Of a stretch of DNA of 64,000 nt, positions 1-64,000 are shown piece by piece. Position numbers and translations under genes: made by a program. Position 1 is the stretch's first letter. Every line of letters begins with the position of its first letter. Below the pieces are notes generated by a model. That model was not told where the DNA came from and searched no databases. It saw nothing but the letters and a program-made list of their open reading frames with translations. Location of the stretch: contig CM022670.1 in NCBI GenBank assembly GCA_012295275.1, forward strand, positions 38,320,251 to 38,384,250, read 5' to 3'. The stretch is from Chrysomallon squamiferum (lineage: Eukaryota > Mollusca > Gastropoda > Neomphalida > Peltospiridae).

Positions 1-606
1 ATAATAATTATATTAAAAACCATTATCTTCATGTATCCCATTTTAATGTTAGAAATTCATTCACGTTTAATGTCAGTTATAAAGAATCATTCAGTTATTC
101 TTTAAATTAAAAACTTTCATTGCATATCATTATTTAAACTACTTATGGGAAACTACATTTAATAGATCATTTTCTGCTGTATAAATAAAATAAGTAACTT
201 TTTCATTACTGAAAGTCTTATTAAAAATATCATTAATGAATATCAATTATATTTTTTTTAATTGTTAATGAATTCAGAATCATTAAAACAAAATTTATTT
301 CTTGTGCAAAAACAATGTATCTTATCAAAACAGTTTTTAAAATACAGAATAATAAATATTTCTGACATTCAATGCATATGAGGCAATGAATAAATAACAT
401 TTGACTAAATTTGAAAATGATTTTTTATCTCTTTTTTTTTAAATATTAATAAGGTTTAGCCCAGTTAGCAGACTCATCTGGTTCAAAGATGGTAAACATC
501 TGGTGAAGATGTGGGCCATATTCTGGCCAGATAAATGTGCTAGCTCAGTTAAGGAAACATTTTTTTACTTAATTAAATGAAATAGTGGATACAAATTTAT
601 AATTAC
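1..606. other. RAE1 intron 1 sequence with one less AT-rich segment
   Basis: This is mostly AT-rich intron. A block at about 446-545 has clearly higher GC than its surroundings. On the minus strand it reads as an open frame of about 29 codons (TFIWPEYGPHLHQMFTIF and on, ending WAKPY stop), which does not continue RAE1. It could be a transposable-element fragment or an unrelated exon; I cannot assign it. Confidence 0.3.
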
Positions 607-708
607 TTCTATGTCTTTCATAGGATTGTAATTAGTGCTGACTGCTGTGCTACCAAACATTGTAGAACTTGGTTGACCAAATGTACTGCTCCCACCAAAA
701 ATACTCAT
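607..708 (-). CDS. RAE1: RAE1 mRNA export factor, first coding exon (partial gene)
   Basis: Reading the minus strand from the ATG at 708 gives 34 codons beginning MSIFGGSSTFGQPSSTMFGS and ending NPMKDIE, followed by a GTAATT donor (606-601). RAE1 proteins share the Phe-Gly-rich start, the spacer and the NPMKDIEV block before their WD40 beta-propeller. RAE1 binds NUP98 at the nuclear pore and acts in mRNA export and in spindle assembly. A TTTTCAG acceptor lies directly upstream of the ATG (about 718-724 on the minus strand), so at least one 5' UTR exon sits further right. The propeller exons lie beyond the left edge; nothing in 1-606 continues the reading frame. The identity rests on one short exon, but the match is specific. 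Confidence 0.82.
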
Positions 709-2188
709 TATGATTTTCTGAAAACTAGAAAAGATTAATGAAAATATAATTCATGATCTCATATAGCAAGATCTAATTAATATAAAAAAATTAAATTTAT
801 AAAAACATTTTTTGGAATTACTAATAAGAAGTGTAGCAAAGAGTATTTCAGTATTCTTATTTGAAACGAACAATAATTATGGAAAACACTCCAAATTGTT
901 TTCACTTATTTAATTTGGAAAAATTTGTTCAAGAGTTTATGATTTTTTAATATACTTTAAAATCAGAAATGATTTAATAATATATTTATTTAGGTATATC
1001 AAACATTATCTGCAGCTCTAAATGTTTTCAACTGTTTTCAGATCATAAGGCTTAACACATATTTTTACACTATTTTCATTTCCACTTTTGAATTATACTA
1101 TTTATAGTCAATACAAAATATTATGCCACTATTGTACCATAATGCACCATTAATCTGAAATAAAACAGTATCTTTAATAATTAGTTTGTAAGTTATATAT
1201 ATGATGATGAATCAACTTATCAAAAAATAATGAATCTTATAAGAGGAATGAAATTATAAAACTTCTCTAAATATATATTTCTTTTTATTTTTTATTATTT
1301 TTATTTTTTTATATAAGGCTAAATCTATAATAAGGAAAATATATTTAAAAACATCGTTCAGTATGAATGTGACTGAATCAGTAATTTTTTTAATTTATAT
1401 TTAATATAAAAAACTTGTAGATAGACTGGATAGCCTAAGCCACAAAGGCGCAAGTCTTCAATTCCGTCACCATTTATTTAATGAATATTTTCAAATTCTG
1501 ACAAACCTATTAATTCACATAATTAATAACTTATTTAACGGATAAAATTGATTGATAAACATTTTACCTGTTTAATATAAAACGCGAAAAATATTTTCTG
1601 TATTACATGTATAACACAATTTTCTAATAAAAAATAAAACAGCGCGTTCCTATTTCACTTTCAGAAGCACTGTGCGCTTGAAAATCTAGCATAGACTGGT
1701 TTACGTTCACACCATTTGCGATGTGTAATGTTTACACATTTCATGGGTATTCTTAATAACTCTAGAGGTTTTTACTTTAATACATCTTTTTCCCTTTAAA
1801 TGTCACATTTTATTCTCTGACACACGCAATTATGTAAAAGTGTAATATATTTTTACAATGTTCCAGTGTTTATAAAAATAGAACATGATTTTAGGAAAAC
1901 CAGTTGGCACCGGTAAATAAACGCAATAAACTAAGAATGGGCTTTCCTGGGTATGTAAATATAACTGTTTATTTTAAAAAAATAATTTTTAATTTATTTT
2001 ATTTACATATTTATTAAAAAAATAATTACACATGAATAAACATATAATGTATAAATGATATCAATTATTTGTTTCTGATTTGACATCGTTTTAAAAGAAT
2101 ATTAGTTTGAGTGTCTGTGTGTGTTATTACATCATGTCGAAGGACATTCTCTATCACGCACTAATGAAATTATTAATTTATTAATTTA

Positions 2189-2243
<55 letters not shown>

Positions 2244-3163
2244 GCCATTACATTTTTCTAAGTAATCTTGCAGTTTTGGTATATGCCTTGTCATCAGAAA
2301 TTTAACAAATATATTTCGTTTAGCCGCTAATGAAATATATAGACATGGAGGCTATTATTAGTCTTAATATTATTTTGGGTTGCTTATTGCTAGTTTTAGG
2401 ATGGTAGTCCAGGCTTGAAGATGAGCTGCATTGTTGAGTACACATGAAAGTTGTCAACTGTCATATCAGTTTTCACAGGAAGAGTACATTATTTCATACA
2501 CATTTATTTTAGAGTCACGTTTAAACATAAAAACGAAGAAAATCATGTTTACAGTAAATGGTTGAAGTTTCGTCTTCTTGGTTTTGACCATGTGCCTTAT
2601 TTTTGCAAGGCCTTTTACCTTTGGATAATTTAAACATAATATTTTTCAAATTTTTGTTCACATTTAGAGTTTCAGTTTTTTTGTTGTTTTAAATATGTCA
2701 CAGAGCTATTTCTTAAGTGTTTTAAGTTATTACGGTCAATAATGGGGTTATTAAAAAAAATAATAATAACTTTTTGAATTAACATTAATGGAACTGACAC
2801 ATATTTGTTTTAAATACATATTTTTTTAAATGAGAAAGAACTATAGTTTGTTTTTAGATCTAAACTGCATGATCACAGAACACATAGCATAGTATATTAT
2901 TATTAATTAAAGACCATACATATTTCATGTGTTAGCATAAATGACTTAGTTATATACCCAAATAAACATTCAAGTTTTTGTTTTCTAAATTTTTATTACA
3001 GATGAATTGAAACCAAAATAGTGCAAACACATCTTAGTCTTAATTAGTTTTGAGGGAAATCAGACGATGTTGGATTTTGAAATCATGAACAGTTTTTAGT
3101 CTCAGCAGTATTCCTGATTTCAGGATATCCTTTCAACTAGTGATTGTTTACTATCACAGAATC
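709..3163. other. Divergent intergenic region between RAE1 and the mnmH-like gene
   Basis: The two genes are head to head, so this stretch should hold both promoters and the 5' UTR exons. The least AT-rich part is about 1640-1740, the best candidate for a shared promoter, but no core element is clear. A run of TAA/AAT trinucleotides occupies 2190-2241. A possible 3' splice site (gatttcag, about 3117-3124) lies just ahead of the mnmH start. I see no coding sequence here. Confidence 0.45.
2190..2241. repeat. (TAA)n microsatellite
   Basis: Uninterrupted TAA/AAT trinucleotides in the RAE1-mnmH intergenic region. Confidence 0.95.
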
Positions 3164-4640
3164 ATGATGAGTAATACAATTTTATCATTTTCTCTGAAAA
3201 GAAGTATTTATCTGAGACCTGTTTCACTATGTAAGCTCTTGTCAACGTCTCCCAAAAGCAAAGTGACAGCAGAAGAACAACTTGCAACCAACAATCCATT
3301 TGAACCTCTTGCAACAGAGATCATCGATGTTCGAACATCTGATGAATTTCTTGAAGATCACATACCTGGTGCCATTAATCTCCCTGTCCTTAACAACAAA
3401 GAAAGACATGAGGTTGGCAAACTTTACAGTGAGATGCCTTTTGAAGCTCGCAAAACTGGAGCACAAATCATATCTCACAATATTGGTTCTCACATAGAGC
3501 AATATTTTCAAGCCAAAGGACAGGAATATTGCCCACTTATTTACTGCTGGAGAGGAGGTCAGAGATCGCGGAGTTTAGCTATTGTGCTCTCACAGATAGG
3601 CTTCAAGGTTTATTTACTGAATGGTGGGTACAAGACGTACCGGAAAAAAGTTATTGAGGATCTTAGAGAATTGCCAAAGCAGTTTGAGTTCAGAGTTATT
3701 TCAGGTATGTGTGTGTGTTTGTGTGTGTTAATTTATGTATCAAAATCCTAACTAATGTGTTTTTTCATACTGCATACCTATCTATCTCTCTATCTATCTA
3801 TCTTTCTATCTATATACATGCAGTATGAAAAAATAACACATTTTTTTTTATATGTTGATGAAACTACTATTGTCTATAATGTATTTTAGTATAAGATTTT
3901 AAGATAGTAACAAAAATATAATTATTTAATTTAATCTGAATTTATCTAATCCAGATATCACATGTATTTCCCGTCATCTGAATTCTGAATTAATCAAATC
4001 TAAAATGGTCAAAACATTTTGCCTTACATTTCCAGGACTAACAGGCACAGGTAAAACTTTGATTCTTCACAAGCTCAGAGAAATGGGAGAGCAAGTTTTG
4101 GACCTGGAAGGAGCTGCCCACCACAAAGGATCTCTGCTTGGTCTTTGGCATGGAGATCAACAGCCTTCCCAGAAATACTGGGAATCCGTTATCAGAAAAG
4201 AACTTGTGGGTTTTCAGACAAGCAGACCTGTGTGGGTGGAGTCAGAGAGTCGACGGATTGGCAACTGTACGATTCCTGAAGAATTGTTTGATAGGTTGTG
4301 TCAGTCACCAAGGAACGAAATTGTTCTTCCTGTAGAGGAACGAGTGAAACACATCATTAGGGACTATCCAAACTGGATTGATGATGTGGAGAACCTGTGC
4401 CAGATTCTGTGGGCCCTTCGACCGCATATAGGTGAGAAAAACGCAAAGGAATGGTGCAGTTTAGCGAAACAGGAAAAATGGGAAGAGTTTGTAGAAAAGT
4501 TGTTGGTGGAACATTATGACAGATCATACAACTTTTCTCAGAAGAAAAATAGAAAACACCAGACAGTCGAGAAACACAGTTTAAAAGATCTTTCTGATCA
4601 GTCATTGAATATTTTGATGGAAAACCTTTTGAAAAGATAG
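3164..4640 (+). CDS. mnmH: tRNA 2-selenouridine synthase-like protein (MnmH/SelU family), two exons
   Basis: Exons are 3164-3704 and 4036-4640, joined GTATGT/TTCCAG through a split glycine codon; the product is about 381 residues (bacterial MnmH is about 364). Residues near 50-160 form a rhodanese domain: IIDVRTSDEF, DHIPGAINLPVL, then YCWRGGQRSRS with the conserved catalytic Cys, then LLNGGYKTYR. Exon 2 opens with the Walker A motif GLTGTGKT and continues with DLEGAAHHKGSLLG and WVESESRRIGN, all typical of the family. MnmH exchanges sulfur for selenium at wobble 2-thiouridine of Lys, Gln and Glu tRNAs, using selenophosphate. The start chosen is the paired ATG at 3164/3167; the leader (SFSLKRSIYLRPVSLCKLLS) is basic, hydroxylated and free of acidic residues, so mitochondrial import is likely (inference). 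Poly(A) signal AATAAA at 5046-5051. Selenium specificity is not provable from sequence. Confidence 0.88.
3754..3842. repeat. Inverted repeat with CTAT-rich loop in the mnmH intron
   Basis: The arm at 3754-3775 (aatgtgttttttcatactgc and on) is the reverse complement of 3818-3842 (atgcagtatgaaaaaa, then taacacatt), apart from a small bulge. The loop is a (CTAT)n microsatellite. It would fold as a hairpin in the pre-mRNA, or it may be a mobile-element scar. Confidence 0.7.
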
Positions 4641-6272
4641 CATTAAAATTAAAGAAGTAAATGTTGCCATAACAGAAGTGTGATACTGTTTGTCAATTCA
4701 GAAGTAACAAACAGATAAAGTTAAAGTGTTTAAGTATACTGGCTTATTTCCCTGATTGATTCAGCAAGAAAAAAGTAAATATAAAACAATATTTAATCTT
4801 CAAGAAGTAATAATATACAGTTGGAAATTCATGCAGCTTTCAAAGCACATTTGAAAGCTGCTTGAATTGACCCCTTGCAAGCATCCATATCTATTTAACT
4901 GTTACTGGTTCTTTATTATTAAAACAAATATTAGATTTGAATGTCTACAAAAAGAAAGAAGCTTTAAGCAATTTCTTCATAATAATCAGTTAATTATAAG
5001 ATGACCAAAAAGGGAAAACAAAAAAAGAAGAAAGATCTTATATGGAATAAAATTTTGTGATATGCCTTCCACAAATTCCAGAATTATTATTTTTTGAAAT
5101 CCAAATAGTAGTTAATATTTTTAAAAATTCAAACAGAATCTAACTGACAGATTTTTGAATTTAGTGAAGAACATACATTTAAAAAAAAAAATCTTTCATC
5201 CAGTTTGTTTCTTATTTGAGAGGTAGTAAACACAAACACAGATGTACACACAAAAAACAAAAACCATATAATATATATAAAATTTATGCTAAAATCTCTT
5301 GAATACAAAAACAAGACACAAATTTTATACATTACTAGAGTTTTAATTACTAGTGTGATATGATATTTTATATAATGATATTTTATATAATTTATGTTTT
5401 ATATAATGAAAATATAAAATATCCAAAACTATATTTAACACTGAATAAAACTGATTAATTTTCTTAATACTGGATGCAAAAATATATAAATAAAAAACCA
5501 AAACCAAAAGAACAATATTTAAAGTAATATGTGAACAGTGAACAAGTAAATTATAAAGCTTTTTCCACAATATGATTTAAATAAATTAGGATAAAATAAT
5601 CTAAGGCTAAATGAAATAATACAGAATAATAATAATTAAAAAAAAAAAAAAAAAAAAAAATCTTTGAAAATGTAACAAGTCAAAAGACTTGCAGTTTAAA
5701 AAAGAAAAGAAATGTTTGTAAAAAAAATAAAAAAAATAAAATGAACAATCGTTTTAAGGAATATTGAACAATTAAACTAAATTTTTTATATCAGTTATGG
5801 ATTTAATATGTAACAAAATAAAACTGAAACACTTTTGTAAAATTTAGTAGATAAATGATTTTAAAAAACCCAAAATAAATGAGAACCCCCCTCAAATTTA
5901 AAGGAAACATATATTTGACTAGGATATTACATCTTATTATAGAAATTTAAAATTGTATTAAAAAGAAATTAATATCTTCCTTTTGTAAATTAAAAAAATA
6001 ATATATATAACGAAATTAATCTGCTTAGAATCATTAACTTTTTTGAGAAATGTTAAGTTTTTCTTCCTTTGTCTTTTAAAGCATCATGTTGAAGAAAAGT
6101 ACAGTCTATTTTTCACTCATTTACTATTAAGTCCTCTTTGCTTTTTATTGTTATCCATTCACCGATCTTTGTCAGACTGTTATTCAAATTTGTATTGCTT
6201 CATCTAGAATCTAGTTTTATAATTTGGCTGTCAGCAAACTGAGGAAAAATACAGTTCTGAAGTTGGCCAGAA
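4641..6272. other. Convergent intergenic region (3' UTRs of mnmH and ERI3-like)
   Basis: The mnmH gene (plus) and the ERI3-like gene (minus) meet tail to tail here. The region is very AT-rich, with poly-A tracts (for example 5640-5660). It carries an AATAAA for mnmH at 5046. I see no further coding sequence. Confidence 0.5.
4833..4861 (+). other. Perfect 12-bp hairpin in the mnmH 3' UTR
   Basis: The stem gcagctttcaaa (4833-4844) pairs perfectly with tttgaaagctgc (4850-4861) around a 5-nt loop (gcaca). It lies 190 bp after the stop codon and before the poly(A) signal. It lacks the paired GA/AA core of a SECIS element, so no selenoprotein role is suggested. Confidence 0.6.
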
Positions 6273-8853
6273 CTAAAGTCTTTGAAACGGTAATGTCTGT
6301 TTGAAAACATATCCCTTCTGGATCATTGTTGTCAAAATGTTTGCAATATTCTTCGAGTCGTCTGAAAGAAAACAATAAGAAATATCTAATGGTATGTATC
6401 TATAACAAATATTACTGTCTACACAGGGTGCATCCTTATGAAAGGATAGCACCGTTTTTGTTATGGATGCAACTTTCAAGACCAAATAGAATTTAAAAAG
6501 AAACAAAACTTCGGTCAGACAAAAATAAGTAAAATGTCACCGTGCTGAAGTGAAATATACAAGTCAAAAAATGAATAACATACTTATTAAGTAGGGTTCA
6601 AATTTTATGTCTTTCCAAGTGTTTATATTACATTTTTAGAATCTTAGCAGAAGCACTGAATACTACAAAATATTATAATATAAAATATATACCTATTCCA
6701 CTGTGATACCTGCCTTGATGAGGAATATGCAGCTTACTTAACATGAACATCATGCCTTTGGGAAAAACACCTGTGAAGTCTGCAAAAGACTGTAAAAAAA
6801 AAAAAAAAAAAACCATTAAAATGTTTGAGATAACAAAAGTTAATTAATAAAGAAAATAATAAATAGTCAGATGCAGAATTTTTTTTTTTATCAGAATTAT
6901 AATATTTTCTAGAGTTTTTCAATTTAATCATTTAAAGTCTGAGAAATAATATTAAATATTTAAACTGATAAAATGGATGCTACACAGAAATCTATATATT
7001 GCTGTTCCATGGATATATATAGACAAAAATAATGTGCTTAATTAGTTGTTACACAGTTAATGAACAGGCTTTTATATGCTGAAGATTTTGGACCTCAAAA
7101 TAATCCACTTAAGGATATAAAATTTTGTCTATGTATGATTCAGATATTAATATGTATGTAAGACTGATACATAATGTATACTGCAAAAATAACGAAAGAG
7201 TATAAATATAAATAAACCACAGAATACTTGATATTTGAGTATATGAATAAATAATTACCTTCTTGATGTTTATCCACTTTGAAAAAATTTTGTTTGGTTT
7301 AATGTTGAAATATCTACACTGACTTGGTAACCTGGAAAGTGTAATTTATGTATACATATTTTGTTAAAATAATTTACACAGACATAAATGTGTGTGTATA
7401 TATATATATATATATATAACACAAACACACACAAACACAAACATGCACATCTGTTAAAATTACTGTATGAAAACATTAGTCAGAGGTTCACAATTAAAAT
7501 TAATATTTATATCTTATTAATTTTAAATGCTGTCAAATAACATTAACAAGTGTTAATGTAACTGGATAACAAGGCATTTTGATAAACAATGTAACCGTAA
7601 CATATTTACTTCAAATTGTTTCTTTCAACTCGTATTAATGAAAATCTGTTCAGGACAGATATTTTTCCAATAATTAAACTTTTTATTCTGAGCTATAACA
7701 AAATAAGTATTAATACAAAATAAATATTTTTTGCAGTGAGATAATAAAAGGTAAACATTTGCTGCTTACATTGTTTTAAGATCCCAGTCTCCACAAGTAA
7801 CAAATATGGATGAGACACCCTCATCTAACAGTCCTTCATCCTTCAACCACTGATCAAAACTCTACAATACAGTAGTTTAAAAATGTTACTCCTCTCTCTG
7901 GCTGTCTGTCTCTCTCATACATAGCTTTATATGTATATATATACAGATGCATGTCTTTCTGTCTCTGTCTCTGTCTCTGTCTCTGTTTTATATGTTTATA
8001 CATATAGATGTGTGTCTTTCTGTCTCTGTCTGTCTCCCTCTATCTCTCTCTCACAGCTTTATATGTATATAAATATACATATTTGTTTGTGTGTCTCTCT
8101 CTCTCTCTAAACACAATTATCATACATGTTTGTATGACTTAAGTATAAAATATTTTAAAGTAAACCTTTTAAATTAAAAGAATTCTAAATGTTTTTAGGT
8201 ATGGACTGAATACGCAAAATAAAATTTAAATTGTTTAGATTTACAGACTACTGTTATGGTAGACATTGATGGATTAATATTAATTTAGTTAGTTTTAAAA
8301 TGTAATTGTAAAATGTTACTGAAATAAGTCTTGATTTATTTTTTATTATCTCAAAACAAAAACATTTTTTCAAAGAAAGTTCAGGCACTTCAGAAAAGTT
8401 TTGAAAAAGAAAACATTTTGTATCTGAATATCTAATATCTTTGAAGACATTTGCTGATATTTTTAATATTAAAATTCATAAGCTGCAATGTATGAGCTAA
8501 GTAAATTGCTGGTACCTTTAGTGTCTCTTCCAAATGTGGTTTACCATCAATCATGTCTTGAATGATTCCAGTGAGCTGAATGTAATAATATAACAGAATT
8601 ATGTTGATCATAGAGTTAATTATTAATTTTACAAAAATAAAAACAAAACAAAAAATCTAATAATTTTAGTAAATTTAAAGATAGTTCAACAGAATAATGA
8701 ATGAAAGTCTGAAAAAAAAATGGTATTTAATTTTTTAATTAAAAAATGACACAAGATAAATTATAAGTTAAAAAATAAAAAATAAGAAAAACAATATTAA
8801 TAAATAATGATAATAATAAGAACAATAACAATAATCATAATTATAAAAATGAC

Positions 8854-8912
<59 letters not shown>

Positions 8913-10070
8913 CAACAACAACAACAACAACAACTAAAATATTTCCACCATCTCTTATAATATAACAGTGGATTTATATATCCTGGATTTTATCAGATTA
9001 AATAACTAGTGATAAATTATTGGTTAAATAATTCACTATCTAATGAATGACAAAAAATACTTTTATTATTAACAATTAATATGTGTCAAATATATCTGTC
9101 TATACTGATATATTGCCATCACTCGTAGGGGCAAAGAATCTAATTTATGCACCTTCTCATAGACTCAGAAAAACTGGAGTCTTTCAGAAACTAGAGTGAT
9201 GACAATTTGAAAACAGCTTAACCCTAGACTGACACTGCTCATGACAGAGTTCTAATTTTAAAACAATATGTTGACATGCTCTTTAAAAAATTAATAATAA
9301 TAATAATAATAATAGTACGCAATTATACCTCAGTACAAAATGGTGTAAGTTCTTTGTGTACTTGTGGTTGAACATACTGATGAAACTGTGATTCAATCTT
9401 CAAGTTTTTGGCATTAACCTTAAGACAGGGAAATTCTATGATTTCCTGAAACATTGAAGAAACAATATTATGTGTATCATACACAACAGCATAAGAAGCA
9501 GAGATAAAATAAAGAATGGGTGGTTTATGTTACATCAGTTTTGCAATTGACAATTATGTAGCCAATCATTCTATAATTTAATACTGTTTGATAAATCTGC
9601 CTCAAAATTATTTTTATATTGTCTTGAAGCACATTTATCAGTCATAAATAGCTGCACTGTGAGAAATAAAATGTCTTGATATTAACTTGACGGAATAAAT
9701 TAAATTTAAACTGAATAAATTTATAATGTGAATGAATATTGAACAATACCCCAGTTTAAAATCTGCTTTGCCTTTTAAACTACCTTAAATTACCGTATTA
9801 CAAATCTGTCTCTGAGTATGGTATTAAATAATATATCTATATTAATAAATATAAATATAACTGATTCAAAAAGACAAAAATCATTAAAACAGATTATAAA
9901 CTTTAAATCAAATTTAAACAGTATATAATTATAAATTTTAATAACAACAACAGTAATAATAATAAATCATACCTGAGGAACTAGTCGCCTAGTATCGTCA
10001 CATGTTGCTTCAAAATCTAACACTAAAAAATAATCAAACTTCTGTTTTGGAAAAGATTTTTTTCTGCCAT
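6273..10070 (-). CDS. ERI3: ERI3-like DEDDh 3'-5' exoribonuclease, seven exons, apparent 1-nt frameshift in exon 1
   Basis: Minus-strand exons are 10070-9973, 9445-9329, 8575-8516, 7861-7770, 7331-7259, 6789-6693 and 6361-6273, with phases that join exactly. The product is about 208 residues, essentially a bare exonuclease domain without the SAP domain of ERI1, so ERI3-type. The DEDDh residues are visible: LVLDFEATCD, then CGDWD, then RYHSGIDDSKN supplying His and the last Asp. LTPFCTELTGIIQDMIDG and KGYVFKQT are family signatures. ERI-type enzymes trim RNA 3' ends (histone mRNA, 5.8S rRNA, small RNAs); the substrate here is unknown. Exon 1 starts at a strong-context ATG (ccATGGc at 10070), but the A run at 10063-10057 has seven A where eight are needed to read MAEKKSFPKQKFDYFLVLDF. 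As written, the ATG frame ends after about 15 codons. A TATA box lies about 115 bp upstream. Confidence 0.88.
7398..7418. repeat. (TA)n microsatellite flanked by GT/CA runs
   Basis: TA dinucleotides between tgtgtg and acacaaacacacac, inside an ERI3-like intron. Confidence 0.9.
8862..8935. repeat. (GATAAT)n followed by (AAC)n
   Basis: A compound microsatellite within an intron of the ERI3-like gene. Confidence 0.9.
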
Positions 10071-12817
10071 GGTCGTAATGGTATTTGTTTGCGAATGTAC
10101 TGTCCGAAATGTTTCAAGTGGAAGTTTGAAATACGACGGAAAAGAGCAAACTGTATTGTACAGCTGCTCTGCACAACACGATGTTATATAGAGCCTTTGC
10201 ATAACACGTAAGATCTAAAAATATATTTATCTGAAATATTATATGTTTCTTCGAAAGTGTAATCGGTAATGTAAAGAAATGCCACTTTCAATCTTACAGG
10301 TATGTGTGTAAGGATGGTCGTAGACTATTCCACTTTCGTTTTCTATCACATACAGAAAGTATATGTTCGACGTAACATACTGAAGTGAAAGGTCTATTAC
10401 TGATATTTCATACTTTCGTTTTCGAATGACGTAGCACAAAACAGTTGATTACTCATTGAATAAAGAAATAATATCTAACAATAAATAACTAAACTTCATT
10501 TAATCTGCTGATGATGATAACAATAATTATGATAATACACACAAATAAATAATATATGAAATTATGATTATCAATAGTATTAATATCGAAGTTTTTAATA
10601 GAAAATTAAATGATCAAACAAAAACAATTACAATGTGTAGGCTATAGTGTTTATTTCATTGGGTATGAACGCTGGACTCGGGAATGACCAATTAAAAGAA
10701 ATAATACATAACCTTGTCGGTTCGCCGCGTTTTATAGACTGATAATTTTTGGCAAGATGTATCAAAAGAACTAATTTTTCGGATAGAGGTCACAATTCAC
10801 GCAATGTCTCGCGACCAAAAAGTATTAAAAATATAAATATATTTCATTTAACTTGAAGTGGTGAGCTGCGGAATTTTAACGAATTTAATTCATACTGAAA
10901 TTTTATGAAAGTAATTTACATTATAGTCAATTACAGTTTTCTTTTCTTTTCACTATAAAAACCATATCCACCAAAATTAGTGGGTTCTATTGAACATTAA
11001 CGATCCATTCTTGTAGATTAATTTTAAGAACTGGACAAGAACGAGAACGAGAACGAGAACGAGAACAAATATAGTCCGTGTCCTCAGTGTAAAACATATC
11101 ACACCTGTGATATGTGAGATGATTTTAACACACACACACACGATAATAATTTGTTTGTTATTTTATCAAATAAAAATGATCTTTGAAACACTACAGAAAA
11201 AAAAAACAAAAAAAAAAAAACCTTGAACAATATGCATATGTAAATAACAAGTAATTTATCGAAATCAACATTTTGGTGTGGGCGGCGGCACCGATACAAC
11301 GACAGCACAGTTTAGTAGGAACAATTGGTTTCATCCCAGAAAGTTATATTTTTGTTCAGTGCTCGAAAATATACTAGTTATCATAATTATAACATGCCAC
11401 TTTTCTTACTCTATGATTGCAGGATTATTTGTGTGTGTGCGTGTTTTAAATATCATTTATTATAGTTCCAAAATTACATTCATTTATTTTCAGTTTTGTC
11501 ATTTAATATGTCATTTAGCATTAAATGATTCACTATAAATACGATTGAAATAGAAACTCGTAACCACCCCCTGCACGTGACATTATTGACATACATAAAA
11601 CTTTAATCAGCACTTCCGGGTTGTTTGCAATGGACTGGTATTTCGTTGAATATAATAAGCAAAAACCAAAGGGTATTATTTTATACATAACCAGTGGACA
11701 ATAAAATGGCGTCTTTAAGTTCGTAGTTTTCACTAATCGAAGATGTTAAACAACATCATACGATGTTTCTGGAGTACATTTTTATATTTTTAGATATGAA
11801 TAACAGTTAGGTATCAATATTTATCATTTTAATTTTAACAAATCATTTTTTTTTCTTTGTATTATAGCAGACGGTAATCAGAAGTGTGCCGAAACCTGGC
11901 AGTGGCAGCTATGATCAGTCATTGAAACAACTTTAAATAAAATTAGCCATTATTAGATTAATGATTAACATTACAAGTTGTTCGAAAATAATTATAAAAT
12001 ATTGTTAAAGTAGAACGTTTTAATAGACATATATTAAGCCCCAAAATAGCTGATCACTTTGACAAGAAAATAAATCCTTATCATATATTTTATTAATTAA
12101 TAACTAGTAAATGTAAAAAAGTAAATCTATAATTTATAAAGCAATTCATTTTGTGCCAGCAATGGAAATACCTGATTTCTCTTTCTTGTGCTATCCTTCT
12201 TCTTTTTTTTTTTTTAAATGTTTTTATAAAATATATATTTGTGTATTTTAATCATATGTATATTTACATTATTTTACAAAATAAATAAATAAAAATAAAA
12301 ATAAATAAAATAAAATAAAATAACTTTTAAGAAGTTACTGATAATTTGAGTTGCCTTTTTACTTTATACATATTTACTATTAACACCTAGCAAAAAAGGG
12401 TCCATACAGCTGTTCACAGTGTAGAGCCATATAACATTTAAATCTGGCCCTGCACCTATTTGACATCATATCCCACAAAAACTTTATTTTTACTTTATCT
12501 TCTTTATGATACAATTACACTGATGTAAAACAGTCCATATAACTATTATAAAAACAGGCACAACACAAATATCGTTATTTATCAGTCACAGTATAGATAT
12601 TTTTATTTAACAGTCAGAAAAGTTAATCTTATGAACACTAATTTATTCCATCTCAACATCTGCAAAACACTTCTTTTGTTAATGTACAAGAAACTTATAC
12701 ATGGCATGAATTTTTTTTATTTTACGTTTTCAGCTTGTTTTATTTTTGTTTATTTTATAAGTTGTAAATGTTTTTGTTTTGTTTAACTTTCAGATATTTA
12801 ATTAATTTGTTCCAAGC
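10071..12817. other. Divergent promoter region between ERI3-like and SARA genes
   Basis: The region holds the ERI3-like TATA box and, toward SARA, several CpG-bearing islands in otherwise AT-rich DNA: about 10670-10810, a (GAGAAC)n tract at 11037-11066, ggcggcggc at 11281 and about 11550-11740. These are candidates for the SARA promoter and 5' UTR exons. A tttcag acceptor (about 12788-12793) precedes the SARA start. There is no coding sequence beyond antisense shadows. Confidence 0.45.
10183..10190 (-). promoter_or_regulatory. TATA box of the ERI3-like gene
   Basis: The minus strand reads CTCTATATAACATCG here. The spacing puts a start site near 10155, about 85 bp before the proposed ATG at 10070. 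TGACGTAG, a CRE-like half palindrome, lies further upstream at about 10427-10434. Confidence 0.45.
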
Positions 12818-15800
12818 ATGGATTTTGTTGATTTGGACAAGGTGTTAGATGAGTTTGAAGAAGAGGGTAGGTGCATATAATACTTAAAATAACCTACAGA
12901 TATTACATATGTGTCAGTCATAAAAAAATGTATGAACTACCACAGATACTAAAACACTTGTTCATTATTTGAAATGAAATAATAAATATTAAATATTAAA
13001 TATAATTTTTTTTTTTTTTATAATTTTTTTTTATCATTTCTGTATTGAATTCTGGTATTATTATTTGGATATAATGAAGGGGTTGGACAGAAACCTGTCA
13101 AAATCCACCCATTTATTGTATCCGTTTATACTTTATTCAGATTCTTCTGAACATCAAATAGCAAATGTTTTTGCATTTATTAAACAATAATACCATCTGA
13201 CCATGTTTTGGAATATGTTTCTCAGACTGAGCTGCTGATTTAGTGGTTGTGAACATTCACTAATTATTGTTCCAGTTATTATAATTTTAAAACAAATGAT
13301 ATTCTAACAATATTTTTCTTTCTGTACTTCAGAAAAAGCTGCTAACTGTATTAATCCTGGCCAGGAGATACGGCCAAGTGGTTACGCAGAGTTTATTGAA
13401 TCTCATCAAGATCAACCTTGGGAGACCTTATCATGTGTTCCTGCCGTTGTCAAATCAGTGGTGTTCACAGATAATACTAAAAGTTCTACGAGTGTGATGT
13501 ATGATTATAGCATGCCTTATGAAGTCGCCTCCCAGCCAACAGTCACAGATGTTGGAAAACTAGCTGATTTTAAGCCTGTCAGCAGTAGCAGTGAATACAC
13601 ACAGACCACTCACTCCATGCTTGTAAATCAGGACTGTGGTGAATCGCACGTGTTACAAAATGAAAATTTCATTAATACAAAACCAGTGACCTTCAATCAG
13701 AATCTGAAAGAGAATGACAGTCATCCACCATCCTACTCAATAACTTATGATGAAAACACCAACGGTTCTGTGTACACAGTCATGAACTCCCCTTATTTCC
13801 AACATAACGGAAGCCTGTCGCCAGAGCATGCAAAGACTCAGAAGAAGAGCATCAAAGCTTCTCAGGTTACAGCCGTGCAGACGGATGCACTGACCCCTCG
13901 GACGGAGAGAGAACTTGATTCCATGCAGTTTCCAAAGACGGGTATCATTGTTGAAGGACACGATCAAAACGACGTTCACGTTTTGCGAATTTCCCCAGAG
14001 TCCATTCCCAACAGCAGTGAAACGAGTGATCAGCATTCTTCAAATGAAAATGAACTAAAAGATTCACCCTATGCAAACACGCAGTTACATGTTGATCATT
14101 GTGACGATCAGCAGATGGAGACCCTGCAGACTTTAAGTGACACCTGTGATAAAAACGAACAAAAGGATTTGAGTACCGAAACAGACTGTTATTCAGTTTC
14201 TAATGTTACACACGAGCCTGTCCTTGATGAAGAAACCTTCACTTCCATGCAGTCTTTCAGTGATGAAAAAAATATTGCAAGTTGTAATATAACTGAAATG
14301 AGTTCTGAAGAAAAAACCCACACTGATGTTGTTGGGTTTAGTGATGGTGATGTGAATATTAGTGATAAAGAAGTATTAGAATATTTAGCTGATGAAGACA
14401 ATGTTGATGCAATTGATGGTGCAACTGCTGAACTCTGCAATATGGAGAGAAACACTAACAATAAAGAAGATCCTGATATTGTAATGGATACTGATCAGAC
14501 TTACTCAACCCTGGTAGACAAAGAAATCAGTTATGTAAATGATAACACAACTGTTCAGTCAATGCTGATGGAATCAGATAAGGACAATATCGAAGAATCT
14601 GCAACCAAAGACAAAACTTCGGAGACTGTAAATGTTTCAAGTGATGATAGAAGCTTTACTGAAGATGGAAAGATTGCGTCCGATTCTGGATTTGAAACAA
14701 ATGACACAACTGAATCTAAAATATCAATGCAGGATCAATCTGAACCTAAAATACCCAAATCTGAATCTGAAATTCTTTCAACTGATAAAAAGTGTGATAA
14801 TGTTCAAGATAAAAATCAGTTTGATTCAGTCCAATCAGACATGGATTTAACCATTAATTCACAAGTAACTGGGGCTGGAGCAAGGCCAAAGGAGCCAATG
14901 TTGAAACGAAATCGCCCCAACAGTTTGCTAGGTCTCTCAAAAATCAATTTGGATTCTCCTTTCAATCTAACTCAGACTGTGCCTGAAAGGACAGATAGTG
15001 GCGGAAATCGAGATTCATTAGGTGTGTCAAAAACTGGAATGTCAAATGCTGATGGAGGTCAAACATCAATCCTATATAATGAGGTTTCATCAGAAGATCT
15101 GATATCAAAAGGCCAGGGCAAAAAATGGATAAGTCCTCAACAGAAAAAAATGATCAATCTGGAAATCAAGCAGCAGCTTGTACAAGAACAAAAACAGAGG
15201 ATGGAGAATTATGGCTCCAATCTAGAGCAAGATGGATATTCTGCACTGGATTCAGGTTTTCCTGGTCAGTCAGCAACAAATGTCTCTGACACTGAGTGTG
15301 GGCTGGGAATTTTGCCTGGTCCAATCGACATACAGCCTAGTGGTGTTTCTTCAGAAAAGTCTCTCATATCTGATATGAAAGACATATTAACTGTAGGCGA
15401 TTCTGATGACAACAGTTCTTTAGATGTGCAAGGGCAAGATGACATGGCTATTCTGAGACGAAGTGAGGACATGTCTGCTTCTATGAAAGCTACAAATTTT
15501 TCAGATGCTTCTCGGCCACATTCTTGGAGTCCTGGAGGAATAGAACAGTCTATGGTGCCTCAGAAAATGAAAAGGCCAACAAGCCTTAATCTTCCCCAAA
15601 GGCAGGATTTCAGTTTAAGTGCTGACAAGTCACCAGAGAATGCAGTTGATAAACAACGAAGAATTGGAATGGTGCCTCCATCTGAAATTCCAGAAGAAAA
15701 TGAATCCAGTGATACAGGTACACATTCTGTCGATTTTTCAAATAACTATTTAACATTATTATTAACTGCATTTATAATAAAAACCACTGTTTCTTTTTAA

Positions 15801-18599
15801 TAGATGTTTTTTTTTATAATTCACTTAAAGTTAAGAAAAGGAAGAAAGAAAAAAAAATCTTTCTTATTATTATCAAAGAAAAACATTAAACAATCCCATA
15901 GAATTAAATTTTTTTTACTTCATGCTCAGTGTTAAGCACAATACAATTCTGCAGAATTGTTTGTAACTGTAGGGTCAACAAAAGTATGTTGTATAAACTG
16001 TTCATGGTTAAGTGTGTTTAGTTGCAGATGAAACCTCTACTGGCGAAGAAAATCAGAATGTTGGAGACAATGCTGAGGCTGTGGTGGCAGAAAGTCGACC
16101 ACACGCCATCATTCAGCCTAACCTAGGCAAAGTTCGACCTACCTGGGTACCTGACAGTGAGGCACCTAACTGCATGCAGTGCCAGTGCAAGTTCACTTTT
16201 ACAAAGCGCCGTCACCACTGTAGAGCCTGTGGGAAGGTAAGTCTGTGTCACTAATTTGTTCAGGTAAAAATAAACTTACTTCAGACTGAAAAACTTCAGC
16301 GTTATTCAGCATTTTCATACTTCTCTCAAGAGCTTTCTGAATCTTCAGTAAAGGTGACCAAGCAAAATAAAGCTGAGTTATTTGAGTATGTCAGGACATT
16401 TCAGAATTTGTTTTTTTTTCTTTTCATATACATTTGACAGTTTTAAAATCTCTCAAACCAAAAAATAAATGAGAATTAAAAAGGAAGAAAAATTTACTTT
16501 TTCAATTAAACACTTCACTTTCAGAATATATATGTATTATATTGTACAAAAAAATTGGAGTGATTTTAAGTTTTGGAATGTCTGTTTTAGGTGTTCTGCT
16601 CTTCGTGTTGCAATACCAAAAGTCATCTGTTTTATCTGGACATGAAGGAGGCAAGAGTCTGCCAGTCCTGCTATCAGATGCTTCAAACCGGTAAGACAGA
16701 ACTGTTAAAAAAATGGGGGAAAAAAAGAAACACCAACAATGAAAAACAAAACCAATAATAAAAGTTTAAATAAAAGTACAAAAAAGATAGCAACAAAGCA
16801 TGTATTTTTTTTTTCTTTGTTGTCATATAATAATGTCTGGCATGTTAATTGATAAGGAATGGAAGTGTGATATGAAATAAGGAAAGAAAAGTTAAATGAT
16901 AATGAAATACATTAATTTTAAAATATAATTAAAACATTTTTTACTTTGACTTTAGTATGATTTGTTTGTTTTTTTGAATGGATGTGTGTCATAAATTATT
17001 TCAAATGAAAACTCAGCATTGTTGTTTTCATGGGATTATTTTAATTATGTTTTAATTAAAATTAGAATTTAGATAACATTTAATGATAGTAACAAAAAAG
17101 GAAAAAGGTTCATATTAGCAAATTAAATTAAATATGTTTGCATTTTTAAAATAGTTACTAAAAAAAAATGTCAAAAAACTAATCTAAGCCATAGTTAGTG
17201 ATATTGATATCAAATAATAATAATAACCAGTGCATTTTTAACACAAGAAAAATATTTGTATATATGTAGAAATGTTCACTTCTGTTGGATTAGTAATTTA
17301 CATGGGACATATTAGTTCTTTTTTGAGGTTTCCAATATGATGACTGTAGTGTATGTTTTCTCTCTAGTTTCAAGGTAAGTTTGTCAGCTGTTGTAATAGA
17401 AAAATGTAACTAAATATTTAAAAACAAATAAAGCAATAATTACAGGTATATAAACATTGGTAAACATTGCAGATACATTTTTCACTGGTTAACTTAATTA
17501 TTGTTAATCGAATTATCTCATTTTATCAAATAGCTGTTATTAAATATTTTAGTATAGCTTTTTTTTACTGTTTTTAATGCATTATGTTTTTAATATGTTT
17601 ATTTTATATTTTTGGTAACATATTTATATATTTTAAATTGTTATATTCATAAATATCATAGATATTTTTACAGCACAAAGAAAAAACTCACCCTGCAAGG
17701 TTTTGTTAATCTATTTTAAGATTTTCATCAAAAACTGATTCATAAAATTGACTGGAAAATAAAGTTCCTTCACACATGGAATAAACTATATTAAAACATA
17801 GTTTTAGTTAATATATAATATATCTGTATATATTTTTATTTATTTATTATATTAACGGATATATTTCGAAATTCATTCTTGAACTAGTGTTATTCTTGAA
17901 TGAAGGCTTGCTTGCATACTAACTACAAATTAGTGCTATTTCATACTGGAAAGTAATATTTATATTGTTAAACTGAATAGTAATCACATATTTAGTGAAC
18001 AGTATACAATAGTTCTTTTTATAAATAAATTTTAATACTGGAAATTTTCAGGTTCTAAACAGATCCAAACATTCTAAATAAATTTAAATGCATACAATAT
18101 TTTAATTTTATTTTTATTATTATAGAAAATGTATACATTACTTTCATTTCCTTACTTAAATGCACATTTATTATGTATTATACAAGTGAAAGTGACTTTA
18201 TACAATAATATTTTATTATTATCAAAAACAAAAAACAAATTGATTTAACAGATTTGATCTGTCATTTTGCATTGATTTGGTTGTAATTATTATTTATTTA
18301 TAATATTTATTTATTTATTTATTTATTTATTTATGTCACTTTCCCTGGCTTTTCAAAACTAAAATTAAAAATAATTATATCAACCTTTTTTTGTCTTCTC
18401 CTACAAAAGTACTGGATTTTCCTTTTGACACAATACTCACTGAGTTCATGTAATATATGCATTTTAAAAGCTAATAATACTATCAGTAACATTAGTGTTA
18501 GAATTCAGCATATATTTGAAAGGTACTTATTTTATTGTGTTTTTAATTATGGTGCAAATTTTAGGATCTCTGTGTTTTTTAAAAATTAATGTTTATATC

Positions 18600-18648
<49 letters not shown>

Positions 18649-21600
18649 TATTTATTTAAAAATAAAAGCAGAAAACAAATTGCAGTTATGTATTGTTATT
18701 ATTTCTTTCAAATTTTTGTATCATTTTTTGAATTATTTAATTTTGGTACGTTTGTTGGGTAATAATGAGAATCACATTTTGGTACAGCTGATAATTTTTT
18801 TTGTTTTTTTGTTTTGTTCTTTTTAGCCAGTTTTAAGTTGGGATGGCCACTGAGTATCATGTTTTAACAAATGATCCATTGTTTGTAGAGCCACTGTTTT
18901 TTTTTTTTTTTTTTTTCAAGACCTTTTTTCATCCATATTTTTCACAAATGTTTAAAAACAATCTGTTAAATTAGGCCACTTCTGTGTAGATGCTTGTGTT
19001 CTATGCTAACTGTTAATTCCATATATCTGAATATTTTCTATAAACTTAATGCATTTATCAGATATTTATAAACAAATATTTAAGTTTTTCATTTTTCTGC
19101 TTATTGCCCTTTTTTTTTTCTCTTGAAGGCATTATCTTGAATCAAAAATTAAAACAGCATGTTAAAGTAATATTTAATATACATTTTTTTTTTTTTTTTT
19201 TTTTGTAATGTGCTGAAATAACACACATTTGTTTTTCTGCCATCCATTTCTGCTAATAGGCTTGCATTTGATTGGCTTCTGTCTTATCACTTGACCGGTC
19301 ATGTGACATTCCTACAGTCTGTCACATGACCTGTCATAAGATACTCACATTTGCATTGTGCGGGACTAGTCTGATCCTGGCTTTCTGCTTGCTCTTCCCA
19401 GCTGATCCATCGTGTCACACAGATCTGCCAAGTCCTAACCCCAATAATCCGAGTGAATACTGTTCCACCATTCCTCCTAGTCAACAGGCCAGCCTTCGTG
19501 CACCTCTCCCGATGGTGCTAGTGCCAACACTCAAAAGACAGGGTGAGTTATCTGCTCTTGGATGGTGGACAGTGTCTCATTGTTTATTTTTTTTTTTTTT
19601 TTTAGTCCCTTCATCTGTCCCACATTTTCTTTTCACTTGTTTTTTTTTTTTTTTTATAAATAAATTTTTCTTTATTTGTTTATTATTATTTATTAATATT
19701 TTTTTTATATATATATATTTATATATAAATATATATATCAGCACAATTGTTGTCTTTTTTGTGATTTTTTTTCCCTTTTTTGTTTGTTTTTTTGTTTACT
19801 ATTTCGAATAGTGTGAAAATGAAATGCTTATCTGCATTCTTTCAGTGTTGTTTATTATTTTGTTTGTGTGAAAAGATATGTTAATATCTTAACTTGTTTT
19901 TGGTTTCATTTTTGTTTTTTTTGTTGTTGTATTTTTTTGTTTTTTTTTTACTTTTGTTTTCTTTTAAATTGAAACCATATTACTCTTAATTTTATTAATG
20001 TCTCTCTAGTCAGTGTTAGTAAATGTTGTATTTAATTTGATCATATTCAGTGCCTGATTTGTTGCACACATTCTTTTCAAAGCTTCTACTTTCTACAGTT
20101 TGATATGATATCATTTCATTTTGGATTTAAGAAATATTAATTTCTTTGAAGACATGTTATTTTCATTTCATCTCGAAAAATATTTTATAATCAAGTTAAT
20201 TTATATAGATTTAATTACTTTATATTTTAATATTTTGAAAAAATATTCATACATATATATGTGTATATATATATATATCTACAAAGAAAAAGCTGCATCT
20301 TGAAGAAAATTGTTAATTCTTTTTATGGTTTATGATTGATGCAAAGAATGCAAATCATCTGCTTATATTGTTATTATGATTATTATTATTATTTTTACTA
20401 TGCTTGTAAATAAGTTATGTATTCACAGCACTTTATCAATTATAAAATAATGCATATGCATATGGATCGTAAGTGTTCACTTTAAAGTCACTGCAAAAAC
20501 AGCAAATTAATTCTAATGTGTTCTTGAAATAATTAAATGTTTAAAATGGTTTGTTTTTCACTGCTGGTTTAAACTGCCAATGGTGACTGCAAATATTGTT
20601 TCTGAATTGGCAAATGTAATTTAGTTTTTTAATCCAGATCTTTGATAGATTTTACCATTTTACACAGTGCTGAAAAGCTAAAATAATTCACCAAAGTCAC
20701 ATATTATCTGTTAGGTCTGACAGTATAAAATCACTTGATGTTTGCTTGGTTTACTTGCATACACCACTAGAACACACTGGTTAATCCTGTCATAGGCTTT
20801 TTTATGTCAAACATCTGTAAATTCTGATATTTATCATCTTGAGAAGAAACTGCATTCAAAAGTCATTTAATAACAGGATGAGAAGTTTATGTTCACATCA
20901 CAACTTTGTTGTACATTATGTATAGCATTGCAGAGCATTGTTGAAATTGTTTTGTTGTGAGGCACTTGCACATTATCTTGAACATAAAACATGCAGTTAA
21001 TAATCTCTTTCAGATCTTTATCACAGGAACAGATAATACATTTTAATTACAGAAAGTGTAGTGAAAACGTGTGAAACATATTGGAACATTAAATTTCCAA
21101 AACATTCAGATATATGATATCTCAAAAATTAGCCAACTTCTTATCTTTACATTTTTTATTTTTTATTATTATTATTATTTTTTTATTTTTTTTGTGATTA
21201 AAAAATTTACTTGATTCTGATGAGTTTTAAAGCTTTTTAAATACAATTGTAGTACAACAGCATAATGTAATAAAAATTCATGATAACAGGTAATTACAAA
21301 TCTCATGTATTAATGAAAACAAATGTGCATATTTCAAAATTTTATTACATTTTGTTTTTATTTCTTTATGCATGGTTCACGTCTGCAGTTTTTCTTTTTA
21401 GCACTTTTTGCTAACTCAGATCACATGTGTAAGAATGAAAATGAGTTTGATTAATGTGAACTTGGCTAGAAGTATGTTGTGGATTTCAGATGCAGCTGTA
21501 GAAATAGAAAATTAAACAAAAAGATAATAATCATGTTAAACGCTTCCATTTTGGAACTATAAAATGTGCTGTTCCTACATTGAGTTCACTTTGCAGGAAC

Positions 21601-24600
21601 CCAGCGACGAGCGGAGCCAAAGCAAGTGATGTTTTCTGATGGAATCAGACCAGGAGGAGACCTCACTGAGTTAGATGGGTCTGCAGAAGCTAGAGTGGCG
21701 CCCAGGAGAATTGGTCGAGTTCAGAAGAAAGTCGAGAAAGGCCACGGTAATACATGTTAAACATTTAAAAAAAAAAGAATTAATAAATAATAAAATAATA
21801 ATAATAATAATAAAGAATATAATAATAATAAAAAAAATTAAATTCATATGTAATAGCTTTTCTTCAAAGACAAAAAGAAAAAGAATATATATATATATAT
21901 TGAATTCTTAAAACTGTTCCAATCAATATTTTATATATTAAAATTTATCCATTCAACTACACAATTGCTGTGTAATTAAATTTTCAAATTTTCACTGTAA
22001 ACATTGACTGAACAGTGTTATGTAAGTCAGTGAAAATATATTAATTTATCTTCAGTCAGCAATAACTGTAAATTAACATTGTTAATCTTTACTGAAACAT
22101 AGACTTGATCTTTATTCAAAGAAACTTTTTTATTTTTTATTTTTTAGGGGGACATTCCTCCCCTAAAGCTCGTCATGTGAAACAAAGTGAAACACACAGG
22201 AGACCTTGTTTCATACCAGCAGAAGGTTTACCGCCATTGTGTATCACTTCTGAAAATGGAGGTAAGAATAATTATCCAAAATCTCAGATTTAAGGTTTCA
22301 GAGTCAAATAAAAGAAAGAAACATTGCATATATCGTTATATGAAAATTGTCAGATAACAATTACTTTAAGAACAGTACTGAGGGTTAACAAGAAACATGG
22401 CGTATTACATTCAGATGCTTGAGCAGTTTTTATTAACTGATTAGAGTTATAATGACATTTTCCTGATTATAATTCTACACTTTAATGACAGTAGTTTAAA
22501 ACTCAGCTGATGTATCTTTGTAAATTCATAAATTGGTCTAATGAATTTTTGTTTTCTTTATTTTTTTTTCCCAGATTATCACATGGAAGAAAATCCTGAC
22601 CCGAAATCATTTATGCCACAGATAAAAGGTTTGTGTTTCTTTACCTCTTTCACTGTTTGTATTAATAGTACTTACATCCTTACTGAATTTGTTGTAAGTT
22701 ATTAAAATAATTAACAATGTTGCTTGTTTTGTTTTTGTTGTTTTTCTTTGTTTGCCTGAAGTTTTAAAGCTTTTTGAGTACAATTGTAGTACAACAGTGT
22801 AATGTAATTGTTTGTGCATTTTATTTGAAGTCTCACTTTGGTTCTAAAAAATATCCACTTTGTAATAGTTTCCCAGCATGTCTAAAGATGTTTACATAAC
22901 CAAAAAAATGTACAATTAATCTTCACTAAACATAGTAATGTTTTTGACAGGAATAAAATGTGGTTCATTTAATAAATGATATAACTTCAGTTTACTAATT
23001 CAAAATGTGGAACTGAAAGTACTTTTTGTTTTAGATTTTTCTAATTTTGAAATAAAAAAAATGATTTTCATTCATTCATTAACCTCATCAATGATTTATC
23101 AGTTGTCATGATTAATATTCTTCTCTCTGTGGGAGGATTATTGTATAAAAGATTCCTTGCTGCTGACAAAAATATTTTTTTAAAAAAAAGGTTGTTTGGT
23201 TAACTGTGGCAGCAGGTTATCTCTTTCATCTTTTTTTTCTTTCCATAACCACATACATGATGTCTTATTATAGCTTTAGATTTAAAATACTGTGTTAAAT
23301 ATTTGTTTCTTCTTTCTTTCAGATGAGGAAGCCAAACCTGTGATATTTGCAATAAATCGAAACCTCTTTGTGTTAGTGAAAATGCTATCATGTAAGTGAT
23401 TTTATTATTTATTTACTTTGTTAGATCATTAATTTTTGAATGAAATGCTTTAGATGCTGTTTAGTCAGAGGATATTAGTTGGTTTTAATTTTTTAATTTT
23501 TTTTTTTTTAATGCAGTAATAAATGAGAACAGGATTAACAAAAAAATCGAAAGTAATTAAAATTCTAAGAAATAATAATAGTGAAAGTCACATTTGCATA
23601 TAATATAATAACACATAATTTAATCAACAAAAAAAAGTAAATAAATTATATTTTTATACAAACGTATGTTTTAAAACAGTAAATAAAAGTAATTCATGTT
23701 TTTCCGTAAAATTTGAATTTATAAATTTTCAAAATATTCCAGTCAGTGGACCACTTTGTGTTTGCAGTTATTCAAGAGAGATTATATTTTCATTGTTATG
23801 TTCACAGTGGACTGTTGTGTGAATCGTCAGTGTTGGTGCTTCACTACAAAGGGTATGTGTACAGCAGGTCAGGATGAGATTGTCATTGTCCTGGAAGTTG
23901 AGCCAGATGAGGACTCACCACCAAAAGACATCTTCTTTCATTTCCACACAGTGTATGAAGAAGCCAACAAAGGTAAATGAGCTTCAACTCTAAAAATTTA
24001 CTTGTGTTATGAATGTCATAAGTAAAGTAACTTCACAGACATTCTTGTTAAAAACATGAGCTGTAACCATAAAGTTACTGTATTATGAACATCATAAGTC
24101 ACTTTAGAGATATTCCTGTTAAAAACAGATTTTTGGTGTTCATATTAATAGTCTTTTTTTATATCTAAAGTAAATAATTAGGGAAATTACTTAATTAACT
24201 GGTGATTATAACTGTATTTGATGGTTCAGAAGTGGCATATTTAGTAAGACAATCTCATTATTAAATACCTTGGTAAATTGAAATAAAAAACTTCTTTTTG
24301 CCAAAATTCTTGTATCTGTCATACTATTTTAGTATTTATTTTTAAAATTATTTTTATTTTATTTTAATTTCAGGCAACACCGTCTCTGACATGGGTCACA
24401 GCATATTTAACCAGACTTTCCTGGACAGTCGTGAACATGGTGGGTTTCTCTATCTGAGACCAACATTCCAGTGTCTGCAGAAAATCATTCTTCCTCAGCC
24501 TCCCTACGTGTTTGGAATTCTGCTGCAGAAGTGGGAGACACCGTGGGCCAAAGTTTTTCCAGTCAGACTGCTTCTACGGTTAGGAGCTGAACATCGATGT

Positions 24601-27411
24601 AAGCATTCAAAACTGTATTGTGAGAAATTAACCTTAATAATTTATCATCTTTTGATGTTAAACATTTGACCCTTTTTTTAAAAAAAAAAAAAAATTATTA
24701 AAAAAGTTTTGGGTGTAGTTTTCTCTTTTCTCTACCTACCAGCATTCTCATTCATTCTTGCTCTTTCTCCCTCTCTCATTTCATATATAAATACATACAT
24801 ACAAATAAGTAAACAGTGTTGCATGTTTTTTTGAGAAGTATGCTTGGACATAATTTAGATTAAAATTATTGGACAAAAACAAATATATAATTTCCCAAAT
24901 CAATTTGTTTTTAAATGTAGCAGTTTAAAATTTTACAATATTTGTTAAAACAACAATTCAGTTGAACTCATCCCTTAAAGATTTAAAGAGATTTTGATGG
25001 GTTGATTTATAACAAATACCAACATTTTTATTTAATCCAACATTTTAAAATTTAGAATATTTCATCAAAAACTGTAAAAGAAAATTATAAATAAAGGAAT
25101 ATTTTATATTGTTTATTTTATATTTGAAGATTATCCCTGTCCATTGGTGAGCATCAGGAACCGGAAGCCTGTGTTTTTTGAGATAGGTCATACTATAATG
25201 AACTTGCTGGCAGATTTCCGCAACTACCAGTACATGCTTCCACAGATCAGAGGAGTTCACATCCATATGGAGGACAAGAAGACTATCATCAAATTTCCTC
25301 GAAATCAGATATGACGAGGTTGGTGGTTTTAAATGTTTTTATTTGTTATGACTGTAATTCTTGTCATTAATATTCTAAATTAAAGTCTGCTGGTGGTATA
25401 ATGGAACAGATTTTGTCTTCATCAACCTTTTACATTTTTTTTTTTAGTTTTAATTGTAATTAGAAAGGAAAATGTTCATAGATCATGTAAAGATTCATTA
25501 TCTTAATCTTAATATATCTGGCATGATTTTAATTTGACTGAGGAGTATCTGTAACTCCTCTATAAAATACAACTATTAAGTGAAATGTTCTGATTTTATT
25601 ATTGTAGATGCAACTTGAAACAATGGTTAATTAAGCACATAAATATATAAATTGCATAAAAATCTTCTGACCATGAAATGAGACCTGAAAATATTAATAT
25701 CTAGAGCTTTTTCTTTCTTTCTTTTTTTTTTTTTTTTTTTGTTTCTTAATAAAATCAATATTACCAATAATGTGTAAGGAATAATCTCACATGATTTAAA
25801 CCATCAAATCATAAAACAAAATGTTTCAGTTTTGTTGAAACGATGTTAATAAGATATTTATTTGTGTGTAGCTGATGAAGATGGTGAATGGCAGTAATGA
25901 ACATGTAATGGCTCTAGGAGCAAGTTTCAGTCCTGATGCTGATTCTCATTTAGTCTGCATTCAGAATGATGAAGGAAATTACCAGACGCAGGCAATAAAC
26001 ATACAGAATAAACCAAGAAAAAGTGAGCTATTTAACACAACATACTGTTATATAGTAGAATATAGAAATTATTTGTTTGATTTATTTGCAGTGTGATATG
26101 GATTATTTTAACATGTTGTATTGTAAAACAGAATGGATCTGATTAACTGATTTGTTTATTATACACTAGAAATATCTCATAACAATTATTTATTTTGAGT
26201 GTAATTAATTTTTGAAGTATGTTACAAAACAGGAAGTAAACAAGAATTTAATTGTTGTTCTCTTTTTTAAATTTCGGGATGAAACAAAATGTAACTCGCT
26301 GTTCACTTGCTGCTTTATAAACTTCCTAATAGAAGATTTTTGTTTATTTGTTTGTTTTATCAAATTCTGTTGTTATATTATTAATCTCATCCACATGTTT
26401 TTTTTTTTAGGAGGGCCTATAATTTAAGATAACTGAAATCATACAAAAAGAAAATATATAATAATAATAATAATAAAAGTTTTTAAAAATAAAAACTACT
26501 AATAATATTCAAATAATTTAATAAAAGAAATAATTAAAATAAAAAAATAAAAACATTCTGCCAGGTTACCCTCATTTTGCAAAACTCCCTCAAAAAACCA
26601 AACCTAATATTATTTCAGTAACTGGTGCCAGTTTTGTTGTGTTTAACGGAGCACTGAAAACCACTGCTGGTCTCAGAGCCAAGTCTAGCATAGTTGAGGA
26701 TGGGTTGATGGTGCAGATTCTGCCAGAGTGCATGGCCGAGGTGAAACAGGCTATCAAAGACATGCAGGATTACACCATTGGCTGCGGAACTGTGTCGTCT
26801 GACAAACCAGAGGAAGTTGTTCTTATTCAGTGGGTGGAAGATGACAAAGCAGTTAATGTAGGGTGAGCAAGCATTTGATCCACTCTTGAATTTTCTGTTA
26901 TTATTATTATTTTTTTTTTTTGTTCAGTTATAATTAGAACATATTTTAAGACTGAAAAAAAAAAAAATGTATATATTAAAAAGGAAAAACAAATATATTG
27001 AAACTTCAGTGAAATTTTGAAATTTAAAATCATGAATTTCAAAATTGCAGACTATGAAACTAATTATTTCAACTTATTTATTTGTTGTTTGTTTGTTTAT
27101 TTGTTTGTTTGTTTGTTTATGCTACTCTGGATTAATTTTAATTAAAATTTTAAATAGTTAATTAATGAAAATTAAAACAAACCAACAGCAGGAAAATGAA
27201 AACTGAATCTGATTCAAAAGAATTATTTTTAAAATTTTTAATTAAATTTTCACATGACAAAAACCCAACTGGCATCCTAGTTTCATTCTTTACAACAATT
27301 TATTTATTCATTTTATTTTATTTATTTATTTAATGATATACAATAATAATATTAAAAAAAAAAAAGAAATTGATTTAACAGAATCTTTTGCATTTGGTTG
27401 TTTTATTCTTT

Positions 27412-27446
<35 letters not shown>

Positions 27447-28270
27447 TTTTATTTATTTTCCCAGTGTTAAGAGTCCAATCGACAACAAGTTGATGGATGG
27501 TATTAAAAGTATACACATCCACAACTCCACTGACTATGTGGGAGATAACCGATTAATCCGATGGACTGAAGTCTTCTTCATTCAGAACGAGGATGCTGGG
27601 TCCCGGTGGGAACCCGTTGATCTCAGCCGTCTGGCAGAAACTCTGGCGTCTGCCACCTGCATTGCAATAACTAGTCACTTAGATCAGCTGAAGGAAGCCT
27701 CAATGACAAGGATTGGACTTAGAGTGATCATTGACACAGAGAGGGTAAGCTGGATGATGTGTCCTGTTGATAGGGTAAAGATAACAATTGATCATGTGAA
27801 TGTGATAAAGATGATAATGATTGAATTGGTTGTAACTGACACAGAGAAGGTAAGAAGAATGAGAAGTAAGTTTGAAAGGGTAAAGATAGTGACGGGTCAG
27901 AGAAATGATGAGCATAATGATTAGGTTTAGAGTTTTTTTGTCATGGATGCAGAAAGGGTAAGCAGAATGATCAATAATACTGAAAGATTAAAAGTGATCA
28001 TCATACAAAAATGATAAGCATGATTAAGACTTGAATGATCATTGATACAGAAAGGGTAAGCACTCTGATGAGTAATGTTGAAAGTGTTAAGATAGTGATC
28101 AGCCACACAAAGATTGTAAGTTCAGTACATGGTTTTACTGATAGAGAAAAAAGAAGTTAATGAATTAATAATGCAGGAAGAGAAGGCTTGCTGATGGGTG
28201 CCAGTAAAAAGATAAGTGTAATAGACTTGGATAAAGAAAGGGAGAAAAAACATTACTGATAATAAAATAC

Positions 28271-28303
<33 letters not shown>

Positions 28304-28700
28304 GACAGTGTCAGTTACAGCTCTTTTCAAAAACCTTTACAGTATAAGTTGTAAGTGATGGTTATTGAAATTGTTTTTAAAATTCTTTAACTTCTTTAAC
28401 TTTCTGAAGTTTATTTTTGACACAGCAATGAAAAAAAAAAAAGGTTTTCTTACAGATGCTTGAATCTTGTATAAAATCTTTATTTTATGATATACATTAG
28501 TTATGTGAGTCACTAAGTTGATCAGCTCATTTTTTGTTTTTTTTCAGGTTGAATATGAAATTGGTGCAAATGGTGAAAAGCTGCCAGATTTTTACATGAA
28601 TGATCTGGACAATGCTCTGATTCCTGTCATTCACAATGCAGCCTCACAGAGTCAGGAAGGACCCATAGCTTTAGAGTTGATTTTTTACATCTTAGAATGA
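12818..28700 (+). CDS. ZFYVE9: SARA/endofin (ZFYVE9-type) Smad anchor, sixteen coding exons
   Basis: Exons: 12818-12866, 13333-15717, 16028-16236, 16591-16690, 19402-19542, 21597-21746, 22148-22261, 22575-22628, 23323-23391, 23808-23972, 24374-24598, 25130-25318, 25872-26022, 26619-26862, 27465-27744, 28548-28700. All joins keep phase once one extra base in exon 12 is removed, giving about 1,558 residues (human SARA about 1,425, endofin about 1,539). The N terminus [16 protein letters not shown] matches the family start. Then come a long acidic, Ser-rich disordered part, a FYVE zinc finger (about 853-914), a Smad-binding segment (about 915-961) and the C-terminal SARA domain ([51 protein letters not shown], ending LELIFYILE). 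SARA sits on early endosomes through PI3P and presents Smad2/3 to the TGF-beta receptor. The Smad-binding segment favours SARA over endofin, though invertebrates usually have one gene for both. Confidence 0.92.
13333..15717 (+). CDS. ZFYVE9: SARA exon 2: long disordered acidic region
   Basis: One exon of 2,385 bp encodes about half of the protein. It is rich in Ser, Asp, Glu, Thr and Asn, with no recognisable fold. The 3' third is more conserved in character ([52 protein letters not shown]), with basic-Ser motifs that may be phosphorylation or adaptor sites (inference). The donor is gatacag|gtacac, phase 1. Confidence 0.85.
16028..16690 (+). CDS. ZFYVE9: SARA exons 3-4: FYVE zinc finger
   Basis: Exon 3 (16028-16236) and exon 4 (16591-16690) encode the FYVE domain. 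All three signatures are intact: the WVPD form of Wxx[12 protein letters not shown] for R+HHC+xCG, and RVCQSC for RVC. Eight zinc ligands can be counted from NCMQCQC to CQSC. The domain binds PI3P on early endosomes. The intron splits it directly after the [10 protein letters not shown] block. Confidence 0.93.
18607..18647. repeat. (AC)n microsatellite
   Basis: About 20 uninterrupted AC units in the large SARA intron 4 (16691-19401), which otherwise shows only AT-rich sequence and tracts such as (ATTT)n at about 18305-18334. Confidence 0.95.
19402..21746 (+). CDS. ZFYVE9: SARA exons 5-6: Smad-binding segment and PP1-docking motif
   Basis: Exon 5 (19402-19542) encodes [20 protein letters not shown], nearly the same as the core of the mammalian Smad-binding domain, followed by a Pro-rich stretch ending [10 protein letters not shown]. 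Exon 6 (21597-21746) encodes [25 protein letters not shown] fits the [R/K]xVxF protein phosphatase 1 docking motif at the place where vertebrate SARA binds PP1c. It ends in a basic run ([17 protein letters not shown]). The intron between them is about 2 kb of AT-rich, poly-T-rich sequence. Confidence 0.85.
21223..22807 (+). repeat. Pair of 48-49 bp dispersed repeats in SARA introns
   Basis: 21223-21271 (intron 5) and 22760-22807 (intron 8) share agttttaaagcttttt, three variable bases, then tacaattgtagtacaacag, two variable bases and taatgtaat. They lie in the same orientation about 1.5 kb apart. This could be a short mobile-element fragment or a local duplication. Confidence 0.7.
25306..25314 (+). 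other. ZFYVE9: Apparent +1 frameshift and premature TGA in SARA exon 12
   Basis: In the exon's own frame it reads FPRNQI then TGA (25312-25314), before the donor at 25319. Dropping one base near 25306 gives [19 protein letters not shown], which matches the conserved family sequence and leaves the exon in the phase that exon 13 needs. No other GT donor is available in the last 30 bp of the exon. Confidence 0.8.
27745..28080 (+). repeat. Degenerate tandem repeat copying the 5' splice site of SARA exon 15
   Basis: The exon end and donor (ttgacacagagag, then g|gtaagc at 27744/27745) recur as degenerate copies with donor-like GTAAG at 27850, 27958 and 28056, a period of roughly 98-108 bp. Weaker sub-copies (gggtaaagat) lie near 27773 and 27880. 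The array starts inside the exon and fills the first 340 bp of the intron. Confidence 0.75.
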
Positions 28701-30780
28701 AACTCTCTTATCTTAATGATCTTAAAGCCATTTTCGTTCAAAACCAAACTTCACGATAACTGTGGAACAGACAAATTTGCACATACACATAAGAAAACAA
28801 ATAAAACAGTAGATAAATATCACTATTTGTGAAGACATTAAAAAAAAAAAGAAGTAGTTACTTTAATTATGAGCACTACACATTTTGTGAACTGTCATTT
28901 ACAGTTTGTCATAGAGTTGAATTTATTTCAAACAAACATTCTGGGGTTATCTGTTAGTAGGTAGTTTTTTTAATCCTTGAAATTAAGCTATTGTTATATA
29001 TTAATATTTATATGAAAAAGTTAATATATATATATATATATATAAACAAAACAATTAACTTATATATATATCTCAGTACAAAGATAAAAAATTGTTTTTA
29101 ATCTTAATTACTCTTCAGATGGTAACAGTTAACATACATTTAATAATAACAACAATAATAATAATATTGTAGCTGATTTAAAATACAATAGTAATAAAAT
29201 AGGGGAATTTTTTTTTTTTTTTATATATCTGTCTATTCAGTATTTATATGATTATTTTAAAACTAGAATATTTTCAAAGAAAACAAATCCAGTTGGATGA
29301 TTTTGATACAGAAATATAAATTTAAAATGAGAACAAAATGAGATTGATTATTATTTTTCTTTGAAAAGTTTACATATGTACATGCTTAACTATTTAGTAT
29401 AACAGTATTTTTATTGTTGGGGAATTGGCTGTTTAACACAATTGCTTTGGTTGTTTTGTAAGACGTGAAAATCAAATTCAAAATGTGTATAAATGTATAT
29501 GATAAAGATGATTATTTTTACATTCAGTAGTTGAAAATAGTGTTAACATCAAATGCTTCCTTCAGATGTATTTTTTAAAGGCATCAGAGAACTGAAAAAT
29601 ATTTGTAACTTGTGCAATTCACATCTTCACATCTGTACATTGTTTCACATTCATTGTCACATTGTGATGTTTGTGGAATAGTTTCACTTTGTTGAATATA
29701 CCATTTTTGGACTTATTTGTTTTTCTTATCCTATCCTAGATTCCAGGCTGTAACCTTACGGTTGTTCACTAACACTGTATGTATATAACAAAACCTTGCT
29801 AGGGGATTAAGTTTTCACTGGTTCAAAAATCATCATTTGCACTGCTATAATTTAAAAATGTCTTCATCTTTTTATTATTATTATTATTATTTTTTTTTTT
29901 TGTCACTGTTAATATAGATCAAATAATGATTAGGATCTGAAAGTAATTTTTTTTTAATGTTGTTGATCACTTTCACATTTTCAGAGGAAATATTTCCTGT
30001 TTCACAGAAATATTTTTAATACCTGTCTGTATACAAGGTTTATCTAAAATAAAGATTTTTGTCAATTATATTGTCAATTAGTGTAAGGCATCAAGAAAAT
30101 GAAGTTGTCAATAAATAATTAATATATATATATATATATATCATTGTACAAAGATGTGATAATGTATGACAAGAAAGAAATACTTAGTCAACACAACATT
30201 GCCACCATTTTTACAATCTGTAACATTTACATGTATCCTGCTTGTTATGTACATTTATACAGATAAAATGTTTGTATCAAATAACAAAAGAAGTTGTCAT
30301 GACTTCTGTTAATTTTTATAAACAATATATTTCCTGACAGATTTGTTTTTTTAATACAAATAACTATCCTGTACATGTGTGCATTGCACATAAAATGTTA
30401 CAACTGTTGATCTAAGCTAATTGATATTGTTGCACAGAATTAGATAGATGGGAATGGTATTTCACTGTGTATAAAAAAAAAAAAAAACTGAATTATTTCT
30501 TGTTGAGATTCATATTTACATTTTTATGTCTAACATAAATTATTTATTTTTTAATAACCTCCTGCAGATGACCACATGCTGTTATTTACACAATATCTTA
30601 CTGGGAGAATACATTTTAACAAAAAAAAAAAAAAAAAAGAGAGAGACATGTTTACTACAAGTCCAAATAACATGAAAAAGTCATTTTGAAGATTTACCAT
30701 TGATCTAGCTTGGCTAGTTACATCTGGTTGTGTCTTGTTTTTCATTTTCTGGTCATTTACCATACAAACATACATACCTG

Positions 30781-30820
<40 letters not shown>

Positions 30821-32265
30821 GATAAATACAAATTAAGATTTGGTGTCATAATTGTTTTGTGTATGAAAGATAAAAATTGTTTGTTAGAGTAGTAGTTTTA
30901 ATGGTGTTTTAATAAAATGTCCTGTTGTACAAAAAGAAAAAGGGAAAAAAAAAAAAAAGATTATTGTTGTGACTAATAATATACATTGAAACAACAACCT
31001 CATCCTTTTCTGTTCCATTAACCTCACACCTCCACTGCTGAGGTTAGATTTTATACTTGTTGCTGGAATTTGTTATTTATTTTAAAAACATTTGTTGGCT
31101 ATAATCAGGAACATCAAACAAGACAAGCATAGCTTTGGTGGATTAATAGTAACTTTAAGTGTTAATTAATAGGGCATTTTGGAGAGAATGGTAACTTTCA
31201 TTAATCAGATAACTATAAGTTGGTACTAAGATTAGAATTAAACTAGATTTTGTTTTTCTGTCATTGTTTCTACTTACGTTAGCTTCGTCCAGCTTTTGGA
31301 CTAGCATTAAATTATTTATTATTAGCTCCTGTAAAATGATTAGTTAAAAATAATTTCAGAAAAATATTTTTGTAAGTGTATTTATAATTTAAACATTTTG
31401 GCAATTTCAAAGTATTGTAATCTTTGGAGTCAAAAGTTATCCCTTTACGTGTTAAAGCTAAGCTAGAGTAAAATTGAAAATCTGTTATTCTGAATATTGA
31501 TTGAATGTATAAAATTGACACATTTTGTGAATTTGCTACCAAAAAAAAAATTATTCTTCCAGTGGTATTAATCAGATAAGAAATGACACATGTAACTACT
31601 TCATTTATCAATAATTTTGAGTTTCAGATCTTTTTTTTTTTTTTTTTTTTCATATGAATTTTTAAAATTTTTAGATGCTTAATGTTAAAACATCAATTAA
31701 ATAAATCTTAAATTGTATAGGAATCCAGATCTCATTAGTACAATAGATTTTGCTCTTTGCCTTTCATTAGCCTCAGCTCTTGCCACCTGTTTTTGTGACT
31801 TACATTTTTCAACAATAAAAAAATCAGTCTTAAGATGATATTGAGAATAAATAACAGGAGAAAATAAAATCATAATTTATGAAGGAAATTATTAAAATTA
31901 AACATTTAATTCTCAATTTCATTTGTTTTCATACTCATTATTTGTAAATTTATATCAAATTATTTTTTCTTCTATAACATTATTATTATTATTATTATTA
32001 TTAATTTCAGTAACGTGAAAAAATTAAATAATTTAAAAAGCAGAAAATTATTCAAATAAATCTTAACCTTATAATTCTCAGATTTGTTTGCTTTCATACT
32101 CATTAATTATAGATTAATAAGCACTACTACATAAACCATATTTTGAGTAATTGTTTTTATTTGACTAACAGTTGCAGTGATAGACAAATGTTTTGTTATT
32201 TATAAACCAAATTATTATTTATTTATTTATTTATTTTTTTGTTTTTTTTTTTTTTAAATTATTAT

Positions 32266-32301
<36 letters not shown>

Positions 32302-33245
32302 TTTTTTATAATTATTATTATTTTTTTTTTTTTGCTCTTTCATATCAAACAAACTGAAAGAAAGGAATCCTTTAATATCAAAATACTTATTTAGACCTTG
32401 TTTTATATCAAATAAGATGTAGTGTAGTAGATTGAGTTATCCTATTTTCAAAATCAGAATATGTCAGTGGAAAATCTTTTCAAATTGGTAAAACATTTAA
32501 GTTTGTTGCCGTTTTATTTACCAGATTAAAAGTTCATTTTAACCATTTATATAACATTAATTAATAAAAATTATTTTTTTTTTTTTTAATAATATTAACA
32601 AAAAGTTATTATTATATTCAAATATATATTTATATATCACATCTATAGAACTGAATTGTTTTAATAATTGTAATAAAATTTCTAATCACATTAATGTAGA
32701 ATAATGAATAAAAATAAATTATTCAAATTTAATTGTGGAACCACGAACAGAATTTTCATGATTTTCCTTAAAACTGCTAAGTTGCTGTTGATGATCCTGT
32801 TCTTTTTAAACAGTAAAATCAAACCATATTGAGGCATTAATAAGTGATTTTTCCTTTGGTTCATCAATTTTGAAGGAATGTTTTGTATTATGCAGTGCTT
32901 GAATAATTTAAATGTTATTTTGTTGATATATTTTATTTTTTATTTTTGACTACTTAGTTTTGCTAAGAGCAGAGTATTTATATTTTCTGTTGTTTGTTTT
33001 GATAAACTTGAATATATATTCCTAACAGCTTGAAATCTTTATGACCAAAATCTGTGGTTAATTTTTCTTTTTAGTTTGATTGGCATGTTAAAACATGCTG
33101 GTGTAATATTCACTGTACAGTCGACAGCAGTTAATTGTGATTGCAATTACTAATTAATACGGGACAAAACTGAAACAGCCTTAGATTGTTTTCTGTATAT
33201 AATATTTATTTTCTGTTAAGTACCCAATAAACAAGTGTTAATAGC
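28701..33245 (+). other. Probable long 3' UTR of SARA
   Basis: No coding sequence follows the SARA stop. AATAAA signals occur at 30048-30053 and, best, at 33226-33231, where a GT-rich element (tgtttttgtttgtgtgtgt) follows about 25 bp later. The stretch contains many TA and T-rich microsatellites. Transcript length cannot be settled from sequence; parts may be intergenic. Confidence 0.4.
33226..33231 (+). terminator. Distal poly(A) signal with GT-rich downstream element
   Basis: cccAATAAAcaag is followed by a T/GT-rich tract at about 33258-33280. This is the strongest cleavage signal between SARA and the next gene. Confidence 0.45.
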
Positions 33246-35676
33246 TCAAAATTAAATCTGTTTTTGTTTGTGTGTGTATTTATTTATTTATCTCATTATG
33301 TTGGGCAAGATATGATGTCTAGATAAATTTCTCTATTTTTGGACACTGACCAAAAATATAGTTTTCTCGACTTAACTATATTCACTTTGATGTGTGTCAA
33401 TAGATCATAAAAGGCCATTTTGAAAAGATTTCATTTTAGAAATAACAAATTGTTGTTTAAGAATGTTTTTTTTAAAGTGTAGCCGTTGCAGGCAATAACG
33501 AAATCAATATGTGTGAAACTGTGAGAGTGGTGTAGCTGATAAATAAAACCGTTAATTAGTTTTTGTATAATTTACATTACAGGATAAAAGAAATAACTGA
33601 TTACTATCTTAAGATATTAGCTTTATCCTGCACAGGATGAATCAGGCAATTTCCAACCTATGCAGGATAACGCTGGTATCTTCTTGACAATGGAGAGCGG
33701 TATGGGGAAAAATAAATAACTGATCAAGTGCTAGTAACAGAATAAGTTACATAGAACGCGGATCGGCAAGAGGTTAGGTCGATAAAACACCGAATGATTT
33801 TTTCATTAACCGCGCGATACGTTTAAGAGTTCGGGACTCCGGCTATTATATGACGTCATAACCACCCACGTTAATATTTATGTGAACGTTCGGGAATACC
33901 CAGTTTTATATTATCAAACGCAAGAAGACGATAGAAATATTCAGAAAAAGCAAATGATTTTTGAACACATTGAGTCGAGGCTAGATATACACACATCTCT
34001 GTCTCCACATTAAAATCAGCAACAGTAACATATCCTCTTCAGTCTTTCTTGTTTTCGCCCATATGCGCTAACATTGTAAGCTGTTTGTTTACAAACCAAA
34101 AAGCATCGCAACGTTTTGCACAGTATGAGTTCCATTAACTGTATCAATGCGCGGTTTACCGCTTTCCGTTACAGCATTTTTGTATATAAAGGTCTTTAGA
34201 TCGTAACTAGTTAAAAATAAAATAAAATAATAATAATCGTAAACAAATTAATTATTATTATTATTTTTTATGTATAATGTTCCCATTCTGAAAGTTTTCC
34301 TGATCTCACATCCCACTTTGTTACTAACATCAGTAGTGGATCCAGTATTTTAAGGAGGGTGGATGTTGGAAGTGGATAACAGTATTAAAAAAACTAATTT
34401 ATACGCAGAAATACTCAGTCAAACGTTCTTTCCTAGACAAGAGTATGCATATACTCATGTATTTTGTAATTAGTATACTTAGGACAGTAAATTGCAAAAC
34501 ATTTTTTTTTTTTTTTTATTTCGAAAAGTCCCAATATCCATTTAGATTATAACAAGCAAAAGCCGGATTCAAAGATTTCCTTCGGAAAGCTATTTTTAGA
34601 ATAAATAAGTAAAAATAAATAAAAAATAAAACAACAACAGCAATAATAATAAACTGAATTTTAATGAGTAAACAATAAAAGTAATAAAATATAACTATTT
34701 TATTAAAGGGGTGCAATTAAAGGAATACAACATTCTTGGTTTTTGCATGGGAGTAAGGATGAATGAATTATTTCCAGTTAATTCTTATAGTCAAAAGAAA
34801 AATATAATATTTAAATAAAATATAATAAAATAAAATAATAAAATAAAATTATGAAATAATAATAATAAAAAAAAATAATAATAAAATAAAATAAATAAAA
34901 ATAAAAAAAAAACTGACATTATTATGCATCTTGTATAAAAGTAAAACAAGCAAACGACAATTATAAAAATAATAAATAAATAAAAATATATAAATAAATA
35001 AAATGAAATAAAGTAAGATAAAGTTAAATGGGTATCAAATTCTTTGAAACTATGACGTAAAATATTACTGTAACAACGTCATAATTTATAAAGTCCAAAT
35101 AATGACGTAGAAAATTCATATTCTACGTTTTGAGCAAAACCCTTGTCTAGCGCTCATTACATTTGTAATTAACTTTTGTAACGCCAAATACAGGTAAAAA
35201 GTATATGGGGAATCAGGAAGTCTCATAATTGAAAAATGTTTTCAGAATGTTCCGTTTTAAACGTTAACTTTAAAGATTTTTATTATTATTATTTTTTTAT
35301 TTGATTTTTTTTTTTTAAAGGCGGTTAATAATTGATAACCGTAAATCGGAACGTTACAAAAATATAAAGTTTTGTAAACCTACATCTTAACTAGTATTAT
35401 TTAATTAAATTTTTTATAATTTATTTATATATTTTTTAATGATAAAAATCATCTAAACAAAATAATTTGTAAAAATATTTAGTATTTAAAAGTCTGATTT
35501 TTAAAATTTTATTTAATTAATTTAATTATGTGACATCGTATGTAGGGACATAAATTTTGTAATCATTTTATTCATTTATTTATTATTATTAATTAATTTG
35601 TTTATGATGATGATGATGATTATTATTATTATTATTATTATCATTTAATAAGTTACAAAGCAAGGCTCCAAATTGA

Positions 35677-35717
<41 letters not shown>

Positions 35718-36057
35718 TAAATAAATAAAAAATGAGGAAGATGTTTAATTCTATCTCTTAAAAGCAATTAGCCTATTTTTAGTAGCGAAGAAAATGTGAG
35801 CCAATCAAAAGACCGGTTAATCATACCATACAAAACTCTTCTTTTTGGCAGACACACCCCATCAAGAAATAAGAGAAAAGAAAACACATGTTGATATATA
35901 ATAGTTAAATATTTTAGTTAATGATAATGCTGATAAACTACAGCAAAATATTTCCTAAAGGTGTATGTGCACAAACTGAACACATCATCATGAAAATTAT
36001 CGATATTTGTTCATAAATAATAGTGATTTTTATTTTCAGATGTAACAAGTAGCAGAC
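33246..36057 (+). promoter_or_regulatory. Upstream region of the giant KY-type gene, with CRE palindrome
   Basis: About 33720-34200 has far more CpG than its surroundings (for example taaccgcgcgatacg near 33811). It contains a perfect CRE palindrome TGACGTCA at 33851-33858; TGACGTA half sites lie near 35053 and 35102. This is the best promoter candidate for the gene starting at 36058. The remainder is AT-rich with (ATA)n and (TAAA)n tracts. Confidence 0.4.
36040..36045 (+). promoter_or_regulatory. Start-stop upstream ORF (ATG-TAA) before the main ATG
   Basis: The acceptor tattttcag ends at 36039. The exon's first six bases are ATG TAA, a minimal uORF, 12 nt before the main start at 36058 (gacATGGgg, G at -3 and +4). 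If the exon begins here, ribosomes would meet this element first. Confidence 0.5.
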
Positions 36058-38900
36058 ATGGGGATTATTGTGTCAACATACAAGCCTGAGAGTAGTTCGG
36101 TATGTAGCAACAATTGGACCCCCCATCCCCCCCAAAAAAAACCCAACAACCCCCCATAATTATTAATAATAATATATAAATAAAATAAAAATAAAAAAAT
36201 AAAAATTGAAATACATTAAAAACAGGATAATAAATAAAAATTAATAAGTTAAAATTTAAAAGAAAAATATTATATGTTAAAAACCCCAAAACAAAAAAAA
36301 AACATCAAAAAGTAAAAAATAATAACATATAGGCCCTAATAATATTAAATATAAATTTGCATACATTAGTTTTAGAATGAATTCACATTATATAAAAAAA
36401 TATTCATGTTATGTCTTTAAATTCTAAATGTTTTTTCTTTTATTAAAATATCAATTCAGTGATTCTTTTTATTTAACCAATACACTAAATCAATGTTATT
36501 GCTTTACATTTTTTTTTTTTTTTTTTTTTTTTTGCTCATTAATAATCTAAAGTATTTATATATTTTTTTTGTTTTTTATATTACAGTAGTTTGTTTTGAA
36601 ATTGTTTTTATTTTTGACTAATGTTTTATTTATTGTTATTTCATTATATGCAACTCTTAAGGTTACAAGAGATAATAGAAAAAGTATCCAACTGTCTTCG
36701 GTAAGCTATATATTTAGTTTAATTATTTATTTATTTATTTTTAAATTGTATTAATTGGCACTGGCATCAGTAAAATTAGGAAAATGATTTTTAAAACAAT
36801 TTAATTTGAAAAAAGTTTGAAAAAAATGAATTAATCATGATACAGTGATTTTAAAAATTATCACTATCATTGTGATGCTGCAGTATTTTGCAGACATTAT
36901 ACTAGTGTGTTACAGGACTGTTGTGATTGTTGTAGTCTACAATATACTGCATTGTGTCAGTTTGTGATGTCTGAAGCTGAAATCTTTTTTTATAGTTTGA
37001 TGCTCGAACTGAGGGAAAAAGCAAGCAACCCAGATCGGAAAAATCAAGTGTCATTGATACAGCCCAGCCAGTATGTGTAGAAAAGCAGTTATTGTTAGCA
37101 GTAGCAGTTGTAGTAGTAGCAACATTAGCAGTAACAATACTAGTAGTAGTATAGTAGTACTACAGTAGTAGTAGCAGTAGCAGAACTAGTAGTAGTAGTA
37201 GTAGCAGGACTACTAGCAGTAGTAGCAATACTAGTAGTAATATTTTTGACACACAGCAAAATCTTTAGTTAAATAAAATTTCTTCTGAAACATTATTCCC
37301 TCCTGCACCAAATAAATAAGAATGATGATAGCATTAATCCCTTTAAATCCCTGGCAAACAAAAACAACACCCAAATAATTTCCAAGATAAACTGAATGAT
37401 CAAAGCAAATGCATATACTAGCATAAACCAAATGACCGTGAATTTTTAAAACCAAAGATTAGTCTAGGAATTATTTTAGGGACCATGAATAAAAGTATTT
37501 GAACATTTCAGTCACTGATAGAGTGTCTCTCTTACTAAAGTGGCACAAAAACTGCAGACATTTGACCTCGGTTGTTTCTTTAAGTCCTCTTGACAATGGT
37601 ACAACATTATAGACAACTATACTACACCATAAACGACTGTAGTAATTATAATGCATCCAAAATATCTGTCTCCTTTGACATACATTTTCTCACTTCTCTC
37701 TTGAACTATCTGTTATGACACTGATGACATCCTTTGCCCCTGACCTGTTCTGGCTGACATTTACAGCCCTGGGTTTGTTAAGTCATCCCCAGTGACAGTG
37801 TTTACCATATATTAATATCCCATGTGTCTTGGAGAAATTTCCCAAATACCTTAAGCATAAAAAAAGAAAAACAAACCTCAGAGATCTTAATGATGTTTAT
37901 GTAGGTTTAGTGAAACCAAAGATTATGCTGGATACTTTTGGTTCAATCCCTCACATTCAGTTAGATAAACATTACGAGAAGGTAGAAAAAGTATCAAGCG
38001 ATTTCGGTTAAGTGGTATCTTTGTGCTGTTTGACAATAGTATCAAGGAAATTCTGAAAATGATTTTGAAGGTTACAAAAAATAAATAAAACAAAATAAAT
38101 TAACAATAACACAGTAATAATGAAAACTGTTTCTGTCATAATGATGCTGGCTGTAATATTTTAAAGAAATTGTATTAATTTATTTTAGCACTGTTGTGAT
38201 CATAGAAATTTTTAGAAATGTTACAGTGTCTTTATTTGAATCCCCCAAAAATAAACCAAACAAAAAACATAATTAATAATAATAAATTAATAGTAATAAT
38301 AATAATAACAGTAATAATAATAATAACAACAACAATCACAACTTAATAATAAATAATAAAAATTACAAAATGAAATACAATAAAAAATGAAAAATAGGAT
38401 AATAAATGAAAATTAAATAAGAACAAATTTATAAGATAATATTATATGTAAAAAAACACCAAAAAACAAAAAGAATTTAAATAAAAAACTAAAAATGTAA
38501 TAACATGTAATAATATTAAATATAAATTTAAATTAGCTGTAGAATGAATTCACGTATAAAAAAAATAATCTTGTTATGTCTTTATACAAAAATAAATATT
38601 AAATGTTTTTTCTTTTAGTTTTTTGTTTTTTTATTAAAAAATCAATTCAGTGATTCTTTTTATTTAACCAATACCTTAAATCCATGTTAATACTTTACTT
38701 TTTTTTTTGCTTATTAATAATCTAAAGTGTTTATATATTTCAGTTGTATTTTATATAACAGTAGTTTGTTTTGAAAATGTTTTTATTTTTGTCTAATGTT
38801 TTATTTATTGTAATTTCATTAATTGCAACTCATAAGCCTGCAGGAGAATCTAGAAAAAGTATCCCACGTTCTCAGGTTAGCTATATATTTTGTACTAATA

Positions 38901-38932
<32 letters not shown>

Positions 38933-41900
38933 TAAATTATATTAATTGGCACTGGCATCAGTAAAATTAGGAAAATGATTTTTTTTAAAATATACTTTTC
39001 AAAACATTTGAAAAAAATGAATTAATTATGATACAGTGATTTTAAAAACTATCTCTGTCACTGTGATGCTGCAGTATTTTACAGACATTATACTAGTGTG
39101 TTATAGGACTGTTGTGATTGTTGTAGTCTACAATATACTGCATTGTGTCAGTTTGTGATGTCTGAAACTGAAACCTTTTTTCATAGGATGATGCTCGAAT
39201 TGAGGGAAAAGGCAAGCAACCCAGATCAGAGAAATCAACTGAAAGTGATGTTAGCCTGGCAGTATGTGTAGAAAAACATATATAGTTATTGTTAGCAGCA
39301 GCAGTAATAATACTAGTAGTTAGTGGTAGTAGCAGGACTAGTAGTAGTATAGTAGTAGTAGAAGTTCTAGTACTAGTAGTAGCAGTAGCAATATTACTAG
39401 TCGTAGTAGTAGTACTTGTAGTAGTAATAATAATAATAATAAAATATGTTTGACACACAGCAAAGTTAAATAAAATGTCTTCTGAAAAAGTTATCCCTTC
39501 CTGCACCAAATAAAAAATAATGATGATAGCACTAATCCCTTTAAATCCTCTTCAAACAAACCAACAGCCAGGTAACTTACCAGATAAACTGAATGATCAA
39601 AGCAAATGCATATACTAGCATAAACCAAATGACAGTGAATTTTTTAAAACCAAAGATTAGTCTTGAAATAATTTTAGGGACCACGAATAAAAGTATTTGA
39701 ACATTTCAGTCACAGATAAAGTGTGTGTCTTATCAAAGTGGCACAAAAACTGCAGACATTTGACCTCAGTTGTATTTTTAAGTCCTCTTGATGATGGTAC
39801 AACATTATAGACGGTAGTATAGCCATTATAATGCATCGAATAGGCCCCAAAATATATTTTTCCTTTGCCAGATAGTTTTCTCTCTTACCTCTTGAACTAT
39901 CTGTCATAACACTGATGACATCCTTTGCCCCTGACCAGTTCTGGCATTACTGCCTTGGGTTCATTAAGATATCCCCAGTGACAGTGTTTACCATATATTA
40001 ATATCCCATGTGTCTTGGAGGAATTTCCCAAATGCCTTAAGCATAAAAAAAGAAAAACAAACCTCAGAGATCTTAATGATGTTTATGTAGGTTTAGTGAA
40101 ACCAAAGATTATGCTGGATACTTTTGGTTCAATCCCTCACATTCAATTTGATAAACATTAGGAGAAGGTAGAAAGAGTATTGAGCAATTTTGGTTAAGTG
40201 GTATGTTTGTGCTGTTTGACAATAGTATCAACAAAATTCTGAAATCGATTTTGATTTTCCGCTGAAGTTTACAACAAATAAATAAATAAAACACAAAATA
40301 AATTAACAATAACACAGTAATAATGAAAACTTACTGGCTGTAATATTTTAAAGAAATTGTATGAATTTGTTTTAGCATTATTGTGATCATAGAAATTTTA
40401 ATAAAATGTTACAGTGCCTCATTTTGAACCCCCCAAAAATAAACCAAACAAAAAACATAATTAATAATAATAAATTAATAATAATAATAATATTGATCAG
40501 AATAATCATAATAATAATAAAAACAACAATCACGACTGAATAATAAAAAAGTAAAAAAAATGAAATGTATTAAAAACTGAAAAATAGGAAAATAAATAAA
40601 AATTAAATAAGATAAAATTTAAAAGATAAATATTATATGTAAGAAAAAAAACAAAAAAAACAACAACCAAGAATTTAAATAAAAAACTAAAAATGTAATA
40701 ACACATAATAATATTAAATATAAATTTGCACACATTAGTACATTAGGTTTAGAATGAATTCACATCATATAAATGAATAATCATGTTATGTCTTTATACA
40801 AAAGTTAATATTAAATATTTTTTTCTTTTTTTATTAAAAAATCACTTCAATGATTCTTTTTATTTAACCAATACCCTAAATACACGTTATTGCTTTACTT
40901 TTTTTTTTTTGGCTCATTAATAATCTAAGGTATTTGTATATTTTAGCTGTATTTTATACTACAGTAGTTTGTTTTGAAATTGTTTTTATTTTTGACTAAT
41001 GTTTTATTTATTGTAATTTCATTACATGCAACTCATAAGTCTGCAAGAGAATCTAGAAAAAGTATCCATCGTTCTCAGGTAAGCCATATATATATATGTA
41101 AGCCTATTAGTTTATGTATTTATTTATTTATTTATTTATTTATTCTTATATTATATTAATTGGCACTGTCATCGGTAAAATTACAAATATTTTTTTTTTT
41201 TAAATATGCTTTTCAAAACATTTGAAAAATATGAATTAATTACGATACAGTGATTTTAAAAACTATCTCTGTCATTGTGATGCTGCAGTATTTTACAGAC
41301 ATTATACTAGTGTGTTATAGGACTGTTGTGATTGTTGTAGTCTATAATATACTGCATTGTCTCAGTTTGTGATGCCTGAAACTAAAAGGTTTTTTTTAAT
41401 AGGATGATGCTCGAGTGAGGGAAAAGGCAAGCAACCCAGATCAGAGAAATCAAGTGTCATGGAAGCTGCCCGCGCGGTATGTGTAGAAAAACATATATAG
41501 TTATTGTTAGCAGCAGCAGTAGTAGCAATTGTTGTAGAGCAACATTTGCAGTAGCAATACTAGTGGTAGTAGTAGTAGTAGTATAATAAAATATCCTTAA
41601 CACACAGCAAAGTCTTTTGTTAATAAAAATTTCTTCTGAAAAAGCATTCCCTCCTGCACCAAATAAAAAATGATGATAGCATTAATCCCTTTACATCCCC
41701 TCCAAACAAAACAACACCCAAATAACTTCCAAGATAAACTGAATGATCAAAGCAAATGCATACACTAGCATAAACCAAATGATGATAAACATTAGGAAAA
41801 GGTAGAAAAAGTATCGAGCAGTTTCAGTTAAGTGGTATCTTTGTGTTGTTTGATAATAGTATCAACAAAATTCTGAAAATGATTTTGATTTTCTCCCTGA

Positions 41901-44118
41901 AGTTTTTACAAAAAATAAATAAATAAAACACAAAATAAATTAACAATAACACAGTAGTAACGAAAACTGTTACTGTCATAATCATGCTAGATGTAATATT
42001 TTAAAGAAATTGTATTAATTTGGTTTAATTTGTGATCATAAAAATTTGTAAAAACATTACAGTGTTTAAATTTTTAACATCTAAATTATTTTTTATCATT
42101 ATTATTATTATATACAGTCCAGTTCCAGAAAATTAAGTGCCAATGATGCACAGGTAAGTAGATAATATCAGGTAGTTACTGTCAGCAGCTGTGGTAGTGG
42201 TGGTAGTAGTAGTAGTAGGAGTGGTAGTAGTGGTAGTGGCAGTAGTGGTAGTGGTAATGGTAATGGCAGCAGTAGTTGTAGTGATAGTTTGGTGGTGGTG
42301 GTGGTGGTGGTAGTAGTTGTGGTGGTGGTGATAGTAGCTGTAGTAGTACTAGTGGTAGTAGTGGTAATCCTGAAAACTGTTACTATGATAATGATGCTGG
42401 TTGTAATATTTTAAAGAAATGATACTAATTTGTTTTAGCACTGTTGTAGAAATTTACTTAATATTACACTATATCAGCTTATAACATCAAAATTATTATA
42501 TATTTTTTTATTATTTTAAGGCCAAACAAGCCAAATCAAAAAAATCAAGTGTTGCTAATACAAACCTGGTAAGTGGAGAAAATCATTGTTAGTAGTAGCA
42601 GTAGTAATATTATAGAAGTAGTAGTAGCACTAATAGTGGTGGTAGTAGCAATAATTATAATGGTAGTAGTAGTAGAAATAATAGTAGTATAGTAGTGCTA
42701 ATAGTATTGTAGCACTGATAGTGGTAATAGTAATAGTAGTAATAGTAGTAGTAGTAGTAATAACATCATAATAAAAACCCCATCTTTGTAAACCATAGAC
42801 CATAGACCACAGCCTACTTGTAATTAAGAGACTGTGAATGAGCTTATTTGACAGTAGTTTCATACTGATAAATATTAATAACAGTCAGAGATCCTATCTT
42901 ATTATAAGAATTTAGTAAGTTTCAAACTTTATGCTCACTTTTTGAAGTAAGACTAAGCAGGTGGTGCTAATTTTTTTACTTGTTAGAAAGATGAAAAGAG
43001 CACACTGCCCAAACCAACAAAATCAAGTACTGCTGATAGAAAGACACCAGTAAGTGGCAGTCACACAGTTAATGCTAGTAGTAGTAGTTATAGAAATAGT
43101 AATAGTAGCAGTAGTGTTAGGGAAAAAAAAAAACATTCTTTGACTACACAATGGAGGGTTAATTAATTTTTAAAAGGTTTCAAAAATTAGATCGACTATA
43201 ATGAAAGCCCCGAATGTTTATTAACATGTATGTTTGATAGTTTAAACAACTTACAGCATTTTAGTCCCAGTCTTAAATCCAGGCTTGTTAATTTCATGTA
43301 TATATATACACTTTATTACAGGATAATAAGATAATGAGAAAGCCAATATAATAACACAACAGTTTACAAAAAAATATATATATATACAATAAAAAATTTA
43401 AATAATCTTCTGATAGTGTGAGTATATGACAGTTTTGCAACTTACGTTTTGCATGAATAAGATTATTAAATAAAAATAATTATAGACACATATTGCTAAT
43501 TACTTTATTATAGGGTTTTAAAGCTGAATTTTTTTTTTATTATTTTTTTTAATCACAGGGTGATCGTAGTGGCGTGCAATCCAAGGTTTCAGGAGCAACT
43601 GTCACTTTATCACCTCGAGTAACTAAAACTTTCATAATGATACATGTGTTTTGTTAACTAAAATAAATAAATAAATAAATAAATAAATAAAATATATAAA
43701 TAAATAATCATCATCATTTTTGTCTCATTAAACAAAATAAAAAATCAGAACAAGAAAATTAATTCAATAATGCAGATAATTTACCTCTCCAAAAATAAAA
43801 TTAAAATAAAACAATAATGATGATAATAAAAAACAATAGCAACAACAATAACAATAATAAAATAATGATAATACCAGCTACAACAAATCATCCTTGCAAA
43901 ATAACAACAATTAAAACAGATTTTTAATAATATTTTCTTCAGATTATTTAAACTGCCTCCACCTATTAAACATTTGTTGTTATTATTGTGTTATGTGTGG
44001 ACAAGTTATTAATAATATGTGATTGATAAGAAGTAAAAAAAACAATGATTTCTTGTTATAGCCGGATATGGAGGATGAGACGAAGCCACACAGAATTAGT
44101 GTTATTGACACGTACCAG
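36058..44118 (+). CDS. Giant gene, N-terminal linker: twelve small symmetric exons
   Basis: After MGIIVSTYKPESSS every exon is phase 0 at both ends (39, 75, 39, 75, 39, 74, 36, 48, 63, 60, 57 bp), so each could be skipped without loss of frame. Two exon types recur three times: A, 13 codons (VTRDNRKSIQLSS, PAGESRKSIPRSQ, SARESRKSIHRSQ), and B, 25 codons (for example DDARIEGKGKQPRSEKS and on). Later exons carry related motifs: SSSRKLSANDAQ, AKSKKSSVANTNL, PTKSSTADRKTP and HRISVIDTYQ. All centre on one or two Ser after basic residues, which suits kinase sites (inference). The third B exon is 74 bp: cgagtgaggg replaces cga(a/c)tgaggg plus one base, so it is out of frame as written. Predicted disordered. 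Confidence 0.7.
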
Positions 44119-47100
44119 GTAAACTTTTATATTAATAACAACAAGAATAACAACAGCAAGAGCAACAATATTATATATTTATTATATATAATAATAATAA
44201 TAGTAATAATAATAATATTAAAAATAATAATAATAATAGTAATAAAAATATAGTAATAATAATAATAGTAGTAGCAGCAGTAGTAGTAGTAGTAATAATA
44301 ATAATAGTAGTAGTAGTAGCAGTAGTAGTAGTAGTAAACTGAATTAGTAATAATAAGTAGTAATAATAATAATAATATTGATAAACCAAAGTGTTGTTGG
44401 GCTGCTGCTGGTTGGAATAGGAAATAGCTCAGAGGCAGCAGCCAGAAAAATAAATAAAGACTCTGGTGGATGTTTTTTTTTTTTACAGGAATGTGCAGGT
44501 GAGACTGATGATCAGCCTCTCCCAAAGCCTCAAACTGTGAAAAAAGATCAAATCTTTCAGGAAGACAAATTCCAGCATGTTAGGACTCATACTGCTAAGG
44601 TGTGGTGTTTTTGTCAGCCTTTGCACACCCTTTCAAACCTACAAGTTTATTCTGAACACAGTTTTAAATTCTCAGTTTGGATTTTTACCATTTATTATTT
44701 TCAGTTTTGTCACCAAAAGTAATTTACAGTTTGTGGTTTGTGATTGTTCAACTGTATTGCACATTGTAATAGAGTGTCTTAAGAAAGTAATATTTGGTAG
44801 ATTTTTCCAAGCTGGATATCTGCATTTGAGACTCATCACAATGCTGAAGACTTTAGCATTTAGTCTTAATTTTAATTTATTTTTTCATGTTAGTTAAACT
44901 TTATCACACTTTGCAGTAATTATTGCTTTCTTTATTATTACTGTTATTATTTTTTTAGGAATTATTTCTAAAAGCAATTACACAAATAATATTTTAATTA
45001 TCATTTTTGTCTTTGATTTATATTTGTAACAGGCTCCCAAAAATTGCTTTCAGGGACTTTTTACAAACTAGTTTCATATCTAGCAAAAGCTAGTTACAGT
45101 GATCTTGAAAAGGTCAGAGCCATTTTTCTCTGGCAGACATCCATTGATATTGAGGGTCTCGAACAAGTGGAGTCTCCTGCAAACTCTCCAATGGACTATT
45201 TGCTACGAATAAAACAAGGAACTGGGTCCCATGCTCGTCTCTTCTATGCAATGTGTCGGTTAGTGTCTGTATGTTCCTCTATCTCTCAGCTCATTTTTCT
45301 CCTATTTCAATTTCTTTTTGTAAAAGTAACAAAACAAAAAAACACCTACAAAAAAACACACAGCCCTTCTCTTGTCAGTGTTTATAATAACTGTTTTTAT
45401 CTGCCTCTTTAACAATGATGTAAGGTTCTGTTCCAAAATAAATGAGAAGGAAAAAAAAATAAAGGTTTTAGTTTTGATTTTACTGAATGTTCATGGTTCA
45501 GTTTACCAAATATATTATGACTGAAAATGCAGAACACAAAATGAATGAATCATTTTATTTTTTTATTTTTCATTAATTAATTCAAATAAATTTGATTTTT
45601 TTTTTTAAATTTTTATTTCATTTATTCAGAATGGCACAAATTCCTTGTAAAATTGTCAGAGGCATGACCAAAAGCTCGGCGTATGAGCTTGGAAATAAAG
45701 TTGACAGGCAAAAGATGGGTTCAAAATGGAATGCAGTGTGCATAGATGATAACTGGTTCCTTATAGATGTGCTGTGGGCCTCAGTCACACTACAGGTACC
45801 TGTTCCTGATGGATGGGTACCTGTAGACACAGATTTAAAGATCATGAGTGGAGATAAAGAGCAGAATGAACAAAAAACAGTGTACCAGTTGAACGAGTTT
45901 TATTTCCTGCCAGATGCAGATCAGTTGATCTATACTCATTTTCCAGACTTGGAAGCCTGGCAGCTTTTGAAACAACCAATAACTGTTGATGAGTTTGAAA
46001 ATCATTTCTATATTAGAGAAATGTTTCACATTATCGGGATGAAGACTCCTGAGAAGGGTCACATAGACTGTAAGTTGGAGATACCCGATGGCACAATTGA
46101 GATTTATTTTTCGTTATGCCACAAAACAAGTGATTTTTACAAATTCAAACACATGCTGGCTCAGTTTACGTTAGACCAAAAGGAAAATGAAAAGCTGGGT
46201 GAATTTCTTGGTCGATATGTCTTCTTTGAGCAGACTCCAAAAGAAGTTGGCTTCTGTTTGAGACTTCCAATTAAAGGTCTCTTTAAGATGGATATATGTG
46301 CCCTGGACACAAGAAAATCTGCTGATTTTGAACTAGCATGCTCATATTTGATAAACTGTCAGAACTCTAATCCAAATCTGAAACCTTTCCCAGATAAGCC
46401 ACAGATAGGTTGGGGCCCTGGCACAAAACTTAAAGGTGCTGGTTTAACTGCCATGTCCCACCAATGTTCCATAATTAGGACAAAAAATGGTAAAGTAGAT
46501 ATAGTATTCGAGGCTAGCAAGGACACCAAAGTTTTACTGTTTGCTAATTTGAAACATGATGAACTTGGCGATAAAACTCTAAATGATTATACTGTCACAG
46601 AGTATAAGGATGACAAACTGATAGCTCGCATAAGACTGCCAAAGGAAGGGGAATATTCCCTAAATCTAAATTCTAAAGGATATAATACTCCCAAAGATCC
46701 TGCAAATGTCTGCAATTATCTTATTCTGTGTGAAGGTCAGAAAGACAAATTTCCAATTTTTGAGGATAAAGCTATTGGCTTTCGATATGTTGCTGAAAGT
46801 TTGGGTGTGATAGCTGAGAGTCATACAGGAGGTTTAGTTGAGGCAAAGGAAGGTCATGAGATTGTGCAGTTTCATGCTCCATCTAATGTTCAGTTGATGT
46901 GTGAGATGGATACATACGATGAAGAAGCTAAAAAGACAATGGTTGTCTTGGTGAAAGATAATGAAGGCAACTGGAACTTTGATATCAATCTCTTCAATTT
47001 AGGAGAGTACTCTATGCATATTTTTGCAAAATGTGAAGACACTGGTCAAGATCATGTGTGTGTGCATTCATACTTGGTTACCTCAACAGGAAAACCCATT

Positions 47101-48043
47101 GGTAAGTATCATGTGTAAAACCATTATTACAAAATAACAAATGGAAAATTATTATAGAAAATCAGTGTTGAAATGAACATACATCCAGTGAAGATTTTTA
47201 TTTGTTTCAAATGTTTGTCAGAGGGTTAAAGAAACAAAAAATGTTTTTTTTAGTTGTTACATATATTATATATGTCCTTTAACTAGATCTACACACACAG
47301 ACAATGCAAACATCTGTCTGCACCATCACTTTATGATTTTTTTTTTTTAATAGTATTCATCACTACCATAATACTTCTTGGATTTTAGATACAAAACACA
47401 TACTAGTAAATATACTATACCTGTAAAGGGTTACTCTGACCAGAAACAACAATGAATGTGACACCTTGCCAGTGGCCGAAGTAAGTGATGGTCATTCACT
47501 GAGCATGCTACAGATTGACGTCAACAGTGCTAGCAGTATCTCAGAAAAAAACAGTAGTGTTTTCCAGAGGACATTAACTTTGATATTAGAATACTATTAT
47601 CATTTGATGTGCTTCAGGCCTGACAGTGGTGATGACTCTTCCATTTGTTTCCCATTACAGAGATTTGGTTGGATTCACTAAAAGATTACCGTCCCAAAGC
47701 TTTTTACCCTGAACACTGAAGGACTTTGGATTCATCTTACCCGAAAGAAACAAATTATATCTTAAATATATGCATACTTCTTCGTTAACTCATCGTGGGA
47801 GTGAATATGCCTAACAGTTGTTGTAAAGACTGTACCTTCGTGAACATAGCATATTGTGAACTCTTATGGTTTTCACTGACATGAATGTTCAGAAAATTAA
47901 TTAATTGTTGACATTTGGTTTGCCAATCATATTATTGTGTTTTTAAATTTGAAAATGATTGGGTTTTTTTTTTTTTTATCTTTTTATTCTTTTTTTCTTA
48001 TAAAATGAAAGCATACTAAAATGAAAAAAAAAATAATAATATT

Positions 48044-48074
<31 letters not shown>

Positions 48075-48600
48075 GTGTGTGTATATATATGTATATATAT
48101 CTAAAGAACTTTATTTTTAATTTATTTTATCTGAAATGATATTCTGTATTTTGAAAATGTACTTGTACATTTTTGTATTATATATATATATATATATATT
48201 ATTATTATTTTTTTGTTTTAGAGAATATAATTGCATCAAGACTTAAAAACCTTAAAATATGTAGAAAATAAAATGAAATATTATAAAAGTGGTTGTTTTT
48301 ACAAAAAGAAATTAAAAGAATAATTTCTCTCTCACTTGAACCCTGCTACTACAATCTTTAATAGTATATAGGTGATTAAGAACAGGTGACCTATGTTATT
48401 TAAATAAAAAGTTTAAGCATTCCTTTATTCCTAAACATTTTAAGGTAGCTATTTCATTGTGGGCATTCCAACTTCATCAGTTATAGGATTAGAGAAAATC
48501 CATTTTTCTTTTATAAACTCTGATTACTAGCCATTCATAATCTGGTGTTGCAGAATCAAACATAATACAATTCAAGAACACACACATATACACATATACT

Positions 48601-48644
<44 letters not shown>

Positions 48645-51600
48645 AATAAATTAAGTTCGGATTAGATCAGTCTAGACTTGTTAAAAATGAATGTATACTG
48701 AATATATGAAGTTTTAAATGGCTCTGATCATAAACCAGACTTATTCAAAATGTATAAATGAGAACTTATAAACCATTTATATTAATTCTAAATATTGTAG
48801 TGACAGACATCGCTAATAGCTGTAACTGAATTAATTGTAATTTCATATTCATATAGAAAACAATCTGTTAGACTGTTCTAAGATTTAAAATTTAAAAAGA
48901 ACAACAAAAATTATTAATTATTAAAGAAGGCACAGAGAAAGAACAGCATATCAAAATTATATTACAACTGCATGTATAATCTACCAAATTACTTTCATTA
49001 CATGGGAGATAAGATTTATTGAAAATAACTTTATTTGTATTTAAAATAACAGCCACAATGTGTACAGATAAGTAATAATGACTGTTAAGGATAGTTTGCA
49101 TTAATTCAGTAGAATATTCCGTAATATTCAAGATTATTTCCAGTACCAATGATATTAAACAAAGTCAAAACCTTTTCTATTAGGAGATCCATGAATGTTT
49201 TCTTAATAATTTAAATCGTATTGTTTTTGTTTTTTCAATCTAAAGTAAATAAAAACTTTTTTATTTTTTCAAGCAGTGGTACTATAATCAGAAATGAAAT
49301 CATTATCTTCTTAATATTTTGAATATTTAATATAAAGTCTGAGTTTGTCATTTTGATAATGAACAGATATGACATATTTGTTTTCTGCAAAACTTTTTCT
49401 TTAGTCTCCACAAAATAGAAAATAATGGGAAAACAATTACTGTATTATAGATTTTGACATTTTGTAGGTAATTGAAAATAGGAAACAGAGATATAATATT
49501 TGAATTTCAGTGTGCTTCTTAATTCATATCAATCAGTAATTTGTTTCTGATCAGAAATGTAAGGTGTGCATAAGCATTGGCATATCAGTGATTCATTTTT
49601 GTATGTTGTAATTCAGAATTATCTTTTCATCATTTTAGTATACATACTTTGAAAATAGGAATTGGCTAAGAAACTAGGGTTGACTGCCCTCATGGAACAA
49701 AATAATACACCATAAAAATTTAGTTTTTGCATTTTTAAATTATAAAAATGGCATTACAAATTTGGTACTGAAGGCACATACCTAAACCCAGATTTACCAC
49801 TAACTTGAAATGAAATTATTTAATGAAAATAAATTATTCTTACTACATTTTATGTATGTGTGTGTATGAGAATGTATGCATACTTTTTTGTGAGATTTTA
49901 AAGTAATGACTGATGTTTTGTTTAATTGGCAGAATTAAGGCAACGTCAACTTAAATATGGTATTAAAAATGGCTTACGGTTAGAAAATGAAGAGATGATG
50001 GTAGAGGCTATAGAAAGATACAAACAGTTCAATCCACCAGAAGATGATCCAGTTCTAAAAGAGGCACTAGAAGACTTAAACAATTTCAGACTGAAAAAGT
50101 TACGTAAACAAATAGAGGCTGATATTAACAAGGCAGTTCAGTTGGAAGATGCAAACCTATTAGAACAACTCATACAAAAATATCTTGAAACCAACCCGCC
50201 AGCAGATGATCCTGTTCCTAAAAAAGCACAAGAAGAGCTTGAAAGGATTAAAATGAAACAGCTACGCTCAAAAATAAAAGAAGAAATAGATGATGCACTT
50301 AAAAAGGGAGATGAACATTTACTACAAGATGCTATAAACAAATATCGTAATACAAATCCACCAAATGATGATGATGTTGTAAAGAAAGCAGAAGATGGCT
50401 TGAAAAAGCTTAAACATAATAATCTTTACATCACATTAAAAAATGATCTAGAAGATGCTCTGACTAAAAAAGATATACCATTTCTTGAAGATACCATAAA
50501 AAAATACTGTTCATCAAATCTAGATCAGGAAGATCCCATTCTGAAAAAAGCAATAGAAGAATTGGAAAATCTTAAGAAGGAACGAGAGCGAGAACAAATA
50601 AAAATTGATATTGACAATGCAGTAAAGAAGGGTGATATGAAGCAACTAGAAGAGGCTATCAAAAAGTATCTTCAAACAAATCCACCGAAAAATGATCCTG
50701 TTCTGAAGAAAGCTATGGAAGATTTGGAAAGACTCAAACATGAACACCAACTTGAATTGGCAAAGGATCAGATTGAAAAAGCACTGAAAATGAATGATGA
50801 AAAGTTACTTGAAGAGGCTATTGCAAAATATGAAGAAATAGGAGACAAACGTGATCCATTTCTTATGAAAGCAATAGATGAGTTAAAGAAACTAAAACAC
50901 AAAAATGAATGTGCAAAAATTCAGGGAGAGATTGAATATGCAGTGAAAATGGAAGATGAACAGCTACTAGAAGATGCTATCAAAAGATATCAAGAATTAA
51001 ATCCAGATAAAAAGGATCCCATTTTAAATAAAGCCATAGAGGAGTTAAAAAGGATTAAACAGAAACAAGTTAGCAGCAAATTAAAACATGATATTGAAGA
51101 TGCATTGCAAAAGGGTGATGATAATCTTCTGGAAGAGGCAATCAAAAGATATGCTTCCGCAGTAGGAAAAGATGATCCATTTTTGATCAAAGCACAAGAT
51201 GAGTTGAAAAAACTTAGAAATAAAAAAGCTCAGGAAAAAGCAAAGGAAGAACTTGAAGAAGCTTTGAAAACACAGGATATACCTGCGATTGAAAAAGCTA
51301 TTAAGAGATATCACGATTCTTGTCTCAACAAAGATGATCCAGTTTTAGTGAATGCTATGAAAGAATTAGAAGATCTTAAATTAAAAGAGCGTCGTAAACA
51401 TTTGGCAGATGCAATTAAAAATGCATTGAAATCAGGTGATGAGGATCAAATTGAGGAAGCTATTAAAAAATACCAGCAAACAAAACCCCCAGAAGATGAC
51501 CCAGTATTAGTCAAAGCACAAGAAGAGTTAAAAACACTTAAACTGAAAAATGCTCGTGATAAAATTGAAGATGAAATTAATAAAGCAATTAGTAATGGGG

Positions 51601-54600
51601 ATGTATATAAGCTTCAGAAAGCTATTAAATGTTACAAACAAACAAGTCCAGATGAAGATGATCCTGTACTGGAGAAAGCAGAAAAAGCACTAGCAAACCT
51701 AAATAAAATGAAGGCTCGTCACGAAATAGAAGAAGAAATTAAAGCTGCAGTAAAAGCAGGTAGTAAAGAGACACTGAAAAAAGCCATACAGAAATATAAA
51801 GACACTAATCCAGATGAAGATGATCCAGTTCTTGTGGCTGCAATTAAAAGCTTGAAAGAACTAGAGATGAAACAGTTACGAGAAAAATTAAAGGAAGATA
51901 TGGAACAGGCTGTAGTTCAAGATGATGAGGAATTAATGGAAAAGATCATTAAAGAATACCGTGAAACAAGACCACGAAAAGATGACCCTGTTCTGAAAGA
52001 AGCTTTAGAAGACTTGAAGGAAATGAAAACGAGACATCAACGTGAAAAAATAGAAAAGGACATGAGGAATGCTGTGAATGCCGAAGATGATAAGCTGCTG
52101 GAGAAAGCAATCAAAGAATACATGGATACATACCCCAAAGATGATGATCCAGTTTTGAAGAAAGCACAAGAAGACTTGAAACGTATTAAAAAAAATAGTT
52201 ATCGTAACAAATTAATAGCTGAAATTGATAGTGCTGCAAGTGCAGGTGATGAGAAGCTTTTAGAAGAAGCAATTAGAAAGTACTTGGATACAAAACCAGA
52301 AAAGGATGACCCAGTTCTGTTGAAAGCACAGGAAGACTTGAAGCAGCTTAAGTTAAAAAGCCTTCGTAGCAGTTTAGAAGAACAAATTCAAAATGCATTG
52401 CATCAAGGGGATGAAGAATTACTTGATCAAGCCATCAAAAAATACCTGGAAACAAAGCCCAGCAAGGATGACCCAGTACTGGTAAAGGCATTAGAAGCAC
52501 AAAAACAACTTAAACAGAAAAAACATCGCAAACAATTAGAGGACGAAATTAAAAAGGCAATACATGCAGGCGATCTACATAAATTAGAAGCTGCGATTAA
52601 AAAGTTTAGTGAAGTAGCTGACAACGATGATCCACTTCTACAGAAAGCACAGTCTGAGTTGATCAACCTCAGAGGTAAAGCAGTGCGAAATAAATTAAAA
52701 GAAGAAATTGAAAATGCAATAAATAAGGGTGATGAGAATCTACTAGAAGAGCTGATCCAAAAGTACCTAGAGACAAATCCAGATAAAAATGATCCAGTAC
52801 TGAAGAATGCACAAGATGTCTTGAAGAGACTTAAAACAGGTCACATACGTGCTAAAATAGAGGAAGAGATTAGAGCTGCAGTGAGAACAGGTGATGAACA
52901 AAGACTGGAAGAGGCCATTAAACAATTCCAGGAAACTAACCCAAAACACGATGATCCAGTTCTAGTCAAAGCACTAGAAGACTTGAACAAAATTAAACTG
53001 AAAAATCAACGTAATAAAATACAGGAAGAAATTGAAAATGCTGTGAGCAATGAGGATCTACAACTGCTTGAAGAAGCCATAAAGAAATACCGTGAAACAA
53101 AACCAGCAGCAGATGATCCTGTGCTGAAGAAGGCACTGGAAGATTTGAATAACATAAAACTAAAACAGGAACGCAATAAAATAAAAGAGCAGATAGATAA
53201 AGCTCTGCAGGATCAGGATCCAGTTGCACTAGAAAAGGCTATAAAGAAATATCAAGACACAGATCCAAGGGATAATGATCCAGTTCTGAAGAAGGCAATC
53301 GATGACTTGAAAGAGCTGAAAAAAAAAATAATACGTTACAAAGCACTGAAAGAAATGGAAGAAGCTCTGGAATATGGTGATGAACAGGCTCTAGAAGAGG
53401 CCATCAAAAAATACCGGGATACAAAACCACCATCAGATGATCCAGTTCTGCTCAAGGCCCTGGAAGATCTAAAGGATCTAAAATTAAAAAATCTTCGTGC
53501 CAAATTTGCATCTGAAATTGATACGGCAGTAAATAATGATGATGAACAGATGTTAGAAAAGGCTTTAAAAAAATACCTAGAAACAAAGCCAAAGAAAGAT
53601 GACCCAGTTGTGATAAAAGCACAGCAATCATTAAATTATATGAAGCAGAAACATCATTTAAAAAAAATAGAAGAAGAAATTAATGAAGCTATTCATGCAG
53701 GTGATGAACAAAAGCTGGAAAATGCAATAAAAAAATATTCTGAAATTTGTCAGAATGAAAATGACCCAGTCTTGGTGAAGGCTAAAGAGGAATTGAACGA
53801 CCTGAAAGTAAAAAAATTACGTAATAGGATAAAGGGCGAAATTGAACAGGCAGTCAGGAAGGAAGATGAACAACAACTTGATGAGGCCATCCAAAAATAC
53901 ATGGATACAAACCCAGACAAAAATGATCCAGTTTTGAAAAAAGCCCAGGAAGACTTAAAGAAACTGAAGTTTAAAAATCTCCGAAATACTTTAGAAAATG
54001 ATATTAAAAATGCTTTAAGATCAGGTGATGAGCAGAAAATGGAAGAGGCTATCCAAAAGTATCAGGAATCAAACCCTGCGAAAGATGATCCAGTTCTGAT
54101 CAAAGCACTAGAAGACTTGAAAGAACTTAAATTGAAACATTTGTGCAAAAAGTTAAAAGAAGACATTGATAAGGCTATTGCAAATGATGATCTAAAGCTG
54201 TTGGAAGAGGCCATCGAGAAATACCCAGACAAAAATGACCCAGTTTTTAAAAAAGCATTAGAAGAATTGGAAAAACTTAAATTAAAACAGCAGCGACAAC
54301 AATTAGAGAATGAATTTCATGATGCTATGAATGCGGAAGATGAAAATCTTGCAGAAAAAGCATTAGAGAAGTACATGGAAACTAAGCCCAAAAAGGATGA
54401 TCCTTTTCTCAGGAAAGCACAAGACGACTTGAAAAAGCTGAAAACAAAACATCAGCGTAATCAACTAGAACAGGAAATCGAACAGGCTATAGAGAAGGGG
54501 GATGAACACATGTTAGAAAAGGCATTAAAAAAATACCAGGAAACAAGGCCAAAGAAAGATGATCCTGTTTTGATGAAAGCACAAGAAGCATTAGATAAGC

Positions 54601-56597
54601 TTAAATTACAAAATCATTTAAAGAAATTAGAAGATGATATGAAAAATGCATTAAATGAAGGTGATGAACAGAAATTGGAAGCAGCAATAAAGAAGTATCA
54701 GGAAATATGCCCAGACAAAAATGACCCTGTTTTAATCAAAGCTTTACAAGACTTGAAGGATCTAAAAACAAAAAATAAACGTAATAAAATTGAGGAGGAT
54801 ATTAATAAAGCAATTAAAGATGGTGATGAACATATGCTTGAGAGAGCCTTAAATAAATATAAAGAAACCAATCCAGACAAAAATGATCCAGTTCTGATTA
54901 AGGCAGAAAGAGAATTGGCAAAACTTAAGCTTTCTAATATACTAGAGCACGCATTAAGGAATGGAGATGAAAAGAAGTTGGAAGAAGCCATCCAAAAATA
55001 CAAGGATACAAATCCTGACAAAAATGATCCTCTTTTAAAGAAGGCAGAAGAAGACCTGAAAAATCTTAAACTGGCTAAACAAAGACACTTAATAGAAGAA
55101 GAAATTCGAAATTCTGCTGGAGATGAAAAGAAGCTAGAAGAAGCACTCAATAAGTACAAGGCAACAAATCCAGATCCAAATGATCCTGTGTTGCTGAAAG
55201 CACAAAAGCAATTAGATGAACTTAAACTGAAAAATAAGAGAGATGCAATACACAAGGAAATAACAGATGCAGTCAAAAATGGAGATGACAAGAAATTAGA
55301 AGAAGCTGTTAAAAAATACCAAGACACAAATCCCGACGTGAATGATCCAGTCTTGAGAAAGGCTTTAGAAGATTTGGAGAGAATCAAAACTGAAAATCGC
55401 CGAAAGAAAATAGCAGATGATATGAAAAAAGCAATAGAGGCAGGAGATGAGAAAGCACTAGAACAAGCCATTGCAGAATACAGAGAAACCAATCCTGATA
55501 GCGATGATCATGTTCTGGTGCAAGCATTAAAAGATTTAGAAAAAGTTAAACTAGATAATCACCGTAAAAACATACAGCAAGAATATCAAAATGCAATGAA
55601 TTCTCATGATGTTGACAAAGCAGAAGAGGCCTTGAAACAGTACCTAGAAACCAACCCAGACAGGAATGATCCATTTGTGAGAAAAGCTGAGGAAGACCTT
55701 AAGGCCTTAAAAGAACAAATAGAATTAGAAAATCATCGTAAAGATCTGCAGAAACAGTTAGATGAGGCATTTGCAGAAGGAGATGAGAAGAAGGTAGAAG
55801 AGCTCATCAGGCAATATCAGGAAACAAATCCAGGGCCTGAGGATACAGTTGTGAAAGATTCAAAAGAGAAACTGGAAAAGCTGAAGGAGGAAAATGGTAA
55901 GATTAAATTATATAGAACTGCATTCACACTAGTAAACATTAACTAACACTGTTAATAACTGAAATAAATACTAATAACAAGAAATATAAAATAATAATAA
56001 TAATTTAAAAAAAATTAAAAAGTAATAATAATAATAATAATAAAGCAAAACTAAAAAAACCCACCAAAACCACCCCAAAAAACATAAAAAATCTATAAAA
56101 TAAAAATATAAAATTGCACCACAAATTTGAAATGGATTACCACAGTGGTTTATGTAAAAACATTATGAATACCTTTTTGAATTGGACTCACATTTATATA
56201 ATGGGAAAACCATTTGACTGAAATTATTTCATGCTGTTTTTAGAGATGTAAAAAGTATGTAATGGAATAATAGTTCTTGCATTCCATCTAACACAGAATA
56301 ACTAGCATGGGTTGGGACTAGTAAACTTTACTCAGACCTAGTGTAGTGTGTTGATATATATTGTTTATAGTTGTAAGCATTAGATATCTAAATATAAGAA
56401 TTACTCAGTAGTCTTTGTATATTCCAAGAAACTGAGAGAATATGAAGCAACATGTAATAGTTACCAAATTATTTATTAATAATGTTATTATTATTATTAT
56501 TACTACTTTAATATTATTATCAATATCATTATTATTATTAATATTATTACTATTACTATTATTGTTATTATTATTACTATTATTATTATTGTTATTA

Positions 56598-56629
<32 letters not shown>

Positions 56630-59538
56630 GAAGTTAATACTGTATCTTCTTACATGGCAGAGAAACTGCGAGTGAAGTTAAATGAAGAGATTAAGAATGC
56701 TCTTGCAAATGGTGATGACAAACGCCTGGCTGAACTCACGGCAAAATTCAGAAAGTTAAACCTAAACGATGAGAATCGTGAAGTTTTGAGAAAAGCTCAG
56801 GAACGTGTTGACTATCTTCAGACAAAAGAAGGTGAGCATGTTGAGGCGAGCGGTAAGCTGGTCTTGAGAAAGAAAATTACTGAGACTAATCCTGTGAATA
56901 AATGAACATTTTAACATGTACTCTAATCTTAATATCTATTAATGAACTTTTTGTTATTGATTATGTAGCAATGGACCGACCTGTTGCATGCACCTTCTCA
57001 TAAACATATACACTGGTGTGTGTGTTTTTATTATAAAGCTGGTTGTGTGTCTTTGACAAATGGTGTGAGAAATAAACTGAATATGACTCATCCTGTGATC
57101 TGTCTCTTCTCTCAGCAGAGAAAAAGCAGGTTGAAAAGAATCAATCCAGTGATTTCAGTGTGGACTGTGTGGAGTATAGATCCATCTCCTTGCTGAATAT
57201 ACAGTCTGGATAACAACAGTTCTAACCAATAAATAGCATATATTTGTAGTGTGTGTGTATGTGCAGCTACAATGCATTTACATGACATTTACTATCACAC
57301 TACAGCTATTAGATTGTTAATAACAATTACTGTTTTTGTTTTTATTGATGTTATTATTTTTAAAGTGGTAAGTCATAGGATTTTTGGTGAATATCCCAAA
57401 TCATCTTTGTTTGTAAGTCGAAACGAAAAGTTCATTGTACACCACAAGTGTATGAATTTGAATTTTTCTTTTCTTTTTCATTTTCAATTTTTATGATTTT
57501 TTTTTTATTTATTTATTAATTTAATTTGTTGTTTTTATTTCTTTTAAACATTTCCACTCTCGTCTAACAGATCTAGTTAAAGCATGTGAGACCCGTGACC
57601 TGAAGACATTAAGAGATGCCATGAAAAAGGCAGAGAATATGGGAGACAAAGGCATTATAGCCAAGTATCGGGAAGCAGCCCGCGTAGAAATGAAGCGCAT
57701 GGAAGAGTCGGAAAAACTTCTGAAAAACATCATGTCAGTGGAGCACACAAAAGTCTCTGAGATGAAGAGCTATCCGAAACCAAACTTACGAGTACAGGTT
57801 ACCATGGCAGCAACGCTGGTTCTTCTGGGCACCCCTCAGCATGAAGTCAACGTTAGTAATGATTGATTTACTGTTTCATTAAGAAGTCAAATTCTCTCTT
57901 GATGATTACATGTTTGTGTATCATCTATAAAACAAATATGTACGTGCACACGCCTGTTCACCTTTTGAACCCACAAACCACACTGTAGATAAGCTGTTCT
58001 GCATATTAACATGGCCGTTATATTTGTGCAGTAAGAGTTTTTGAGAAATATCTTTTACAGAATGTTTATTATGTTGGTTTTTTTTTTTTTTTTTTTTTTA
58101 TATTTAATGTGTATGAAGGAATGGATGTTTGTGGCATTCATGCAAAGGAAGTTTTGTGTGAAATTTTTATGCATGGTTATATAAATAAGCAGAATATTTG
58201 TATTGTTATGTGACTGACTACATCTTGATATTGATGTGGTAATATATTTGAAGGAGTGGGTATATATGAAATGTCATCCAATAAGGGACTATTGATTACA
58301 AGTGGATATTAACTGGTTGCTTTTCTTACAGAACTGGCATCATTTGTAGGAACTGATTTAATGCTGTGGATATTAAATATAAATGCTTATGTTTCTTACA
58401 GAACTGGCATCATTTGTAGGAACTGATTTAATGCTGTGGATATTAAATATAAATGCTTATGTTTCTTACAGAACTGGCATCATTTGTAGGAACTGATTTA
58501 ATGCTGTGGATATTAAATATAAATGTTTCTTACAGAACTGGCATAATACAGTTACGCTGGTGTGGAAGATTGGAAAGGATGGGCTCCTTAAAAAAATGAT
58601 GACTTTTAATCCAGCTGATATGCCTTTATCACTTGCCAAAACAGCCAGGAGCATCCTTGGAGGTCTCACACTGAAAGAAATCAGAAGTGCCAGTTCTAGT
58701 GCAGCTTCTTTTTTTGAATGGGTAAGTCATAAATCAAGATCATATGACTTGCACGCTCTCTCTCTCTCTCTCTAAGGATATTTCAAAACAAACGTGACTC
58801 ATATCACTGGTGCCGTTTGACTTTCAAACTAATTCTCTTGTCAAAAGAGGTGTGTTTAAACCATCATTCATTTCTTTACAGACAGATCATATGATAAAAG
58901 AAATACAGGATGTCAAAGGAGAAGGTGACACTGACTTGAACAAATTAAGAGGTAAGTACTGTTGTTCCAACTCTTATCAAGTAATATTTAGCAGTAGCAG
59001 GATTTCAGAAAAAAATATCATACATGGACCCACCATGGAGGATGGGGATCAGGATATGCAACTCTATTTTATGCTAACCAGTGTTTTAGTTTGTAATTCA
59101 GTATTTTTCATTATGATGGTGTGAGAAATCCTTACACTTCTGTCATTTTCTGTCAAGATAATTATAATTATTATCTAACTTTATTTTCTCATGACTAGAA
59201 ATTCATATATTTACTTACAGTATTATTTTACCTAATCAAATCTGGGTCATTTCTGTTATGGATGCTGTAAACCATATAAGAAACTATCTCTTCAGCTCAT
59301 GCTTTTTTTTTTTTTTTTTCCTTAATTTTTAAACTAATAACCGAATAGAATAATTAAAAATAATATTATTTATAGACTTACAAGTAAGTAACTTTTATTT
59401 CAACCGATTTGTTTTTCAGTTATTATTGATAAATTTAAATCACTTTTAAAATGCAAGAATTTAATTTTTATTTATTTTTGTTTTTTAAATGTTTTAATGA
59501 CAGTTTTGAATGAGGTGAAATCATCAGAAAATCTATAA
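36058..59538 (+). CDS. Giant KY/hillarin-type protein with 54-residue helical repeats and dynein-stalk-like C terminus
   Basis: Exons: 36058-36099, 36662-36700, 36996-37070, 38837-38875, 39187-39261, 41040-41078, 41403-41476, 42118-42153, 42521-42568, 42987-43049, 43559-43618, 44062-44118, 44489-44599, 45033-45258, 45630-47101, 49933-55896, 56661-56831, 57571-57851, 58536-58721, 58882-58951, 59504-59538. With one base added in each of the exons at 41403 and 45033, all phases join and give about 3,054 residues. Order: MGIIVST start (possible myristoylation, Gly2 and Ser6); Ser/Lys-rich linker to about 253; transglutaminase-like KY domain plus beta-rich modules to about 819; about 37 helical repeats (820-2807) and one more (2808-2864); a dynein microtubule-binding-stalk-like domain (about 2865-3054). 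KY and hillarin proteins organise muscle and neuronal cytoskeleton. Alternative last exons may exist at 47661 and 57119. The function as a cytoskeletal linker is inference. Confidence 0.8.
36115..42060 (+). repeat. Three tandem copies of a 2.2-kb exon-pair cassette
   Basis: Unit 1 is about 36115-38235, unit 2 about 38236-40420 and unit 3 about 40421-42060. Each carries, in the same order, a C-rich/A-rich start (cccccaaaa), an AT-rich stretch, exon A, exon B, an AGT/AGC-type microsatellite and a conserved intron block (for example ttgatgctgcagtatttt-like sequence before exon B). Unit 3 has lost about 530 bp between the counterparts of 37430 and 37962. Intron sequence is still highly similar between units, so the duplications look fairly recent. 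Confidence 0.85.
37086..44375 (+). repeat. AGT/GGT-type microsatellites downstream of successive small exons
   Basis: Trinucleotide tracts of (AGT)n, (AGC)n and (GGT)n type lie at about 37086-37245, 39291-39440, 41506-41584, 42181-42365, 42586-42765, 43070-43125 and 44228-44375. The first six begin about 15-50 bp after a 5' splice site; the last starts about 110 bp after its donor. The translated minus-strand Tyr/Thr-rich open frames here are artefacts of these tracts. Confidence 0.8.
44489..47101 (+). CDS. Giant gene, KY/hillarin transglutaminase-like domain (catalytically degenerate)
   Basis: Exons 44489-44599, 45033-45258 and 45630-47101. The core reads LLSGTFYKLVSYLAKASYSD, DLEKVRAIFLWQTSIDIEGL, GSHARLFYAMCRMAQIPCKI, SKWNAVCIDDNWFLIDVLWA, the KY/hillarin transglutaminase-like fold. 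Active enzymes carry Cys about six residues before the LF and His in HAWNAV. Here these positions hold Thr (QGTGSHARLF) and Ser (GSKWNAV); only the Asp in WFLIDVLW remains, so the domain is probably a scaffold. The rest of exon 45630 encodes beta-rich modules as in hillarin (KGLFKMDICALDTR, VDIVFEASKDTKVLLFANL, GEYSMHIFAKCEDTGQDH). Exon 45033 is in phase only if the A5 run at about 45039-45043 has six A (APKKLLSGTF); as written it leaves the frame. Confidence 0.8.
47661..47719 (+). CDS. Alternative terminal exon giving a KY-only isoform
   Basis: The acceptor cccattacag ends at 47660 and the exon completes the phase-1 codon left by exon 45630-47101. It then reads IWLDSLKDYRPKAFYPEH and a TGA at 47717-47719. 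The isoform would have about 838 residues and end after the beta-rich modules, as ordinary KY/hillarin proteins do. A 3' UTR with AATAAA at 48267-48272 follows. Confidence 0.6.
48267..48272 (+). terminator. Poly(A) signal for the KY-only isoform
   Basis: agaAATAAAatg lies about 550 bp after the alternative stop at 47719 and before a T-rich, GT-containing stretch (aagtggttgtttttac). Confidence 0.4.
48602..48642. repeat. (AC)n microsatellite
   Basis: About 20 AC units between the KY-only terminal exon and the giant repeat exon. Confidence 0.95.
49933..55896 (+). CDS. Giant gene, 5,964-bp exon with about 37 tandem 54-residue helical repeats
   Basis: The exon opens after ttggcag (phase 1) and closes at aaaatg|gtaaga (phase 1). 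It encodes about 1,988 residues made almost only of a 54-residue unit. Consensus by eye in pieces: helix 1 LRxKIeEEIexAvkxGDE, helix 2 xLLEEAIKKYxETnPdk, then dDPVLkKAxEDLkkLKlK. I count about 37 units. A few are shortened in multiples of three bases, in the hinge (unit near 54175, YPDKNDPVF) or helix 1 (near 54930 and 55100). About half of the residues are Lys, Glu, Asp or Arg; there are almost no Cys or Trp. The AxxxGDxxxLEEAI...DPVLxKAxxxL pattern predicts short amphipathic helices stacked in a solenoid or a stiff, partly coiled rod. No enzyme motif is seen. The repeats have diverged at DNA level, so the array is old. Confidence 0.85.
56477..56630. repeat. (TTA)n-type microsatellite
   Basis: Imperfect TTA/TTG trinucleotides just upstream of the exon at 56661; the Leu-rich open frame across it is an artefact. 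Confidence 0.95.
56661..56831 (+). CDS. Giant gene, exon with a further helical repeat
   Basis: After catggcag the exon reads EKLRVKLNEEIKNALANGDD, then KRLAELTAKFRKLNLNDENR and VLRKAQERVDYLQTKE, and ends at gaag|gtgagc. This is a diverged copy of the repeat unit (helix 1, GDD, helix 2, VLRKAQE helix). Phase 1 at both ends lets it splice to either 57119 or 57571. Confidence 0.75.
57119..57213 (+). CDS. Possible alternative terminal exon (repeats without stalk-like domain)
   Basis: A tandem ctcagcag acceptor (NAGNAG type) precedes EKKQVEKNQSSDFSVDC, then VEYRSISLLNIQSG and TAA at 57211-57213. AATAAA follows at 57228-57233. The phase fits exon 56661-56831, but the exon cannot splice on to 57571, so it would be a last exon. 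No homology supports it. Confidence 0.4.
57228..57233 (+). terminator. Poly(A) signal after the alternative terminal exon
   Basis: ccAATAAAtag lies 15 bp after the TAA at 57213 and is followed by tgtagtgtgtgtgtatgtg, a GT-rich element typical of 3' ends. Confidence 0.4.
57571..59538 (+). CDS. Giant gene, C-terminal dynein microtubule-binding-stalk-like domain
   Basis: Exons 57571-57851, 58536-58721, 58882-58951 and 59504-59538 (stop TAA). The sequence runs LLKNIMSVEHTKVSEMKS, PKPNLRVQVTMAATLVLLG, DGLLKKMMTFNPADMPLS, SILGGLTLKEIRSASSSAAS, FFEWTDHMIKEI. The order and spacing of VxEMKSYPKP, VxxxMAAxxxLLG, the NW pair, LLKxMxxFxxxxMP, LTxxEIxxASxAAxxxxxW match the tip of the dynein heavy-chain stalk (end of CC1, microtubule-binding domain, start of CC2). 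In dyneins this tip lies between AAA4 and AAA5; here there is no AAA module and the chain ends about 30 residues after the W, so CC2 is nearly absent. The upstream part (LVKACETRDLKTLRDAMKKA) resembles one more degenerate repeat. The microtubule-binding role is inferred from homology alone. Confidence 0.72.
58322..58535 (+). repeat. 70-bp tandem repeat copying a 3' splice site
   Basis: Copies begin at 58322, 58392 and 58462 (the third is 64 bp), each opening with tttcttacagaactggcat. The same 19 bases at 58526-58544 are the real acceptor and exon start. Each upstream copy is therefore a decoy acceptor; splicing to one would read NWHHL then stop. Copies are essentially identical, so the expansion is recent. 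Confidence 0.9.
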
Positions 59539-60811
59539 AGCATGGAAGAAGACAATCTGTCAAGCGGAGTGGGCAGTGAAGAAAAAACACCACCATTGCA
59601 ATCAACACATTATCAACCACTTGATTTTTTTTTTTTTTATGTGCCTGCAAGCTGACGTCATTGTGCAAATGATTTCCTGATTTATGTAGCATCGTCTTTA
59701 GGATTCTGTGACACAGCAATGGATGTTAACAGTTCACCAGTCTGAGTTAACGAGATCTTAATCTTTCTTGTTTCACATAATAAGTCAATTCCACAATTTA
59801 ACCTAAAAATATAAGATATTAATGTTGTTGTTTTTTTTTTTTTTTTTTTTTTTTTTTATCTCAGCCAGTTTTTTTATTTCACTTAAAAATACATGATGTT
59901 AATACTTCTTATTTCATAACTTTACTTAACAGCTTTTTTTATGTTTAAACCTATTAATACCATGTCTAGATGTTTCTTATTTCAAGATTCAGCAATACTT
60001 CAATTTAACCTATTGATTTAGAATCTGTTGACACTTTTTCATGAACTATTTTAAAACCAGCTTTTACTAGGTAAATACTTTGTGGTTGACATTGTGCCAT
60101 TTTTTTCTTTTTAGTGTGTCGCAGTAATGGTACATTGCAGTATTTTATTAAATAAAATAAATATTTATTCAACTTGCTGCAACTAGTAAAACAAAAATAG
60201 ATAACTATTGTTTTATGTTGTTTAACATTTTTCTTTTCTTTACTGATAAATAATTTTTAGCAAAATGTTATAAAAGCACTAACAAAATAAATAAAAAAAT
60301 GGTGATTTTATTTTATAGCACACCATAATTTTTTATATTTATTTTTAATGTTTTTATGCATAATAAAGTTAATATTATTTATACATGTATAAAAAAAAAA
60401 AATTACCACTGTTTATATAATTTATATAAAAGAATTAAAAAAAAACAAAAAACTTTAGAGGCAACATTTTTATTTTAAAAAAAAAAAGTTATTTGTTTTT
60501 TAAAACATTAACAATCATAGTTCTTGATACCTTTGTATCACGAATGAACAGTTTTATTTTTACATGAACAATTTTTTGTACATTAGAAAACCATCATGTG
60601 GTTAATAATGCATGTCTATATATTTTTTTTTATATATGTATTTATTGTAATAAATTAACACATTAACAGTTCAACAGCATAATAAAATGTCCTCACTAAA
60701 ATAAACAAATCTTGTTTGTTTTGAACTGTTTCACACTCCAGGCTCTTTTCAGAGCTGAATCTTGTCTTACTTCCACCAAAACCTATACAGCTAATTATTT
60801 TGTAGTGTCCC
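59539..60811. other. Convergent 3' UTR region of the giant gene and DIMT1
   Basis: The two genes meet tail to tail. AATAAA for the plus-strand gene is at 60362-60367. Long poly-T/poly-A tracts occur (59831-59857, 60391-60401). There is no coding sequence. Confidence 0.45.

Positions 60812-64000
<3,189 letters not shown>

Follow-up and report, generated by a model that had tools for sequence, protein, structure and literature searches.

Architecture of the KY gene

In the window, i.e., the 64,000-nucleotide stretch of Chrysomallon squamiferum DNA that was analyzed, a gene of eight exons (Table 1) reads as one open frame from 45033 to 59538, with GT-AG ends, intact splice sites, 2800 residues free of stop codons and a terminal stop at 59536-59538. 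Its head contains both the transglutaminase-like core and the Ig-like_KY domains of KY (kyphoscoliosis peptidase) proteins. Transglutaminase-type enzymes carry the motifs G-x-C and H-x-W-N; with regard to the catalytic Cys-His-Asp, judged by eye, no Cys occupies the G-x-C place and no His precedes WNAV in the copies inspected (the window gene and paralogues). The head is followed by a rod in which a repeat HMM finds 39 stretches, 36 of these scoring 47-83 bits. The 54-residue repeats are probably helical and have no PDB relative at E <= 0.16, while the Pfam matches of the rod (TPR_Slam, E 2.7e-18, and others) were discarded as composition effects. A reading of exon A as a further rod repeat is not supported, its start scoring 6.3 bits with the repeat HMM, inside the range of shuffled sequences.

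Table 1. Features of the KY gene, in positions of the window
Feature	Position	Strand	Evidence
Exon, transglutaminase-like (KY) core, first half	45033..45258	+	GT-AG; PF01841 Transglut_core 45.6 bits (cut-off 23) once the beginning of the following exon is added
Exon, transglutaminase-like core, second half, and Ig-like_KY domains	45630..47101	+	PF23265 Ig-like_KY E 2.3e-48, 164 bits (cut-off 27), 3 stretches
Candidate alternative last exon, EIWLDSLKDYRPKAFYPEH then stop	47661..47719	+	Phase-matched AG acceptor after donor 47101
Exon, rod of 54-aa charged repeats, 36 full copies and partial ones	49933..55896	+	Repeat HMM
Exon, last clear rod repeat	56661..56831	+	32.0 bits with repeat HMM; 3000 shuffles at most 11.2
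Exon A, dynein-tip homologue, CC1-like helix and H1	57571..57851	+	GT-AG, dynein-tip HMM, profile comparison
70-bp exact tandem repeat, 2.9 copies	58322..58525	+	Holds additional copies of the exon B splice acceptor
Exon B, H2-H6 part of dynein-tip homologue, conserved Trp at end	58536..58721	+	GT-AG, dynein-tip HMM, profile comparison
Exon, CC2 remnant (TDHMIKEIQDVKGEGDTDLNKLR)	58882..58951	+	GT-AG
Final coding exon and stop codon (VLNEVKSSENL, stop)	59504..59538	+	GT-AG

The last four exons can be spliced in frame (GT-AG) onto the rod and KY head. As the initial annotation had assumed, sequence evidence supports the assignment of the tip exons to the same gene as the rod and the head, because one frame spans the eight exons and because the paralogue L051/L034 has KY, rod and tip in the same order with the same splice phases. 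The predicted exon at 47661..47719 would possibly yield a KY-only form, the protein terminating after the head. Regarding the additional exon B acceptors of the tandem repeat, their use leads to an in-frame TAG five residues into the reading.

A dynein-tip homologue without a long CC2

The sequence blocks on which a dynein stalk tip had initially been proposed are present in the order given, VSEMKSYPKP and VTMAATLVLLG in exon A, then LLKKMMTFNPADMP, LTLKEIRSASSSAAS and FFEW in exon B. When an HMM built from 10 PDB dynein tips was run against the 1010 window ORFs of at least 30 residues, the ORFs with exons A and B took the top two ranks, at 14.4 and 8.1 bits, and the spliced 190-residue C-terminus reached 26.7 bits (best of 5000 shuffles, 10.3). 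Three dynein-tip HMMs, the last one built only from the dyneins of this genome, gave 26.7, 29.4 and 26.6 bits against shuffle maxima of 10.3, 9.6 and 10.1, respectively. Single-sequence searches were sub-threshold or negative: the window copy alone stayed below the cut-off of the Pfam MT family (PF12777; 16.4 bits vs 24, E 0.0047), neither exon A alone nor exon B alone matched any Pfam family, phmmer with the single window sequence returned no dynein from PDB at E <= 10, and protein-database searches with the single C-terminus found nothing.

The microtubule-binding domain (MTBD) pattern, i.e., the CC1 end and then H1 to H6, is recovered by HMMs and profile comparisons, with 17-26% identity between the window copy and dynein MTBDs. 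This copy is among the most diverged, the second Pro of PP being Asn and the invariant Phe being Leu; H4-H5 is shortened, and the PK(R) of CC2, with its conserved Pro, is missing. Only 34 residues follow the last Trp. There is therefore no long CC2, as had been anticipated for this copy, and no two-strand stalk made of a long CC1 and CC2. Moreover, Pfam scans of the gene's exons returned no AAA family. Residues K3298 and R3382 of mouse dynein (numbering of PMC4987762) align with Gln and Ser, respectively, at positions where axonemal dyneins vary too, and the net charge is +1, several dyneins in the same comparison being similar. AlphaFold2, run without alignment, yielded models too poor for use: the mean pLDDT was 42.6 for a read-through chain in which the in-frame intron between exons A and B was kept and its stops were replaced by Gly/Ser, and 55.8 for exon B alone, where strands take the place of the expected helices.

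A paralogue family in the same genome

The two-exon module occurs in 17 further copies, making at least 18 in this genome. Against two dynein HMMs, each of the 18 obtains 17-39 bits, the maximum of 5400 shuffles being 10.3. A family profile built from 11 of them was searched against 177,635 PDB sequences, of which the first 51 rows were all dynein heavy chains (best E 1.3e-8) and the first non-dynein followed at E 0.66; aligned with dynein tips by hhalign, the profile gave E 2.6e-13 over 106 columns. Pfam MT is matched at E <= 1 by six of these 11, with 3.4e-6 as the best E. Thus, because every module scores above shuffles and because of the profile-to-profile E-value, the dynein likeness is settled. 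Two of the checks proposed in the initial annotation lent no support, the Pfam match of the window copy alone being sub-threshold and structure prediction uninformative.

Gene structure is shared as well. In all 17 paralogues, an AG acceptor lies 3 nt ahead of the Trp codon opening exon B and a donor directly follows the last Trp, an in-frame GT ending exon A in 16. A KY domain lies 0.8-10.5 kb upstream of 14 of the 18 modules (0.009 expected by chance), none being found upstream of the other four, and KY exons were read directly in four paralogues. Read from these loci, the core shared by the family consists of KY and tip, and a long rod sets the window gene apart from the other family genes examined. 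With 14 of 18 modules behind KY, the capture would therefore have preceded the spread of the family. The original idea of a single capture on a repeat-rich rod thus holds for the dynein-MTBD homologue and its KY partner and fails for one domain on one rod.

In a tree of 110 columns, the KY family forms one clade apart from the dyneins (support 100), the dynein class of origin not being indicated, and the window copy has the second or third longest branch of the family. In three of the genome's own dyneins (L011, L012 and L023), an intron interrupts the H1-H2 loop close to the Trp, and none directly after the H6 Trp was seen in the five own dynein loci examined; the positions not being identical, we claim no intron shared with dyneins. 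Hydrophobic and Pro/Trp tip anchors are kept throughout the family, exon A of paralogue L042 is frame-shifted, and the young C5 cluster has a dN/dS of 0.71 (median, 42 pairs), which at the sequence level is weak constraint. Through the family alignment, six exon-A fragments were also found in other sequence sources, with 78-89% identity to paralogue L048.

Alternative readings

Chance resemblance among helical, charged sequences would fit the sub-threshold single-sequence scores, but it is refuted by the shuffle controls, the family profile against the whole PDB and the profile-profile comparison, and its probability is negligible. It is also very improbable that 57571-59538 is a separate gene, the KY protein ending at the alternative exon or with the rod. 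Indeed, while a phase-matched last exon follows the KY exon and the start of exon A is not recognizable as a rod repeat, the paralogue next door has KY exons, one rod repeat and tip exons within ~5 kb in the same splice phases, and most modules stand behind KY.

In dynein, CC2 is needed to hold the tip. Its absence from the window copy, together with the known contact residues not being kept and the low net charge, would agree with a dynein-tip fold that has lost microtubule binding and serves KY proteins as a terminal protein-protein or dimerization module. We nevertheless regard this as rather unlikely, given the family-wide tip anchors, the closely similar exon-A relatives and the comparable charge of several dyneins. 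Alternatively, the family might bind microtubules while the window copy is a decaying, hyper-expanded and fast-evolving paralogue losing its tip function. The long branch, the missing conserved residues and a triplicated acceptor beside exon B that could misdirect splicing all point this way; with every exon open, intact splice sites and no stop, such decay appears improbable.

A putative microtubule tether

The explanation we favor, and consider rather probable, is a non-motor family in which a KY head is joined to an MTBD homologue with a CC1 end and without a long CC2, acting as a constant microtubule tether. The domain homology, the gene structure, the paralogue family and the KY domain upstream of most copies are established by the genomic comparisons above, whereas we infer that its members bind microtubules and have lost register-shift control. 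The tip would bind the tubulin groove as in dynein and, because neither an AAA ring nor a second stalk strand is present, ATP would be unable to switch its affinity. The window protein is thus probably a passive, ATP-independent tether, whose rod, grown here to more than 36 repeats, would determine how far away the KY scaffold is held. For the broader proposal of a multigene animal family, in which a motor-free, CC2-free dynein tip would constitutively anchor pseudo-enzyme KY scaffolds to microtubules and a rod of none or one to more than 36 repeats would set the spacing, we see even chances.

Compared with the dynein heavy chain MTBD (nearest PDB rows: 8glv_Fm, axonemal heavy chain 6 and 2, and yeast cytoplasmic dynein), the order and pattern, the CC1 end, H1, the Trp before H2 and the H6 Trp are the same, whereas in the window gene no AAA ring was found, the long CC2 is lacking, H4-H5 is shorter and the domain is C-terminal. 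Spectraplakins are cytolinkers joining a scaffold to microtubules via a long rod; the proposed principle, a rod with a microtubule-binding end, would be the same, although the domains are unrelated and the likeness is functional only. With KY proteins, the family shares the transglutaminase-like core and Ig-like_KY domains, but here the head continues into a dynein-tip domain and, by eye, the window copy appears to lack the catalytic Cys and His. Vertebrate KY has been placed at the Z-disc, with a link to filamin C, in passages that do not mention microtubules (PMC6078408). Literature searches brought up no family combining KY with a dynein tip, in agreement with the initial statement that no protein of this architecture was known.

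Implications

To our knowledge, the dynein tip has been regarded as working only through a two-strand stalk and an AAA ring. A tip-only family would hence be a natural experiment separating residues that bind tubulin without register shift from those needed only for communication with the motor. The finding would also connect microtubules with KY proteins, which are represented in vertebrates by a component of the muscle Z-disc, and it provides 18 natural variants with which the question of binding may be addressed.

A dynein-tip homologue at the C-terminus of the window gene

As the initial annotation had proposed, the C-terminal exons of the window gene resemble the dynein stalk tip. A hidden Markov model (HMM) built from ten microtubule-binding domain sequences taken from PDB matches gave 26.7 bits with the window C-terminus, against 10.3 for the best of 5000 shuffles, and ranked the open reading frames of exons A and B first and second among 1010 in the window. 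The genome's own dyneins gave 25 matches to PF12777 (Pfam MT, the dynein microtubule-binding stalk family); an HMM of 12 tips of these dyneins, exons joined, scored the window C-terminus at 26.6 bits, and both sets combined at 29.4 bits. Among the best eight 190-aa slices listed from elsewhere in the window protein, those not reaching the tip had 2.3 bits or less. Regarding the suggested Pfam search, the spliced 112-aa core found the right family, the only one at E <= 10, in the correct profile region (102-206 of 344), but with E 0.0047, below the 24-bit cut-off.

Coordinates of features in the window
Feature	Position	Strand	Content
Rhodanese exon and following ORF	3089-4640		PF00581; P-loop-like stretch in the ORF
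ZFYVE9/SARA-like gene	24346-27921		Exons with SARA_C (PF11979)
Tandem unit 5' of the KY exons	36422-42027		~2.2-kb unit, two to three copies, main blocks 80-93% identical
Window gene	45033-59538	plus	Eight exons, all GT-AG
Possible alternative last exon	47661-47719		Phase-matched, 3' of KY exon
Repeat exon	56661-56831	plus	54-aa repeat
Exon A	57571-57851	plus	CC1-like helix and H1
Tandem repeat before exon B	58322-58525		Exact, 70-bp unit, 2.9 copies, each bearing a copy of the exon B acceptor
Exon B	58536-58721	plus	H2-H6, ending at conserved Trp
DIMT1-like exon	63114-63392	minus	Ribosomal RNA adenine dimethylase (PF00398)

The first entry is reminiscent of a tRNA 2-selenouridine synthase, here in an animal genome.

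A family of tip modules

The assembly comprises 404.6 Mb in 22 contigs, with the window at C6:38320251-38384250. Searching it with the 190-aa window C-terminus gave 35 matches, which pair up into the module of the window plus 17 further ones (three on contig C6, one on C10, thirteen on C5); exon B of two of them, L041 and L050, came from an additional search. Exon B of all 17 paralogues is bounded by an AG acceptor, three bases 5' of the first Trp codon, and a GT donor directly after the last Trp; exon A closes at an in-frame GT in 16, the exception being L042, frame-shifted there. Tested with the HMM from the PDB and that of the genome's own dyneins, all 18 modules scored 17-39 bits (best of 5400 shuffles, 10.3). 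The earlier picture is supported in that tip, rod and KY head belong to one gene in the window; that of a single tip captured on one rod needs changing, given the genome's 17 further modules.

With a family profile aligned from 11 of the 18 modules, the top 51 rows of a PDB search, at E 1.3e-8 to 0.56, were dynein heavy chains. Some of these carry the name AAA+ ATPase protein, and a 4583-residue chain bears a radial-spoke label yet is matched by a dynein query too; the first match outside dynein had E 0.66. Aligned against a dynein alignment with hhalign, the family gave E 2.6e-13. Pfam MT was matched at E <= 1 by six of the 11 aligned members (best 3.4e-6), and some may therefore already bear this label in databases.

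Nine of the thirteen C5 modules, L042 included, lie within ~100 kb (C5:4317700-4417000; six on the minus strand, three on the plus) and form a young, fast-turning gene cluster. The median dN/dS of exon B was 0.39 over 78 pairs and 0.71 over 42 pairs inside the C5 set; recent copies are therefore weakly constrained. In other sources, the profile matched six exon-A fragments (E 1.7e-31 to 6.7e-23), presumably from other species. Four of them share 78-89% identity with L048, another 69% with L041 and the last 54% with L045.

The KY head and the rod

The window gene reads as a single open frame of 2800 residues to the stop, N-terminus not included. The anticipated repeat-rich rod with a KY domain at the opposite end was recovered: exons 1-2 encode the transglutaminase-like core (45.6 bits) and the Ig-like_KY domains (164 bits) by Pfam, and the 5964-nt third exon is made of 54-aa repeats. 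A repeat HMM marked 39 stretches along the protein, of which 36 scored 47-83 bits. The repeat exon near the tip still scored 32.0 bits, against at most 11.2 among 3000 shuffles; the start of exon A was not demonstrable as a rod repeat with this HMM (6.3 bits, shuffles up to 13.3).

The alternative last exon may yield a KY-only isoform beside the long form. Splicing to the extra acceptors before exon B would terminate the protein ahead of H2, and small N-terminal exons may have been duplicated with the ~2.2-kb unit.

PF23265 (Ig-like_KY) has at least 65 matches at no fewer than 33 loci in the genome. Fourteen of the 18 modules lie downstream of a listed locus on the same strand, at 784-10,485 bases, against 0.009 expected by chance; 19 listed KY loci have no tip module inside 12 kb. 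Upstream DNA was read for six paralogues. KY exons precede the modules L034 (in upstream stretch L051), L035 (L056), L037 (L055) and L038 (L052), and L034 and L035 each carry one 54-aa repeat ahead of the tip. L034 and the window gene share their splice phases at the entry to exon A and between exons A and B. The core common to the family is therefore KY plus tip; the long rod arose by enlargement in the window gene. KY was not found within 14.8 kb upstream of L048, and L041 and L042 lack a match among the PF23265 loci listed. Ahead of L036, which has a weak repeat match before its tip, KY was not found within 6.5 kb; the stretch L054 (G000, this genome, C6:40669500-40679500) holds EF-hand-like exons at 21-22 bits, under Pfam cut-offs. 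The tip may thus be combined with heads of more than one type.

Searches of the open-access literature, with subscription papers mostly outside it, brought up no paper that describes a dynein-tip domain within a KY or other non-dynein protein. The 'MTBD-like' motif of PMC12366701 is unrelated and belongs to TTLL enzymes. KY is among the proteins named for snail larvae in PMC5908917.

Possible working of the protein

The tip of dynein is held by two stalk strands, CC1 and CC2, and its affinity is switched by a register shift between them. In the window copy CC1 runs into the tip as usual; with only 34 residues after the last Trp, the earlier reading of almost no CC2 is borne out, and the conserved CC2 Pro is missing from this copy. 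Pfam scans of the window gene showed no AAA domain. Taken together, these features make a tip with fixed affinity the simplest reading. PMC4987762 gives K3298 in H1 and R3382 in H6 as contact residues of mouse dynein. In our alignment these are Gln and Ser in the window copy; Gln at the first position also occurs in one axonemal dynein sequence.

Compared by eye with the G-x-C and H-x-W-N motifs, the window KY core presumably lacks the catalytic Cys and His, and is for this reason probably a scaffold. Vertebrate KY, according to PMC6078408, belongs to a filamin C network of the Z-disc. The window protein probably acts as a tether, which would link a KY-bound structure on one side to microtubules on the other.
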